Source: Oscillospiraceae bacterium
GTDB taxonomy: Bacteria > Bacillota > Clostridia > UBA1381
Assembly (NCBI GenBank): GCA_015068545.1
Contig: SVKH01000002.1
Span: 1 to 53,479, forward strand
Direction: 5' to 3'
DNA: 53,479 nucleotides
The position numbers and the translations under genes are program-made. Below are positions 1 to 53,479 of the stretch, piece by piece. How positions within the stretch are numbered: position 1 is the first letter of the stretch; every line of letters begins with the position of its first letter. The notes beneath the pieces were generated by a model. That model had not been told where the DNA came from and ran no database searches. It saw nothing but the letters and a program-made list of their open reading frames with translations.

Positions 1-1
1 G

Positions 2-406
2 CTGTTGATTTCCTTTATCCGCAACAATACGCCATCCAGCCAATATTCCACCATAAATGTGAATCAGTCTATCGCTACTCTAAACCTTTTAATCACTTAT
101 ATGCAAGACAGGCTGAACACAAATGTCACCGTAGATGAACTGGTAAAATACAGCGGGCTTAACCGCACCGGAATAAACACACTTTTTAAACGCAATCTGA
201 ATATGAGCGTTATAGAGTATTTTATTCATATGAAGGTAGATGCGGCAAAGAAGTACCTGAGAGAGGATAACTACAACGTTACGCAGATTTCCGAGATATT
301 GGGGTACTCCAATATACACTACTTCTCCCGCCAGTTCAAAAAGATAACCGGCATGTCGCCTATTGAATACTCTACTTCAATCAAGGCTTTGGTTAATAAG
401 CTGTAA
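2..406 (+). CDS. AraC-family transcriptional regulator, C-terminal part (5' end outside window)
   Basis: Frame open to window edge; two HTH segments ending ISEILGYSNIHYFSRQFKKITGMSPIEY, the AraC C-terminal signature. Confidence 0.9.
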   Translation: MLISFIRNNTPSSQYSTINVNQSIATLNLLITYMQDRLNTNVTVDELVKYSGLNRTGINTLFKRNLNMSVIEYFIHMKVDAAKKYLREDNYNVTQISEILGYSNIHYFSRQFKKITGMSPIEYSTSIKALVNKL

Positions 407-427
407 GGTTACATAAAGCAAAAAAAT

Positions 428-485
428 GCTGTCCTTTTAGAATATGTATCACGCTGTATACATACCTCTTGGGGACAGCTTTTTT
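428..485 (+). terminator. Rho-independent terminator after AraC gene
   Basis: GCTGTCC...GGACAGC stem with inner TATGTAT/ATACATA helix, followed by TTTTTT. Confidence 0.75.
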
Positions 486-544
486 ATTTCCCAAAACTTG
501 CGTTTTCTACGAAATAAAAGTATTGTTTTAATGCCATATAAACT

Positions 545-647
545 TTTTGGCTTTGCCAAAATGCACAGTGAGCGAACAAAGCGACCTGCTTCTTACCGCC
601 TATAACGGTTTATACTCCGTATCTTTAAGGGGAGGCGGCAAAGCCGC
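545..647. repeat. Cluster of short hairpins in convergent intergenic region
   Basis: TTTTGGCTTTGCCAAAA (545-561), ACCGCCTATAACGGT (595-609), ATACTCCGTAT (612-622), GCGGCAAAGCCGC (635-647). Confidence 0.5.
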
Positions 648-724
648 TTCATTCTGCTTTATATTATACCGAAAAGCTTCTTCCGTATTCACCCGATTTA
701 CAAGGCGAAAGACGGGCTTTAGCT

Positions 725-1297
725 TTATACTAATTCAAACTCTGCAAAGAATTCAGGACGGTGGAAATCAGGCTCCTCCCATGTGATATCCGCAAAGCAT
801 CCCCAGTGAGGATGGTTGGTTGCATCGCCGCATTTATAGAAGTTACCTCTTAGCTTTGCGCCCTTGCCATGCTTGTAGGTTGGAAAGTACTTTTCTAAAA
901 ATTCTTTTGGAATCTTGTAGTCAATTTCCCATCTGTCATCAAAAATCTGAGTTTTTGCGCCCAAAGTGTCTATTTCCTTCGGATCAATCTTGACAGATTC
1001 CTCTCTGCAAGTAGAAAGAGATACATAAGTCGCTCCGTTTGGGTTTACTTCCACATTCATATAATGGTTGTCACCCTCGGCAAACGCCATATATATTTCC
1101 ATACAGCTATCCTTGTAAACGTCGCTGTTGTGCTGAGTTTCTACTGCACGCAGCTCTGTTTCGTAGGATACATAATGCACGTTGTATCCCTCATCATCAT
1201 ATCCGATAGTGATAATTGTTTTAGGATGCACACCGCTATCCTCCCAAGGATAGTGAGTTATTTCAAAGCTTGATCCTTCTCTTGTAATCTTATTCAT
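725..1297 (-). CDS. Carbohydrate-binding family 9-like (CBM9-like) protein, cytoplasmic
   Basis: 190 aa, no signal peptide; DSCMEIYMAF...NPNGATYVS...W.EPDFHRPEFFAEFEL pattern of CBM9-like domains. Confidence 0.65.
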   Translation of the reverse strand: MNKITREGSSFEITHYPWEDSGVHPKTIITIGYDDEGYNVHYVSYETELRAVETQHNSDVYKDSCMEIYMAFAEGDNHYMNVEVNPNGATYVSLSTCREESVKIDPKEIDTLGAKTQIFDDRWEIDYKIPKEFLEKYFPTYKHGKGAKLRGNFYKCGDATNHPHWGCFADITWEEPDFHRPEFFAEFELV

Positions 1298-1307
1298 ACT
1301 TTTCTCC

Positions 1308-3203
1308 TTAATCCTCGTATTCTACTTCTGCTATGTCTATACCTCTGCCCGGCACACGAACATAAAATGTATCATCGGTGCGTCTTAGAGGATATCCGTC
1401 AGGCTTTGTGATAATTTTGATATTCTTGATTTTTCTCTTTGATTTTACCTCAGGAAGTACATAGAAGTATTCCTCGTTACCTACAAATATCTTGGAAGTT
1501 TTTTCGCCTGTTTTTACTTCCAGAACATCACATTGTCCCTTTCCATGTCCTAGGGAAATGTTTGCATTTTCGTTAATTTCCTCTACTGCCTTTTCCATTA
1601 TTTCCTTAGATACAGGAGTGATTTCAAGAGGTCTTGGCCATCCTGATTCAACAGGATTTGTTATCTTGGAAACATCAACTGTGGCGATATCAGAGACATA
1701 GATAACCTTTCCGCCCTTATAGTTTTTAATAACTTCCTGCTCCTTTTGTGGCATTAGGGAGAAGTTTGTAACCACTATATCCCCTGTAATTCTATCAATG
1801 TTATCAATATGTACTATTCCGCCTATCTGAGCGCCATATTCCATCAGCCATGCCAACCACAGCGCGCTGTGCATATTACCGTTTTCGATAAGCGCGGTCA
1901 TTTCATTTTCCATTCTATTATCCGACCAAATGAAGGTTGCAGATACATTCTGTGCGTTTTCTGTGTAACCATTGTCTATTGAAAGACGTACAAATTCCCA
2001 GTCCTGCTCAGATAACGCATCACCAAGACAGAAGTGAGGACCATTTGTAATAGGAGCCCAAGCTCCGTCTGTTTTATATAGTTTTGCGAAATTCACCGCT
2101 GCTGCTCTTTGCATAGCCACAGGCATATGATGAAGAACATTCCACTGCTCCTGATTATCCCATATCATAAACAGCGGAGTTATTGCCATATCTCCAAGCT
2201 GTGCTCTTACGCACATAAGGTTTGCGGCAAATTCGTGATGGATAAGCCTTCTTCTTTCATATCCAAGCTCGTAATTGTGGTTGTCCTCGTATCCAAGGAT
2301 AGCAAGCGCAGAGGATGTGTCCTCTACTACAAAGTAGTCTGCTCCTGCCAGCTTTATGTATCTGTAATCGGTACCGTAACGGTAAAGAGCCTCAAGGGGA
2401 TCTCTTGTCCATGCGCTGTTTACCGCCACCTCAAGTCCTGCATCTTTTAATCCGCGAATGATTTTAACAAGGAATCCACCCCATCTTCTGCGGTAGAATT
2501 CTATCCATTCCTTACGCTTTTCCGCACGGATATATGCAACCTTATCGGTAACATCTGCCGGAATCTGTATGCCGGACTGTTCTATGGTATCGTCTGAGAA
2601 ATCCGCAAACCATATAGCATTTCTCGGTGATGACAAACCATCCGCCACCTGAACTCCGTCAAAGCCATAATCCTTACAGGTTTCTACAAGCTTTTTAAGA
2701 AGGTAATCTTCGTAATATGTACCGTCTGCAAACCTCTTTATCATAAATATACCGGTTTCATGTTCATCGGGATTGGTACAGCCTGCAATTAGCTCAGGAT
2801 GAAGCTCAGTAAACTTTTTAACTCCCTCAAGCTCCGGCTCAGCATCCATATCGAAAAAGCTGGCAAAAACCTTTATGCCGTGCTTTTGAAGCTCTGCAGT
2901 CAACTTCTTTAGCTCGTAGTTTGTCCAGTCCTGACGCATACGGTCATCATTACATGGATGACCTGCATAGGAGCACGCATAAGCAGGAAGAAGGTATTCT
3001 TCTTCCATACCTCTATGGGTATTAACAAAGTCTACACTTGTTAAGTGAAGAGATATTCTTTGTGGCACAAAGCCGATTTTTTTAAGATAGTCTGCAACGC
3101 CAAGGTCTTCCTTATCTTTGTCAAAGCCTATAAGCTCTATCCAGATTGAACTGTAAAACCCTTGTTTTTTTGTGCCAAAAAAGGCACCTCTTTTACCGTA
3201 CAT
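1308..3203 (-). CDS. Putative glycoside hydrolase-like TIM-barrel protein
   Basis: 631 aa, no signal peptide; barrel-like segments (GIKVFASFFDMDAEPE, YGFDGVQVADGLSSP, GADYFVVEDTSS); family not recognised. Confidence 0.5.
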   Translation of the reverse strand: MYGKRGAFFGTKKQGFYSSIWIELIGFDKDKEDLGVADYLKKIGFVPQRISLHLTSVDFVNTHRGMEEEYLLPAYACSYAGHPCNDDRMRQDWTNYELKKLTAELQKHGIKVFASFFDMDAEPELEGVKKFTELHPELIAGCTNPDEHETGIFMIKRFADGTYYEDYLLKKLVETCKDYGFDGVQVADGLSSPRNAIWFADFSDDTIEQSGIQIPADVTDKVAYIRAEKRKEWIEFYRRRWGGFLVKIIRGLKDAGLEVAVNSAWTRDPLEALYRYGTDYRYIKLAGADYFVVEDTSSALAILGYEDNHNYELGYERRRLIHHEFAANLMCVRAQLGDMAITPLFMIWDNQEQWNVLHHMPVAMQRAAAVNFAKLYKTDGAWAPITNGPHFCLGDALSEQDWEFVRLSIDNGYTENAQNVSATFIWSDNRMENEMTALIENGNMHSALWLAWLMEYGAQIGGIVHIDNIDRITGDIVVTNFSLMPQKEQEVIKNYKGGKVIYVSDIATVDVSKITNPVESGWPRPLEITPVSKEIMEKAVEEINENANISLGHGKGQCDVLEVKTGEKTSKIFVGNEEYFYVLPEVKSKRKIKNIKIITKPDGYPLRRTDDTFYVRVPGRGIDIAEVEYED

Positions 3204-3218
3204 AGCTCTATTCCTCTC

Positions 3219-4100
3219 TTATATATCTTTACCCCGTACACCGTACGGGATGTTGTATTCTTTTATGATAGAGACCAGTTTTTTAAACTGCTCCTCTGAT
3301 GGTTGTTTGAAGTGATAATATTTATACTCCATTCCTGCCAAGGCGTATTTTGCGCCTGCCATTTCGTTGTATGGCAAAAGTTCTATGCTGACAAGATTTT
3401 CCGCATTTTTTACAAATTCGCAGGTGGCTCTCATGTTTTCTTCATCAGAATTTACGCCATCTATTACAGGTATTCGCACTGTAAACGGCACGCTTGACGC
3501 CATAAGCTGTCCGGCATTTTCCAGAATAAGCTCGTTAGTAACGCCTGTGTATTCCTTGTGCTTTTCACTATCCATTATCTTCAGGTCGTAAAACACAAAA
3601 TCCACTAGCTTCAATACTCTTGCGAAATCCTCTTTTTTGCCATAACCCGATGTTTCTATAACGCGACTGAGCGCAGAGGTTTTCTCCAGTACTTCGCATA
3701 AGAATTCGCTTTGCATCATAACCTCACCTCCGCTGAAGGTAAGTCCGCCTTTGCAGGCTTTTAAAAGATGCTCATATGACAGTAATTTCTTTGCAAGGTC
3801 CTCCGATTCCCATTCCACACCGCTTATTCGTATCAGATCCCTTGGGCAGTTGTACATACACTCACGACACAAAACACAGCCTGTTTCCTTATGAGTGCAG
3901 ACATTGGTGCATATTCCGCAGTGCAAGCATCCGTTTGGACTTTTTACTATACGCCTTTCAGGATCCCAGCCTTCAGGATTATGACACCAGCGACACCTTA
4001 GCGGACAGCCTTTAAAGAACACGTTTATACGCACTCCGTCCCCATCATGTACCGCAAATTCCTCAATTGAAAATATTGTACCTTTCATGTGTGATGCCAT
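3219..4100 (-). CDS. Glycyl-radical enzyme activating enzyme (radical SAM)
   Basis: CPLRCRWC (CxxxCxxC) plus two ferredoxin-type clusters CLHCGICTNVC and CVLCRECMYNC; RBS AAAGGAG before ATG. Confidence 0.92.
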   Translation of the reverse strand: MASHMKGTIFSIEEFAVHDGDGVRINVFFKGCPLRCRWCHNPEGWDPERRIVKSPNGCLHCGICTNVCTHKETGCVLCRECMYNCPRDLIRISGVEWESEDLAKKLLSYEHLLKACKGGLTFSGGEVMMQSEFLCEVLEKTSALSRVIETSGYGKKEDFARVLKLVDFVFYDLKIMDSEKHKEYTGVTNELILENAGQLMASSVPFTVRIPVIDGVNSDEENMRATCEFVKNAENLVSIELLPYNEMAGAKYALAGMEYKYYHFKQPSEEQFKKLVSIIKEYNIPYGVRGKDI

Positions 4101-4165
4101 AACTCCTTTCAGCTAAAATAGATGCTCTCTTTTAATCCTATGCAAACCACCAAGCTACCGAATAT

Positions 4166-4503
4166 GGTAAAATGCAGAATGCTCCACTCTTTCCTCGGTT
4201 TGAGGCTTGGAAATTTCGCAGGTTGCCACCTTAGGTAGCGACAGCGTACATCGGTACTGTCAAACTGTCAAAGTGGTAAATTGCAGAACGCTCCACTCTT
4301 TCCTCGGTATGAGGCTTGGAAATTTCGCAGGTTGCCACCTTGAGTAGCGACGGCGTACGTTGACACTATCAAACTGTCAAAACGGTGAAATGCAGAAAAC
4401 TCCTATAACCTCGGTTTGAGGCTTGGAAATTTCGCAGATTGCCACCTTAAGCAGCGACGGCGTACGTTGGTACTCCGAGCTGAGAAAGGTGGTAAGATGC
4501 GGA
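4166..4503. repeat. Three tandem ~109-bp repeats plus a partial fourth, between GRE and activase genes
   Basis: Unit starts GGTAAAATGCAG (4166), GGTAAATTGCAG (4275), GGTGAAATGCAG (4384), GGTAAGATGC (4491); core GAGGCTTGGAAATTTCGCAG(G/A)TTGCCACCTT at 4202, 4311, 4418. Confidence 0.95.
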
Positions 4504-4515
4504 AGAATCCAAGTC

Positions 4516-6567
4516 TCACACCCCAAACTCGTGACGTTGGATAATTTGATCCTGATAGCATTTATCCATTTCTACAAAGTGACCACTCCATCCCCAAACG
4601 CGGACGATAAGGTCTTTATATTCCTCAGGATTTTCCTGTGCTTTTCTCATCTTCTCGTTGTTTACAGAATTGATTTGTAGCTGGTGGCCGCCTTCCTGAA
4701 TGTAGGAACGAACAAGAGTTGCCACCTTTTCAATAGAATCATCGCTGTTAAATACAGATTCGTGCAATTCAAATGTCATAGGGCCGCCGTTAACTGCATT
4801 TACAAGACTTGCCGGAGCAAATCCCTTTAATGCTGAGAATGGGCCTGCATTTGTGATGAAGAGTGACGGTGAGAAGTTTGCAGGAAGTGATGCTCCCTTA
4901 TCTCTTCCATCTGCTGTTGCGCTAAGGGTTTCTCCATGCCAAACATAGTACATGGCAGAACCTGTACCGGCACGGTAAATTCCGCCTCTTTCATTTTTGA
5001 TACCTTCCAGTGACTTTGCAAAAATATCAAGAACCTGATTTCCTATCTCGTTTGCGCTATCGTCTCTGCCGACTTTGTCAGCTTCGTTACGAAGAATATA
5101 TCTAAGCTCCTTATCTGTTTCAAAGTCATCTTTAAGACCTTCCAAAAGTCTTTCCTTGGTAATCTTGCCCTGCTTGAATATAAGGCTGTCGATGGCCGCT
5201 ATCTGGTCTACTGCACAAGAGTATCCTGTGCCATGAAGTCCGTAGTTATTGTATTTTGAGCCTTCGGAGAAATCTCTGCCTGCTTCTAGCGCCCCAACCT
5301 GCAACAATGACTGCATAGGTGATGGCTCTATAAACAAATTCTTGTGGGATGCTGTTATTTCCAGTGCCTTTTCCCTTACTGCCTTTGCATAAATTTCCAT
5401 AAACTCCTCTGTTGAGTTTATGTCATTCAACTGAGTTCTTATAATGTTGTTTGCAATATCAGCAAGAGGCATTGCACCAATGTTCGGGATATCCATAGCT
5501 ATATTTGGAACTATAAACTCCCAGCAAGCTGCAACGGAGTATTCTCTTGCATCCTCTATATCGTAGCCCACCTTAACTAGTCCCGGAATTACGATATCGT
5601 CATTTGCGTATTGTGGGAAACCTACTCCGATTTTTGTAAGCTCGGTACCCTTTTCGTACAGGTCAAGAGGTGTGTTTTTGTCAACACGCAGGTTAATCTT
5701 AGGATCTATCATACGAAGCTCACGGCTTGCTTCCATACTCATATATGTAAGCTCATTCACCGCAGAAGATCCGTCTCTCTTAACTCCGCCAAGCATCATG
5801 CTCTGTCCGTTATCGCCCCATGCCAAGCTCCAGTATAGGTCAGAGTCTCGGTTAAAGGACAGGAAGAAATCCTCAATCAGGTCAAGGGCTGTTTCTTCTG
5901 TAAGGATACCTCTTTCAATATCATTTTTATAGAATGGATATGCCCATTGGTCAAATCTGCCCACAGTGTTGTGGTAGCACCATGATGCCCAATGTGCAAA
6001 GTGAACAATTCTGAACAGTTGGAAAGCTTCTTCCAAAGTATCCGCACCGTGTCTTATAATGCGTCTTAAGGTCGCTGCATCATCACTCTTTCCTTGTCTA
6101 TCCATTTCGTCTGCATACTTGTCAGCAAATTTCTCGACAGCGTCAATAGTTCTGTTTGTCATGGCAACATACTCAGGATCTGCCTTTTTCCCGTTTTCAA
6201 GACGTGCTCTTCTTCCTTCTAAGCCTTCCTTCAAAACTGTATAGTAGTCCCATGCAAGGTTTGTAACCTTTCCTCTTTCGTGTACCCAGTGAGTCTTTTT
6301 AATTTCTTCCATTTCACCTTCTGCATAGATGTCCGGAAAGTCGATTATGGTACGCATACCCTGAATTCTGGTGTCTTCTAAAAGCACAGGCTTTTCCATG
6401 TCTAGAAACATCTCTAGTCTTACTGTGGCTCTTTCCATATAAGATAGGCTACGATCGTTAATCTTTGACAAGACTTCTGCTCTTTCCGCTTCTGTCAGGT
6501 CTCTTCTTAGTTTTCTGTGTTCTCTTGATTTAATCATATCAAGCTGTCTTTGGATTCTTTCTTTCAT
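4516..6567 (-). CDS. Glycyl radical enzyme, pyruvate formate-lyase-like superfamily, eliminase-type active site
   Basis: 683 aa; candidate catalytic Cys in VAACWEFIVPN (CxE); C-terminal glycyl loop RVWGWSGHFVEMDKCYQDQIIQR; activase encoded downstream. Confidence 0.88.
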   Translation of the reverse strand: MKERIQRQLDMIKSREHRKLRRDLTEAERAEVLSKINDRSLSYMERATVRLEMFLDMEKPVLLEDTRIQGMRTIIDFPDIYAEGEMEEIKKTHWVHERGKVTNLAWDYYTVLKEGLEGRRARLENGKKADPEYVAMTNRTIDAVEKFADKYADEMDRQGKSDDAATLRRIIRHGADTLEEAFQLFRIVHFAHWASWCYHNTVGRFDQWAYPFYKNDIERGILTEETALDLIEDFFLSFNRDSDLYWSLAWGDNGQSMMLGGVKRDGSSAVNELTYMSMEASRELRMIDPKINLRVDKNTPLDLYEKGTELTKIGVGFPQYANDDIVIPGLVKVGYDIEDAREYSVAACWEFIVPNIAMDIPNIGAMPLADIANNIIRTQLNDINSTEEFMEIYAKAVREKALEITASHKNLFIEPSPMQSLLQVGALEAGRDFSEGSKYNNYGLHGTGYSCAVDQIAAIDSLIFKQGKITKERLLEGLKDDFETDKELRYILRNEADKVGRDDSANEIGNQVLDIFAKSLEGIKNERGGIYRAGTGSAMYYVWHGETLSATADGRDKGASLPANFSPSLFITNAGPFSALKGFAPASLVNAVNGGPMTFELHESVFNSDDSIEKVATLVRSYIQEGGHQLQINSVNNEKMRKAQENPEEYKDLIVRVWGWSGHFVEMDKCYQDQIIQRHEFGV

Positions 6568-6588
6568 ACTATCTACTCTCCTTTTCTA

Positions 6589-8727
6589 TTATTTTATACT
6601 GATTTTTCCCGTACCTGCGATTTCCTTTGTTTCGCCTGCAAATGTAAATTCTGCGCTCACACCCTCCGGAATCCGGTAAGAAAATTCGTTGTTTTCAAAT
6701 TTAACTGCTATATCGCCCTTTGGCGTTGGTACCACACATTTAAACCTTTTATATGTTTCAAAATCAGGTTTTATAAGGACTTTATCAAATCCTTTTTCGA
6801 TAGGCTTGATGCCTGCAATGCCCATTGGCAAAAGCACATTTGCAATAGCTGACCAACCGTGACACCAGCTTACATAGCTAGGTGTCTTACCGGTATATTC
6901 TGTGACTTTGTCATATTCCTCACCAAAGCAACATTCATTCAGTGTTGTTGCTCCGGCATCCAGCATTGTAGCAAAATACTTCATCAGCCTTTCGGTCATT
7001 CTTGCAGTTTTGCCCATATTTATATCTCGTTCGCCAACATGGTACTGAATCTGCATATGCTCTGTCTTATCGTAAGCTTTATGCAGATAATCATCTGACA
7101 AAAGTCCTGCTACCTTTGGCTCGATATCGGCTATCATATCGGTATACTTCTTTTCTGATGCGCTGTCCCCCGCAAGCTGAGCTGCAAGATGAACCGTCTT
7201 TAAGGACATCAGATACAGGTCATTAAGGTATGGATCCACACCTACAAACCGGTTAAGCTCCACCATCCACAGATCACCTAGAGGATTTTCCGGTACATCG
7301 ATAAGTCCCTCCGAATTTGTCTTGGAGATTAAGAAGTCCACTGCCTTTTCCAGACTTTCCTTAAACTCAAGGACAAACTCCCTTTTGCCGGTATAGTAAT
7401 AATAGTCGTAAAACCCTATCACATACCATGCCACATAGTCCCACAGCATAGATGTGCCAACGCCGTAAACCGACGGAACTCCGCCACAAGGTAGCTGTAC
7501 CTTTTTCGCTTCACGCATGGAGAACTCAAAAAGGTCGGTATCGGCAAAGCTGTAATAGTTGATTAATGCGCACATTCTCGCATCACCTATCCAGAAGAAT
7601 CTGTCTCGCTTTACCGCATCAATAAGGTATTCCTGCATACAGTAGTGTAGAGTTCTCTCTCCTGCCTCGTAAAGTGCGTTCATCTTCTCGTTTTCACACT
7701 CAAAGTATCCACGTCTTGCCACAGGATAAAGGGAGGTTTTTACCGAGAAACCGCTTGCCAAAACCGGTGCGGTACTGTCGAAAAACTCTACCCGCACATA
7801 GCGGAAGCCAACTCTCATTCTTGATTGGAACTCATGCTCGCCGGCAAATACTCTGTATTCCTCGCGGAGCATTTTATTAGTTAGTATTTCACGAACCTGC
7901 TCTCCCATGGCTTCGTCCACGGTTTCGCCATAGTACAAGCGGAAGGATGTCGGTTTTTCCGATTTTATTTTCAACCTGAAGTATCCTACTACCTCTATGC
8001 CCATATCCACTATAAAGCTTGGGCCTGTAAATCTTTCGGTCTTTTCTATGTAAATGCCGTCATCTTTTTGGACAGCGTTATTTTCGATTATTGTATATTC
8101 TTTATGAACTTTATCAAGGTGAGGAGTATTCACTCTCTTAACATATTCCTCGCCCATAATTTCTGCCACTTCTTTTTCTACCACATACTCTACCGGCTTT
8201 GCTGTGTAGAATGGAGATGCACAGCCCTTTGGCACACTGCCGTAAAAGAAGTTTGCTGTGGCAAGGGTAGGAATAAGTATATCAGGATCGGTACCCGGCT
8301 TTGTCCACCACTGGTAATCGCCTGCCGCAGACATATCAAGCTCGGCGGCATTTTCCCATGCGGAATCGTCATAATCCTGATCAAGCCATCCCCATTTTTC
8401 GCATTCTGCGACTTTCCAGTCTTTGTCGGAAACTACAACGGTCTCTCCATCCACTACCATTTCAAAGGCAAAGCCACGGTGTCCGCAATGGTTTATGCCA
8501 TGCACCGCCAGTGAGTTTATTCCCTCTATTACAAAAGGAGTTACGTCATAGTCACGCACATTGCACCATTCATCTATGGACGCTACTATTCTGCCGTTCA
8601 CAAAAAGCTCATACCCTGTGTCTACGAACACTCTTATGTATGCCTTTTCCGGCTTTTTTGAAAGTTCAACTGTCCTTCTGAAAAAACCCTCATTAGGATT
8701 CTTTCCCCATATATTTTTAAGTTTCAT
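6589..8727 (-). CDS. Alpha-L-rhamnosidase-like (GH78-type six-hairpin) glycosidase; ORF extends to 8781 but start at 8727 preferred
   Basis: RVFVDTGYELFVNGR, DYDVTPFVIEGIN, KRDRFFWIGDARMCALINYYSFAD, SYVSWCHGWSAIANVLLP motifs; SD GGGAGGG upstream of ATG at 8727; the -10 box lies too close to the 8781 start. Confidence 0.75.
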   Translation of the reverse strand: MKLKNIWGKNPNEGFFRRTVELSKKPEKAYIRVFVDTGYELFVNGRIVASIDEWCNVRDYDVTPFVIEGINSLAVHGINHCGHRGFAFEMVVDGETVVVSDKDWKVAECEKWGWLDQDYDDSAWENAAELDMSAAGDYQWWTKPGTDPDILIPTLATANFFYGSVPKGCASPFYTAKPVEYVVEKEVAEIMGEEYVKRVNTPHLDKVHKEYTIIENNAVQKDDGIYIEKTERFTGPSFIVDMGIEVVGYFRLKIKSEKPTSFRLYYGETVDEAMGEQVREILTNKMLREEYRVFAGEHEFQSRMRVGFRYVRVEFFDSTAPVLASGFSVKTSLYPVARRGYFECENEKMNALYEAGERTLHYCMQEYLIDAVKRDRFFWIGDARMCALINYYSFADTDLFEFSMREAKKVQLPCGGVPSVYGVGTSMLWDYVAWYVIGFYDYYYYTGKREFVLEFKESLEKAVDFLISKTNSEGLIDVPENPLGDLWMVELNRFVGVDPYLNDLYLMSLKTVHLAAQLAGDSASEKKYTDMIADIEPKVAGLLSDDYLHKAYDKTEHMQIQYHVGERDINMGKTARMTERLMKYFATMLDAGATTLNECCFGEEYDKVTEYTGKTPSYVSWCHGWSAIANVLLPMGIAGIKPIEKGFDKVLIKPDFETYKRFKCVVPTPKGDIAVKFENNEFSYRIPEGVSAEFTFAGETKEIAGTGKISIK

Positions 8728-8785
8728 AATCGCCCTCCCAAGAAGCACAAAATCCATGTATAATTCTTTCATTACATACAATTAC

Positions 8786-8814
8786 ATAATAGCATAAAAG
8801 CTAGATAAATACAA
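8786..8814 (-). promoter_or_regulatory. Sigma-A-type promoter of the GH78/GRE operon
   Basis: Minus strand TTGTAT-N17-TATTAT (-35 8809-8814, -10 8786-8791). Confidence 0.6.
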
Positions 8815-8895
8815 TACTTTCTTAGAATAATTTGTTGCATTTTTGTCCGTTTTTTTGATACTTTTTATCGTCGTTTTTCACAATACTTTTTGTAG

Positions 8896-8931
8896 AAAAA
8901 TAGCGTAGCAGTTATCCAAGCTGCTACGCTA
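8896..8931 (-). terminator. Rho-independent terminator ending the secreted-protein operon
   Basis: TAGCGTAGCAG/CTGCTACGCTA 11-bp perfect stem; minus strand continues TTTTT. Confidence 0.8.
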
Positions 8932-8973
8932 TAAAGGTCTGACTTTTTAGGGTTAATTTTTACCCATATTTTA

Positions 8974-11763
8974 TTATTTCTGCCACATTACATCGTAAAC
9001 AATCTTAGCAGCTTGAGCTCTTGTAAGAGTTGATGTGCTGTCCGCAAGAGTTACGTAGTTTGTCTTGCCACGATATGAACGGCCAAGAATTGTATTAACG
9101 ATACCCTTTGCCTCAGTAACAGTCAGAGTATTGTCCGGATATACATATCTCCTCTTTATAAGCCATCCATCCTCTGTCACTTGTATTGCACCAAGTCTAT
9201 ATGCAATAGCCATTTCTGCATAACCTCTATCGCTCGTTCCTAAGTCATTTATAGAATTTGAAAAGGTTTGAGTAATAGCTCTGTCAGACAACTTCAGACG
9301 AAGTGCATTTATAAGCCAGATACAGAAGTCCCTTCTGGTCACATTGCTTGTTGGATTAAAGGCACTTCCTGTTCCTGTCCATACACCTGTGTACATCATT
9401 ACATTTTCGATTTCCTTTTTGTACTGGTTACTTGCAATGTCTGTGTATAGTGCAGGCATTGTTGCAGAGCCTAGGGAAATCGGTGCAATCTGAGTAGCGG
9501 TAGACGCATTGTCTATTACAATTTCGTAGTTCATAGCCTTATCAGATGCTGCCATGGTGAACTGCTTTCCGCCGGAAACAGATGTAACTGTCTTTGCAGC
9601 ACCACGCTTACCTGATGATGTAAGCGGATATACTGTGATATTGTTATTTGTCTTGATTACAACTGTACCTGTGATTGGCTCTACTAGTACCGGACCTGTT
9701 CCGGCAGTTGTCATAACGATATTTCCTGAGCTATTATCATATACAGCGCCTGTGTTTCTTGATTCACCAAGAACTGTCAGAAGGTTGCTGGAGCTTTGGT
9801 AAAGAGGCTTATTCTCTACTGATGAATATGATACTGTTGCGAAAGGATTATCAATAGTCACCTTAATATCGCTAAGCTCGATAGTCTGACCGCTGATACG
9901 ACCTGTTACAGCCTGTGTCTTTGGTGTATTTATCTTTACGATATTGTTAGTTGTATCGCTTAGGATTTCACCTGTTGTAGAAAGGAACTTGCCGCTTGAT
10001 GCTCCAATCTTTGCTTGATAGATAGCTTCGCTGTCATTTAGCGGATGCTCACCGGTAGGACCATTATATGCTTCGTCAAATACAACACCTGTTTTTCCAA
10101 CAAGACCTATTTGCTTCAAAAGCTTATAGTCATCATCCGAACCGGTCATCTTCTGGTCGTAGATATATGGATCTTTTCCTACAAAACGAATTGGGTAGAA
10201 GCCCTTGTTTGATTCGCTAACGTCTTCTCTTACAAACATTCTTGCTGCATTTGGAAGACCTGCCAAGTTTTCAGGGTTTTCACCAAAGCCAAGCATTGTC
10301 TTTACAAATGTGTTTGTCTGGATGTTTGCGTAATCCTGCTGATTTATTCCACAAGCCCAACAGAACGCGAACGGATGCATACCGTTAAGTGATGCAAATG
10401 CAGGCATAAGAACCATTGACTCTGATCTGTATCTGTCAACAGCTGAGTGGTTCCACTCTGTTATTGTATGCGGAAGTCCGTATACGTTATAAGCAAAGCT
10501 CTCGCCCAGGATACCATATCTTGCATCAGCCATCTGTGCAATCTCCGGACTATCCATTGTGGTGCCATCTTTAAAGTCGTGGCTGGAGCCAAGAGCTGTG
10601 TATGAGTGGTGGTCAACGAAGTCTGTTTCAAGGTTTGAATACAAAATCTGTGTTGGTCTGCCTGTGTTTGTAAAGGCTGTAACACCTGTGATACGACACT
10701 TTACACCAAGGTCATTTCTCAGGTAGTCTATCATTTCTTCAAAGTACGCCTTTTGTACTTCGTCTAGGAACTGAGCACTGTCTACTCGTCTTCCTTCTGA
10801 TATAGCGGTAAAATCCCAGAACTCAATATCGTCATGGAATATACGAACTGTTCCGCTTGCCATACTTTCTCCGGATTGAAGTCCTCTTCCGGCTGTTTTG
10901 TTAGGCTCCATGCATCTTGCCCAAGCTGTAGAAAGCTCAGAATCGCTTGCATACTTTTTCTTTAGCCATTCGTTGAACATTGCCTGAAGCTCTGCTTCGT
11001 AATGCTTTGAACCAAACTGTGATGACGCAACATTAGTGTTGATAAAGTCTTCGTTCTTGGTATCTATCAAAGCAAGAGCCGGATCGTCCTTGATTCTAAG
11101 ACCTGTGTATGGGTTGTAGAAATTAAGCATTTCTGCTGCAATTTCTTTTGTGATTTGCTTTAGATCTTCATTGAAGTAGCTGTACTTCTTAAAACCGTCA
11201 TTAAGGTCTATAAGGTTAGAAAGCTCTTCAAATCTCTGGTCTGCAACCGGTGGTGCTGAAATTGTAAGGTCAAGAAGATAGTAGACACCGCGCTTCTTAA
11301 GCTCGCTCATAAAGAAGCACATTCTGTCCATTATATCGTCTTTTAGCATTCTTCCGCCATCGGATTTTCTGCCCCAGATACTTTCTCTGTAACCGGATTC
11401 TACAAGGTGGAAACGAACTATGTTGTAACCGCTTTGAGCAATTCTTGCTGCCATTTCTTTTGCGTGTTCATAGTCTGCATAAGGAAGAGCCAGTGATACG
11501 TTCACACCGTTGAAGCGGATATCGGTACCATCTTCAAATACAAAGCGTGTGCCGTCTGTTTCTGTTAAGAATCCGTGCTTTCCTGCCGGTGCATCAAGAA
11601 TGTTTGATGCATCAAGCGCTGTTCCTGCTACATCTGCTGCCTTCGGAAATTCATACACGAACCAGCTTGATGTATCAGGGTTTAAATCATTTTGCGCTGC
11701 AAATGATGTGCTCATTCCTGCCATAAGAGATACGGCAAGTAGTAAAGATATTATTTTTTTCAT
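8974..11763 (-). CDS. Secreted GH5-like (clan GH-A) glycosidase with C-terminal SLH-type region
   Basis: Signal peptide; PAGKHGFL...DGTDIRFNGVN; candidate acid/base in IDTKNED and nucleophile in TITEWNH; C-terminal YTDIASNQYKKEIENVMMY... SLH-like. Confidence 0.75.
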   Translation of the reverse strand: MKKIISLLLAVSLMAGMSTSFAAQNDLNPDTSSWFVYEFPKAADVAGTALDASNILDAPAGKHGFLTETDGTRFVFEDGTDIRFNGVNVSLALPYADYEHAKEMAARIAQSGYNIVRFHLVESGYRESIWGRKSDGGRMLKDDIMDRMCFFMSELKKRGVYYLLDLTISAPPVADQRFEELSNLIDLNDGFKKYSYFNEDLKQITKEIAAEMLNFYNPYTGLRIKDDPALALIDTKNEDFINTNVASSQFGSKHYEAELQAMFNEWLKKKYASDSELSTAWARCMEPNKTAGRGLQSGESMASGTVRIFHDDIEFWDFTAISEGRRVDSAQFLDEVQKAYFEEMIDYLRNDLGVKCRITGVTAFTNTGRPTQILYSNLETDFVDHHSYTALGSSHDFKDGTTMDSPEIAQMADARYGILGESFAYNVYGLPHTITEWNHSAVDRYRSESMVLMPAFASLNGMHPFAFCWACGINQQDYANIQTNTFVKTMLGFGENPENLAGLPNAARMFVREDVSESNKGFYPIRFVGKDPYIYDQKMTGSDDDYKLLKQIGLVGKTGVVFDEAYNGPTGEHPLNDSEAIYQAKIGASSGKFLSTTGEILSDTTNNIVKINTPKTQAVTGRISGQTIELSDIKVTIDNPFATVSYSSVENKPLYQSSSNLLTVLGESRNTGAVYDNSSGNIVMTTAGTGPVLVEPITGTVVIKTNNNITVYPLTSSGKRGAAKTVTSVSGGKQFTMAASDKAMNYEIVIDNASTATQIAPISLGSATMPALYTDIASNQYKKEIENVMMYTGVWTGTGSAFNPTSNVTRRDFCIWLINALRLKLSDRAITQTFSNSINDLGTSDRGYAEMAIAYRLGAIQVTEDGWLIKRRYVYPDNTLTVTEAKGIVNTILGRSYRGKTNYVTLADSTSTLTRAQAAKIVYDVMWQK

Positions 11764-11776
11764 AATCCTGTACCTC

Positions 11777-14700
11777 CTATAACTTAATTACTTCAGAACG
11801 TGGGATGAGCTTTAGCTCGTCGTCCCAAACATAAATCTGAATTTTATCTCCGGAAGGAGCTTGCACATCATTGAATGTAACAGTGTTTGTTCCCTTTGCA
11901 AGAGATTTTTCTACTGAGTTTGCATATACTATTCTGCCGTCTGTGCCAAGCACTACGAAGAATACTCTTGTACCAACTACTTCCTCTTCTGTAAGAAGCT
12001 CAACTGTAACAGATGTTGCTGCTGTGATATTTGATGTTGTAACAACCTCTCCGTTTTGGTTTACCGGAGATTTTACAATCTGTACAGGGTTTTCACTTTG
12101 CGGAGATGATACAAATCCCATCGCTTCACTTTGTGTTGAACCGCTTACTACAAGATAGTTGATCTTAGCCATAAAGTCAACTACAAATGGACCTGTGTAC
12201 TGTGTAGATGATGTACTTGGTGTAGTTCCGTTTGTTGTGTAGTAGATAGTAGCGTCTGGTGTGTTTGGTGTAAGAACGCATCTTGTGAAACCGTCTTCAT
12301 CAATCATCCAGCTTACTGTTATGTGTAGCGGCTCCGGCTCGCTGTCATCAGTTGCCTTTACCCAGATATATTTCTTCTCGGTAGCATTCTGGCGAAGGCT
12401 GTCAAGTGAGAAGCTTGTTGTACCTGAACCATAGCTATCATAAGATTTTGATGAGTTATAGTATGAGTTTACTACATCACCCTGCATTACCTGACCTGCA
12501 ACAGCACCATTCATGCTGTCATTATAGCTCATATCATAGTCAGAATATGAATTGTCTACGTTACCCTCGATACTTCCTGCGATACCGCCGTGGTATACTG
12601 TGCCGTAATCTGTTACGTTTACAGTACCTTCAAAGCATGAGTCAACAACTTCACCCTTCATTCTTCCTACAACACCGCCGGAAACTTCCATAGGATATCC
12701 GCTTTCGTCATTTTCGGTGGCAACCAATGCCATCTTCGAATTAGAGCCTGAAACTGTTCCTTCTGCCTTACCGCAGATACCGCCTACTGTTGTGCTTACA
12801 TACTCACCTGCTGCATTTACTGTAAGTGTACCTGTTGTATGACAACCCTTTACTGTTCCTTCAAAATCACCTGCGATACCGCCGGCTGATGCCACCGGAG
12901 AGGCAATTGTAATTGTTCCATTAAATACGCAGTTTTCTATTACTGCATTGTTTCTGCCGTATCCTGCGATACCGCCTGCGTACACGCCCTTGCCCCTTGT
13001 TTCGTTTAGGGTGTACTCTGCGCCAGTTACGGTCAGATTGTAGATTCCGGCACCGTCAACGTAACCGAACAATCCGTTATATTCGTTTCCGTTTCCGTTC
13101 ATCTTAAGGCCGGAAAGTGTGTGTCCGTTACCCTCAAAGGTTCCGGTAAATGCGTTCGCCTTGCAGTTTCCTATCGGTGACCATACACCTGTCATTTCGA
13201 TGTCATTCATCAAGCGATAGTGCTTATCCGGCTGATAACGTATTCTGTTAAGCTCTGCCTGAGTTGTAATTAGATATGGTGATGCAGCGGTTCCGTTGCC
13301 TTCACCGAAGAACTCATGTTCACCAAGCACAGGCTTGATGGTAGGATAATCTGAACCCGATTCAAACACCCAGAATGTGTCAAAATCCCAGTTTGCATAA
13401 GTTTCCTTACTCTTCAGATTATTTGTTGTTACCTGATAACCCCCCTCACTTGTTGTTGCTTTAACTCCATAACAATCCTTAACATATCCGCCGTTGTTGT
13501 ATGTAATACCGTCTATGTTTATGGAACTTGCATTAATTGTTGCCTTTGAATATGATGTTTCGATACTTCCTGTATTAGTACCCGCTAATCCCGCAGCATT
13601 GTAACCCTTTACAGAACCACCGATATTGTAGCAGTTTTCGATTGCGCCTGTGTTTTTACCTGCTATACCACCTGTGGTAATTCCGCCGTCAATAGTGCCT
13701 ATAAGAGAAGAGTGCGAACCGGACAGACATACAAATCCTCCGTCATTTACACCAACAACACCGCCAAAGTATCTTTCACGACCATTAAGGTCTACATAAT
13801 ATATACTTGATTTTGAATCAGTTAGCGTACCTTGTGAGCTCTTCATTTTACTTCCTGTTTTGCTAACTGCACGGCTAATTATTCCGCCTTCGTTATAACC
13901 ACAGATTCCACCGAATACGTCCGCAGAAACTTCTACGCTGTTGTGGGTAAAATAGCTGTTTAGTATTGAGCTTGATTCTACATTTGAAACTGTGCCCTTG
14001 TTGTATCCTACGATACCGCCGCCGTATGCCTTGTAAGAATGGTGCAGATTGTTTTTGATACCACCGGAAATTTCTGTGGTATTTGATATACAGCCATCGA
14101 TAGTTCCGTAGTTGTAACCGCAAACACCACCAAAGTCAGCAAAATCGAAACGGTAGGAATCGTCAGAACCTTCGATAACAGACTTTACACGAGCCTGATT
14201 TGCATTGGAGTTAGTTACTGTTCCGCCGTTACTTCCAACTACACCGCCGGCATAAGCATAGCCCATGCTGGTAGCATATTTTGACCATACATAAATCTCG
14301 CCTGAGCCGTTACAATCACTGATGATACCGCCTTTTCTGTTATCACCTACGATACCGCCGCCGGAAGCTGAGCCGTAATCGCAAGTTGCTCTTATTAGCG
14401 TAGCATACACGTTTGTACAGCCTGTTACTGTACCTTCGTTAAGACCAGCTATACCACCTGAGTAACAGTCTGCCCTTGTTGGGACTGCACTGTATGTTGT
14501 AGTGTTACTAGCCTGAACTGATACTTCGTTGGTACAGTTTGATATTGTACCCTTGTTGTATCCGCAAACACCGCCGTTTGCACTAAAAAATAGCTGATTT
14601 TCAACATTCAGGTAACCCTGAGTAGTACAGCCGGAAACGTTTCCTTCGTTACATCCCACAAGTATTCCTGTGAAGTTTGGACAAGAGTCTATCCAGTGTC

Positions 14701-15106
14701 CTATACCTGCATCCCAACCTTCTCCCGTTGGAACAGCTGCTTCTACAATAAGGTCTTTTATAGTACCCTTATTGTATCCAAACAGACCAACGTAAGGAGT
14801 TCCTGCGTTGAATGTTCCCTGATAATGCGTTGTCAGGTTACTGATTGTCTTTCCGTTTCCGTTGAATGTACCGGCAAAAGGATGCGCCTTTGTACCAACC
14901 GGTACCCAGCTTACGCTCTCCATATCCAGGTCACTTGCTAATGTTACTGTACTGCCGGCAAAGGTGTCACCGGCATTTACCTGATTTGCAAAGGCTACAA
15001 ATCCTGCTGTATCACTGATAGTCAGATCAGCAGCGTTTGCAACTGTGTGCAGTGACATTAAAAGACCCAGTGAAAGAAGTAAGCTGAATTTTTTTAGTGA
15101 ATTCAT
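11777..15106 (-). CDS. Secreted GLUG-repeat protein with chitobiase/hexosaminidase C-terminal-like domain
   Basis: Signal peptide; many GG(I/V)(C/A)GYNxGTIxxC repeats; PDATIYYTTNGTTPSTSSTQYTGPF. Confidence 0.8.
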   Translation of the reverse strand: MNSLKKFSLLLSLGLLMSLHTVANAADLTISDTAGFVAFANQVNAGDTFAGSTVTLASDLDMESVSWVPVGTKAHPFAGTFNGNGKTISNLTTHYQGTFNAGTPYVGLFGYNKGTIKDLIVEAAVPTGEGWDAGIGHWIDSCPNFTGILVGCNEGNVSGCTTQGYLNVENQLFFSANGGVCGYNKGTISNCTNEVSVQASNTTTYSAVPTRADCYSGGIAGLNEGTVTGCTNVYATLIRATCDYGSASGGGIVGDNRKGGIISDCNGSGEIYVWSKYATSMGYAYAGGVVGSNGGTVTNSNANQARVKSVIEGSDDSYRFDFADFGGVCGYNYGTIDGCISNTTEISGGIKNNLHHSYKAYGGGIVGYNKGTVSNVESSSILNSYFTHNSVEVSADVFGGICGYNEGGIISRAVSKTGSKMKSSQGTLTDSKSSIYYVDLNGRERYFGGVVGVNDGGFVCLSGSHSSLIGTIDGGITTGGIAGKNTGAIENCYNIGGSVKGYNAAGLAGTNTGSIETSYSKATINASSINIDGITYNNGGYVKDCYGVKATTSEGGYQVTTNNLKSKETYANWDFDTFWVFESGSDYPTIKPVLGEHEFFGEGNGTAASPYLITTQAELNRIRYQPDKHYRLMNDIEMTGVWSPIGNCKANAFTGTFEGNGHTLSGLKMNGNGNEYNGLFGYVDGAGIYNLTVTGAEYTLNETRGKGVYAGGIAGYGRNNAVIENCVFNGTITIASPVASAGGIAGDFEGTVKGCHTTGTLTVNAAGEYVSTTVGGICGKAEGTVSGSNSKMALVATENDESGYPMEVSGGVVGRMKGEVVDSCFEGTVNVTDYGTVYHGGIAGSIEGNVDNSYSDYDMSYNDSMNGAVAGQVMQGDVVNSYYNSSKSYDSYGSGTTSFSLDSLRQNATEKKYIWVKATDDSEPEPLHITVSWMIDEDGFTRCVLTPNTPDATIYYTTNGTTPSTSSTQYTGPFVVDFMAKINYLVVSGSTQSEAMGFVSSPQSENPVQIVKSPVNQNGEVVTTSNITAATSVTVELLTEEEVVGTRVFFVVLGTDGRIVYANSVEKSLAKGTNTVTFNDVQAPSGDKIQIYVWDDELKLIPRSEVIKL

Positions 15107-15247
15107 AAATACATCTCCGTTCTTTTATGGAATTTTATTCCATTTTTTTATTTTTTCTAACTTGTTTTAGATAGGCGAAAACACGGCAATGGGATTTCCG
15201 CGTAGAAACCCCTTTCCGTGCCATTATATATCGCCACCCAGTTTACA

Positions 15248-18200
15248 TTATTTCCAAAGAATATTATAAACTGCTATACACAAATCTCCTCTTGTAAGAT
15301 TTGCCTGAGGATTAAATGTATTTCTGTTTTCTGTGTATCCTAACCTTATCATCTCATCAATAGATGATTTTGCGTATGATGATATCTCATCATAATCGCT
15401 ATAAGATACTGTTTCTCCCGGATTCTTTGTTCGTTTCTTGAGTGATTTATCCAGTGCGTTCTTAAGCACTACAAAGAAATCTTCTCTTGATACAGGCTCA
15501 TCCGGACGGAAGCTTCCGCTGGCATCACCCTTTACATAGCCGTTTACATAGGCTGCAACTGCTGCTTTATAGTACGGGTGAGTATCGTCTATATCTGTGA
15601 ACGGATTTTCTGTTTCGCCAGCAAAACCAAGTAACGTATTGATTAGACTAACAGCCTGACCACGACTTACAGATTGCTCCGGAGCGATACGTCCCGGTGC
15701 TACTTCCTTAACATATCCTTGAAGGAATGTTCTTTCTATTTCCTTCTTGTATGGTTCGTATTCGCCAAGGTCTGTGAACAAGTCACCAAGATTTACTTCC
15801 TTTATAAATGAAATCTTTTCATTTTCCGGGTTATCCTGTGCCTTGCTTACACGAACTATTTCGTAGTTCATAACCTGATCTTCAATAGAAGTAGTGAACT
15901 TTGTATAGCCTTCTTCGGTTCGCTCGGTACTGATTTCTGCCTTTCTTTGTCCGTCATATCCGATAGAGTATACCTTGTATCTGTTCTTGTTCTTGATTGT
16001 GAATGTACCTACAATTGGTTCAATTATCATAGGACCTTCACAGTTTGACAAGAATTCTGTACAGGTTTCGTTCATAGTAAGAGTGATAGGTCTTGCATCT
16101 CCCACAAGAGTTAGAAGCATGCTGTCTGTATTATGAATATTTTCCGTTTCTGACAGTGATGACAATGTAACTGTTGAGAACTCATTCTCAACTTCGAAGA
16201 TTACGTCGTTTAGTTCCACCCTGTCTACAAAACCTGCGGCAGCCTGAGTATTTTCTGTATTGATTAGGTACAATCCCTCATTTACATCAAGCATTATTTC
16301 GTCTGTATGAGAAATATATCTGCCGGTCTTATCACCATGGAGCTTCATCTTTGCAATCTCGTTGTCGTTTATGGATTCGTCATATGCAACATTGTCATAT
16401 AAAGCTCCTGACTTACCGCTCCAAGCAAACGTAGGATCTAGCGTAATAGTTTGATTTGAGCGGTGGTATACCTCTTCGCCTCGGAATCTCATAGGATAGA
16501 AGCTCTTAGTAGCAGGAGTGATGTCTCCTCTTAAATACATTTGCGCAATAGACGGGAACGCATGAACAGCTTCCGGTCTATCCATCAAGGAGTGCTGGTT
16601 AAGTGGGAATTTTTCACTATCCTGCTCTGCCACTCTGGAATTGTATTCACAAGTGTGATCCCAAACGAACAGTACAGGTCCCCAGTTATGGAATGCTCCC
16701 CAAGCTCCCATCATTAGGTTAAGCTCTGAACGGTACGGATTTGGCATACCTGCATCCCATTCTGTTTGCAAGTACGGTATTCCGTATGTATCACTTGCCA
16801 CAAATACCTTAAAGTTATGTAGGTTTCTATCCTTTACCGTTGGTGCAGGAGTTCCACTCACTTTTGTTCCATACTGCAAATGCTCACCGTTACCTGTTAG
16901 CAAGTAGAAGTAACTCTGCATAGAAATGAAGTCGTTTTGCATCATATTTGAGTAGTGACTTGGTCTATCCTCATAGCCTGCCGTAAACAGGGTTGATCCC
17001 TGTAGCATAGCACGAGGCGCCCATTGCCTTACCGTTTCAAATCTTTCCTTAAAGTTGGTTTCCTGCATATCTGCAAGGAATGCAACGTTATCAAGATGAC
17101 GCTTATCGTTAAGTCTCTTACGCTTAGCTGCCGCATAAAGCTTTACTGTTCCTAAAGTCTGGTCTTCATCCTCTTCCAGTGCCATATTGTCACTTAAGGG
17201 ATCTGCCCATGCAGCCTCTAGGGCTGCTCTTGTAGGGTACTTTTTAAGTAACCATTCATTGTACAGCTTGTTCATTCTAGGATAGTAGTAATCCCATTCC
17301 TCGAAGTTGGTAGCCATAAAGATACCACTTTCGTTATAAAGGGAAGCCCATAATAGGCATGGATCCTCGCCGATTGTCATTCCTGTATATGGATTGTAGT
17401 AGGAAAGGATGTTTTCTGCTATCTTGTCATTTAGCTTTATAACCTCTTCGTCAAAGAAGTTAGGACCTCTCGTCGACATTCCAAGCTTTTCTTCATCCTG
17501 GAAGTTGTTGTCCTTCCATGTTGTTCCGGCTGTATTTGTAAGGTCCATACCAATGTATATACCTTCTTTTTTCAGACAGTAGATGAAGTAACAGAAGCGG
17601 TCCATGAATCTTTTTGAAACATATCCGGATCTTCTGGTAGTTCCGCCAAGGTTATCTACGCCGGCATATATATCTGAACCCATCTGCGGAATATGGAAAC
17701 GACAGGTATTAAAGCCCATCTGAGCTATACGTTTTGCATTCTTTTCCGCTTCGTCATAATCCGGATACCAAGCACGGTAGGAAATGTTAAGTCCCCAAAC
17801 ATTAAAATCTGTTCCGTCATCAAAGACAAGGTCTTCACCCTTGGCATTGATATAGCCATGCTTTCCTGCAGGGGCATCAAGATATCTGGACATATCTATA
17901 GGTGAACCCGCTATGATATCGGAGTCCTCACATGGGGTATACGCATACCAGCCGGTTGTGTCCGGATTACCGATATCCACCTTCTCTATTTGAGGAAGGT
18001 ATGGACCGGCATCAGTAAGGGTGATACCTGCAATACACAGGTATGGCCCTACACCTATTGTTTTTGCTACAATTTTTGTAATTTTCTTATCCGGATACGG
18101 ATTTTGTACCGGGAAAATAGCAAGAGATACAAGGGATGAATCGTTGTAATCTTCCCAACCTATGATGGCGTTTTCCGATTCTGAGTGTCCCCACCAGTTA

Positions 18201-18721
18201 AATACTTCGTCACCACCGGAAACTGGCATTTCGTGCTCTGTGCCATCCTCATACACAAATGTATATGAGCCTACATCCTCCTTGGCAGAGAGCCATGGTG
18301 ATGCGTGTAGGAAATAAACACCTGCACACTTTTCATTTACCGGCACCTCTACTTCAAGAGGTACGGTCTGGTCATTTTGACCTCTTAGTACTATTGCAGA
18401 CTTTCCGCCATTTGAGTTTGGCTCGATAATATCGAACTTAACTCCAAGGTACTCTGTTACACCTCTGTCCTTGTAGCAGGACATATCGTTAAGAGGACCC
18501 TGATCGGCCCATCCGCCAACACCGTCTGATGCTGCATCGTCGGCAAAGCCTCTGTTTACTACACCTCGCATATCAACGTAGGTGAAGGTTTGCTTGTAGT
18601 TTTTGTACTGGTCTACCATAACCTTTTCAACAGCCGCTGAGGCAGAAAAAGGAATGCATGGTAGCAACGACAGCGTCAGCAACGTTGCTGTTAGCTTTTT
18701 TATAAAGTTTTTCTTTGCCAT
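15248..18721 (-). CDS. Secreted GH5-like glycosidase with three C-terminal SLH domains
   Basis: Signal peptide; PAGKHGYI...DGTDFNVWGLNISY; LYNES and LQTEWD; SLH repeats FTDIDDTHPYYKAAVAAYVNGYVKGDASGSFRPDEPVSRED. Confidence 0.8.
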   Translation of the reverse strand: MAKKNFIKKLTATLLTLSLLPCIPFSASAAVEKVMVDQYKNYKQTFTYVDMRGVVNRGFADDAASDGVGGWADQGPLNDMSCYKDRGVTEYLGVKFDIIEPNSNGGKSAIVLRGQNDQTVPLEVEVPVNEKCAGVYFLHASPWLSAKEDVGSYTFVYEDGTEHEMPVSGGDEVFNWWGHSESENAIIGWEDYNDSSLVSLAIFPVQNPYPDKKITKIVAKTIGVGPYLCIAGITLTDAGPYLPQIEKVDIGNPDTTGWYAYTPCEDSDIIAGSPIDMSRYLDAPAGKHGYINAKGEDLVFDDGTDFNVWGLNISYRAWYPDYDEAEKNAKRIAQMGFNTCRFHIPQMGSDIYAGVDNLGGTTRRSGYVSKRFMDRFCYFIYCLKKEGIYIGMDLTNTAGTTWKDNNFQDEEKLGMSTRGPNFFDEEVIKLNDKIAENILSYYNPYTGMTIGEDPCLLWASLYNESGIFMATNFEEWDYYYPRMNKLYNEWLLKKYPTRAALEAAWADPLSDNMALEEDEDQTLGTVKLYAAAKRKRLNDKRHLDNVAFLADMQETNFKERFETVRQWAPRAMLQGSTLFTAGYEDRPSHYSNMMQNDFISMQSYFYLLTGNGEHLQYGTKVSGTPAPTVKDRNLHNFKVFVASDTYGIPYLQTEWDAGMPNPYRSELNLMMGAWGAFHNWGPVLFVWDHTCEYNSRVAEQDSEKFPLNQHSLMDRPEAVHAFPSIAQMYLRGDITPATKSFYPMRFRGEEVYHRSNQTITLDPTFAWSGKSGALYDNVAYDESINDNEIAKMKLHGDKTGRYISHTDEIMLDVNEGLYLINTENTQAAAGFVDRVELNDVIFEVENEFSTVTLSSLSETENIHNTDSMLLTLVGDARPITLTMNETCTEFLSNCEGPMIIEPIVGTFTIKNKNRYKVYSIGYDGQRKAEISTERTEEGYTKFTTSIEDQVMNYEIVRVSKAQDNPENEKISFIKEVNLGDLFTDLGEYEPYKKEIERTFLQGYVKEVAPGRIAPEQSVSRGQAVSLINTLLGFAGETENPFTDIDDTHPYYKAAVAAYVNGYVKGDASGSFRPDEPVSREDFFVVLKNALDKSLKKRTKNPGETVSYSDYDEISSYAKSSIDEMIRLGYTENRNTFNPQANLTRGDLCIAVYNILWK

Positions 18722-18748
18722 ATAATATTCCTTTCTGAATCCTCCGGG

Positions 18749-21400
18749 TTATTCAAAGAATTTATTGTTGCTCTTATAGATCATGTAGTCTATCTGCATC
18801 ATTCCCGAACCATCATCGTAAAGGTGGAACCATACGTCATCGCCCTTTTGAATGTTCATAACAGGATACTTAAGTACCGGTCTTATGTACCATGCAACGT
18901 TTGTTCCAACGGCAGTGCTGTCACGCGCCTTCTGAATCTTACCTTTGCCCAGATACTCGTAAATTCTCATTGCATAGTAGCCAGCAGTTGAGTCGTTTTT
19001 GTACAAATAAACGTCTGTTGGAATACCGTCTGCCATGAACTGGATAACATCGTTATTTCGTTCAATTATGCTGCTTGCACGATAGAAACCTCTATTTGCT
19101 CCTGTTCTGTATGTGTCAACATCCCATGTAGAGCAATCTCCGCTGTAATCACTTACACTGCTAATCTTAATTTTGTACTTTCCTAGGCTCTTTTCGCCAT
19201 ATTTTACCATACAGTTTTTCTTTAAACCGTATTGATCGACAAATGACTTTTCTACATTGAATGTGTCTCCGCCAAGGAACTTAATGGTGTAAGTATCGTC
19301 TACTCCTGTCCATTTAACAGATTCAATGATGTCTTGTTCATTAGGATTATCACTTATTTCCTCTGATCCTCTTCCCAAAACGATGTAGTTGGCAACAGGA
19401 TTTTCTCTAAGGTCAAAGTCAGAAATTACCTTTACTCCGCTTGGTCCAGGTTGTGTCCATACAAGGTCATTTGCATAATTGATGAACTTTACCGTGAACA
19501 CTCCGTCTATCATCATAATAGCGTAAATGTCAGCTTCGTCTGCATAAAGATTTCCGATTGTGTGATATTCGCTTGGGAAAAATCCGCTGTGATGTCTTAC
19601 GTCATTACCAAAGTTTTCAATTTGCTCAATCTTGCAGATTTCGCCGTTTGAATCGAGAGTAAATTCCAAGAATCCAAGCGCATCCAAGTTTGACTGTACA
19701 GACTGCGCATATTCAAATGACAAGCTGCTGCCTCTTAACTTTTCCTTTACCGGGTAAGTTTGAACGCCTTCGCCATCTACACGGTGGATTTTGATTGATC
19801 TTTCTGATTCGTCAGCTTCACCGTAGGTTCTTACTACAAAGCCCTTGAACGGTGCATTCTCCTCCTTACCGATTTCCGGAAGAACATAACGAACTCTTTG
19901 GTTATCATCAAGGTATGCTGTTACTTCCTTGCCATAAACATCTTCATAATTACCAGGGATAAATCCTAGCTTTTGAGTGCTGAATGAGTACCAACCGTAA
20001 GGCTCACTGATTCTATACTCAGCACCACCGATTTCGACGTATTCTTCGTCCATATCCTCAAGGACGCCCTTTGCTACACGGCTTGATGCTACGATGATAA
20101 ACTTGCTTCCGCCCTCATGCCAGTAATCGAATACCATGTTTCTCTTAAGATCCTGCAGGTTGTTGCTGGCTTTTCCGTCGATATAAATTTGAAGATCAGG
20201 GGCACCTGATAGACCTTGCCAGTAGTTTTCGTATTCTGTGCCAACGGAGAATCTAAGCTCATCTTTATCTGCACGATAGATGATACCACCCTCTTTTAAA
20301 GGATAGATGTCCATACGCACAATTAATCCGTCCTGAACCACAGCCTTACAGAATGTGCCTACATAATTATAAGCTTCTGTTTGTACAACGCGATCGTTGT
20401 ATGTAATAACTACTGAGTCATCTAGCTTGTATGTACCTTCTGCATTTGTGAATGCAACGTATTTCCAGTCTGATATTGTAATTTCACTACCAACATCATT
20501 CTTGTTTGTTTCTGAAATAAAGTCGTTGATTACGCCTGAGCTTACTTCACCATCGGCGCTTTCTCCAGAGATTGTACCCTTTATTTCAATGTATTTTACA
20601 TATTCAAAGTCATTATCGTCTACATACAATACAACTCTGCCGCCAACTGTCTGAAGGTTAACCTTTTGGTCTACCATAAATTCTGCTACGGTTCCTTCAA
20701 GTCTGCCGCTAGTGATTTTTGCTGTAATTCTTCTGTTAGTTGTATCTACTTCAGATACTTCTGCTTTGTACTTTGTTACCTCAAAAGCATCCTCGATATA
20801 TGTAACGTCAGTATCAATTACAAGAGCAGGATTATTCTCGTAAAAAACATGCTTTACAGCACCGCCGTCCATCATATTAGACAACAGTCTTACTACATCT
20901 TCCCTTGTTAAATACTCGTTTGTTACACCCTTTGTCAAGCCTTGCTCGTTTGCAAGCTTGGTGTACCCGGTTGGGTATCCGCCGTAGGACAACGCAATAT
21001 CTGCATAGCCCATAGCATTACAAATCATTACCAAAGCATCAAACTTGCTAATCTGACCGTCTGGGTTGAATGTTTTTTCTTCATTAAGGCCTGTAATTCC
21101 CAACGAGTTCGCTGCTTCAATAGCTCCGCAGTATGGGTGGCTTGCAGGGACATCAGTGTATGAAACACCTTGGCCTGCACCAACAACATTATTAGTAGCT
21201 CTTACTACCAAATCTGCCATTTCACCGCGAGTAACCGGCGTATGGTCTGCTACGAAGCTTTGTGTGATTATTCCAAATCCTTCAAGACGGTGTGCCTTTT
21301 TCTGCACATCTGCAGGGATACCCGATGCAAATGCCACCGACTGAAGCAATATCATGAACAGCAGCAGTAAAGCCGCCGTCCCCTTTTGCCATAACTTCAT
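18749..21400 (-). CDS. Secreted protein with N-terminal SLH domains, remainder unknown
   Basis: Signal peptide; TRGEMADLVVRATN...YTDVPASHPYCGAIEAANSLGITG..FNPDGQISKFDALVMICNAMGY. Confidence 0.75.
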   Translation of the reverse strand: MKLWQKGTAALLLLFMILLQSVAFASGIPADVQKKAHRLEGFGIITQSFVADHTPVTRGEMADLVVRATNNVVGAGQGVSYTDVPASHPYCGAIEAANSLGITGLNEEKTFNPDGQISKFDALVMICNAMGYADIALSYGGYPTGYTKLANEQGLTKGVTNEYLTREDVVRLLSNMMDGGAVKHVFYENNPALVIDTDVTYIEDAFEVTKYKAEVSEVDTTNRRITAKITSGRLEGTVAEFMVDQKVNLQTVGGRVVLYVDDNDFEYVKYIEIKGTISGESADGEVSSGVINDFISETNKNDVGSEITISDWKYVAFTNAEGTYKLDDSVVITYNDRVVQTEAYNYVGTFCKAVVQDGLIVRMDIYPLKEGGIIYRADKDELRFSVGTEYENYWQGLSGAPDLQIYIDGKASNNLQDLKRNMVFDYWHEGGSKFIIVASSRVAKGVLEDMDEEYVEIGGAEYRISEPYGWYSFSTQKLGFIPGNYEDVYGKEVTAYLDDNQRVRYVLPEIGKEENAPFKGFVVRTYGEADESERSIKIHRVDGEGVQTYPVKEKLRGSSLSFEYAQSVQSNLDALGFLEFTLDSNGEICKIEQIENFGNDVRHHSGFFPSEYHTIGNLYADEADIYAIMMIDGVFTVKFINYANDLVWTQPGPSGVKVISDFDLRENPVANYIVLGRGSEEISDNPNEQDIIESVKWTGVDDTYTIKFLGGDTFNVEKSFVDQYGLKKNCMVKYGEKSLGKYKIKISSVSDYSGDCSTWDVDTYRTGANRGFYRASSIIERNNDVIQFMADGIPTDVYLYKNDSTAGYYAMRIYEYLGKGKIQKARDSTAVGTNVAWYIRPVLKYPVMNIQKGDDVWFHLYDDGSGMMQIDYMIYKSNNKFFE

Positions 21401-21419
21401 AATGTTACCTCCACGTTTC

Positions 21420-24400
21420 TTACATCATGCCCATTACGCCATACAGAACTCTCGCTGCCATAGCTCTGTTTACTTCTGCCTTTGGCGCAAATTCAGTGTC
21501 GCTTACTCCGCTGATTATACCTGCTTTATAAAGCACATTGATAGCTTCCTTCGCATATGGGCTGATAGCTTCCCTATCTGCAAACTGGTATGCATCGTAC
21601 TTTTCGCCAGGCGACATACGAGATGCCTGCATTGCACGGTAGATCATTGTGCACATATCCTCACGAGTGATTGTGCTGCCTATACCAAAGTTTTGTTCAT
21701 CAATTCCGCTTACTATTCCCTTGTCCTTAGCGGTGATAACTGCAGTTGCGTACCATGCATCGCTATGAACATCAGCAAACGGAACTTCTGTTAGCTCTGT
21801 CCTAAAGCCAAATGTTCTTATAAGTAGTGATGCAAATTCTTCACGTGTTATTGTCTTTTCCGGCTTAACTGTATTATCCGGATATCCGCTAATTATACCT
21901 TCTTTTATCAATGCCTTAATCGCCTCTGATGCCCATGGAACACTGTTTATATCTGTGAAAACAGGGGATGTTGAAGGTTGATCCGGTGTGGTTGCGGTAG
22001 GATCCTTCGGCTTTTCCGGATCTGATGGTTCTATCACGGTGTCACCCTTGATTGTAGAGTTTTCACGTCCGGCTGAGCCGCCGCCACCGCCACCGCCGCC
22101 ACCGCCGCCAATGGCGCCTGCTGTGGCAACAGTCATAGACTTAGTTGCGTTTACTGCTACTTGTGTAGTATCATTTGACATTACGTTTACAACATCCATT
22201 GTTCCGCCTGCGGTAACTTGTGTTGTACCACCTGTTTTTACAGAGAATTTAACCTCTGCCAAATCTCCTGAAATAACTGCATTGTTTGCATTTCCGCTGA
22301 TTGTTATTAAACCATTTGTATTAGTTACAGTTGCATCTTTTAGTGCGTGCAATGTAACGGCAGTAGTTCCGTTAGGAGCAATCTTGTTTTGGTCGTATGC
22401 CAAGGTAATGTTATATTGTCCTACATTGTAAGTAGGTGCAGAAGGCATGGCCAGCTTAACTGCTACTGTGGAACCTGCCTTTGTTTCAGTAATGACAGGG
22501 GCGATTGCAGCAATTTGCGGATAGTCACCTGATACTGCGTCAGCATTTGATGTAAATGTCTTTGTAATGTTAGCTCCAACTCCGCCTACGGACTTAACTC
22601 CGCTTATGTTCAAGGTGTACTGTGTGCTTGGTGCGAGAGCTTCCAATAGCTTAAGTGTTATCGCACCGTTCTCTAGTGTTACAAAAGTATTTACCGCATC
22701 ACCTGCTGCATCTTCAAGCCATACTGTTTCACTTGAAAGTGTGCTTTGGTCTACCGGTGTTGATGTAGCAATGTTAATTGCCTTTGCATTAGCTGAAATT
22801 TCTGTTGTGATAGCTGTTCCGATATCATCAGTCAATCCGGAAATATTCCAAGATTCACCCTTTACTATTCTTACATCGTCTATGTAGAATTTAGCTCCGT
22901 CTACTGAGCGTGAGTTGTTGTACTGGAACACAAGAGCCTTGATTTCGTCGTACTTAAGTGTCTTTACATATTCTTGACCCTGATGAACCGCCCTGCCTTC
23001 GTCTGCAAAGCTTAGAAGCGGAATTTCTACATATACCCACTTATTTCTTTCTGTTAGGTAATCTGACATAGGAACCATAGCTCTTATAGGGAAGTTCGCA
23101 TCCCATACGAGTGTTGTTGTTCCTTGGAATCCAACACTTAGCTTGTCAAGCTCCAATGCATCATCAGCATACATCCAGAATGTAAGCTTGGAGTTATTAT
23201 CTCTTTGGTTCTTTAGCTTCCATGATGAATGTGAGAAACCTGCATACTGATCTTCCAATACTCTGCCTGTGAAATCGAAGCATAGGGATGCATTGCCCAT
23301 TACCACGTTTTCGGTTTCAGAAGCAATATTTGAACTTCCTGTTGTTAAAACTTTGAATCCTGTTTTGATTGCGTCATCATATACGACTTGCGCAACATCT
23401 TCATTCTTAAGAACTGCAAACTTACGAAGTTTTGCCTCGATAGATTTTGCCCCTGCTGCATTAACTGCAGAAACAGACACATTCATTTCTGTGAAATATG
23501 GTACATCGCTTAGCAGATAGCTTCCATTAACTGTTGTGAACACCTCATCATTTACAGTAACAATGTATTCCTCTGCCATTTCGTTTTCGTCCCATGAAAT
23601 AGTTACATCATTGTCTGAAATTGAGTATGTAAGGTTATCCACTGGTGCTATACATGCAGCCGCTACCGTGATTGCTTCTGTATTTATAGAAGTATCCCCT
23701 GCTTTATCAGCTGCAACCATATAGTATGTGTATTCTGTGCCAAAGGTTACTGCACTATCTCTGAAGGATGTTGTATTTGGATCAAATTCCTGATACTTTT
23801 CTCCATTTCTGTACAAAACATACTTATCTATATCACCATAGGAAACAGGCTGCCATGAGATATCAACAGCAAGCTCGTCTGTGTCTGAATAGTAGTTAAG
23901 TACCTTGAATGCCCCCGGCTTTGCAATTGGTTCTACTCTTGCGCTTATTTCCTTAAGAGGAGAAGTTACGCCCGAAGAATCCACTGCTTCTACAAAGTAT
24001 TTGTAGGTTTTCCATACTTCAAAACCGTTACCGTCATTAACATCTGCAAATCTGTTAAGTGTAGTTGAGCCTACATAAACCTTTGCACCGTTTTCTTCAC
24101 GGTAGATATTGTATTTGCTAACCTTGGTTGCTGAGTGATCCCAGCCAAGGATGACCTTTGAAGGGGTAATATCACGAATTTCAAGATTTTCAACTGCCTT
24201 TACATTACAGATTTTCATGTCTGAAATGTAGATGTTTCCCGTTTCATTTGCAGGCTCTGCAATAGAACAGTCACGAAGTATACCAATATAGTTGAAGTAC
24301 TGTAGGTCTACTTCTGCCGGTTCCTGAGACGCCTTAGAATCCCATGAATAAGACCAGACTCTGTTAATTGCTCCCTCTGTTGAAAGCTTGAAGTCTGAAA

Positions 24401-25892
24401 GAGGAATTGATACTACAATAATCTTTCCCTTGTCCTCTTCACTTACATAGCTGTTCATAGGAATACCTAAGTAGTTTAGTCTGTCCTTGTTTCCGCCAAA
24501 CCATCTTTGTCCGATAGTAAAGTATGAGTTTGTAAGGTCTAGTGATGGATCGATATACATTCTGTACATTGCACTACCTGTCTCTGCAACAGCCGCAATG
24601 TTTGTACATTCCTTATTTGTCTTGGAAGGTCCGCCGCTTAGGTTTCCTGCCAGGTATCCTACTACATAGTAGTCGAATGCGTGACCGGAATATTCGGCTG
24701 CTTCTTCCTCTGTCTTAAATATATTGTTTACGTTAAGGTTAAACTTCAGGATTGACTGAGACGCCATTTCTGGTTTTAATGCATGAGAATCAAATACCTG
24801 AGTTGTCTTTGGCGCACCGTTTACGTTATCAAGCCATTCACTTCCCTGATTCCATGAATAGTTACGGACAGGGATGTCGATAACCACAGATTCCTCACCG
24901 GTTGCAGGAATTTCTTCTCCACCGATGTCTTCAGGGATTCTAACAGATGCTGTGTTACTTACTGAGCTAAGACCATATGCTGAATCAATAAGAGTTATTT
25001 TATATGTATAAATGATTTCGCCTTCTACGTCTGTGTCCTTCCAGATGAATTTTCCACCATCTAGGATAAAGTCTTCAGAAGTCAAAGTCACTGTTCTTTC
25101 ACTGCCATCGTTTCCTGATATATTGATTTTATATGATAGTCCTTCTACCGTTGGAGCTGTAAAGGAAATTGTTGCCTCGTCCTTTGTTGCTTCACAAGCA
25201 AGGTCATCAATTGCTCCTAGGTTTATAATAGCTAATTTCTGCATGAAAATTCTGCCCTCTGATGCAGGAGCTGTTTCTTCCGCAGAAACATTCATTCTTA
25301 CAAGACCCAAACCACAGAACTTGGTAAGGTCTATTGCTGTTCCTGTTCCTGTTGAGAATAGGAAGTTTTCTGCCTTTGTCATTTCTGACAAAGCCACACC
25401 GATAGTTTCTTGTGCTGATGTAGCAGGGATTCCTGCAAATTCGATGCCGTCCGCACCTCTTGTTGCAAGAGCAAAGTAAAGATTGTCAATTGCTACACCG
25501 TCTGCGGCTTCTATCGAATACGCCACAGAAGCCATATCTTCCACACTGGAAATATCTTCTACTTTTCCGTCTTCATATTCCATTAAATATACTGCGGCTT
25601 TTTCGCCTTCCAGAATATTGTCAAAGTTTAGTGTTGTAAAACCTTGCCATTCACCGTCAATTCTTTGGCGACCAAATTTTTTGGATTCCAATTGTCCCAG
25701 ACCGAAGTCACTTGACTCACCATAATTTGCGCCATACATAACCGGACTGTAATCGTCACTACTGGTTAGAGTTACTTCAAAACCGAAGTTTACCAAGTCG
25801 ATGCTGTCTATCGTTGCAGCCCACGTCGGCAGCATAGAGCAAAGCATTGATACCACTATCATTATAATGGCTGTTAATTTTGTTTTTCTCAT
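21420..25892 (-). CDS. Secreted multidomain protein: Fn3-like modules, cohesin-like domain, poly-Gly linker, three SLH domains
   Basis: Fn3-like KVILGWDHSATKVSKYNIYREENG; cohesin-like AGSTVAVKLAMPSAPTYNVGQYNITLAYDQNKI; GGGGGGGGGGG linker; SLH FTDINSVPWASEAIKALIKEGIISGYPDNTVKPEKTITREE. Confidence 0.8.
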   Translation of the reverse strand: MRKTKLTAIIMIVVSMLCSMLPTWAATIDSIDLVNFGFEVTLTSSDDYSPVMYGANYGESSDFGLGQLESKKFGRQRIDGEWQGFTTLNFDNILEGEKAAVYLMEYEDGKVEDISSVEDMASVAYSIEAADGVAIDNLYFALATRGADGIEFAGIPATSAQETIGVALSEMTKAENFLFSTGTGTAIDLTKFCGLGLVRMNVSAEETAPASEGRIFMQKLAIINLGAIDDLACEATKDEATISFTAPTVEGLSYKINISGNDGSERTVTLTSEDFILDGGKFIWKDTDVEGEIIYTYKITLIDSAYGLSSVSNTASVRIPEDIGGEEIPATGEESVVIDIPVRNYSWNQGSEWLDNVNGAPKTTQVFDSHALKPEMASQSILKFNLNVNNIFKTEEEAAEYSGHAFDYYVVGYLAGNLSGGPSKTNKECTNIAAVAETGSAMYRMYIDPSLDLTNSYFTIGQRWFGGNKDRLNYLGIPMNSYVSEEDKGKIIVVSIPLSDFKLSTEGAINRVWSYSWDSKASQEPAEVDLQYFNYIGILRDCSIAEPANETGNIYISDMKICNVKAVENLEIRDITPSKVILGWDHSATKVSKYNIYREENGAKVYVGSTTLNRFADVNDGNGFEVWKTYKYFVEAVDSSGVTSPLKEISARVEPIAKPGAFKVLNYYSDTDELAVDISWQPVSYGDIDKYVLYRNGEKYQEFDPNTTSFRDSAVTFGTEYTYYMVAADKAGDTSINTEAITVAAACIAPVDNLTYSISDNDVTISWDENEMAEEYIVTVNDEVFTTVNGSYLLSDVPYFTEMNVSVSAVNAAGAKSIEAKLRKFAVLKNEDVAQVVYDDAIKTGFKVLTTGSSNIASETENVVMGNASLCFDFTGRVLEDQYAGFSHSSWKLKNQRDNNSKLTFWMYADDALELDKLSVGFQGTTTLVWDANFPIRAMVPMSDYLTERNKWVYVEIPLLSFADEGRAVHQGQEYVKTLKYDEIKALVFQYNNSRSVDGAKFYIDDVRIVKGESWNISGLTDDIGTAITTEISANAKAINIATSTPVDQSTLSSETVWLEDAAGDAVNTFVTLENGAITLKLLEALAPSTQYTLNISGVKSVGGVGANITKTFTSNADAVSGDYPQIAAIAPVITETKAGSTVAVKLAMPSAPTYNVGQYNITLAYDQNKIAPNGTTAVTLHALKDATVTNTNGLITISGNANNAVISGDLAEVKFSVKTGGTTQVTAGGTMDVVNVMSNDTTQVAVNATKSMTVATAGAIGGGGGGGGGGGSAGRENSTIKGDTVIEPSDPEKPKDPTATTPDQPSTSPVFTDINSVPWASEAIKALIKEGIISGYPDNTVKPEKTITREEFASLLIRTFGFRTELTEVPFADVHSDAWYATAVITAKDKGIVSGIDEQNFGIGSTITREDMCTMIYRAMQASRMSPGEKYDAYQFADREAISPYAKEAINVLYKAGIISGVSDTEFAPKAEVNRAMAARVLYGVMGMM

Positions 25893-25947
25893 AATAATGG
25901 TTCTTTCCTTTCATAAGTTAAATCGAAAACATAATACCCTATTAAAA

Positions 25948-26009
25948 CTACATTCTACACGTTAGGGGGGGAACATCTCCCCTAACGTGTAAGTAATGTA
26001 GATGTTCCC
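25948..26009. terminator. Hairpin between 26029-30324 and 21420-25892 genes; loop complementary to flank
   Basis: CACGTTAGGGG/CCCCTAACGTG 11-bp stem, outer CTACATT/AATGTAG, 10-nt loop GGGAACATCT complementary to AGATGTTCCC at 26000-26009. Terminator role is inferred. Confidence 0.6.
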
Positions 26010-26028
26010 TTATGAAGTTATTCTGTTA

Positions 26029-29000
26029 TTAGCAACCTGCAACAAACTCTCTGATTATTTCCGCATTATCCACGCCGTCTGGAGTAAATGTGTTTTCTGT
26101 TGCAACAGCGCCGGAGATACTTTCGTAAATCTGTAGGCCCACTGCCAACTTACCAGCATCATTCAGATCGTAGCCGTTGTCTGCCCATGTATTTATACCT
26201 TCGTTATACAGGCAATAAATTGCATCTGCTGTCTTGCATACCTTTGTAAATGCGTGCTTAGCTGTATCCTCCAGTACTGAGTACATATCGTCAACAGAAC
26301 CTTCTGCCTTTTCTTCGCTGTAGCTCCATCCGTCAACTACCTCAATAACACCAGTGCTATTTTCTTCAATTGCAGAAACCAAATCAGCAAGGCCCACATA
26401 TCCTGTGCCTGCCATTACAGCATTTATGCTCTCCTGAATAAGAATGTAATCCCATTCATCACCTGCAACTACACCCTTGATGTCTGCAAAGTTTTCTGCA
26501 TATGATGCAACTGTTGCACCAGAAGTAGCTATTGTTCTTACTTCAACATCGATACCGTCAGCCACTGCGATTTCATCCACATATTCTGCACCTTCAAGTA
26601 CGTCATTGTCACCAATGTAAAGTACCATAAGTGGCTTTTCGCCTGCTACGATTGCATCTACAACCGGCTCAGCATCTGCCCAGAACATTACCTTAACTGT
26701 ATCTGTTGCTTCTACACCGGCAAGAGAAACTGTCTTCTCTTCGTTTACCGGAACCTGAACAAGGTTAGCGCCAAGAAGTATGCCTTCTGCATCATATCTT
26801 GCGATATAGCCTGTTGCTGCCTTGTCAGTTGTGAAGAATGCTGCACTCATTGTGCCTGCTGAAACATAACCTGTTTCAACTTTGCTTTCGCCTTCGCCCT
26901 TGTATAGCTTAGCGTAGTTTGTAGATTCGCTTTCGATTACTACAGATTCACTTACTGCTTCCAGACCATACTCTTCGTTTTGTGTTACTGCATAGTATGT
27001 GTATGTCTTTGAAGCTTCACGAGTTGTATCTGTGTATGTTCCTTCTTGTGCATCAAAGTAAACTGTTTCGTTTCCGCAAACTCTCTTTACCTTGAATATA
27101 GCATCCTTATCCATAGTTGTATCGAATGTAACTGTTACGCTGCCATCTTCGTTAACAGCTGCTTCAAGGTTTGCAGGTGCATCTACACCAACAACCTTTG
27201 CTGCCTTAATTGTTGCAGCGAATGTCTTGTTCTCGCCTGAATCGCGCTTAGCAATACCCATACCTGTGAACAAGTGTAGTTCCGGTACAAAGTTTGCCAT
27301 ATATTCTTCGTTGTCAATTCTTGATGTGATACCATCAACAACCTTTGATCTGAATTCCATAAATTCAGGATCTTCTACAAATTCTGAAAGAGGAATCTTA
27401 ACAGTTTGCTCGCCGCCTGTTGCTACATCGTAGTAGTCTGTCAGCTTAACACCTGTAACTACAGAAACATAGTGTTCGTCGTTTCCGCCCCATGATTTAT
27501 CCTCGTTTCCTTCTTTTGTGATTGGAAGGGTAATATCTTTATCAAGTGCGAATGCAGGGATTTGTGATGGATCAGGTAGTGTTGTGATTGCAAGGTATGC
27601 GTTATCTGCATCACCTGTAACGCCATCAATTGTGAATACCGCATATCCACTATCCTGAACACTCTTTATGCTCTTAACACCAAACCATACATCTGATGGA
27701 ACATTTGATTTGTCTGCCATACTTCTCATCTTGTTGTAGCTAAGACCTGAGTAACCCCAGAAACCGCCGATGTTAGGAATATCCATAAGGTCTCCGCCAT
27801 TACCGTCATTTACTACATACATTTTGGTTGCTATGCTCTTAGTTGTAGCAGCGCCACTATCGTCGATGCCTACCGGCATATCGCCGCCTGCAAAGTATGT
27901 GTGTCCGCCTGCATAGTCATTGTATACGCCAACATTACCATAGAAGTATGTTTCGTCTTCTAGATAGTTGAACCATAATTGATCCTGATCCACCCAGTTC
28001 TTCCAGTCCATATCAGCTCTTACAACTGATACAAGCTCTGCTTCCTTAACGAATGGTTCTGAACCAGCTGAGTAAATATCGTACTCGCTATTATAAGCAA
28101 CTGCCTTATATGTGTATGTCTTCTTTGGATCTATATCACTGTCTGTGCAAGCACCGCCAGGAGCATCAAGATATGTTGTTACTCCGTCAACAGTTTTTGC
28201 AATCTTGAATGATACGCCGACATCTGATGTTGTATCAAATGTAAATGAAATTGATCCGTTGCTGTTCTTTGTAGCAACAAGGTTTGTAGGATCTTGTAGA
28301 GCAACAATCTTCATTTCTGAAACTTGTGCCTGGAAGTTCTTTCCTGCCGCTCCATCACGCTTTGCGATACCCATACCTGTGAACAAATATAGCTCTGCCT
28401 TTGTATATTCAAAGTCATCTCTGGATTTCTTGTCAATTATCTGCTGGCTTGATTGGCTCTTAAGCTCTTCAAAGTCAGGATTATTTACAAGCTTATCAAG
28501 AGGTACTGCAACAGTTTGTGATCCGCCCTTTTCTACATCATAGTAGTCTGTAAGCTTTGCACCTGCTACAAGTATCATACCATGATCAAAGTTCCAGTCC
28601 TTATCTGCAAAAGCTGCTTTTGTAATAGGAAGTTGAGCATCCCATGCCCATGTAGGAAGCTGCCATTGGTCTGTAAGTGTTGTGATTGCAAGGTATGCGT
28701 TATCTGCATCGCCTGATACAGAATTGATTGTGAATACTGCGTAACCTGATTTTTCCCATTCCTTGATGTCCTTAATACCGAACCATACATCATCCGGAAC
28801 CTTTGTCATATCTGTGTAACTCTTCAGATTGTTATAGCTCATACCCTTGTAGCCCCATAGGCCGCCTACTGTTGGTACGTCTGCAAGAACACCATCTGCA
28901 TTGTACATCTGGCTAGAAATCTTGTATTCTGTTCCTGCATTGCTGTCATCCAGCTTAGCTACCATGTTACCACCGGCACATAGGTCATAGCCTTGCATCA

Positions 29001-30324
29001 TTGAGTTATTGTAAATTGAAAGATCGCCAATGAAGTATCTTTCACCTTCCAGATAGTTGTGCCAAGCGTCTCCGCCTTCACCAACATAGTCTTTCCAGTT
29101 CATTTCAGCCTTTAGAATATCTACGCCTTCTGATCCAACAAACACTGCTTCAGTAGCTGCTTCAACGCCATATGTCTTATCAACAGCTACAGCTTGATAC
29201 ATATATGTTTTTGTTGGGTCAATAACGTCTTCTAATACACCCTCTGGTGCGTCAAAGTACTCTACAACACCGTTGCTGGTTCTTTTTACCTTAAAGTCAA
29301 CGTCAGTATCTGCTGTTTTTTCAAATGTAACAACTACATATTCGTTATCTTGTTCAATATATAGTTCCTGAGGAACAGCCGGATCTACGATTGCAAGATC
29401 TGAGAAAATAACTGTAAAGTCTTTTTGCTTACCGCTATCCTTTCTTGCAACACCCATACCGCCGAACAATCTTAGGTCAAAAGCCATGTTTCTTCTTGTT
29501 TCAAGACCTGCTGCATCAGCATTACCTGCTGCTTCATTAAAGTCAGGTGAATTTACAAGCTTTGAAAGAGGAATCGCAACAGTTTGTCTTCCGCCCTTTG
29601 CTACATCGTAGTAGTCTGTAAGTCTTACTCCAACTACCTTAGTATTGTAGAAATCCTTGAACGGTTGATCTGCACTTCTTGTTGCCGGATATCTTTCCGG
29701 TGTAATAGGGAATGCATTTGTATCTTCTGGTGTTACTTGTGCATTACCTAACATTCTGTGTACAAGTTCTTCAATGTCCCAGTCCATAGGAGCACCCTTA
29801 ATTGCAAGGTATGCGTTATCTGCGTCGCCTGTTACAGATTCGATTGTGAATACTGCATAACCTGTATCCTTGTGTGCGGAAATATCCTTAACACCAAGCC
29901 ATCTGTCTGCAGGGAAGGTGCTTAGTCTTGCACCTTCTGCACCAAGCCAACCTGTGTAGTACTTTGTACCCATAAAGCCCCATGCTTTTCCGTCAGAAGA
30001 AGTAGCAGCTGAGTTGGAATCGATAACGTAGTTACCGTCTTCTGTTGCTGTTGAGCCAGCATCATTGATAGTAAGTCTCATCTTGCCGTCTGAATACGCA
30101 TTTGAGCACCACCATTGTACACCGCCGTCCTTATTGACTACATTAATCGCTGTACCGTCCATAAGAGTTGACCATGGCTCATTTGTTAATGTCCAGTTTT
30201 CCCAGTCGATGTCTTCTTTAACTGCCTTTGTTTCGCCTGCTGCCATGGCTGACATCGGAAGAATAGCTGCAACCATTATGGCAGAAAGTGCTAAAGACAG
30301 CATTTTCTTAAAATTAGTTTTCAT
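26029..30324 (-). CDS. Secreted protein with three homologous beta-rich/Fn3-like modules and a C-terminal SGNH/DUF4886-like domain
   Basis: Signal peptide; repeated GDADNAYLAI..., (V/A)KLTDYYDV..GG.QTV.(V/I)PL..(L/F)V..P(D/E)F; C-terminal GDEWDYILIQESINA. Confidence 0.65.
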   Translation of the reverse strand: MKTNFKKMLSLALSAIMVAAILPMSAMAAGETKAVKEDIDWENWTLTNEPWSTLMDGTAINVVNKDGGVQWWCSNAYSDGKMRLTINDAGSTATEDGNYVIDSNSAATSSDGKAWGFMGTKYYTGWLGAEGARLSTFPADRWLGVKDISAHKDTGYAVFTIESVTGDADNAYLAIKGAPMDWDIEELVHRMLGNAQVTPEDTNAFPITPERYPATRSADQPFKDFYNTKVVGVRLTDYYDVAKGGRQTVAIPLSKLVNSPDFNEAAGNADAAGLETRRNMAFDLRLFGGMGVARKDSGKQKDFTVIFSDLAIVDPAVPQELYIEQDNEYVVVTFEKTADTDVDFKVKRTSNGVVEYFDAPEGVLEDVIDPTKTYMYQAVAVDKTYGVEAATEAVFVGSEGVDILKAEMNWKDYVGEGGDAWHNYLEGERYFIGDLSIYNNSMMQGYDLCAGGNMVAKLDDSNAGTEYKISSQMYNADGVLADVPTVGGLWGYKGMSYNNLKSYTDMTKVPDDVWFGIKDIKEWEKSGYAVFTINSVSGDADNAYLAITTLTDQWQLPTWAWDAQLPITKAAFADKDWNFDHGMILVAGAKLTDYYDVEKGGSQTVAVPLDKLVNNPDFEELKSQSSQQIIDKKSRDDFEYTKAELYLFTGMGIAKRDGAAGKNFQAQVSEMKIVALQDPTNLVATKNSNGSISFTFDTTSDVGVSFKIAKTVDGVTTYLDAPGGACTDSDIDPKKTYTYKAVAYNSEYDIYSAGSEPFVKEAELVSVVRADMDWKNWVDQDQLWFNYLEDETYFYGNVGVYNDYAGGHTYFAGGDMPVGIDDSGAATTKSIATKMYVVNDGNGGDLMDIPNIGGFWGYSGLSYNKMRSMADKSNVPSDVWFGVKSIKSVQDSGYAVFTIDGVTGDADNAYLAITTLPDPSQIPAFALDKDITLPITKEGNEDKSWGGNDEHYVSVVTGVKLTDYYDVATGGEQTVKIPLSEFVEDPEFMEFRSKVVDGITSRIDNEEYMANFVPELHLFTGMGIAKRDSGENKTFAATIKAAKVVGVDAPANLEAAVNEDGSVTVTFDTTMDKDAIFKVKRVCGNETVYFDAQEGTYTDTTREASKTYTYYAVTQNEEYGLEAVSESVVIESESTNYAKLYKGEGESKVETGYVSAGTMSAAFFTTDKAATGYIARYDAEGILLGANLVQVPVNEEKTVSLAGVEATDTVKVMFWADAEPVVDAIVAGEKPLMVLYIGDNDVLEGAEYVDEIAVADGIDVEVRTIATSGATVASYAENFADIKGVVAGDEWDYILIQESINAVMAGTGYVGLADLVSAIEENSTGVIEVVDGWSYSEEKAEGSVDDMYSVLEDTAKHAFTKVCKTADAIYCLYNEGINTWADNGYDLNDAGKLAVGLQIYESISGAVATENTFTPDGVDNAEIIREFVAGC

Positions 30325-30499
30325 AACTTAATCTCTCCTTATTTATTGTGGATAGGATTTGTCTGCCAAGCTCCACTTTTTCGGCAGACGTTTTGCACGG
30401 CAATATCCGAAACATCGCCGCAAATTCTTTATTTAATAAGGTAGCTGATTTTGGCTATGGATTTTTTGTGTATGAATCGCTTCCTCATTATATATAACA

Positions 30500-31345
30500 T
30501 TAACCCTTTACAGCTCCTGCTGACAATCCGGAAATGAAGAATCTGTTTCCGAATGCGTATGCAACAAGCACAGGGAACAAGGCTATAACAGAACCTGCCA
30601 ACATCAAGTTCCATTGAGTAGCTGCTCCGGAGCTGCTTTTCAGTGCCATCAATCCAACTATGAGGGTTTGCTGTGATGGCTGTGAAACGGTAAATATTGT
30701 AGGCATTAGGTATTCATTCCAGGAGCCCTGGAAGGATAACATAGCCACAGTCGCCAAAATAGGCAACAATAGAGGCATGATGATTTTATAGTAAATCTTG
30801 AAGAATGAGCATCCGTCAATCTCCGCAGCCTCATCAAGTTCTTTTGGCAAAGTTTCAACATAACCCTTTACCAAATAAAGTTGCATAGTCTGTACACCGA
30901 ACATCTTTACTATCATAAGCGAAAACAGCGAAGATGTAAGGTTAACAAGGTTTAGTACATCAAACACAGCATAGATGCTGATACCACCTACCTGAATAAA
31001 CATCAGGGAAAGGAAGCAACCGAACACCAACTTCTTTCCACGGAAATTACCACGGGCAAAAACGTATCCTGCCATGGATGCTGTAAGTACTGTCACAACC
31101 ACATTGAATAATGTGTATATTGTGCTGTTTAATACCATTGGTCCAACACGGAAGTTCTCACTGTTCCATGCTGTTATGTAGTTGTCAAAAGTGAATTTTT
31201 TAGGGAACATACTTCCCGGATCTGTCAGAATTTCCATATTCGTCTTAAATGATGCAAATATGGTGTACATTAGCGGCAATACTGCAAAGGCAAGTACTGC
31301 CAGGAGGAATATGTATGTAAAAACTCTTCCAATCGTCTTTTTCAT
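30500..31345 (-). CDS. Carbohydrate ABC transporter permease (MalG/CUT1 type)
   Basis: EAAEIDGCSFFKIYYKIIMPLLLPILATVAML permease loop. Confidence 0.9.
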   Translation of the reverse strand: MKKTIGRVFTYIFLLAVLAFAVLPLMYTIFASFKTNMEILTDPGSMFPKKFTFDNYITAWNSENFRVGPMVLNSTIYTLFNVVVTVLTASMAGYVFARGNFRGKKLVFGCFLSLMFIQVGGISIYAVFDVLNLVNLTSSLFSLMIVKMFGVQTMQLYLVKGYVETLPKELDEAAEIDGCSFFKIYYKIIMPLLLPILATVAMLSFQGSWNEYLMPTIFTVSQPSQQTLIVGLMALKSSSGAATQWNLMLAGSVIALFPVLVAYAFGNRFFISGLSAGAVKG

Positions 31346-31358
31346 ATCGTGCTTCCTC

Positions 31359-32291
31359 CTAATCCTGCATTTTTTTGTTCAGCCAGTTATATCCAACAGC
31401 TATAAAGGCAAACAAAATAGTTGTTATAATTGACATTGCACAGCCGTATCCAAGGTTTGGAGATGCAACATCTGCAAAGCCCGGTACGAACTTGCCTGTC
31501 AGATATGACATTACAGTATAGGTTTCGCCGAAAGGTCCACCGTTTGTAAGTGCCAGAATGCTTTCGTTTGTGCCAAGAGTTCCTACTATTGACATAAGCA
31601 GAATAATCTTGAAAACTGATACTATCATAGGAAGAGTAATCTTCCAGAACACCGTCCATTGTGAAGCTCCGTCAAGCCTTGCGCACTCGTAGAGTTCCTC
31701 CGGAACATTGGTAAGAGCCGCCATGAAATACATTACGTTTACACCAAATGAGCTCCATGTACTACTTATTACTATAACAGCCATAGCTCCTGCCTTGGTG
31801 GCAAACCAGTTAATTTCCTTGGCTATAATACCGATATCCATAAGGACGTTATTCACATATCCCCAAATAGAGAACATATTAGAGAAGATCAAACCTACTA
31901 CCGCAACAGAAATAATGTTTGGCAGGTAGTACATGGTTCTGAAGAAGTTACTTCCAAAAAGCTTTTTCTGGCTAAGCAACAATGCTATTATCATAGCCAG
32001 CGGAAGCTCTAGCGGCAGCTTACAAAGCGCCAGAAGAAGCGTGTTTCCCCAAACCTTCCAATATGTAAAGTCAGTTGTAAACATTCTGATGAAGTTTTCA
32101 AGTCCGACATAAACCGCCTTACTCTCAACTCCGTTGTAGTTGAAAAACGCCCAGCGGAATGTCCATATGATAGGATATGCCGATAAGGCCAAAAATCCAA
32201 TAATCTGAGTTGCGAGCATGAGGTAGCATGCTCGTTCTTCTTGTATTTGCTTAGAACGTATGCCACCCTTGCTCTGCTTGTTTATGCTCAC
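31359..32291 (-). CDS. Carbohydrate ABC transporter permease (MalF/CUT1 type)
   Basis: YECARLDGASQWTVFWKITLPMIVSVFKII permease loop; paired with the MalG-type gene. Confidence 0.9.
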   Translation of the reverse strand: MSINKQSKGGIRSKQIQEERACYLMLATQIIGFLALSAYPIIWTFRWAFFNYNGVESKAVYVGLENFIRMFTTDFTYWKVWGNTLLLALCKLPLELPLAMIIALLLSQKKLFGSNFFRTMYYLPNIISVAVVGLIFSNMFSIWGYVNNVLMDIGIIAKEINWFATKAGAMAVIVISSTWSSFGVNVMYFMAALTNVPEELYECARLDGASQWTVFWKITLPMIVSVFKIILLMSIVGTLGTNESILALTNGGPFGETYTVMSYLTGKFVPGFADVASPNLGYGCAMSIITTILFAFIAVGYNWLNKKMQD

Positions 32292-32309
32292 TGTGTTCCC
32301 TCCAAAAAA

Positions 32310-33686
32310 TTATCTGGTTGGATCCAACTCCGGAATCATATAATTTTCAATAGGTTTCTTTGTTGAATCATTCTTGTATGCTTCTACAGCCTTATCGAAG
32401 TTTGCTTGGTATTCATCAAGAACTTCCTTTGCTGTCTTTTTGCCGCTCATTGCATCTCTTAGGATAACTACATCTAGACTGTCAAATGCTGTCTTGTCAA
32501 TTTCAGGCTCAACATACCAGTTTGAAGAAATGCTTGTAAGTTTTGCGAAGTCTTCCCAACCCTTCTTAGGATTTTCGATAACTACGTCTTTAACTGTTTC
32601 AAATGAAAGTGGAAGGTCTACGCAATCCTTGTAAGCTTCTTGTACAAACTTATCAGATACGAAGAATTCCAAAATCTTGATTAGCTGTTCGCCGGAAAGG
32701 TGCTTAAGTGCATCTGCGTTCATCATGTATGTGCCGCCAACAGAACCTTCTTGCTTGAATGTTTTGTTTGCATCAAGTACAGGAAGTGGAGCTACACCCC
32801 AGTCGATTTCTGCAGGGAATTGGTCATTAAGTACACCTACGTCAAAGCTGAAGCCGATCTTCATACCAACGCCGCCTGCTGCGAACAATGCTCTTGCTTG
32901 GTCGTTTTCGATAGCTTCGCCACCTGGGTATACAGATCCGTCTTGTTGCATTTGGTAATATGCGTTGATGACTGGTTCAAGAACTGAGAAGTCCCATGTA
33001 CCTGTCTTAGGATCAAAGCCCTTGTGTCCGATAGATGCTCTTGCCGGAGATACGATGTCACTTGATGCCCAGCCACTCCACTTGAATGGAAGGATGATAC
33101 CGTATTCTTTCTTATCTGGATTTGTAAGCTTCTTAGCTACTTCGATCATTTCGTCGTATGTTACAGGAGGCTTAGCTTCGCCGTTTTCATCAACGATACC
33201 TGCTGCCTTGAACATATCCTTGTTGTAGATAAGACCTTGTACTGTGTTTCCGTATGGAAGTGTGTAGGTCTTTCCGTCATATGTATGTGAAAATTCTACA
33301 AGGTCATCCTTGAACTTTTCGATAAGCTCAGGTCCGCCAGGAAGATCTTCGATTGCAATTAGCTTGCCTTCTGGTGCAAGGTTTGAAATGTTTCCTGATG
33401 TGAATAGGTCAGGAGCTGTTCCGTTCGCAAGTGCAAGCTCCAAGTTTTGTACTATTGATCCACCTTCTTTGATCTGATAATCAATGAATACACCAATTTC
33501 CTTACCCTCTGTCTGGTTAAATTCGTTAATCATTCTCTCGTATGTTGCTTTGCTGTGTGCGTTTACTGACCAGAATGTTACTGTTTCTACGCCTTCTCCA
33601 CCGGTCTGCTTTTCGCCGCAGCCTGCAAGCATACTGCCTGCCATGCATGTGCATAGTAGTAATGAAAGTGCTCTTCTAAGTTTCAT
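32310..33686 (-). CDS. Extracellular sugar-binding lipoprotein of ABC transporter
   Basis: Lipobox LAGCG; ETVTFWSVNAHSKATYERMINEFNQ; LIYNKDMFKAAGI. Confidence 0.92.
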   Translation of the reverse strand: MKLRRALSLLLCTCMAGSMLAGCGEKQTGGEGVETVTFWSVNAHSKATYERMINEFNQTEGKEIGVFIDYQIKEGGSIVQNLELALANGTAPDLFTSGNISNLAPEGKLIAIEDLPGGPELIEKFKDDLVEFSHTYDGKTYTLPYGNTVQGLIYNKDMFKAAGIVDENGEAKPPVTYDEMIEVAKKLTNPDKKEYGIILPFKWSGWASSDIVSPARASIGHKGFDPKTGTWDFSVLEPVINAYYQMQQDGSVYPGGEAIENDQARALFAAGGVGMKIGFSFDVGVLNDQFPAEIDWGVAPLPVLDANKTFKQEGSVGGTYMMNADALKHLSGEQLIKILEFFVSDKFVQEAYKDCVDLPLSFETVKDVVIENPKKGWEDFAKLTSISSNWYVEPEIDKTAFDSLDVVILRDAMSGKKTAKEVLDEYQANFDKAVEAYKNDSTKKPIENYMIPELDPTR

Positions 33687-33762
33687 AAATAATTCCTTCT
33701 TTCTTTAATTTTTAGTAGAGTACCACTGACTTTATTATACAACACAAAATACACAAACTTCT

Positions 33763-33786
33763 ATACCCAGTTTTATTCACTTTTTA
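33763..33786. promoter_or_regulatory. 24-bp motif shared with 41175-41198, candidate operator upstream of the binding-protein gene
   Basis: ATACCCAGTTTTATTCACTTTTTA exact in both places; here on the minus strand 23 nt upstream of a TATAAT box. Confidence 0.6.
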
Positions 33787-33923
33787 GTATACTAGGGTTA
33801 AAATTTACATATATTCCCAATTTTTTCATCTTTTCTTGCAATTCTTTATTTTTGGGTATGTACAATTCATTTTATTTGTGTTATAATGATTTTTGAATTT
33901 TAAAAAAGGAGGTAGGATTTACT

Positions 33924-35387
33924 GTGTATTCGCTTACGGTTGTCGTTGCAGGAACACTACTGTATCTGCTGTTCCTGAAGAAATCTTCCCACTTTTCCGG
34001 GTTTCCGCTGTATATGCTCAGCCTATCGGCTATCGTGGTTTCCTGCCTTATGTACGCATACACCTCCTACGTTTTCCAGTTTCGCTTTCAACTAGATCAA
34101 TACCTGTACTTAAAACTCAGCGGACTAAAGCTACCTATTCGTGTACTTTCCAGATTTTATAACCTGAGCGTAGCATTCTTTATGTTCTCCTCATTTTTGA
34201 CGATAAAAAGACTGCAAAAATATTCCTACCTTAAATCTGCAATCGCAGTATTGTGCATTATTTTATTTGTACAGCTTAACGATATTGATACTGCGAAATA
34301 TGTGCATATCATGGCAAACAGAACAGACAGTACCATAACAAGAACATTTTGGAACGAAATTGCTATGTGCATAAAACTGTACACGGAAATACTGTTCTTG
34401 TATTTTATTTTGTATCCTGTTATAATACTTATAGCAAAATCCGTCAAAAACAGGATTTATTTAAATCGAAGGAATAATCTTTTCCTTTTGGCAATTGTAT
34501 CGGTTATACACGGCTATGCGTTTTTAACGTTGAAAAGCTCATACGCAGGATTATGGTGCTCTCATACAGGAATGAGTAAGATTCCGTCTTCCATGTACCC
34601 TGTCCCCGGAAGCTTCATACTCCCTATATTTTTGGTTTTGATGTTTGTGGCTATCGCGATATTTGCGGTTAAAATAAAGCCAAAGGGATCAATCAAGCTG
34701 CTTACCAGCAGTCAATGGATAGAGCAAAATACATCACTTTCTGATGGTATAGGCATGGCATTCCATACGCACAAAAATGCTCTGCTTGCAATACGGCAAC
34801 ATCTGGAGTTAATCCATATATATATGAACAAGAACGATCAGGACAAAATTTTGGAGCATTTAGACATCAGCCATTCGGTCATCAATAACCAGCTCAATTC
34901 TATACAAAAAACGCTGAAAAACCTGCAAAACAACAAGATTCCCGCAAGGCAGGTAGACCTATCCGAATGTATCCGTGATGCTATTAAAAAGTTCTCCTTT
35001 GACGGATATTTGGAGCTGAACCTTTTAGATGGATGTGTTGTTATGGGAGATAACGATGCGCTTTGCGAAGTATTTTTAAACGCACTTTTTAACGCAGAAT
35101 ATGCGCTGAAAGATAAAGAAGACAAACAAATTAAAGTTAAAATGATTAACGAAGACGACTACATAGAAGTGGACATATGGGATAACGGATGCGGCATTTC
35201 TAAGGAAAACCTTCGCCATGTATTTACACCGTTTTTCTCTACCAAACCCGCCCTTCATTTCGGCGGATTAGGGCTTAGCTCTATCCGTTCAACCATAGGT
35301 GCCCACAGAGGCGATGTTATAATCAAGAGTAAGGAAGACCAGTTCACCGTTATTAAAATGGTGTTCCCGGCATATACCAACATTTAA
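33924..35387 (+). CDS. Membrane sensor histidine kinase
   Basis: N-terminal hydrophobic segments; GMAFHTHKNALLAIRQH; DNGCGISKENLRHVFTPFFSTK and GGLGLSSIRS ATPase boxes; GTG start after GGAGGT. Confidence 0.88.
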   Translation: MYSLTVVVAGTLLYLLFLKKSSHFSGFPLYMLSLSAIVVSCLMYAYTSYVFQFRFQLDQYLYLKLSGLKLPIRVLSRFYNLSVAFFMFSSFLTIKRLQKYSYLKSAIAVLCIILFVQLNDIDTAKYVHIMANRTDSTITRTFWNEIAMCIKLYTEILFLYFILYPVIILIAKSVKNRIYLNRRNNLFLLAIVSVIHGYAFLTLKSSYAGLWCSHTGMSKIPSSMYPVPGSFILPIFLVLMFVAIAIFAVKIKPKGSIKLLTSSQWIEQNTSLSDGIGMAFHTHKNALLAIRQHLELIHIYMNKNDQDKILEHLDISHSVINNQLNSIQKTLKNLQNNKIPARQVDLSECIRDAIKKFSFDGYLELNLLDGCVVMGDNDALCEVFLNALFNAEYALKDKEDKQIKVKMINEDDYIEVDIWDNGCGISKENLRHVFTPFFSTKPALHFGGLGLSSIRSTIGAHRGDVIIKSKEDQFTVIKMVFPAYTNI

Positions 35388-35402
35388 CAAAGGAGTATTG
35401 TG

Positions 35403-36077
35403 ATGAATCTGATTAAAGTTGCGCTTTGCGACGATTTTAAAGAACTGGTAAAAAGCTACCAAGAGCATCTGGGGCTAGAGCCTGACATCCTTGTAACTGC
35501 TATGTTTTATAGCGGAAAGGAATGTGTAGAGCAATTGGCTTCCGTGGAAGCTGACATACTTCTTCTGGATATTCAGATGGAAACAAAAACAGCCGGCATT
35601 GACATTATTCAGGATGTAAAGGCAATCAATCCGGACATTAAAATCATCATGCTTACAAGCTATAACGATGAAGAGTATATATTCAATGCCTTTACTAACG
35701 GCGCTAACAACTATGTTTTAAAGGATGAGCCTTTTGACGTTATCGTAAAGACCATACGCAGCGTTTATAGTGATGAACTTGTCATCTCAAATCAGATTGC
35801 TACCAGACTTCTTAACAAAGCAAACGAAATACAAGTACAGCAACAGTCACTTCTGTTCCTGTTTAATAAGCTTCACCACCTGACCAAGACCGAATTTGAA
35901 GTGCTGGAAGCTTTGTACACAGGGTTGTCCTATTCGGAAATAGCCAAAATAAGAGTAGTGGAGGACAATACTATACGAAAAATTGCCTCCAACATACTTC
36001 ACAAGTTTGGCGAAAAAAATATGCAGGATTTACTTGCTGCCATAAAGGATACAGGACTTTTCCAATACTTTAAATAA
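35403..36077 (+). CDS. Response regulator with LuxR/NarL-type HTH
   Basis: DILLLDIQMET receiver; LTKTEFEVLEALYTGLSYSEIAKIRVVEDNTIRKIASNIL output domain. Confidence 0.9.
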   Translation: MNLIKVALCDDFKELVKSYQEHLGLEPDILVTAMFYSGKECVEQLASVEADILLLDIQMETKTAGIDIIQDVKAINPDIKIIMLTSYNDEEYIFNAFTNGANNYVLKDEPFDVIVKTIRSVYSDELVISNQIATRLLNKANEIQVQQQSLLFLFNKLHHLTKTEFEVLEALYTGLSYSEIAKIRVVEDNTIRKIASNILHKFGEKNMQDLLAAIKDTGLFQYFK

Positions 36078-36087
36078 AAGCAAAACA

Positions 36088-36120
36088 AGGAAATCTCTAA
36101 AAAAGAGGTTTCCTATTTTT
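36088..36120 (+). terminator. Rho-independent terminator of the two-component operon
   Basis: AGGAAATCTC/GAGGTTTCCT stem followed by ATTTTT. Confidence 0.75.
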
Positions 36121-36161
36121 ATGCCATTTAGATTTATATATTTACACATTTTTTCACATTT

Positions 36162-36222
36162 AGTGCTACGTCCCCTTTTTGAATATTCATTTTGGGGACG
36201 TAGCGCTTTTTAGATAGATTTG
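36162..36222. repeat. Palindromic repeat copy 1
   Basis: AGTGCTACGTCCCC-18 nt-GGGGACGTAGCGCT then T-run; 57/61 identical to copy 2 at 36911-36971 by my alignment. Confidence 0.85.
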
Positions 36223-36240
36223 CTTTTTTCTTAAAAAACC

Positions 36241-36269
36241 TTGATAAACTCCAGAAAATGTGGTATCAT
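36241..36269 (+). promoter_or_regulatory. Sigma-A promoter with extended -10
   Basis: TTGATA (36241-36246)-N17-TATCAT (36264-36269) preceded by TGG; predicted start about 36276. Confidence 0.65.
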
Positions 36270-36275
36270 AATACT

Positions 36276-36635
36276 GCCAAGCAAACTATATACTGTACAG
36301 AAACGAGATGTATTTTTTCTTAGGAATAAATGCGTTTATTTTGCGTACACGAAAAACGGTTTTAGATTTAAGCAATTCCAGAAGACTTGTATGAGTTTGA
36401 TAAAAATGCAAATTCTAAATTTACAGGTCTTTCTACGGGATTATGAAAGTATATTCGTTTTGCGAGTACACAAGTGGTTTTGTATGAATTCATGTCCATG
36501 TGTATGTGCAAATTCTAAATTTATGCGTTTTTAGTGTAGATGTATTTATACTATATCTCGTGCTGTATAAATGTTTGTTTGGCGACAATCGGAGTTTGCG
36601 TTTTTTATGCGTCGGCTTCGGTTGGCGCATTTTTT
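36276..36635 (+). ncRNA. Candidate structured non-coding RNA, class unknown
   Basis: End-to-end helix GCCAAGCAAAC (36276-36286)/GTTTGTTTGGC (36573-36583), further nested helices, and terminator ATGCGTCGGCTTCGGTTGGCGCATTTTTT. Confidence 0.65.
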
Positions 36636-36668
36636 AATGCAAAAATTTACGAAAGGGGATAAAGCTTA

Positions 36669-36791
36669 ATGGATTACAAAGAATTGTACTATCAGCTATT
36701 CAACGAAATTACAGACGTGATTGAAAAGCTGAAGGAAATCCAGTGCAAAATGGAAGAATTGCACATTAACTCAGATTCTAAGAATGTATAA
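36669..36791 (+). CDS. Small 40-aa protein MDYKELYYQLFNEITDVIEKLKEIQCKMEELHINSDSKNV
   Basis: ATG preceded by GAAAGGGGAT; amphipathic helical composition; followed by terminator. Below ORF-track cutoff. Confidence 0.7.
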   Translation: MDYKELYYQLFNEITDVIEKLKEIQCKMEELHINSDSKNV

Positions 36792-36852
36792 CATCAGCAA
36801 ACCTACCATTTCAATTTAGTGCGTAAAGGATCTCCCACAATTATCCCCTGAG

Positions 36853-36881
36853 AAAAAGCCTGCTTCAATAGCAGGCTTTTT
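36853..36881 (+). terminator. Rho-independent terminator after small ORF
   Basis: AAAAAGCCTGC-TTCAATA-GCAGGCTTTTT. Confidence 0.85.
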
Positions 36882-36893
36882 CCCTAAAAAAAC

Positions 36894-36971
36894 AAAATGA
36901 CTATTCAAAAAGTGCTACGTCCCCTTTTTGAATAGTCATTTTGGGGACGTAGAACTTTTTAGATAAATTTG
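36894..36971. repeat. Palindromic repeat copy 2 with extra arm complementary to its loop
   Basis: AAAATGACTATTCAAAAAG (36894-36912) is the reverse complement of CTTTTTGAATAGTCATTTT (36924-36942); stem CTACGTCCCC/GGGGACGTAG. Confidence 0.85.
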
Positions 36972-36975
36972 GGCA

Positions 36976-37031
36976 AACAAAAACCCATATATGGGATGCT
37001 ACCTATATAAAGCAGAATCTCATATATGGGA
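36976..37031 (-). terminator. Rho-independent terminator of 37050-38135
   Basis: Minus strand CCCATATATG...CATATATGGG with an inner helix, then TTTTTG. Confidence 0.7.
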
Positions 37032-37049
37032 CAAATTTTATTTGGATAA

Positions 37050-38135
37050 TTATTTACTTGTAAGTGTTACTCTTTGCATTGTACCATCCCACGCAACGTC
37101 CACACCAAAGCAGTCTGAAATGAATCTTACAGGAACAAGGGTTCTTCCGTTAATGATCTTTGCCGGAACATCCAGAGTAATTTCCTCTCCGTTCTTCACC
37201 GCTTGTGTATTGTCAATAGTAAGTGACACTGTTACATCATCTTTTGTTGCGGTTACAGTTTGAGTTTCTCCATCCCACTCAACTTGCGCACCAATTTTCT
37301 CAAAAATTGCACGCAACGGAACAAGGGTTCTTCCGTTATCTATAACAGGTATCTGATCAAACTTTATCTTTTCGCCATTATAGAAAACTGTCGGGATAAA
37401 GCCTTTCTTTAGCTTTACTACATACTGCTTACCGTCAACCTTCATTATTGAGTAGCCATTATCATCGAAAATAGTAAAATCTGTCTGAATGAATTTATAA
37501 TTTACGTCATCCGAGAAAATTGTATAGAGATATGTATCACTATCTCCCCAATCCGGGAAATCCTGTCCCTCAACATAAATCTCTTCTGACCAACTCTCCT
37601 GCATCAAGCCTATGTTATAGCCAACTCCATACCCCATCCACGCAGGATCATTGAAAATATAGTTAACTCCGTTGATATCATTAAATGTATACGGCCACAT
37701 TCTCTCATTATAGCTCATTCTTACAAGCCCGTCATTATAACTTTCCTTGTATCCATTTTCTCTGTACTCTGCCCAGCCATTATATGTATCCATAATTTTT
37801 TCAGCTTCTGCATTGTCCATATAATCAGTCATAAATTCTTCAGTTGTCATACCGTCATATCCAACCGTCCTCTTTATTATACGGCACTGCGTATAATCCT
37901 CGGTATACTCGTAGTCATATGTCTCAAAATCTGCGTACACCCTATCCGACTGAACCTCCGCTACAACCTCAAACAAATCGTTGTTAAAAGGATCCTGCTC
38001 CGATGCCATATCCATGTTATTTTCCACATAGCAATAGCCCCAATCCTCGTCATATTGGTAATCTACAGCCTGAACCCATCCATGTGTACCAAGCAGCATT
38101 GACAACGCCGCAATGAATGTAATAGTTTTTTTCAT
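37050..38135 (-). CDS. Secreted protein with copper amine oxidase N-terminal-like (stalk) domain
   Basis: Signal peptide from MKKTITFIAALSML; DNGRTLVPLRAIFEKIGAQVEWDGETQTVTA and NGRTLVPVRFISDCFGVDVAWDG. Confidence 0.8.
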   Translation of the reverse strand: MKKTITFIAALSMLLGTHGWVQAVDYQYDEDWGYCYVENNMDMASEQDPFNNDLFEVVAEVQSDRVYADFETYDYEYTEDYTQCRIIKRTVGYDGMTTEEFMTDYMDNAEAEKIMDTYNGWAEYRENGYKESYNDGLVRMSYNERMWPYTFNDINGVNYIFNDPAWMGYGVGYNIGLMQESWSEEIYVEGQDFPDWGDSDTYLYTIFSDDVNYKFIQTDFTIFDDNGYSIMKVDGKQYVVKLKKGFIPTVFYNGEKIKFDQIPVIDNGRTLVPLRAIFEKIGAQVEWDGETQTVTATKDDVTVSLTIDNTQAVKNGEEITLDVPAKIINGRTLVPVRFISDCFGVDVAWDGTMQRVTLTSK

Positions 38136-38207
38136 TTGTTTTATTCCTTTCCTTTGTTTAATATTATAATTATATCTTATTCCCATAAAAAGGGCAATAG
38201 TTTTTAC

Positions 38208-38242
38208 AAAAAAAGAGCTGCGGAATTTTCCGCAACTCTTTT
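38208..38242 (-). terminator. Rho-independent terminator
   Basis: Minus strand AAGAGTTGCGGAA-AA-TTCCGCAGCTCTT then T-run. Confidence 0.85.
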
Positions 38243-38250
38243 AGCTTTTG

Positions 38251-38430
38251 TTACCATGTGAATACAGAAACGTTTGTATTTTTAGCTTCTGAGTTTGCCT
38301 TATACACATCATACATACTCTTGTCTTCACCTGTTAGACCAGCAGCGTCTACAATCACTCCACTTTGAGTAATTACATCTTCTACTTCAAAAGCTACAAT
38401 TTCTGCATTAGGTTTTGTATACTTTTTCAT
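38251..38430 (-). CDS. Small 59-aa protein MKKYTKPNAEIVAFEVEDVITQSG...
   Basis: SD GAGGTG 6 nt upstream of ATG at 38430; directly downstream of the 840-aa secreted protein gene. Confidence 0.7.
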   Translation of the reverse strand: MKKYTKPNAEIVAFEVEDVITQSGVIVDAAGLTGEDKSMYDVYKANSEAKNTNVSVFTW

Positions 38431-38440
38431 ATCATTCACC

Positions 38441-40963
38441 TCATTCTGCAACGATACCAAGTGCTACGCTAGCTCTTGATGTGTGTAGGAAGATTGCAAA
38501 TGCAACGCTTCCGCCTTCTGCTTCTACATTATCAAATCCGATTTCGCCTGTCTTTTTATCACTTCCGTCAGTGAAAGTTGCAACGTAGGTCTTAGCTCCG
38601 TCAAAATTCTCAACTTCAACGTCCCAAGCCTTACCTTCATAATTGCCCATGTTTACATCTGTAATAGTGATCTTTAGTTCTGGGTCTGGCTCTGGTTCAG
38701 GCTCAACTACGCCTTCTACAGTAACTGTAGCAGCTTCACTTGTCTTGCCTACATTGTACTTACCAACCTTTGATGTAACTGTGTATGTATATTCGCCGCT
38801 TGCAACGCCTTCATCAACATATTCTGTGCCTGTTACATCAATTGTTTCTGTTGTTGTACCATTTGACTTTGTGATTGTGTATGTTGTATCTGTGTAGCCT
38901 GATTCGGTCCATGAAAGAGATACATTTCCGTTTTCGTCTGCTTCTGCAACAAGTTCAGGAGCTGTAGTCAAATCATTTACAATTGCAAGATTCTTAACAT
39001 CAATATAGAACTCTTCGCAAACTGTATCGTCAACGTCTTGTCTTACAACACCGATACCTGTGAACGCATCCCAGTGAGTATCCTGATACTTTCTGTAGTC
39101 TTTATATTGCTTGAACCATACACCATCGCTACCTGCATATGCGCCTACAAATACATTTTCATCCTTAAAGTCGTATGCTGACATAGGAACCATAACTGTC
39201 TGCCAGCCGCGAGTGTTTACATCGTAGTAGTCCTCAAGAGGAACACCTACTGCAACCTGTCCCCACGGAGAATCGGTACCGTTGTCATTCCATGTTCCTG
39301 TTGTTTCAGAAATTGCAAGATACAAGCCATCTGCATTCATACCTTGTGGAAGGTTAATTGTATAAAGAATGTATCCGTTATCTACATAAGATGTAAGGTC
39401 GCGTTGATTGTTATCAGCAACAACCTTGTTAAAGTATCTGAAGCCGTTGAAGCCCCAGTTTTTTGGAGCATCGTCATACGCTACATAATGTTCAACGTAT
39501 GCGTTAGCCTTATAGACATTTGAACCGCTTGTTCTTTCAGCCATATATCCTTCTTCTGCTGTCAAAGGACGGTATGTGATAGCACGGCCTCTGTTTTGTT
39601 CAGTTGTAAAACCTTCATACTCGTAGCCCGAGTCATTTAGCCACCATCTGTGGTATTCAGATGAGTATCTGTCGTAGTAGCCAGTGCTATTAAATCTGTA
39701 TTTCTGTAATTCTCCGCCATTTGATGATCCAACACGAAGGTCACCGATGAAGAACGGCCATGGTCTTGCCTTTTGAGTAGTGTCACTGCCGCTTACTCCG
39801 ATAACTGTAAAGTCTTCTACAAGAAGCTTTGATGCGTCAGCATCACCCACGATAATTTCGTTTGATGCTGCAGACTTTGCAAGCTCGGCTACAACATCGC
39901 CTGCTTTTGAGCTTGCCGGGTTGTTCTTCTTATATTCGTCAGGTGTTGTGAAAACAAGCTGTACTGTGTATGAGTATGCACCACTTGCAGGAAGCGTGTC
40001 TGTGAACGAAGTAGCTGAGCCTTCATATACAGTTGTTGCCTTAGTTCCCTTTACTCTTTCTACCTTGTATGTTACATCAGAGTTTGCTGTCGCACTCCAT
40101 GAAACATCTACAGTGCCGTCCTCATTAAGAACTGCTGTTGGTGCTGCAGGTGTAGAGATATTTACAAGTCCAAGATATGTACATCTAACATCAAATACCT
40201 TGCCTGAGCCGCTATCTGTTCTTGCAAAGCCAAAGCCATTTAAATATTGTGGATAAATTCCATCGCCAACAGTTGCCTTCCTGTAACTGTCAAGGAAGTC
40301 AGGGTTATTTACAAACTTTGAAAGCGGAACGGCAATTGTCTGGTCTCCGCCTGCTGCTACATCATAATAGTCTGTAAGCTTAGCACCTGCTACAGTCTGA
40401 TTGTAAAGCTTAACACCTTTTGTAAGGTCAGGATAATTTTCAGGAGTAATGTCATCCAATTTGCTAATTACCCATTCTTCAATACCCCATTCGCTGTTAG
40501 CTGAAGATACTGCAAGGTAAGCTGTATCGATACCTGAGATATCGTCAGGGTTAATCTTTGCAACGATATACGCTGTATCTACGATATCTGATGCATCGTA
40601 AAGGTCTCCCCAGAATTCGTCAGTCTGGTGAGCTCGACCCATATAATTGAATGTTGCACCCTGATATGCCCAGTCAACCGGTGACCAGTCGTTTCCATTT
40701 GCTGCTCTTGTCTGAATTAATCCGCCGGCTGCACCCGAAGTAGCGTCATTAAGCTCTACATCCAGATAGTTACCCTGGACACCCGTGCCTCCTGCCGGGC
40801 CGCTCGTATAATAGAACCCGTCTGATGCGTTTCTTTCGTCAGTCCACCACAAATGGAAATGCATAATTTCCGGTGATGTTTCTCCTTCGGCCAAAACAGC
40901 TACAGGCATAATAGATGCTGCCACCATCATAGCCATAAGGAATGAAATGATTTTCTTTTTCAT
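38441..40963 (-). CDS. Secreted modular protein related to the 26029-30324 protein
   Basis: Signal peptide; VAGAKLTDYYDVAAGGDQTIAVPLSKFVNNPDF is shared with the 1431-aa protein; Fn3-like segments. Confidence 0.7.
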   Translation of the reverse strand: MKKKIISFLMAMMVAASIMPVAVLAEGETSPEIMHFHLWWTDERNASDGFYYTSGPAGGTGVQGNYLDVELNDATSGAAGGLIQTRAANGNDWSPVDWAYQGATFNYMGRAHQTDEFWGDLYDASDIVDTAYIVAKINPDDISGIDTAYLAVSSANSEWGIEEWVISKLDDITPENYPDLTKGVKLYNQTVAGAKLTDYYDVAAGGDQTIAVPLSKFVNNPDFLDSYRKATVGDGIYPQYLNGFGFARTDSGSGKVFDVRCTYLGLVNISTPAAPTAVLNEDGTVDVSWSATANSDVTYKVERVKGTKATTVYEGSATSFTDTLPASGAYSYTVQLVFTTPDEYKKNNPASSKAGDVVAELAKSAASNEIIVGDADASKLLVEDFTVIGVSGSDTTQKARPWPFFIGDLRVGSSNGGELQKYRFNSTGYYDRYSSEYHRWWLNDSGYEYEGFTTEQNRGRAITYRPLTAEEGYMAERTSGSNVYKANAYVEHYVAYDDAPKNWGFNGFRYFNKVVADNNQRDLTSYVDNGYILYTINLPQGMNADGLYLAISETTGTWNDNGTDSPWGQVAVGVPLEDYYDVNTRGWQTVMVPMSAYDFKDENVFVGAYAGSDGVWFKQYKDYRKYQDTHWDAFTGIGVVRQDVDDTVCEEFYIDVKNLAIVNDLTTAPELVAEADENGNVSLSWTESGYTDTTYTITKSNGTTTETIDVTGTEYVDEGVASGEYTYTVTSKVGKYNVGKTSEAATVTVEGVVEPEPEPDPELKITITDVNMGNYEGKAWDVEVENFDGAKTYVATFTDGSDKKTGEIGFDNVEAEGGSVAFAIFLHTSRASVALGIVAE

Positions 40964-41174
40964 TCTCTTTCTCCCTTTCTTTTCTTTTTTTAATTTTCCT
41001 AAGAATACATATCCTTTGTCCAGCCTTAAAACCGCAAGGTTAACAGCAAAATACCCCGTATTTTAAGAATGAAAAAAATGATATTTATCCCATGAAAATT
41101 TAATCTTTTAGTATAATAAGGTACATTGCACCTATACTACTATATAATGTTACAACAGCATTACAGCAATCACA

Positions 41175-41198
41175 ATACCCAGTTTTATTCACTTTTTA
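41175..41198. promoter_or_regulatory. Second copy of the 24-bp motif
   Basis: ATACCCAGTTTTATTCACTTTTTA, identical to 33763-33786. Confidence 0.55.
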
Positions 41199-41252
41199 AT
41201 TTCACAGAGGCATTATTACCAATTTTCCTTAACATATTCAGACAATTTGCAC

Positions 41253-41284
41253 AAAAAATACGACAGCTTCATTTTCTGCCGTAT
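41253..41284 (-). terminator. Rho-independent terminator overlapping the malQ stop codon
   Basis: Minus strand ATACGGCAG-AAAATGAAG-CTGTCGTAT then TTTTTT. Confidence 0.7.
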
Positions 41285-42753
41285 CTTTCGGTTATATTAT
41301 TTATCATTTTAGAAAGGCTTTCCGAAAACTGGTTCTTTTTAGCTCGCCATACCCAATTTTCTCCTGATGTGGATGGAGTGTTTATTCTGGCGCCATCGTC
41401 CAGCCCCAGCCAATCCTGAAAAGGGATTATGCAAAATTCTGCATTACTCCTCATAATTAGGCTGATAAGCGGCAGGTTCAGTTGCTCCTGAGGTGTACAT
41501 TTGTCGCACAAGTACTCCCTGACAAGCTCCTTTTCATTATCAGGAAGCAACGACAACCAGCCTATTATGGTGGAATTATCATGTGTGCCAGTGTATGCCA
41601 CACATTTTTGTGGGAAGTTATGCGGAAGGTATACACTACCTCCACCATCCCGAGAGTCGAAGGCAAACTGCAATACTTTTGTGCTGTGGAATCCGCAATC
41701 TGACACCAGTTTCCTTACCGAATCGGTGATAAACCCAAGATCTTCCGCTATTATCTCATGCTTTCCGCAGGCTTTTTCAAAGACATCAAAAAGCCCCTTA
41801 CCCGGTCCGGCTCTCCACTTGCCACGCTTTGCTGTTTTCTCGCCATAGGGTATTTCGTAATACTCGTCAAAGCCCCTGAAATGGTCTATCCGAAGCAAAT
41901 CGTACATGCAAAAGCAAAAGGACAATCTCCTTACCCACCAGTTATATCCGGTGTTTTTATGCTCCTGCCAACGATACACAGGATTTCCCCATAACTGCCC
42001 TTCCTGTGAGAATCCGTCCGGAGGACAACCTGCAACGGTTACCGGCACGCCATCCTCGTCCACGTTAAACAAACTGCGGTTTGCCCAAACATCGCAGCTA
42101 TCGGGAGCTGTGTAAATCGGGATATCTCCCACAAGCTTTATTCCCTTTTCGTTTGCGTAGCTTTTCAATCTTTCCCATTGAGAGAAAAACTTATATTGAA
42201 CAAATTCCCAAAAAGCCACCTCGCAGGAAAGTTGCTCCCTGTAATGCCCAAGTCCGTCCTGCGTGCGGTTTCTTATATCCTTTTCCCACTTGGTAAACTC
42301 TTTTCCGCCAAAAAGCCCTTTACACGCCATAAATAGGGCATAATCATCAAGCCAGAAGTCATTTTCCTCCTTAAACCGCAAGAAGTCTTTATCCTGCTTT
42401 CCGTTCCACCTTTCATGCGCTTTTTTTAAAGTGCAAAAACGGTTTTTGTAAAGTCGCTCATAATTCACTCCGGAATCTTCCGCAATCTCACATTCACATT
42501 CAGCACGCGTCAAAAGACCTTCCTCCGCCAAGGTGTCAAGGTCGATAAAATACGGATTGCCGGCAAAGGCGGAAAAGGACTGATACGGTGAATCACCATA
42601 GCCTGTGGGGCCATGAGGAAGAACCTGCCACAAGCTTTGGCCGGCATCCTCCAGCCAGTCCACGAAAGCATATGCCTCCTTGGAGAATGCACCTATGCCA
42701 TATTTCGACGGCAAGCTAAACACCGGCAGCAGAATCCCTGAAAATCTATTCAT
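41269..42753 (-). CDS. malQ: 4-alpha-glucanotransferase (amylomaltase)
   Basis: RFSGILLPVFSLPSKYGIGAFSKEA, DIPIYTAPDSCDVWANRSLF, LRIDHFRGFDEYYEIP, IIAEDLGFI. Confidence 0.95.
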   Translation of the reverse strand: MNRFSGILLPVFSLPSKYGIGAFSKEAYAFVDWLEDAGQSLWQVLPHGPTGYGDSPYQSFSAFAGNPYFIDLDTLAEEGLLTRAECECEIAEDSGVNYERLYKNRFCTLKKAHERWNGKQDKDFLRFKEENDFWLDDYALFMACKGLFGGKEFTKWEKDIRNRTQDGLGHYREQLSCEVAFWEFVQYKFFSQWERLKSYANEKGIKLVGDIPIYTAPDSCDVWANRSLFNVDEDGVPVTVAGCPPDGFSQEGQLWGNPVYRWQEHKNTGYNWWVRRLSFCFCMYDLLRIDHFRGFDEYYEIPYGEKTAKRGKWRAGPGKGLFDVFEKACGKHEIIAEDLGFITDSVRKLVSDCGFHSTKVLQFAFDSRDGGGSVYLPHNFPQKCVAYTGTHDNSTIIGWLSLLPDNEKELVREYLCDKCTPQEQLNLPLISLIMRSNAEFCIIPFQDWLGLDDGARINTPSTSGENWVWRAKKNQFSESLSKMINNITERYGRK

Positions 42754-43543
42754 TTTCTCCCTCCGTTTCTATCATGACTCCCAAATGGTCTGATACAACA
42801 CCAAAATGACTTCCGTTAAAAATAGTTTTTGACTCCGTGACATCGGCTTTAAAATTACAGAAAATATAGTCTATTCTTTTCCGTTCTCCACCATTCCATC
42901 CGTCAATCTTTTTTGTTACAGTGTAACCTTCATCCCTTTCTTTCGCCAACTGAAAGGTGTCATAAAATCCCGACGAAATCACAAGGTTATAGCTTTCTCC
43001 GCAAAAATCCCCGTTGAAATCTCCCATTAACCATGCCTTATCTCCTATTCCTGACTCCAAAAGCTTGCTCCACTGATGGGAAAAAGACTCTTCCGCATCC
43101 TCCCACCATCCAAAATGCACGCTGTAAAACTCTCCTCTATCTGTTTTTACGCCCAGAGCATACCGTTTTTTCCACTTCTCCTTTTCCTGACCTGATGAGA
43201 GCATCACAGTCCGTACCTCCTTAATAGGAAGCCTTGTAATAATACCCACACCTTCCTCAAATAGGTCATAGCTCTCCTTAAATCCGCACCACACTCCCGT
43301 ATACTTTCGGGAGGAAATGTTTACTTTTTTCAGAATTTTTAGCAGAAAGTTCCCATTTTTTACAGGATAATTGGTGCATATGGGAGCATTTTCCCTAATT
43401 ACATCATTATTCGTCGGCTGATTTACCTCCTGCAAGGCTATTACGTCATAGTCATATTTTAAAATTGCCTCTGAAATCTGACCCAAGCTATATTCCTCAT
43501 TTCCGTCAACAAGACTATGGGTATTTAACGTCAGTAATCTCAT
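42746..43543 (-). CDS. Endonuclease/exonuclease/phosphatase family protein
   Basis: MRLLTLNTHSLV, IALQEVNQP, MGDFNGDF, RIDYIF, SDHLGVM. Confidence 0.9.
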   Translation of the reverse strand: MRLLTLNTHSLVDGNEEYSLGQISEAILKYDYDVIALQEVNQPTNNDVIRENAPICTNYPVKNGNFLLKILKKVNISSRKYTGVWCGFKESYDLFEEGVGIITRLPIKEVRTVMLSSGQEKEKWKKRYALGVKTDRGEFYSVHFGWWEDAEESFSHQWSKLLESGIGDKAWLMGDFNGDFCGESYNLVISSGFYDTFQLAKERDEGYTVTKKIDGWNGGERKRIDYIFCNFKADVTESKTIFNGSHFGVVSDHLGVMIETEGENE

Positions 43544-45672
43544 AGTGCATCATTGATGTCGCTTTTAATTATATCTGCTTTTGGGCCATACACTGCCTGC
43601 ACACCTGTCCCTTTTACCATCAAGCTCATCGCTCCTTCCTTTTTCCACGCTTCGGCATTTGCCACAAGCTCGGGATTTTTTACCGTAACACGCAATCTTG
43701 TCATACAGGCATCCACAAGAGATATATTTTCTCTGCCTCCCAAAAGGGCAATTATTCTTTCGGTTTGACCGTCACCTACCACACCTTCCTTTTCCTGTCC
43801 TTCACTATCATTCTGGTAGTTGCCGAGTCTGCCCGGGGTGGCATAGCGAAATCTCTGTATCATAAATCGAGAAACAAAGTATCCAATTACAAAGAACAAA
43901 ACAACCATAATAAGGAAGTTTATAATATCCCAGCCGATACCCGCCTTTATAGCCATAGGAAGCCTTGTGGCAAGCTCAATACTTCCGAAGGAATGAAGCC
44001 TTTGAGAAAGAACTCCTGCTGAGGCAAAAGCCAATCCCTGCAATACAGAGTATACCACATAAAGAGGAATTGCGCAAAACATAAACATAAATTCAATAGG
44101 CTCAGTTACACCTGTCAAAAATACGGTAAGCACTGTTGATATAAACATGGATTTGTAGCGCTGCTTTCTGTCCTTATCCACACAGTGATACATAGCAAGC
44201 GCCACTCCCAAAAGAAGTCCGGTAGAGCCAATCATCTGCCCTACCTTGAATCTTGCCGGCACAACAGTTTGTATCAAACGGTTATAGGAAACCATGTCAC
44301 CTGCCTCTTTGAAGTTAATAAGGTCGGTTATCCAAGCAAGCCACAATGGATCCTGTCCGAATACCGTTGTACCTGCATTTACTCCGGTTTGCACAATGTA
44401 TTCTCCGCCAAAGGAGGTGTAGTTCATAGGGATTGTGAGCATATGATGCAGTCCGAATGGCAGAAGAAGTCTTTCCAGTGTACCATAGATAAACGGAGCC
44501 AAAATAGGCGACTTTGACTGGGAGTTTGCTATCCATATACCAAAGGAGTTAATTGCCATTTGCACAAACGGCCACACTACCGACAAAATCAAGGATACCA
44601 CTACCGACCACAAAATTACCACAATCGGAACAAACCTTTTGCCGTTAAAAAATGATAGCGCATCGGGGAGCTTTCGGAAATTGTAGTACTTATTATAAAC
44701 TATTCCTCCCACAAATCCGGCAATTATTCCTACAAAAACACCCATATTAAGGGCAGGCGCTCCCAAAACAGAGGTAAAATACCCATTTACGGCTATTTCC
44801 TGACCAAATAGAGTTTTCGTCACAGCATTCGGTTCGGTTAGCATATCTGCAGTAACCCCAAAAATCTGACCGGTGATGGAGTTTATTAGCGCAAATGCAA
44901 TAACCGCCGCAAAGGCTCCGCCAGCCCTCTCCTTCGCCCAGGATCCGCCTATGGCTACGGCAAAGAGTATATGGAGGTTGGAAATAATAGTCCAGCCTAT
45001 ATTTTCCGCTATGGCTCCCACCTTTGCAAGGGCAGCAATGTCACCGCCAAACATAGAAATAAGCTTTCCTATACTGATTGCAAAACCTGCCGCAGGCATT
45101 ACCGCAATTACCACCATAAGAACCTTGCCCAGCTTTTGGAGAGCATCAAAGTTTACAAGCTGTTTACCTCTCTTTTTCTCGCTTTTATCCGAAACATTTT
45201 GCTCGCTTTTTTCATCACGCTTTAACTCCATGAGACATTCCTTGGCAGAAATTATTTCGTCTTTCTCTTTTGGGAAAATATTGTATCCCGTATCGCCGCA
45301 AATTACCACAGGTGTAATTAGATTGATATTGTTTTTCGTTAAAAAATCTATGTCTGCTTCTGCTATAAGATCGCCGGCTTTTACTCTGTCCCCTCTTTTT
45401 ACATAGCTTTTAAAACCTTTTCCTTTTAAATTCACCGTATCAAGTCCAAAATGTACCAATACGTCCACTCCGTCGTCAGACTTGATTCCGTAGGCGTGCA
45501 ATGTTTCTGCTACATTATCCACCACTCCGTCAACCGGACTGTAAATCCTGCCGTCTGTGGGCATAATCGCTACACCGTCACCTAGTATCTTTTCCGAAAA
45601 CACACCGTCCGGCACCGAGGTTATAGGTAATACCTTACCCGATACCGGTGATGATATTTTACATTCCTTCAT
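43540..45672 (-). CDS. PTS sugar transporter, fused IIA-IIC-IIB (glucose/maltose superfamily)
   Basis: N-terminal EIIA-Glc-like VLVHFGLDTV; IIC LLLPFGLHHMLTIPMNYTSFGG; C-terminal IIB VDACMTRLRV. Confidence 0.92.
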   Translation of the reverse strand: MKECKISSPVSGKVLPITSVPDGVFSEKILGDGVAIMPTDGRIYSPVDGVVDNVAETLHAYGIKSDDGVDVLVHFGLDTVNLKGKGFKSYVKRGDRVKAGDLIAEADIDFLTKNNINLITPVVICGDTGYNIFPKEKDEIISAKECLMELKRDEKSEQNVSDKSEKKRGKQLVNFDALQKLGKVLMVVIAVMPAAGFAISIGKLISMFGGDIAALAKVGAIAENIGWTIISNLHILFAVAIGGSWAKERAGGAFAAVIAFALINSITGQIFGVTADMLTEPNAVTKTLFGQEIAVNGYFTSVLGAPALNMGVFVGIIAGFVGGIVYNKYYNFRKLPDALSFFNGKRFVPIVVILWSVVVSLILSVVWPFVQMAINSFGIWIANSQSKSPILAPFIYGTLERLLLPFGLHHMLTIPMNYTSFGGEYIVQTGVNAGTTVFGQDPLWLAWITDLINFKEAGDMVSYNRLIQTVVPARFKVGQMIGSTGLLLGVALAMYHCVDKDRKQRYKSMFISTVLTVFLTGVTEPIEFMFMFCAIPLYVVYSVLQGLAFASAGVLSQRLHSFGSIELATRLPMAIKAGIGWDIINFLIMVVLFFVIGYFVSRFMIQRFRYATPGRLGNYQNDSEGQEKEGVVGDGQTERIIALLGGRENISLVDACMTRLRVTVKNPELVANAEAWKKEGAMSLMVKGTGVQAVYGPKADIIKSDINDAL

Positions 45673-45747
45673 AGTCTTGCTCCTTTCTTAAACTGCCCGA
45701 TTTCTGACAAGCTTTATCCCAGTCATCAAGGCATACTATACGCCATT

Positions 45748-48003
45748 TTACCCCAAATGCCATATATCAGAATTGTACTCCTCCACAGTTCTGTCCGAAG
45801 AAAAATAACCGGACTTTGCAATATTCATAAGCATCTTTTTCGCCCATAACATCCTGTCTTCGTAGTCATCAAGCGCTTTGTCCTTAACTTCCACATAATC
45901 CTCAAAATCCGGTAGTGCCATAAAATAGTCCTTAGTTAAAAGTTCGTTCCTTAGCCTTGCAAGTTTTTTGCTGTCGCCTAATTTACTCAAAGCCTCGCCT
46001 GATATAAAGTCCACGCACGCTTTAAGCTTTTCATTCTTATCATAATAGTCCTTAGGATCGTAACTTCCGGCTTTGTAACGCGCCATAACTTCTTTGCTTT
46101 TTGCGCCAAAAATATAGATGTTTTCATCTCCTACCAAAGAGTGTATCTCCACATTTGCGCCGTCCATCGTCCCCAAAGTAACCGCACCGTTTGCCATAAA
46201 CTTCATATTACCGGTGCCACTCGCTTCCTTGGATGCAAGGGAAATCTGCTCCGATATATCACAGGCAGGAATGAGAAGCTCTGCCTTTGTAACATTATAG
46301 TTTTCTACCATGACAATATTTAGGTATTTAGATACTTTGCCATCCTCCCTTGCTAACTGCGACAAACACAGCAGTAGGTGAATAATATCCTTTGCCATAA
46401 CATATCCCGCCGCTGCCTTTGCACCAAAAATAGCCGTTATAGGAGTTTTGGGGTATCTTCCCGATTTGATTTCCATGTATTTATTGATTAGATACAGTGC
46501 GTTTAGATGCTGTCGCTTGTACTCGTGTAGACGTTTTATCTGTATATCAAACACCGAATCAAGCGGTACCGTAATATCACAGTTTTTTTCTAGATAACCG
46601 GCAAGTTTCTTTTTATTATTCTTCTTAATATTTATAATATTTGCAAGAACTTCTTCGTCATCCGCATATTTCATAAGCTTGGAAAGCTGGGCAAAATCCG
46701 ATTTGAACCCTGCTCCAATCAGCTTTTCTATATACTCCGAAAGCTGAGGATTTGCGCACAAAAGCCATCTGCGAAAAGTAATTCCGTTAGTTTTATTATT
46801 AAATTTTTCCGGATATATTTTGTAAAAATGGTTAAGCTCCGCATTTTTTAAAATCTCGGTGTGCAAATGCGCCACTCCGTTTATACTAAAACCGTAGTGG
46901 ATAGCCATATTCGCCATATGCACTCTATTATTCTCGTCCTTTATATGCACCGATTTATCTCTGTATTTTTTCTTTATGCGCTTGTCCAATTCGTCAATAA
47001 TAGGCATCAACTGCGGAACCGCCTTTTTTAAAAGTCCGTAATCCCATTTTTCCAAAGCTTCGGCAAGTATTGTGTGGTTTGTGTAGGCACAGGTCAGGCT
47101 GACCGTCCTTATGGCATCGTCCATTCCCACGCCTTTTTTAATCAATAACCTTATTAGCTCGGGTATAACCATCGCAGGATGCGTGTCGTTTATCTGCACT
47201 ACTGCGTGCTTGTGAAGTTCCTCCGGTTTTCCTCCCTTTTCCTCGCAATCTTCCAGTATCATCTGTGCGCCGGCACTTACCAGAAAATACTGCTGAGATA
47301 TCCTAAGTAGCTTTCCATCTTCATCGCTGTCATCAGGGTAGAGAAACAAGGTCAGATTTTTATCTGTTTTCTTTTTGTCAAAAGCAATTCCCTGCTTTAC
47401 CACTCCTTCATCCACACCCTCCAGATCAAATAAGTGCAGTCTTCGGCTACCGTTTTTGTAGCCTGTGACAAAAATATCATACATTTTTGCCTTTAAGTCT
47501 TTGCCGCCCAGAGATACTGTGTATTCTCTTTTTGTAGGAATCAGGATTTTGTGATTATCTCCCCATCTATCCGGCAATTCTGTTTGAGAATTATCCTTAA
47601 AGACCTGCCGAAACAAGCCAAAATGATATAAAAGTCCCACACCATCGGCATTTAACCCCAGTGTTGCCATAGAATCCACAAAGCAGGCGGCAAGCCTGCC
47701 AAGTCCTCCATTTCCTAAGGACGGCTCCGCTTCGGCTTCGGCTATATCCTCAAGAGATTTCCCGTTTTCTTCAAGGGCCTTCTTTACCTCATCATAAATC
47801 CCCAGATTCAGCAGATTATTGGATAGCATTTTTCCCATAAGAAATTCTGCGGAAATGTAGTACAGCTTCTTCCCCTTTGACGGTTGCTCTTTTCCTGCGC
47901 AAAGTCTGTTTACAAGCTCAACAAGGGACACATAAACCTCATAATCTCTACTATCTCTAATGCTTTTTTCCAGTCCCTGCTCCAATTCTCTTTTAATGTC
48001 CAT
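45748..48003 (-). CDS. glgP: Glycogen/starch/alpha-glucan phosphorylase
   Basis: YYISAEFLMGK, EPSLGNGGLGRLAACFVDSMATL, EASGTGNMKFMANGAVTLGTMDGANVEI. Confidence 0.97.
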   Translation of the reverse strand: MDIKRELEQGLEKSIRDSRDYEVYVSLVELVNRLCAGKEQPSKGKKLYYISAEFLMGKMLSNNLLNLGIYDEVKKALEENGKSLEDIAEAEAEPSLGNGGLGRLAACFVDSMATLGLNADGVGLLYHFGLFRQVFKDNSQTELPDRWGDNHKILIPTKREYTVSLGGKDLKAKMYDIFVTGYKNGSRRLHLFDLEGVDEGVVKQGIAFDKKKTDKNLTLFLYPDDSDEDGKLLRISQQYFLVSAGAQMILEDCEEKGGKPEELHKHAVVQINDTHPAMVIPELIRLLIKKGVGMDDAIRTVSLTCAYTNHTILAEALEKWDYGLLKKAVPQLMPIIDELDKRIKKKYRDKSVHIKDENNRVHMANMAIHYGFSINGVAHLHTEILKNAELNHFYKIYPEKFNNKTNGITFRRWLLCANPQLSEYIEKLIGAGFKSDFAQLSKLMKYADDEEVLANIINIKKNNKKKLAGYLEKNCDITVPLDSVFDIQIKRLHEYKRQHLNALYLINKYMEIKSGRYPKTPITAIFGAKAAAGYVMAKDIIHLLLCLSQLAREDGKVSKYLNIVMVENYNVTKAELLIPACDISEQISLASKEASGTGNMKFMANGAVTLGTMDGANVEIHSLVGDENIYIFGAKSKEVMARYKAGSYDPKDYYDKNEKLKACVDFISGEALSKLGDSKKLARLRNELLTKDYFMALPDFEDYVEVKDKALDDYEDRMLWAKKMLMNIAKSGYFSSDRTVEEYNSDIWHLG

Positions 48004-48136
48004 TTTTCACTCTCCCAAGCATTCATTCTCTTTCTTGTAAAGTATTTGCAGATTTTACTGAAATTATCCCTTTTGTATTTTTTATTGTAAATACGTCTTT
48101 ATTATGGTATAATAAGTTTGCAAAGCAAACGCAACG

Positions 48137-48290
48137 AATTGTCTTCGGTATAAATTGAAATCAAAGATTTCATGAATTGAGCCTGTGGCTCATGAATTGC
48201 ACTTCGTACATTAAGGAAATTCAATTCATGTTGTGTTAGCAACAATTCACGGCTTTAGCCAATTCACGACAACGGATGTTGTTAATTCAT
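48137..48290. repeat. Array of short hairpins separated by AATTG/CAATT-type linkers
   Basis: GAAATCAAAGATTTC, TGAGCCTGTGGCTCA, GGCTTTAGCC, ACAACGGATGTTGT; CATGAATTG twice (48171, 48191) and inverted CAATTCATG (48222). Confidence 0.8.
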
Positions 48291-48369
48291 TAAAACTAAA
48301 GGGCATCTAAATCGTTCACCAACTTTATAATAAATTCATTGAATACAAAAGCTTTAATAGGAGGTAACT

Positions 48370-48888
48370 ATGGAATTTAACAAACTTATATCCGATAGAT
48401 TTTCGGTGAGAAAATTCACAAAAGAGCATCTTTCAGATGATGTGATTGATAGCATTCTCAACGCAGGACACAAGGCGCCCACAGGCTGTAATTATCAACC
48501 ACAACGAATTTTAGTTCTGAATACAGACGAAGACATAGATAAGCTTAAATCTTGCACAAAATGCCATTTTGACGCTCCTACGGCCATGCTGATTTGCTAT
48601 AACCGTGACGAAAGCTGGGTACGAGCTTATGACGGAGCATTGTCCGCACCGGTGGACGCAGCCATTGTTACCACACATATGATGCTGGCGGCTCACAATA
48701 TTGGCGTGGGATGCTGCTGGGTAATGCACTTTGATCCGGCTGCTATGGCAAAGACATACAACATTCCGGAAAACATAGTCCCGGTTGCGCTCTTGGTAAT
48801 GGGACATCCTGCGCCCGACGCAGCTCCTCTTGATATGCACTCAAAGTTCCGTCCAAAAGAGGATGTTATAGTATACGGCAGCTTTTAG
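48370..48888 (+). CDS. Nitroreductase family protein
   Basis: ISDRFSVRKFTKEHLSDDVIDSILNAGHKAPTGCNYQPQRI; IGVGCCWVMHFDP. Confidence 0.92.
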   Translation: MEFNKLISDRFSVRKFTKEHLSDDVIDSILNAGHKAPTGCNYQPQRILVLNTDEDIDKLKSCTKCHFDAPTAMLICYNRDESWVRAYDGALSAPVDAAIVTTHMMLAAHNIGVGCCWVMHFDPAAMAKTYNIPENIVPVALLVMGHPAPDAAPLDMHSKFRPKEDVIVYGSF

Positions 48889-48899
48889 TGAGGTATCTT

Positions 48900-49877
48900 A
48901 TGAAACAGTCTCATCAAAAATTAAAAATGATGTATCTGGCAAAGATACTTATGGAAAAAACAGACGAGGATCACACTATAACTGTTCCCGAAATGATAGC
49001 CGAGCTTTCAAAGCTCGGCATTTCCGCTGAGAGAAAAAGCATATATGATGACCTTGAATACCTTCAGCTATTCGGTCTTGATATCTGCTCAAACAAGACT
49101 AGAACTACTAACTATTATATAGCAAGCAGAGATTTTGAACTACCCGAACTAAAGCTTTTGGTAGACAGCGTGCAGGCATCGAAGTTTATTACCCGCAAAA
49201 AGAGCATGGAACTTATATCAAAGATTGAAAAGCTGACAAGTCACGAGAATGCGAAAAAGCTCCAAAGACAAGTTTTTATAACCAACCGTGTAAAAACACT
49301 TAACGAGCAGATTTACTACAATGTTGACAAAATTCATGATGCAATAGCCGCAAACAAGCAGATAACCTTTAAGTATTTCAACCTTGATGTTAACAAGAAA
49401 AAGGTATACCGAAAAGATGGCGGACTATACACAGAGTCACCTGTTTCCCTTACATGGGACGATGAAAACTACTACCTTATCACATACAAAGCCAAATACG
49501 ACAGCTACACTCACTACCGTGTTGACAAAATGGAAATGATTGAACTCACAGAAAGCGACAGAATCCTACCACAAAAGTCTTTTGATTTATCAGAATACGC
49601 CAAAACCACATTTCAGATGTTTGGAGGAGAAGAAACATCTGTGGAAATACAATTTGACAACAAGCTGGTAGGTGTGGTTTATGACCGATTCGGAACAGAT
49701 ATACCCATTATCCGAAAGGATGATGAGCATTTTGTGTGTCGTGTGAATGTTGCCGCAAGCACCCAATTTTTATCTTGGGTTATTAGCTTCGGAAACCGCG
49801 TAAAAATCATCTCGCCCGAAAACGTCAGGGCGGATATGGCAAAACTGCTTTCAGACATTTCCCAAATGTACCAGTAA
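48900..49877 (+). CDS. WYL-domain transcriptional regulator
   Basis: N-terminal HTH (TVPEMIAELSKLGISAERKSIYDDLEYL), WYL-type core with YYLITYKAKYDSYTHYRVDKM. Confidence 0.85.
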   Translation: MKQSHQKLKMMYLAKILMEKTDEDHTITVPEMIAELSKLGISAERKSIYDDLEYLQLFGLDICSNKTRTTNYYIASRDFELPELKLLVDSVQASKFITRKKSMELISKIEKLTSHENAKKLQRQVFITNRVKTLNEQIYYNVDKIHDAIAANKQITFKYFNLDVNKKKVYRKDGGLYTESPVSLTWDDENYYLITYKAKYDSYTHYRVDKMEMIELTESDRILPQKSFDLSEYAKTTFQMFGGEETSVEIQFDNKLVGVVYDRFGTDIPIIRKDDEHFVCRVNVAASTQFLSWVISFGNRVKIISPENVRADMAKLLSDISQMYQ

Positions 49878-49910
49878 ATAAAATCGCAAACGTTACTATT
49901 TTGAATTTTT

Positions 49911-49965
49911 ACAAAGAGGTATGCTCTCCCAATCCGGTTATGGAAAGATATGCATACCTCTTGTC
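49911..49965. terminator. Putative terminator-type hairpin after the WYL gene
   Basis: GAGGTATGC/GCATACCTC stem. Confidence 0.4.
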
Positions 49966-50019
49966 ATACATGAAAAACTCCTTGCATATACTGCTAATGA
50001 TTCTATCATTTAGGAGGCA

Positions 50020-50166
50020 ATGCGCGTGAAGTGTTATATCAAGGAGCGCACCATTGAGTTGGCAAGCTACATCATCAAACACAAGTGTACCGTGCGAGAA
50101 GCTGCAAAGGCTTTTTGCATTTCGAAATCTACCGTACATACAGTATTACATATTTGTGTTGGTTGA
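50020..50166 (+). pseudogene. SpoIIID-like fragment, 48 aa
   Basis: AGGAGG then ATG; MRVKCYIKERTIELASYIIKHKCTVREAAKAFCISKSTVHTVLHICVG*, matching only the N-terminal half of SpoIIID. Confidence 0.7.
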
Positions 50167-50277
50167 ATTGGTACTTCACGATGCATTGTTAAAAAATCCA
50201 TTATTGTCTTGTTATTTTATCATTTTTTCAAATGTTAAAGCCACAGCGACCGCTAGGGCTTTGTGTGCTTATAAAAA

Positions 50278-51315
50278 TCATTTACATTTTGAACACGCAC
50301 GATAACCTTTTTGAATTGCAGCTTCTGTGTTGAACGCCCAGAAAGATGAAGTATCTAAATCATCACATCCGTATTTGTGGTACTTTCTAGTTCCGTCATC
50401 TGGGACAATAACAACATGTTCTTCATAAAAATCTAAAGACCAGCCCTGTTTCATTTTCTCCCATTCTAAATCAGAAACTTCATCTTTTAATTTTTCAGTT
50501 TCATTTGACCAGTAGTTAACTCTACCATTAAGATAATCAATTTCTGAATATTGAGCAAAATTTATGATTACAGATGTCAATAAAACAACAGATAAAATAA
50601 TTACTGTAATAGAAAACTTTGTAAACTTTATACCCTTAAAATACTTTTTACCACAGCCAGAGCAAATTTTGGTTTCTCTATCAACTACAGAGCCACAACG
50701 ACTGCAAAATTTAGTTTTTACCTTTCTTTCCTTTTTAGGTTTCTTCTTTTTTCTTTTCGCTTCTACATTGTTGAGTGTGAAACCAACTGGTGCTTTTTCC
50801 GATTTTTTTGCACCATACATATTTATAAAGATTGTCTTGTATGGTTCACCAGATGGAAGATATGTATCATATACATCTATTATTCCGTTAATTCCATTTA
50901 CACTTGTAGAGCCTCGTCTATTCCACTTAATTTTAACACCGTTTTCAGTATAGAGCTGGTTTAAGTATTCTCTTTCCCCATCAACAGACATAAGAGCCAA
51001 AGTGTATATGGGTTTCTCTGGAACAAGGCCAAAATCAACATCTTCCTCGTTGTTTGGTTGATTTTTGCTGTTTTCTTTCAAATTCTTAACAGTTTCTTCT
51101 GCTTGAATTTTAATAATTGCATCCAACGCCTCTTCTGGTGTTGTATTTTCTAAATCAGGTAAATCAATTCCTGCAGTTTCAGTTGTTTCATCAGCAACAA
51201 TAATTTCTTCAACTGCATTTTCTTGAATTGATATTTCTGTTTCTATTTTTTTACCGCAATATTGACAAAATTCACTATCTTCTGGTAAAAGGTGTCCGCA
51301 ATTATAACACTTCAT
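50278..51315 (-). CDS. Zinc-ribbon membrane protein with two zinc ribbons and a C-terminal Cys/His motif
   Basis: CYNCG..CQYCG, CSRCG..CSGCG, TM FSITVIILSVVLLTSVIINFA, C-terminal YHKYGCDDL...YRACSKCK. Confidence 0.8.
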   Translation of the reverse strand: MKCYNCGHLLPEDSEFCQYCGKKIETEISIQENAVEEIIVADETTETAGIDLPDLENTTPEEALDAIIKIQAEETVKNLKENSKNQPNNEEDVDFGLVPEKPIYTLALMSVDGEREYLNQLYTENGVKIKWNRRGSTSVNGINGIIDVYDTYLPSGEPYKTIFINMYGAKKSEKAPVGFTLNNVEAKRKKKKPKKERKVKTKFCSRCGSVVDRETKICSGCGKKYFKGIKFTKFSITVIILSVVLLTSVIINFAQYSEIDYLNGRVNYWSNETEKLKDEVSDLEWEKMKQGWSLDFYEEHVVIVPDDGTRKYHKYGCDDLDTSSFWAFNTEAAIQKGYRACSKCK

Positions 51316-51829
51316 TTTGCTTCATCTCCACATTTTCAACAATTCCTGTACCGCATTGACTACAAAAATCACTTCCGTTTACTAATTCGTAGCCACATTT
51401 ACGACAAAATCTGATTTTGTTTGAATTATCAGATTCTTCATCTTCGTTATAAACAGCAGTTGGTACATAGTTTGCTGGTGCTCCATAAGTATTGATTGCT
51501 GGCTCGCTGGCTTTACAATTTAAGTAAAGCACATACCACGATAAAATAGGTACATTTTTCGCCCACCACCAACTACCGCTTTTCCCAACATCGTGCAATC
51601 TACGAACTTGAAGACAAATTGAGGGACAAGCTGAAGCAAACATATAAATAAGTGTCATATAGCCGTAGTCAAGTGGAATATCGGTTGAATAAAAGCCAAG
51701 AACACCATCCAAAAATGACAAAGCAAAAACTACAATATAGTGAAATAGTATAAACCACCAATATTCCTTTCTGGTTGCTCTACCATCACATTTAGCATAA
51801 TTCTTAAACGCCCTAAAATAATACTTCAT
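51302..51829 (-). CDS. DUF805 family membrane protein with C-terminal zinc ribbon
   Basis: FKNYAKCDGRATRKEYWWFILFHYIV, VRRLHDVGKSGSWW; CRKCG..CSQCG. Confidence 0.85.
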   Translation of the reverse strand: MKYYFRAFKNYAKCDGRATRKEYWWFILFHYIVVFALSFLDGVLGFYSTDIPLDYGYMTLIYMFASACPSICLQVRRLHDVGKSGSWWWAKNVPILSWYVLYLNCKASEPAINTYGAPANYVPTAVYNEDEESDNSNKIRFCRKCGYELVNGSDFCSQCGTGIVENVEMKQNEVL

Positions 51830-51848
51830 TTTTTAGTCCTCCTTAATA

Positions 51849-53204
51849 TTATAAATTATTTTCACTATCTACTGTTGTGGATAGATTTTTTCCGCATTTA
51901 TGACAAAAACACCCATTGTCTAATACTGGTGCATTACAATATGGACAGGTGCTATTGCAACTTCCAGTTGTAATAACTTTCTCTTCGCTTTTATGTATTC
52001 TTCTTTCTATAAATATATAAAATAAAATTCCAGCCACTATAAGAATTATGGAGAAGGTCAGTGCTATTTTTAATCGTGTTGATGATATTTCCTTTTGGTA
52101 ATATGGGTATTCAACAGAATTTAGCAAATTCTCAAAATCTTCAAAATATTCATTATCTGTTGTACCACCAAATTGAAAACTATACCCCCAACCATTTTCA
52201 ATACGAATAACCATAGTTATTTCTGGAGTAAATGTTACACCATACAATTCAGTATTTTGTTTAATGGTTGCTTGAAAATGTTCTTTTCCGTTGTATATCT
52301 GTTTTGTTATTAAGTTCTCATCAAGACCATATAATGTCGCTATATCTGAAATTTCAAAAGCAGAATTATCTAAATCTGACCGTGAACTTCCTATTCTTTC
52401 TTCTGGCGTGAGCATTCCCCACAAATCTGTACTGCCGTACATAATACTCATACCTTCTTCTTTTGAAGATACAAATTTTACATCAATAAATTCACGCTCT
52501 TTAAAGAGTTCTTTTTCAAACCAGTTTGCTGGTACTGTAAATTTTGTGTTTGTATCAACATCTGTATAAACAAAGGCTTCTGTTTCATCACCAGCAGGAA
52601 TTTCTACAGGTGGAGTATCGTACTTAATACTATCTACAATGGTTTTTATTGTTTTTTCTTGTTTTGCTGTAATTTCACCAGAATAAGACCTCATAGTGAA
52701 ATTCATTGCTTTGCCGTTATAAATTGTATAATATTGTAAGCCATTTACAGAATTTGCAGTATCTTCAAAATACACCCGAACGAACTTTGCTTGTGAGTGC
52801 TGATAGATGTCATATTTTTTGACACCAATTCCCATTTTTTCATATTCATTAACCCAAGATGAAGCAAACATTTTTAACGAGGTATCACTCATAGCACTAA
52901 AATTATCAATTATATTAGTGTCCATCGTAATAACAACTTCTTCATCCAATGTATCAGGTATTGCATTTAAGTAAACTTTGGTTTCTTCAAACTGCTTGAT
53001 TAAGTCAGCCTTGGTTGACCCTAAATCGCTAAATATAGAAGCGTTAGCTGGAGTATCTTTCGTGATTACTTTATATTCAGAGGGAATTGTTATTTTCAGC
53101 CCCAATTCAGAAATGGTATATGTATTGGAACTTGCGAAAACACTAGTGCTAAATAACGAAACACATACAAGAATAAAAACTAAAGACCTAATACTTTTTT
53201 TCAA
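51849..53204 (-). CDS. Exported/membrane protein with C-terminal TM and zinc ribbon
   Basis: Signal peptide; TM IALTFSIILIVAGILFYIFI; C-terminal CPYCNAPVLDNGCFCHKCG. Confidence 0.75.
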   Translation of the reverse strand: MKKSIRSLVFILVCVSLFSTSVFASSNTYTISELGLKITIPSEYKVITKDTPANASIFSDLGSTKADLIKQFEETKVYLNAIPDTLDEEVVITMDTNIIDNFSAMSDTSLKMFASSWVNEYEKMGIGVKKYDIYQHSQAKFVRVYFEDTANSVNGLQYYTIYNGKAMNFTMRSYSGEITAKQEKTIKTIVDSIKYDTPPVEIPAGDETEAFVYTDVDTNTKFTVPANWFEKELFKEREFIDVKFVSSKEEGMSIMYGSTDLWGMLTPEERIGSSRSDLDNSAFEISDIATLYGLDENLITKQIYNGKEHFQATIKQNTELYGVTFTPEITMVIRIENGWGYSFQFGGTTDNEYFEDFENLLNSVEYPYYQKEISSTRLKIALTFSIILIVAGILFYIFIERRIHKSEEKVITTGSCNSTCPYCNAPVLDNGCFCHKCGKNLSTTVDSENNL

Positions 53205-53413
53205 AGTTCTCCCTCCAAACCCTGACTAAAATGACATTTATATATTTTAGAAAATTATACCATAAAACTATTTAAAATACAAGTTTTTACATTTTTTGTG
53301 CTACCTATATTAAGGTTATTTGTTCAGTATATCCATTCTCAATCTACATTTTAAACATAAATTCCTAATTCAGGTCATATCATTTACTAATATGATATAT
53401 TTTGGGGTGAAGT

Positions 53414-53479
53414 ATGAAAGATTACATTGAAGAGCGTACCATAGAAGTTGCAAATTACATAATTAAAAATAAATCTACT
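53414..53479 (+). CDS. spoIIID: Stage III sporulation protein D-like, N-terminus (continues beyond window)
   Basis: MKDYIEERTIEVANYIIKNKST resembles the SpoIIID N-terminus. Confidence 0.8.
   Translation, partial: MKDYIEERTIEVANYIIKNKST

Follow-up and report, generated by a model that had tools for sequence, protein, structure and literature searches.

The window analysed here, a stretch of 53,479 nucleotides from contig SVKH01000002.1 of an Oscillospiraceae bacterium, carries a minus-strand run of five genes encoding, in order, a GH78-like glycosidase, a glycyl radical enzyme (GRE), an activase, a TIM-barrel-like open reading frame and a CBM9_2 protein, separated by gaps of 21, 415, 15 and 10 bp. 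Domain matches agreed with the neighbours named in a preliminary description of this DNA, i.e., a GH78-like gene upstream of the GRE and activase, TIM-barrel-like and CBM9 genes downstream. The GH78-like gene (alpha-L-rhamnosidase family; 6589..8781, minus strand) matched Bac_rhamnosid6H (6e-17), Bac_rhamnosid (9e-9) and PDB entry 3cih (4.8e-41), and its predicted Bac_rhamnosid6H catalytic domain scored 62.4 bits for a cut-off of 24.5. The activase (3219..4100, minus strand), a radical SAM GRE activase of 293 aa with a CxxxCxxC motif and a ferredoxin-like cysteine cluster, scored 260.5 bits against TIGR02494 (cut-off 174.35). The TIM-barrel-like frame (1308..3203, minus strand) had no Pfam match over the cut-off and no PDB match, and homologues with 55-58% identity were observed beside the GREs of loci L042, L050 and L051. 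This cluster adjoins the GRE solely in the sub-clade that contains the window GRE (8 loci), and its family occurs without the GRE too; the TIM-barrel protein is therefore no obligate partner. More distant homologues (L210-L214) adjoin proteins resembling, by eye, PTE-type lactonases, amidohydrolases and GH38. The CBM9_2 protein (190 aa; 725..1297, minus strand; PF16011, 5.6e-32) is also present in L051 and L053. When the N-termini of the proteins of the run were inspected by eye, none looked like a signal peptide, as had been stated before.

The gap between GRE and activase contains three tandem imperfect copies of a non-coding repeat of about 109 bp (4165..4489, minus strand), partial copies of which were found elsewhere in the genome, on contigs C126, C136, C117, C118 and C9. 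Since activase and GRE touch or overlap in the close relatives L042 and L051, the repeat looks like a local insertion. A search of the window for known RNA elements found none. Upstream of the GRE run, positions 8974-25892 hold a row of genes for large secreted proteins that carry S-layer homology domains; one of these proteins has fibronectin, cohesin-like and glycan-binding domains.

The GRE gene (4516..6567, minus strand, ATG start) encodes 683 aa. Both GRE domains passed the Pfam cut-offs, PFL-like with 3.9e-80 and 270.7 bits (cut-off 24.3) and the C-terminal Gly_radical with 4.2e-18 and 66.3 bits (cut-off 22.2), and the two motifs reported initially were recovered exactly. ACWEF (residues 347-351; 5515..5529, minus strand) aligns with Cys433/Glu435 of glycerol dehydratase and holds the candidate thiyl residue Cys348 and the candidate catalytic base Glu350. 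The glycyl loop RVWGWSGHF (residues 656-664; 4576..4602, minus strand) holds Gly659, the candidate radical site according to conservation. A first structural model built from 8 sequences was poor (pLDDT 68) and was replaced by an AlphaFold2 model from 89 sequences, with a mean pLDDT of 94.0 and a pTM of 0.93. Using Foldseek, this model matched glycerol dehydratase 1r8w with an E-value of 1.4e-43, and TM-scores to GREs reached 0.89. The best PDB matches were glycerol dehydratase, 1,2-propanediol dehydratase, PflD, CutC and HypD, all at 20-24% identity. The comparison with known eliminases that had been suggested as a check thus returned a GRE barrel with the glycerol/1,2-propanediol dehydratase fold. 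By its domains, its motifs, its predicted fold and its partner activase, the window gene is assigned to the GRE superfamily, whose members are oxygen-sensitive radical enzymes.

A search of 61 related genomes recovered homologues of 40-68% identity with frames of 650-690 aa, followed by a sharp drop to about 30% at which other GREs appear; this group is hereafter the AACWE/WGWS family. Because members across genomes have frames of this length, the shortness of the window GRE is a family trait and no truncation. The enzyme had been called divergent, which holds against the characterised GREs but not within its own large family, of which it is a typical member. When one genome per species was scanned, at least 551 stretches in species-representative genomes encoded relatives, and the best 80 of these belong to Bacillota, Bacteroidota, Verrucomicrobiota, Spirochaetota, Lentisphaerota and Kiritimatiellota. 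Cultured carriers among these 80 are Hungatella hathewayi DSM 13479, Parabacteroides chinchillae DSM 29073, Ructibacterium gallinarum and Diplocloster. Within the order to which the window's bacterium belongs, the gene is accessory and patchy (8 of 95 genomes). One contig of R. gallinarum (C13, 41-52 kb, locus L204) has three clustered GRE genes, one of them a family member, and contig C56 carries another member. About 15 GRE genes, most without a specific assignment, were observed in the genome of Diplocloster agilis. A search of the open literature for GREs linked to glycosidases, pentoses, PULs or GH127 found no paper on the family, which is apparently uncharacterised so far.

We then aligned 88 members from at least five phyla. 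A346, A347, C348, W349, E350, N362, R656, W658, G659, W660 and S661 were invariant in all 88, giving a loop consensus R(V/I)WGWS in which the aromatic residue flanking the glycine is Trp and not Tyr. In the other GREs gathered, position 658 is mostly Ala (with G, S or C among the others) and position 660 mostly Tyr or Phe. Among the rows having a letter at the position, N103 was conserved in 86 of 86 and H199 in 87 of 87; by contrast, position 103 is His in 37 of the 43 other GREs. Some twelve more polar positions do not vary within the family but do so elsewhere, and the family-specific polar residues are Asn103, Asn200, Asp252, Asn253, Lys290, Asn292, Asn362, Arg532, Glu600 and His628. In glycerol dehydratase, we take Cys433 to be the thiyl residue, Glu435 the base, His281 the acid that protonates the leaving group, and His164 and Asp447 the substrate-binding residues. 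A profile alignment to 1r8w placed Cys348, Glu350 and His199 (5971..5973, minus strand) on Cys433, Glu435 and His281, and Asn103 (6259..6261, minus strand) and Asn362 (5482..5484, minus strand) on His164 and Asp447. The Asp447 position is Asp in 1r8w, 5i2a, 8yjo and 8id0, whereas it is Asn in all 88 members. The retention of the cysteine, base and acid, together with two changed substrate-binding residues and an invariant polar set, is compatible with chemistry of the dehydratase type acting on another, polar substrate.

In a maximum-likelihood tree, the family formed one clade on a long stem (SH-aLRT 100), which also includes a second protein of Ructibacterium, L146, that carries AACWEF and WGWS. 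CutC (L132), HypD (L133) and sulfopropanediol dehydratase (L141), named by NCBIfam equivalogs, fell outside. Clustering with a characterised GRE of known substrate would have spoken against a new activity, and the window GRE joined none of those included in this tree, a quick search with several long outgroup branches from which YbiW, PflD, HPAD, IslA and BSS were left out. Against NCBIfam (up to June 2026), the window GRE stayed far below the cut-off of every equivalog. It scored 271 bits with TIGR01774, the B12-independent glycerol/1,2-propanediol dehydratase subfamily (cut-off 678), 217 bits with CutC TIGR04394 (1050) and 276 bits with HypD NF043068 (1100). Scores were 170 of 1150 and 156 of 1100 bits for the 4-hydroxyphenylacetate and indoleacetate decarboxylase models NF033715 and NF033718, and 55.9 bits for the PFL model (cut-off 994). 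A named assignment was also sought with 30 members and abandoned, as these matched all GRE models diffusely and no model stood out. Judged by its sequences, the family therefore has every testable feature of a GRE, yet it corresponds to no characterised GRE that could be tested. The same wide branch of the tree contains further unnamed GREs (L148/L203 of Hungatella hathewayi, L157, L158, L013 and L015) with SACWEP, GCQEP or GCYEP active sites and WGFS, CGFS or CGWN loops.

Regarding the genomic context, an activase was present within 7 kb of the GRE in 73 of the 87 family loci, and this linkage, the domain scores and the family-wide invariant motifs together exclude chance. Of the 87 family loci, 59 have sugar-type genes within 7 kb, compared with 10 of 35 for other GREs (Fisher p = 1e-4), in a test that leans towards the family, since neighbour clusters were defined on its own loci, and whose controls are mostly window relatives and a few Clostridia. 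With only Bacillota and the window's relatives, the count was 32 of 58 family loci (p = 0.018). The 28 of 87 family loci without a sugar-class neighbour are partly explained by contig ends. In Bacteroidota and Verrucomicrobiota, a sugar porter is adjacent in 22 of 24 loci (best models XylE-like, sugar porter family). A GH127-family gene accompanies 13 of the 19 Bacteroidota loci, some of which also have a GalM mutarotase and a GntR-type regulator. Neighbours in Spirochaetota and Lachnospiraceae include ribose-type ABC importers, LacI, a FucI-like isomerase, an FGGY kinase and a class II aldolase; those in Diplocloster are an FGGY kinase, a DeoC-family aldolase, a YghZ-like reductase and an SMP-30-type lactonase. 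Clostridial members close to the window lie near GH78, GH4 or GH36-like genes, with GH106 near L079. Overall, the constant partner is the activase, joined in Bacteroidota and Verrucomicrobiota by the sugar/H+ symporter.

The adjacent glycosidase, by contrast, varies from locus to locus (GH127, GH106, GH36-like, GH4 or GH78) and many loci have none. The earlier proposal that the substrate is released by the GH78 enzyme in particular is thus weakened. Characterised GH127 members include beta-L-arabinofuranosidases and 3,6-anhydro-D-galactosidases, and because these activities differ, GH127 does not fix the identity of the sugar. We also considered the GRE as a replacement for L-arabinose isomerase and found this unsupported: AraA is encoded by 18 of 40 family-bearing genomes and is absent across the window's genus with or without the GRE.

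The window contains no microcompartment genes, as previously noted. Other contigs of the same genome carry a microcompartment locus (C31 and C94) and, next to another and longer GRE, a fragment of a shell gene (C88). Of 17 genomes with a family member that were tested, seven, Parabacteroides and Bacteroides among them, encode no shell protein, which argues that the family GRE is independent of a microcompartment. Its product is then unlikely to be a volatile aldehyde and need not be encapsulated.

Starting from the observed sequence, conservation, activase linkage and carbohydrate context and from the predicted fold, we consider with moderate confidence that the family is most likely a radical dehydratase (1,2-eliminase) that works in the cytoplasm on a small unphosphorylated sugar. 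The Cys-x-Glu signature of GRE eliminases occurs in 88 of 88 members; it is also found in GRE decarboxylases, so that it does not prove an eliminase by itself. However, taken with the family's own activase, the lack of clustering with tested GREs and the carbohydrate loci, it makes a radical elimination on a sugar that has not been described before the best reading. Non-phosphorylating import, the mutarotase, the retained Cys/Glu/His triad and the many conserved polar residues make an unphosphorylated-sugar dehydratase the most economical form of it. From the preliminary description, which had envisaged an elimination, possibly new, on a sugar, sugar acid or aglycone released by the glycosidase, the elimination on a sugar is retained, in line with the carbohydrate loci, the Cys-x-Glu motif and the separate clade. 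The GH78 link is weak, and nothing in the analysis points to an aglycone or a uronate. Against a dehydratase, the loci have no downstream pathway in common that would process a dehydrated sugar, and the polyol-binding His164 and Asp447 of known dehydratases are both replaced. A precedent for GREs acting on sugar derivatives is given by YbiW and PflD, which act on 1,5-anhydrohexitol 6-phosphates (PMC12441222; PDB 8id0, 8id7).

In the proposed mechanism, the activase would place the radical on Gly659, from which it would pass to Cys348, and the resulting thiyl radical would take a hydrogen atom from a hydroxyl-bearing carbon of the sugar. Glu350 would remove the proton of this hydroxyl while the hydroxyl of the next carbon (or the ring oxygen) leaves, protonated by His199, and return of the hydrogen from Cys348 would yield a deoxy-keto or deoxy-lactone product. 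The family-specific polar residues listed above, from Asn103 to His628, would bind the sugar. In Bacteroidota, exported GH127-type enzymes would free the sugar, the mutarotase would equilibrate it and the sugar porter would import it; in the window, the cytoplasmic GH78-like enzyme may free it. More tentatively, we suggest a non-phosphorylative radical route in which a free monosaccharide from plant polysaccharides is imported and dehydrated by the GRE instead of being handled by an isomerase and a kinase. The enzyme dedicated to this route would be the GRE family found across Bacillota, Bacteroidota, Verrucomicrobiota, Spirochaetota and Lentisphaerota.

The closest fold and profile match being glycerol dehydratase, we asked whether the family could be a divergent B12-independent diol dehydratase, acting on 1,2-propanediol or glycerol at a later step of a deoxysugar pathway. 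1,2-Propanediol can be formed from rhamnose, and rhamnosidase types (GH78, GH106) occur near some members. However, both diol-holding residues, His164 and Asp447, are invariant Asn in the family and the TIGR01774 cut-off is missed by far. In addition, a microcompartment locus is already present in the genome of the window, which also has a longer GRE next to a fragment of a microcompartment gene, whereas the Bacteroidota members tested lack a microcompartment and adjoin a mutarotase and a sugar porter. A small-diol substrate is therefore rather improbable. We regard as unlikely, to a lesser degree, a C-O cleavage of an unphosphorylated anhydrosugar, alditol or glycoside, with ring opening or aglycone loss, in the manner of YbiW and PflD, which open their anhydrohexitol phosphates. 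Some GH127 enzymes release 3,6-anhydrogalactose, and the genes for a kinase, DeoC and an aldo-keto reductase close to L123/L126 would fit a deoxyketose product. Yet the family is no closer to PflD/YbiW than to other GREs (20-23%), PflD has equivalents of His164 and Asp447 without that of His281 while the family shows the reverse, and the presence of a mutarotase points to a free aldose and not to an anhydroalditol.

A decarboxylase or another C-C cleaving GRE on a sugar acid appears very unlikely. Such an enzyme would share Cys-x-Glu with the arylacetate decarboxylases, and the proteins beside the distant TIM-barrel homologues, lactonase- or amidohydrolase-like by eye, could be read in its favour; but of all GRE models the two for decarboxylases gave some of the lowest scores, the transporter in Bacteroidota loci is of a neutral-sugar type (XylE-like) and no second small subunit was seen. 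It is hardly credible that the gene encodes an ordinary pyruvate formate-lyase-type fermentation enzyme in an incidental sugar context, although the Pfam name is PFL-like and public annotations call distant relatives "pyruvate formate lyase family protein". PFL has adjacent cysteines where the family has an invariant Cys-Trp-Glu, the PFL model score is a small part of its cut-off, and the family's distribution is that of a patchy accessory gene.

Many abundant gut GREs have no known function (PMC11574389). The results presented here delineate a whole GRE family with its own invariant active-site and loop residues, carried by hundreds of species of anaerobic bacteria from the gut and elsewhere, including cultured strains, and associated with sugar import and with enzymes that degrade fibre. 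If the dehydration of a free sugar is true, it would be a new first step in anaerobic sugar metabolism and would account for what becomes of some sugars of plant fibre in the guts of herbivores and humans.

Compared with known systems, the unnamed GREs of 650-760 aa (L013, L015, L148 and L157, with GCYEP, GCQEP or SACWEP sites and CGWN or WGFS loops) resemble the family in their wider branch and unusual loops, but share at most about 30% identity with it; Hungatella L148 is the nearest, although on a long branch. CutC, HypD and (2S)-3-sulfopropanediol dehydratase have the GRE fold and the Cys-x-Glu eliminase signature in common with the family, but lie outside its clade, and their equivalog cut-offs are missed by factors of 4-5. 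YbiW and PflD share the GRE fold, Cys-x-Glu and sugar-derived substrates, the family's sugar being presumed. They differ in a 20-23% identity by structural alignment, in the opposite pattern of PflD at the His164, His281 and Asp447 positions and in phosphorylated, PTS-imported substrates, whereas family loci have sugar porters or ABC importers. Glycerol dehydratase from Clostridium butyricum (1r8w/1r9d) and 1,2-propanediol dehydratase (5i2a, 9rco) have a like fold, with TM-scores of 0.85-0.87, and share with the family the equivalents of Cys433, Glu435 and His281 and a dedicated activase. By contrast, at about 23-24% identity the family is about 100 residues shorter, mostly on the N-terminal side, has Asn in place of His164 and Asp447, a WGWS loop and no microcompartment, and is found in a context of sugar import.
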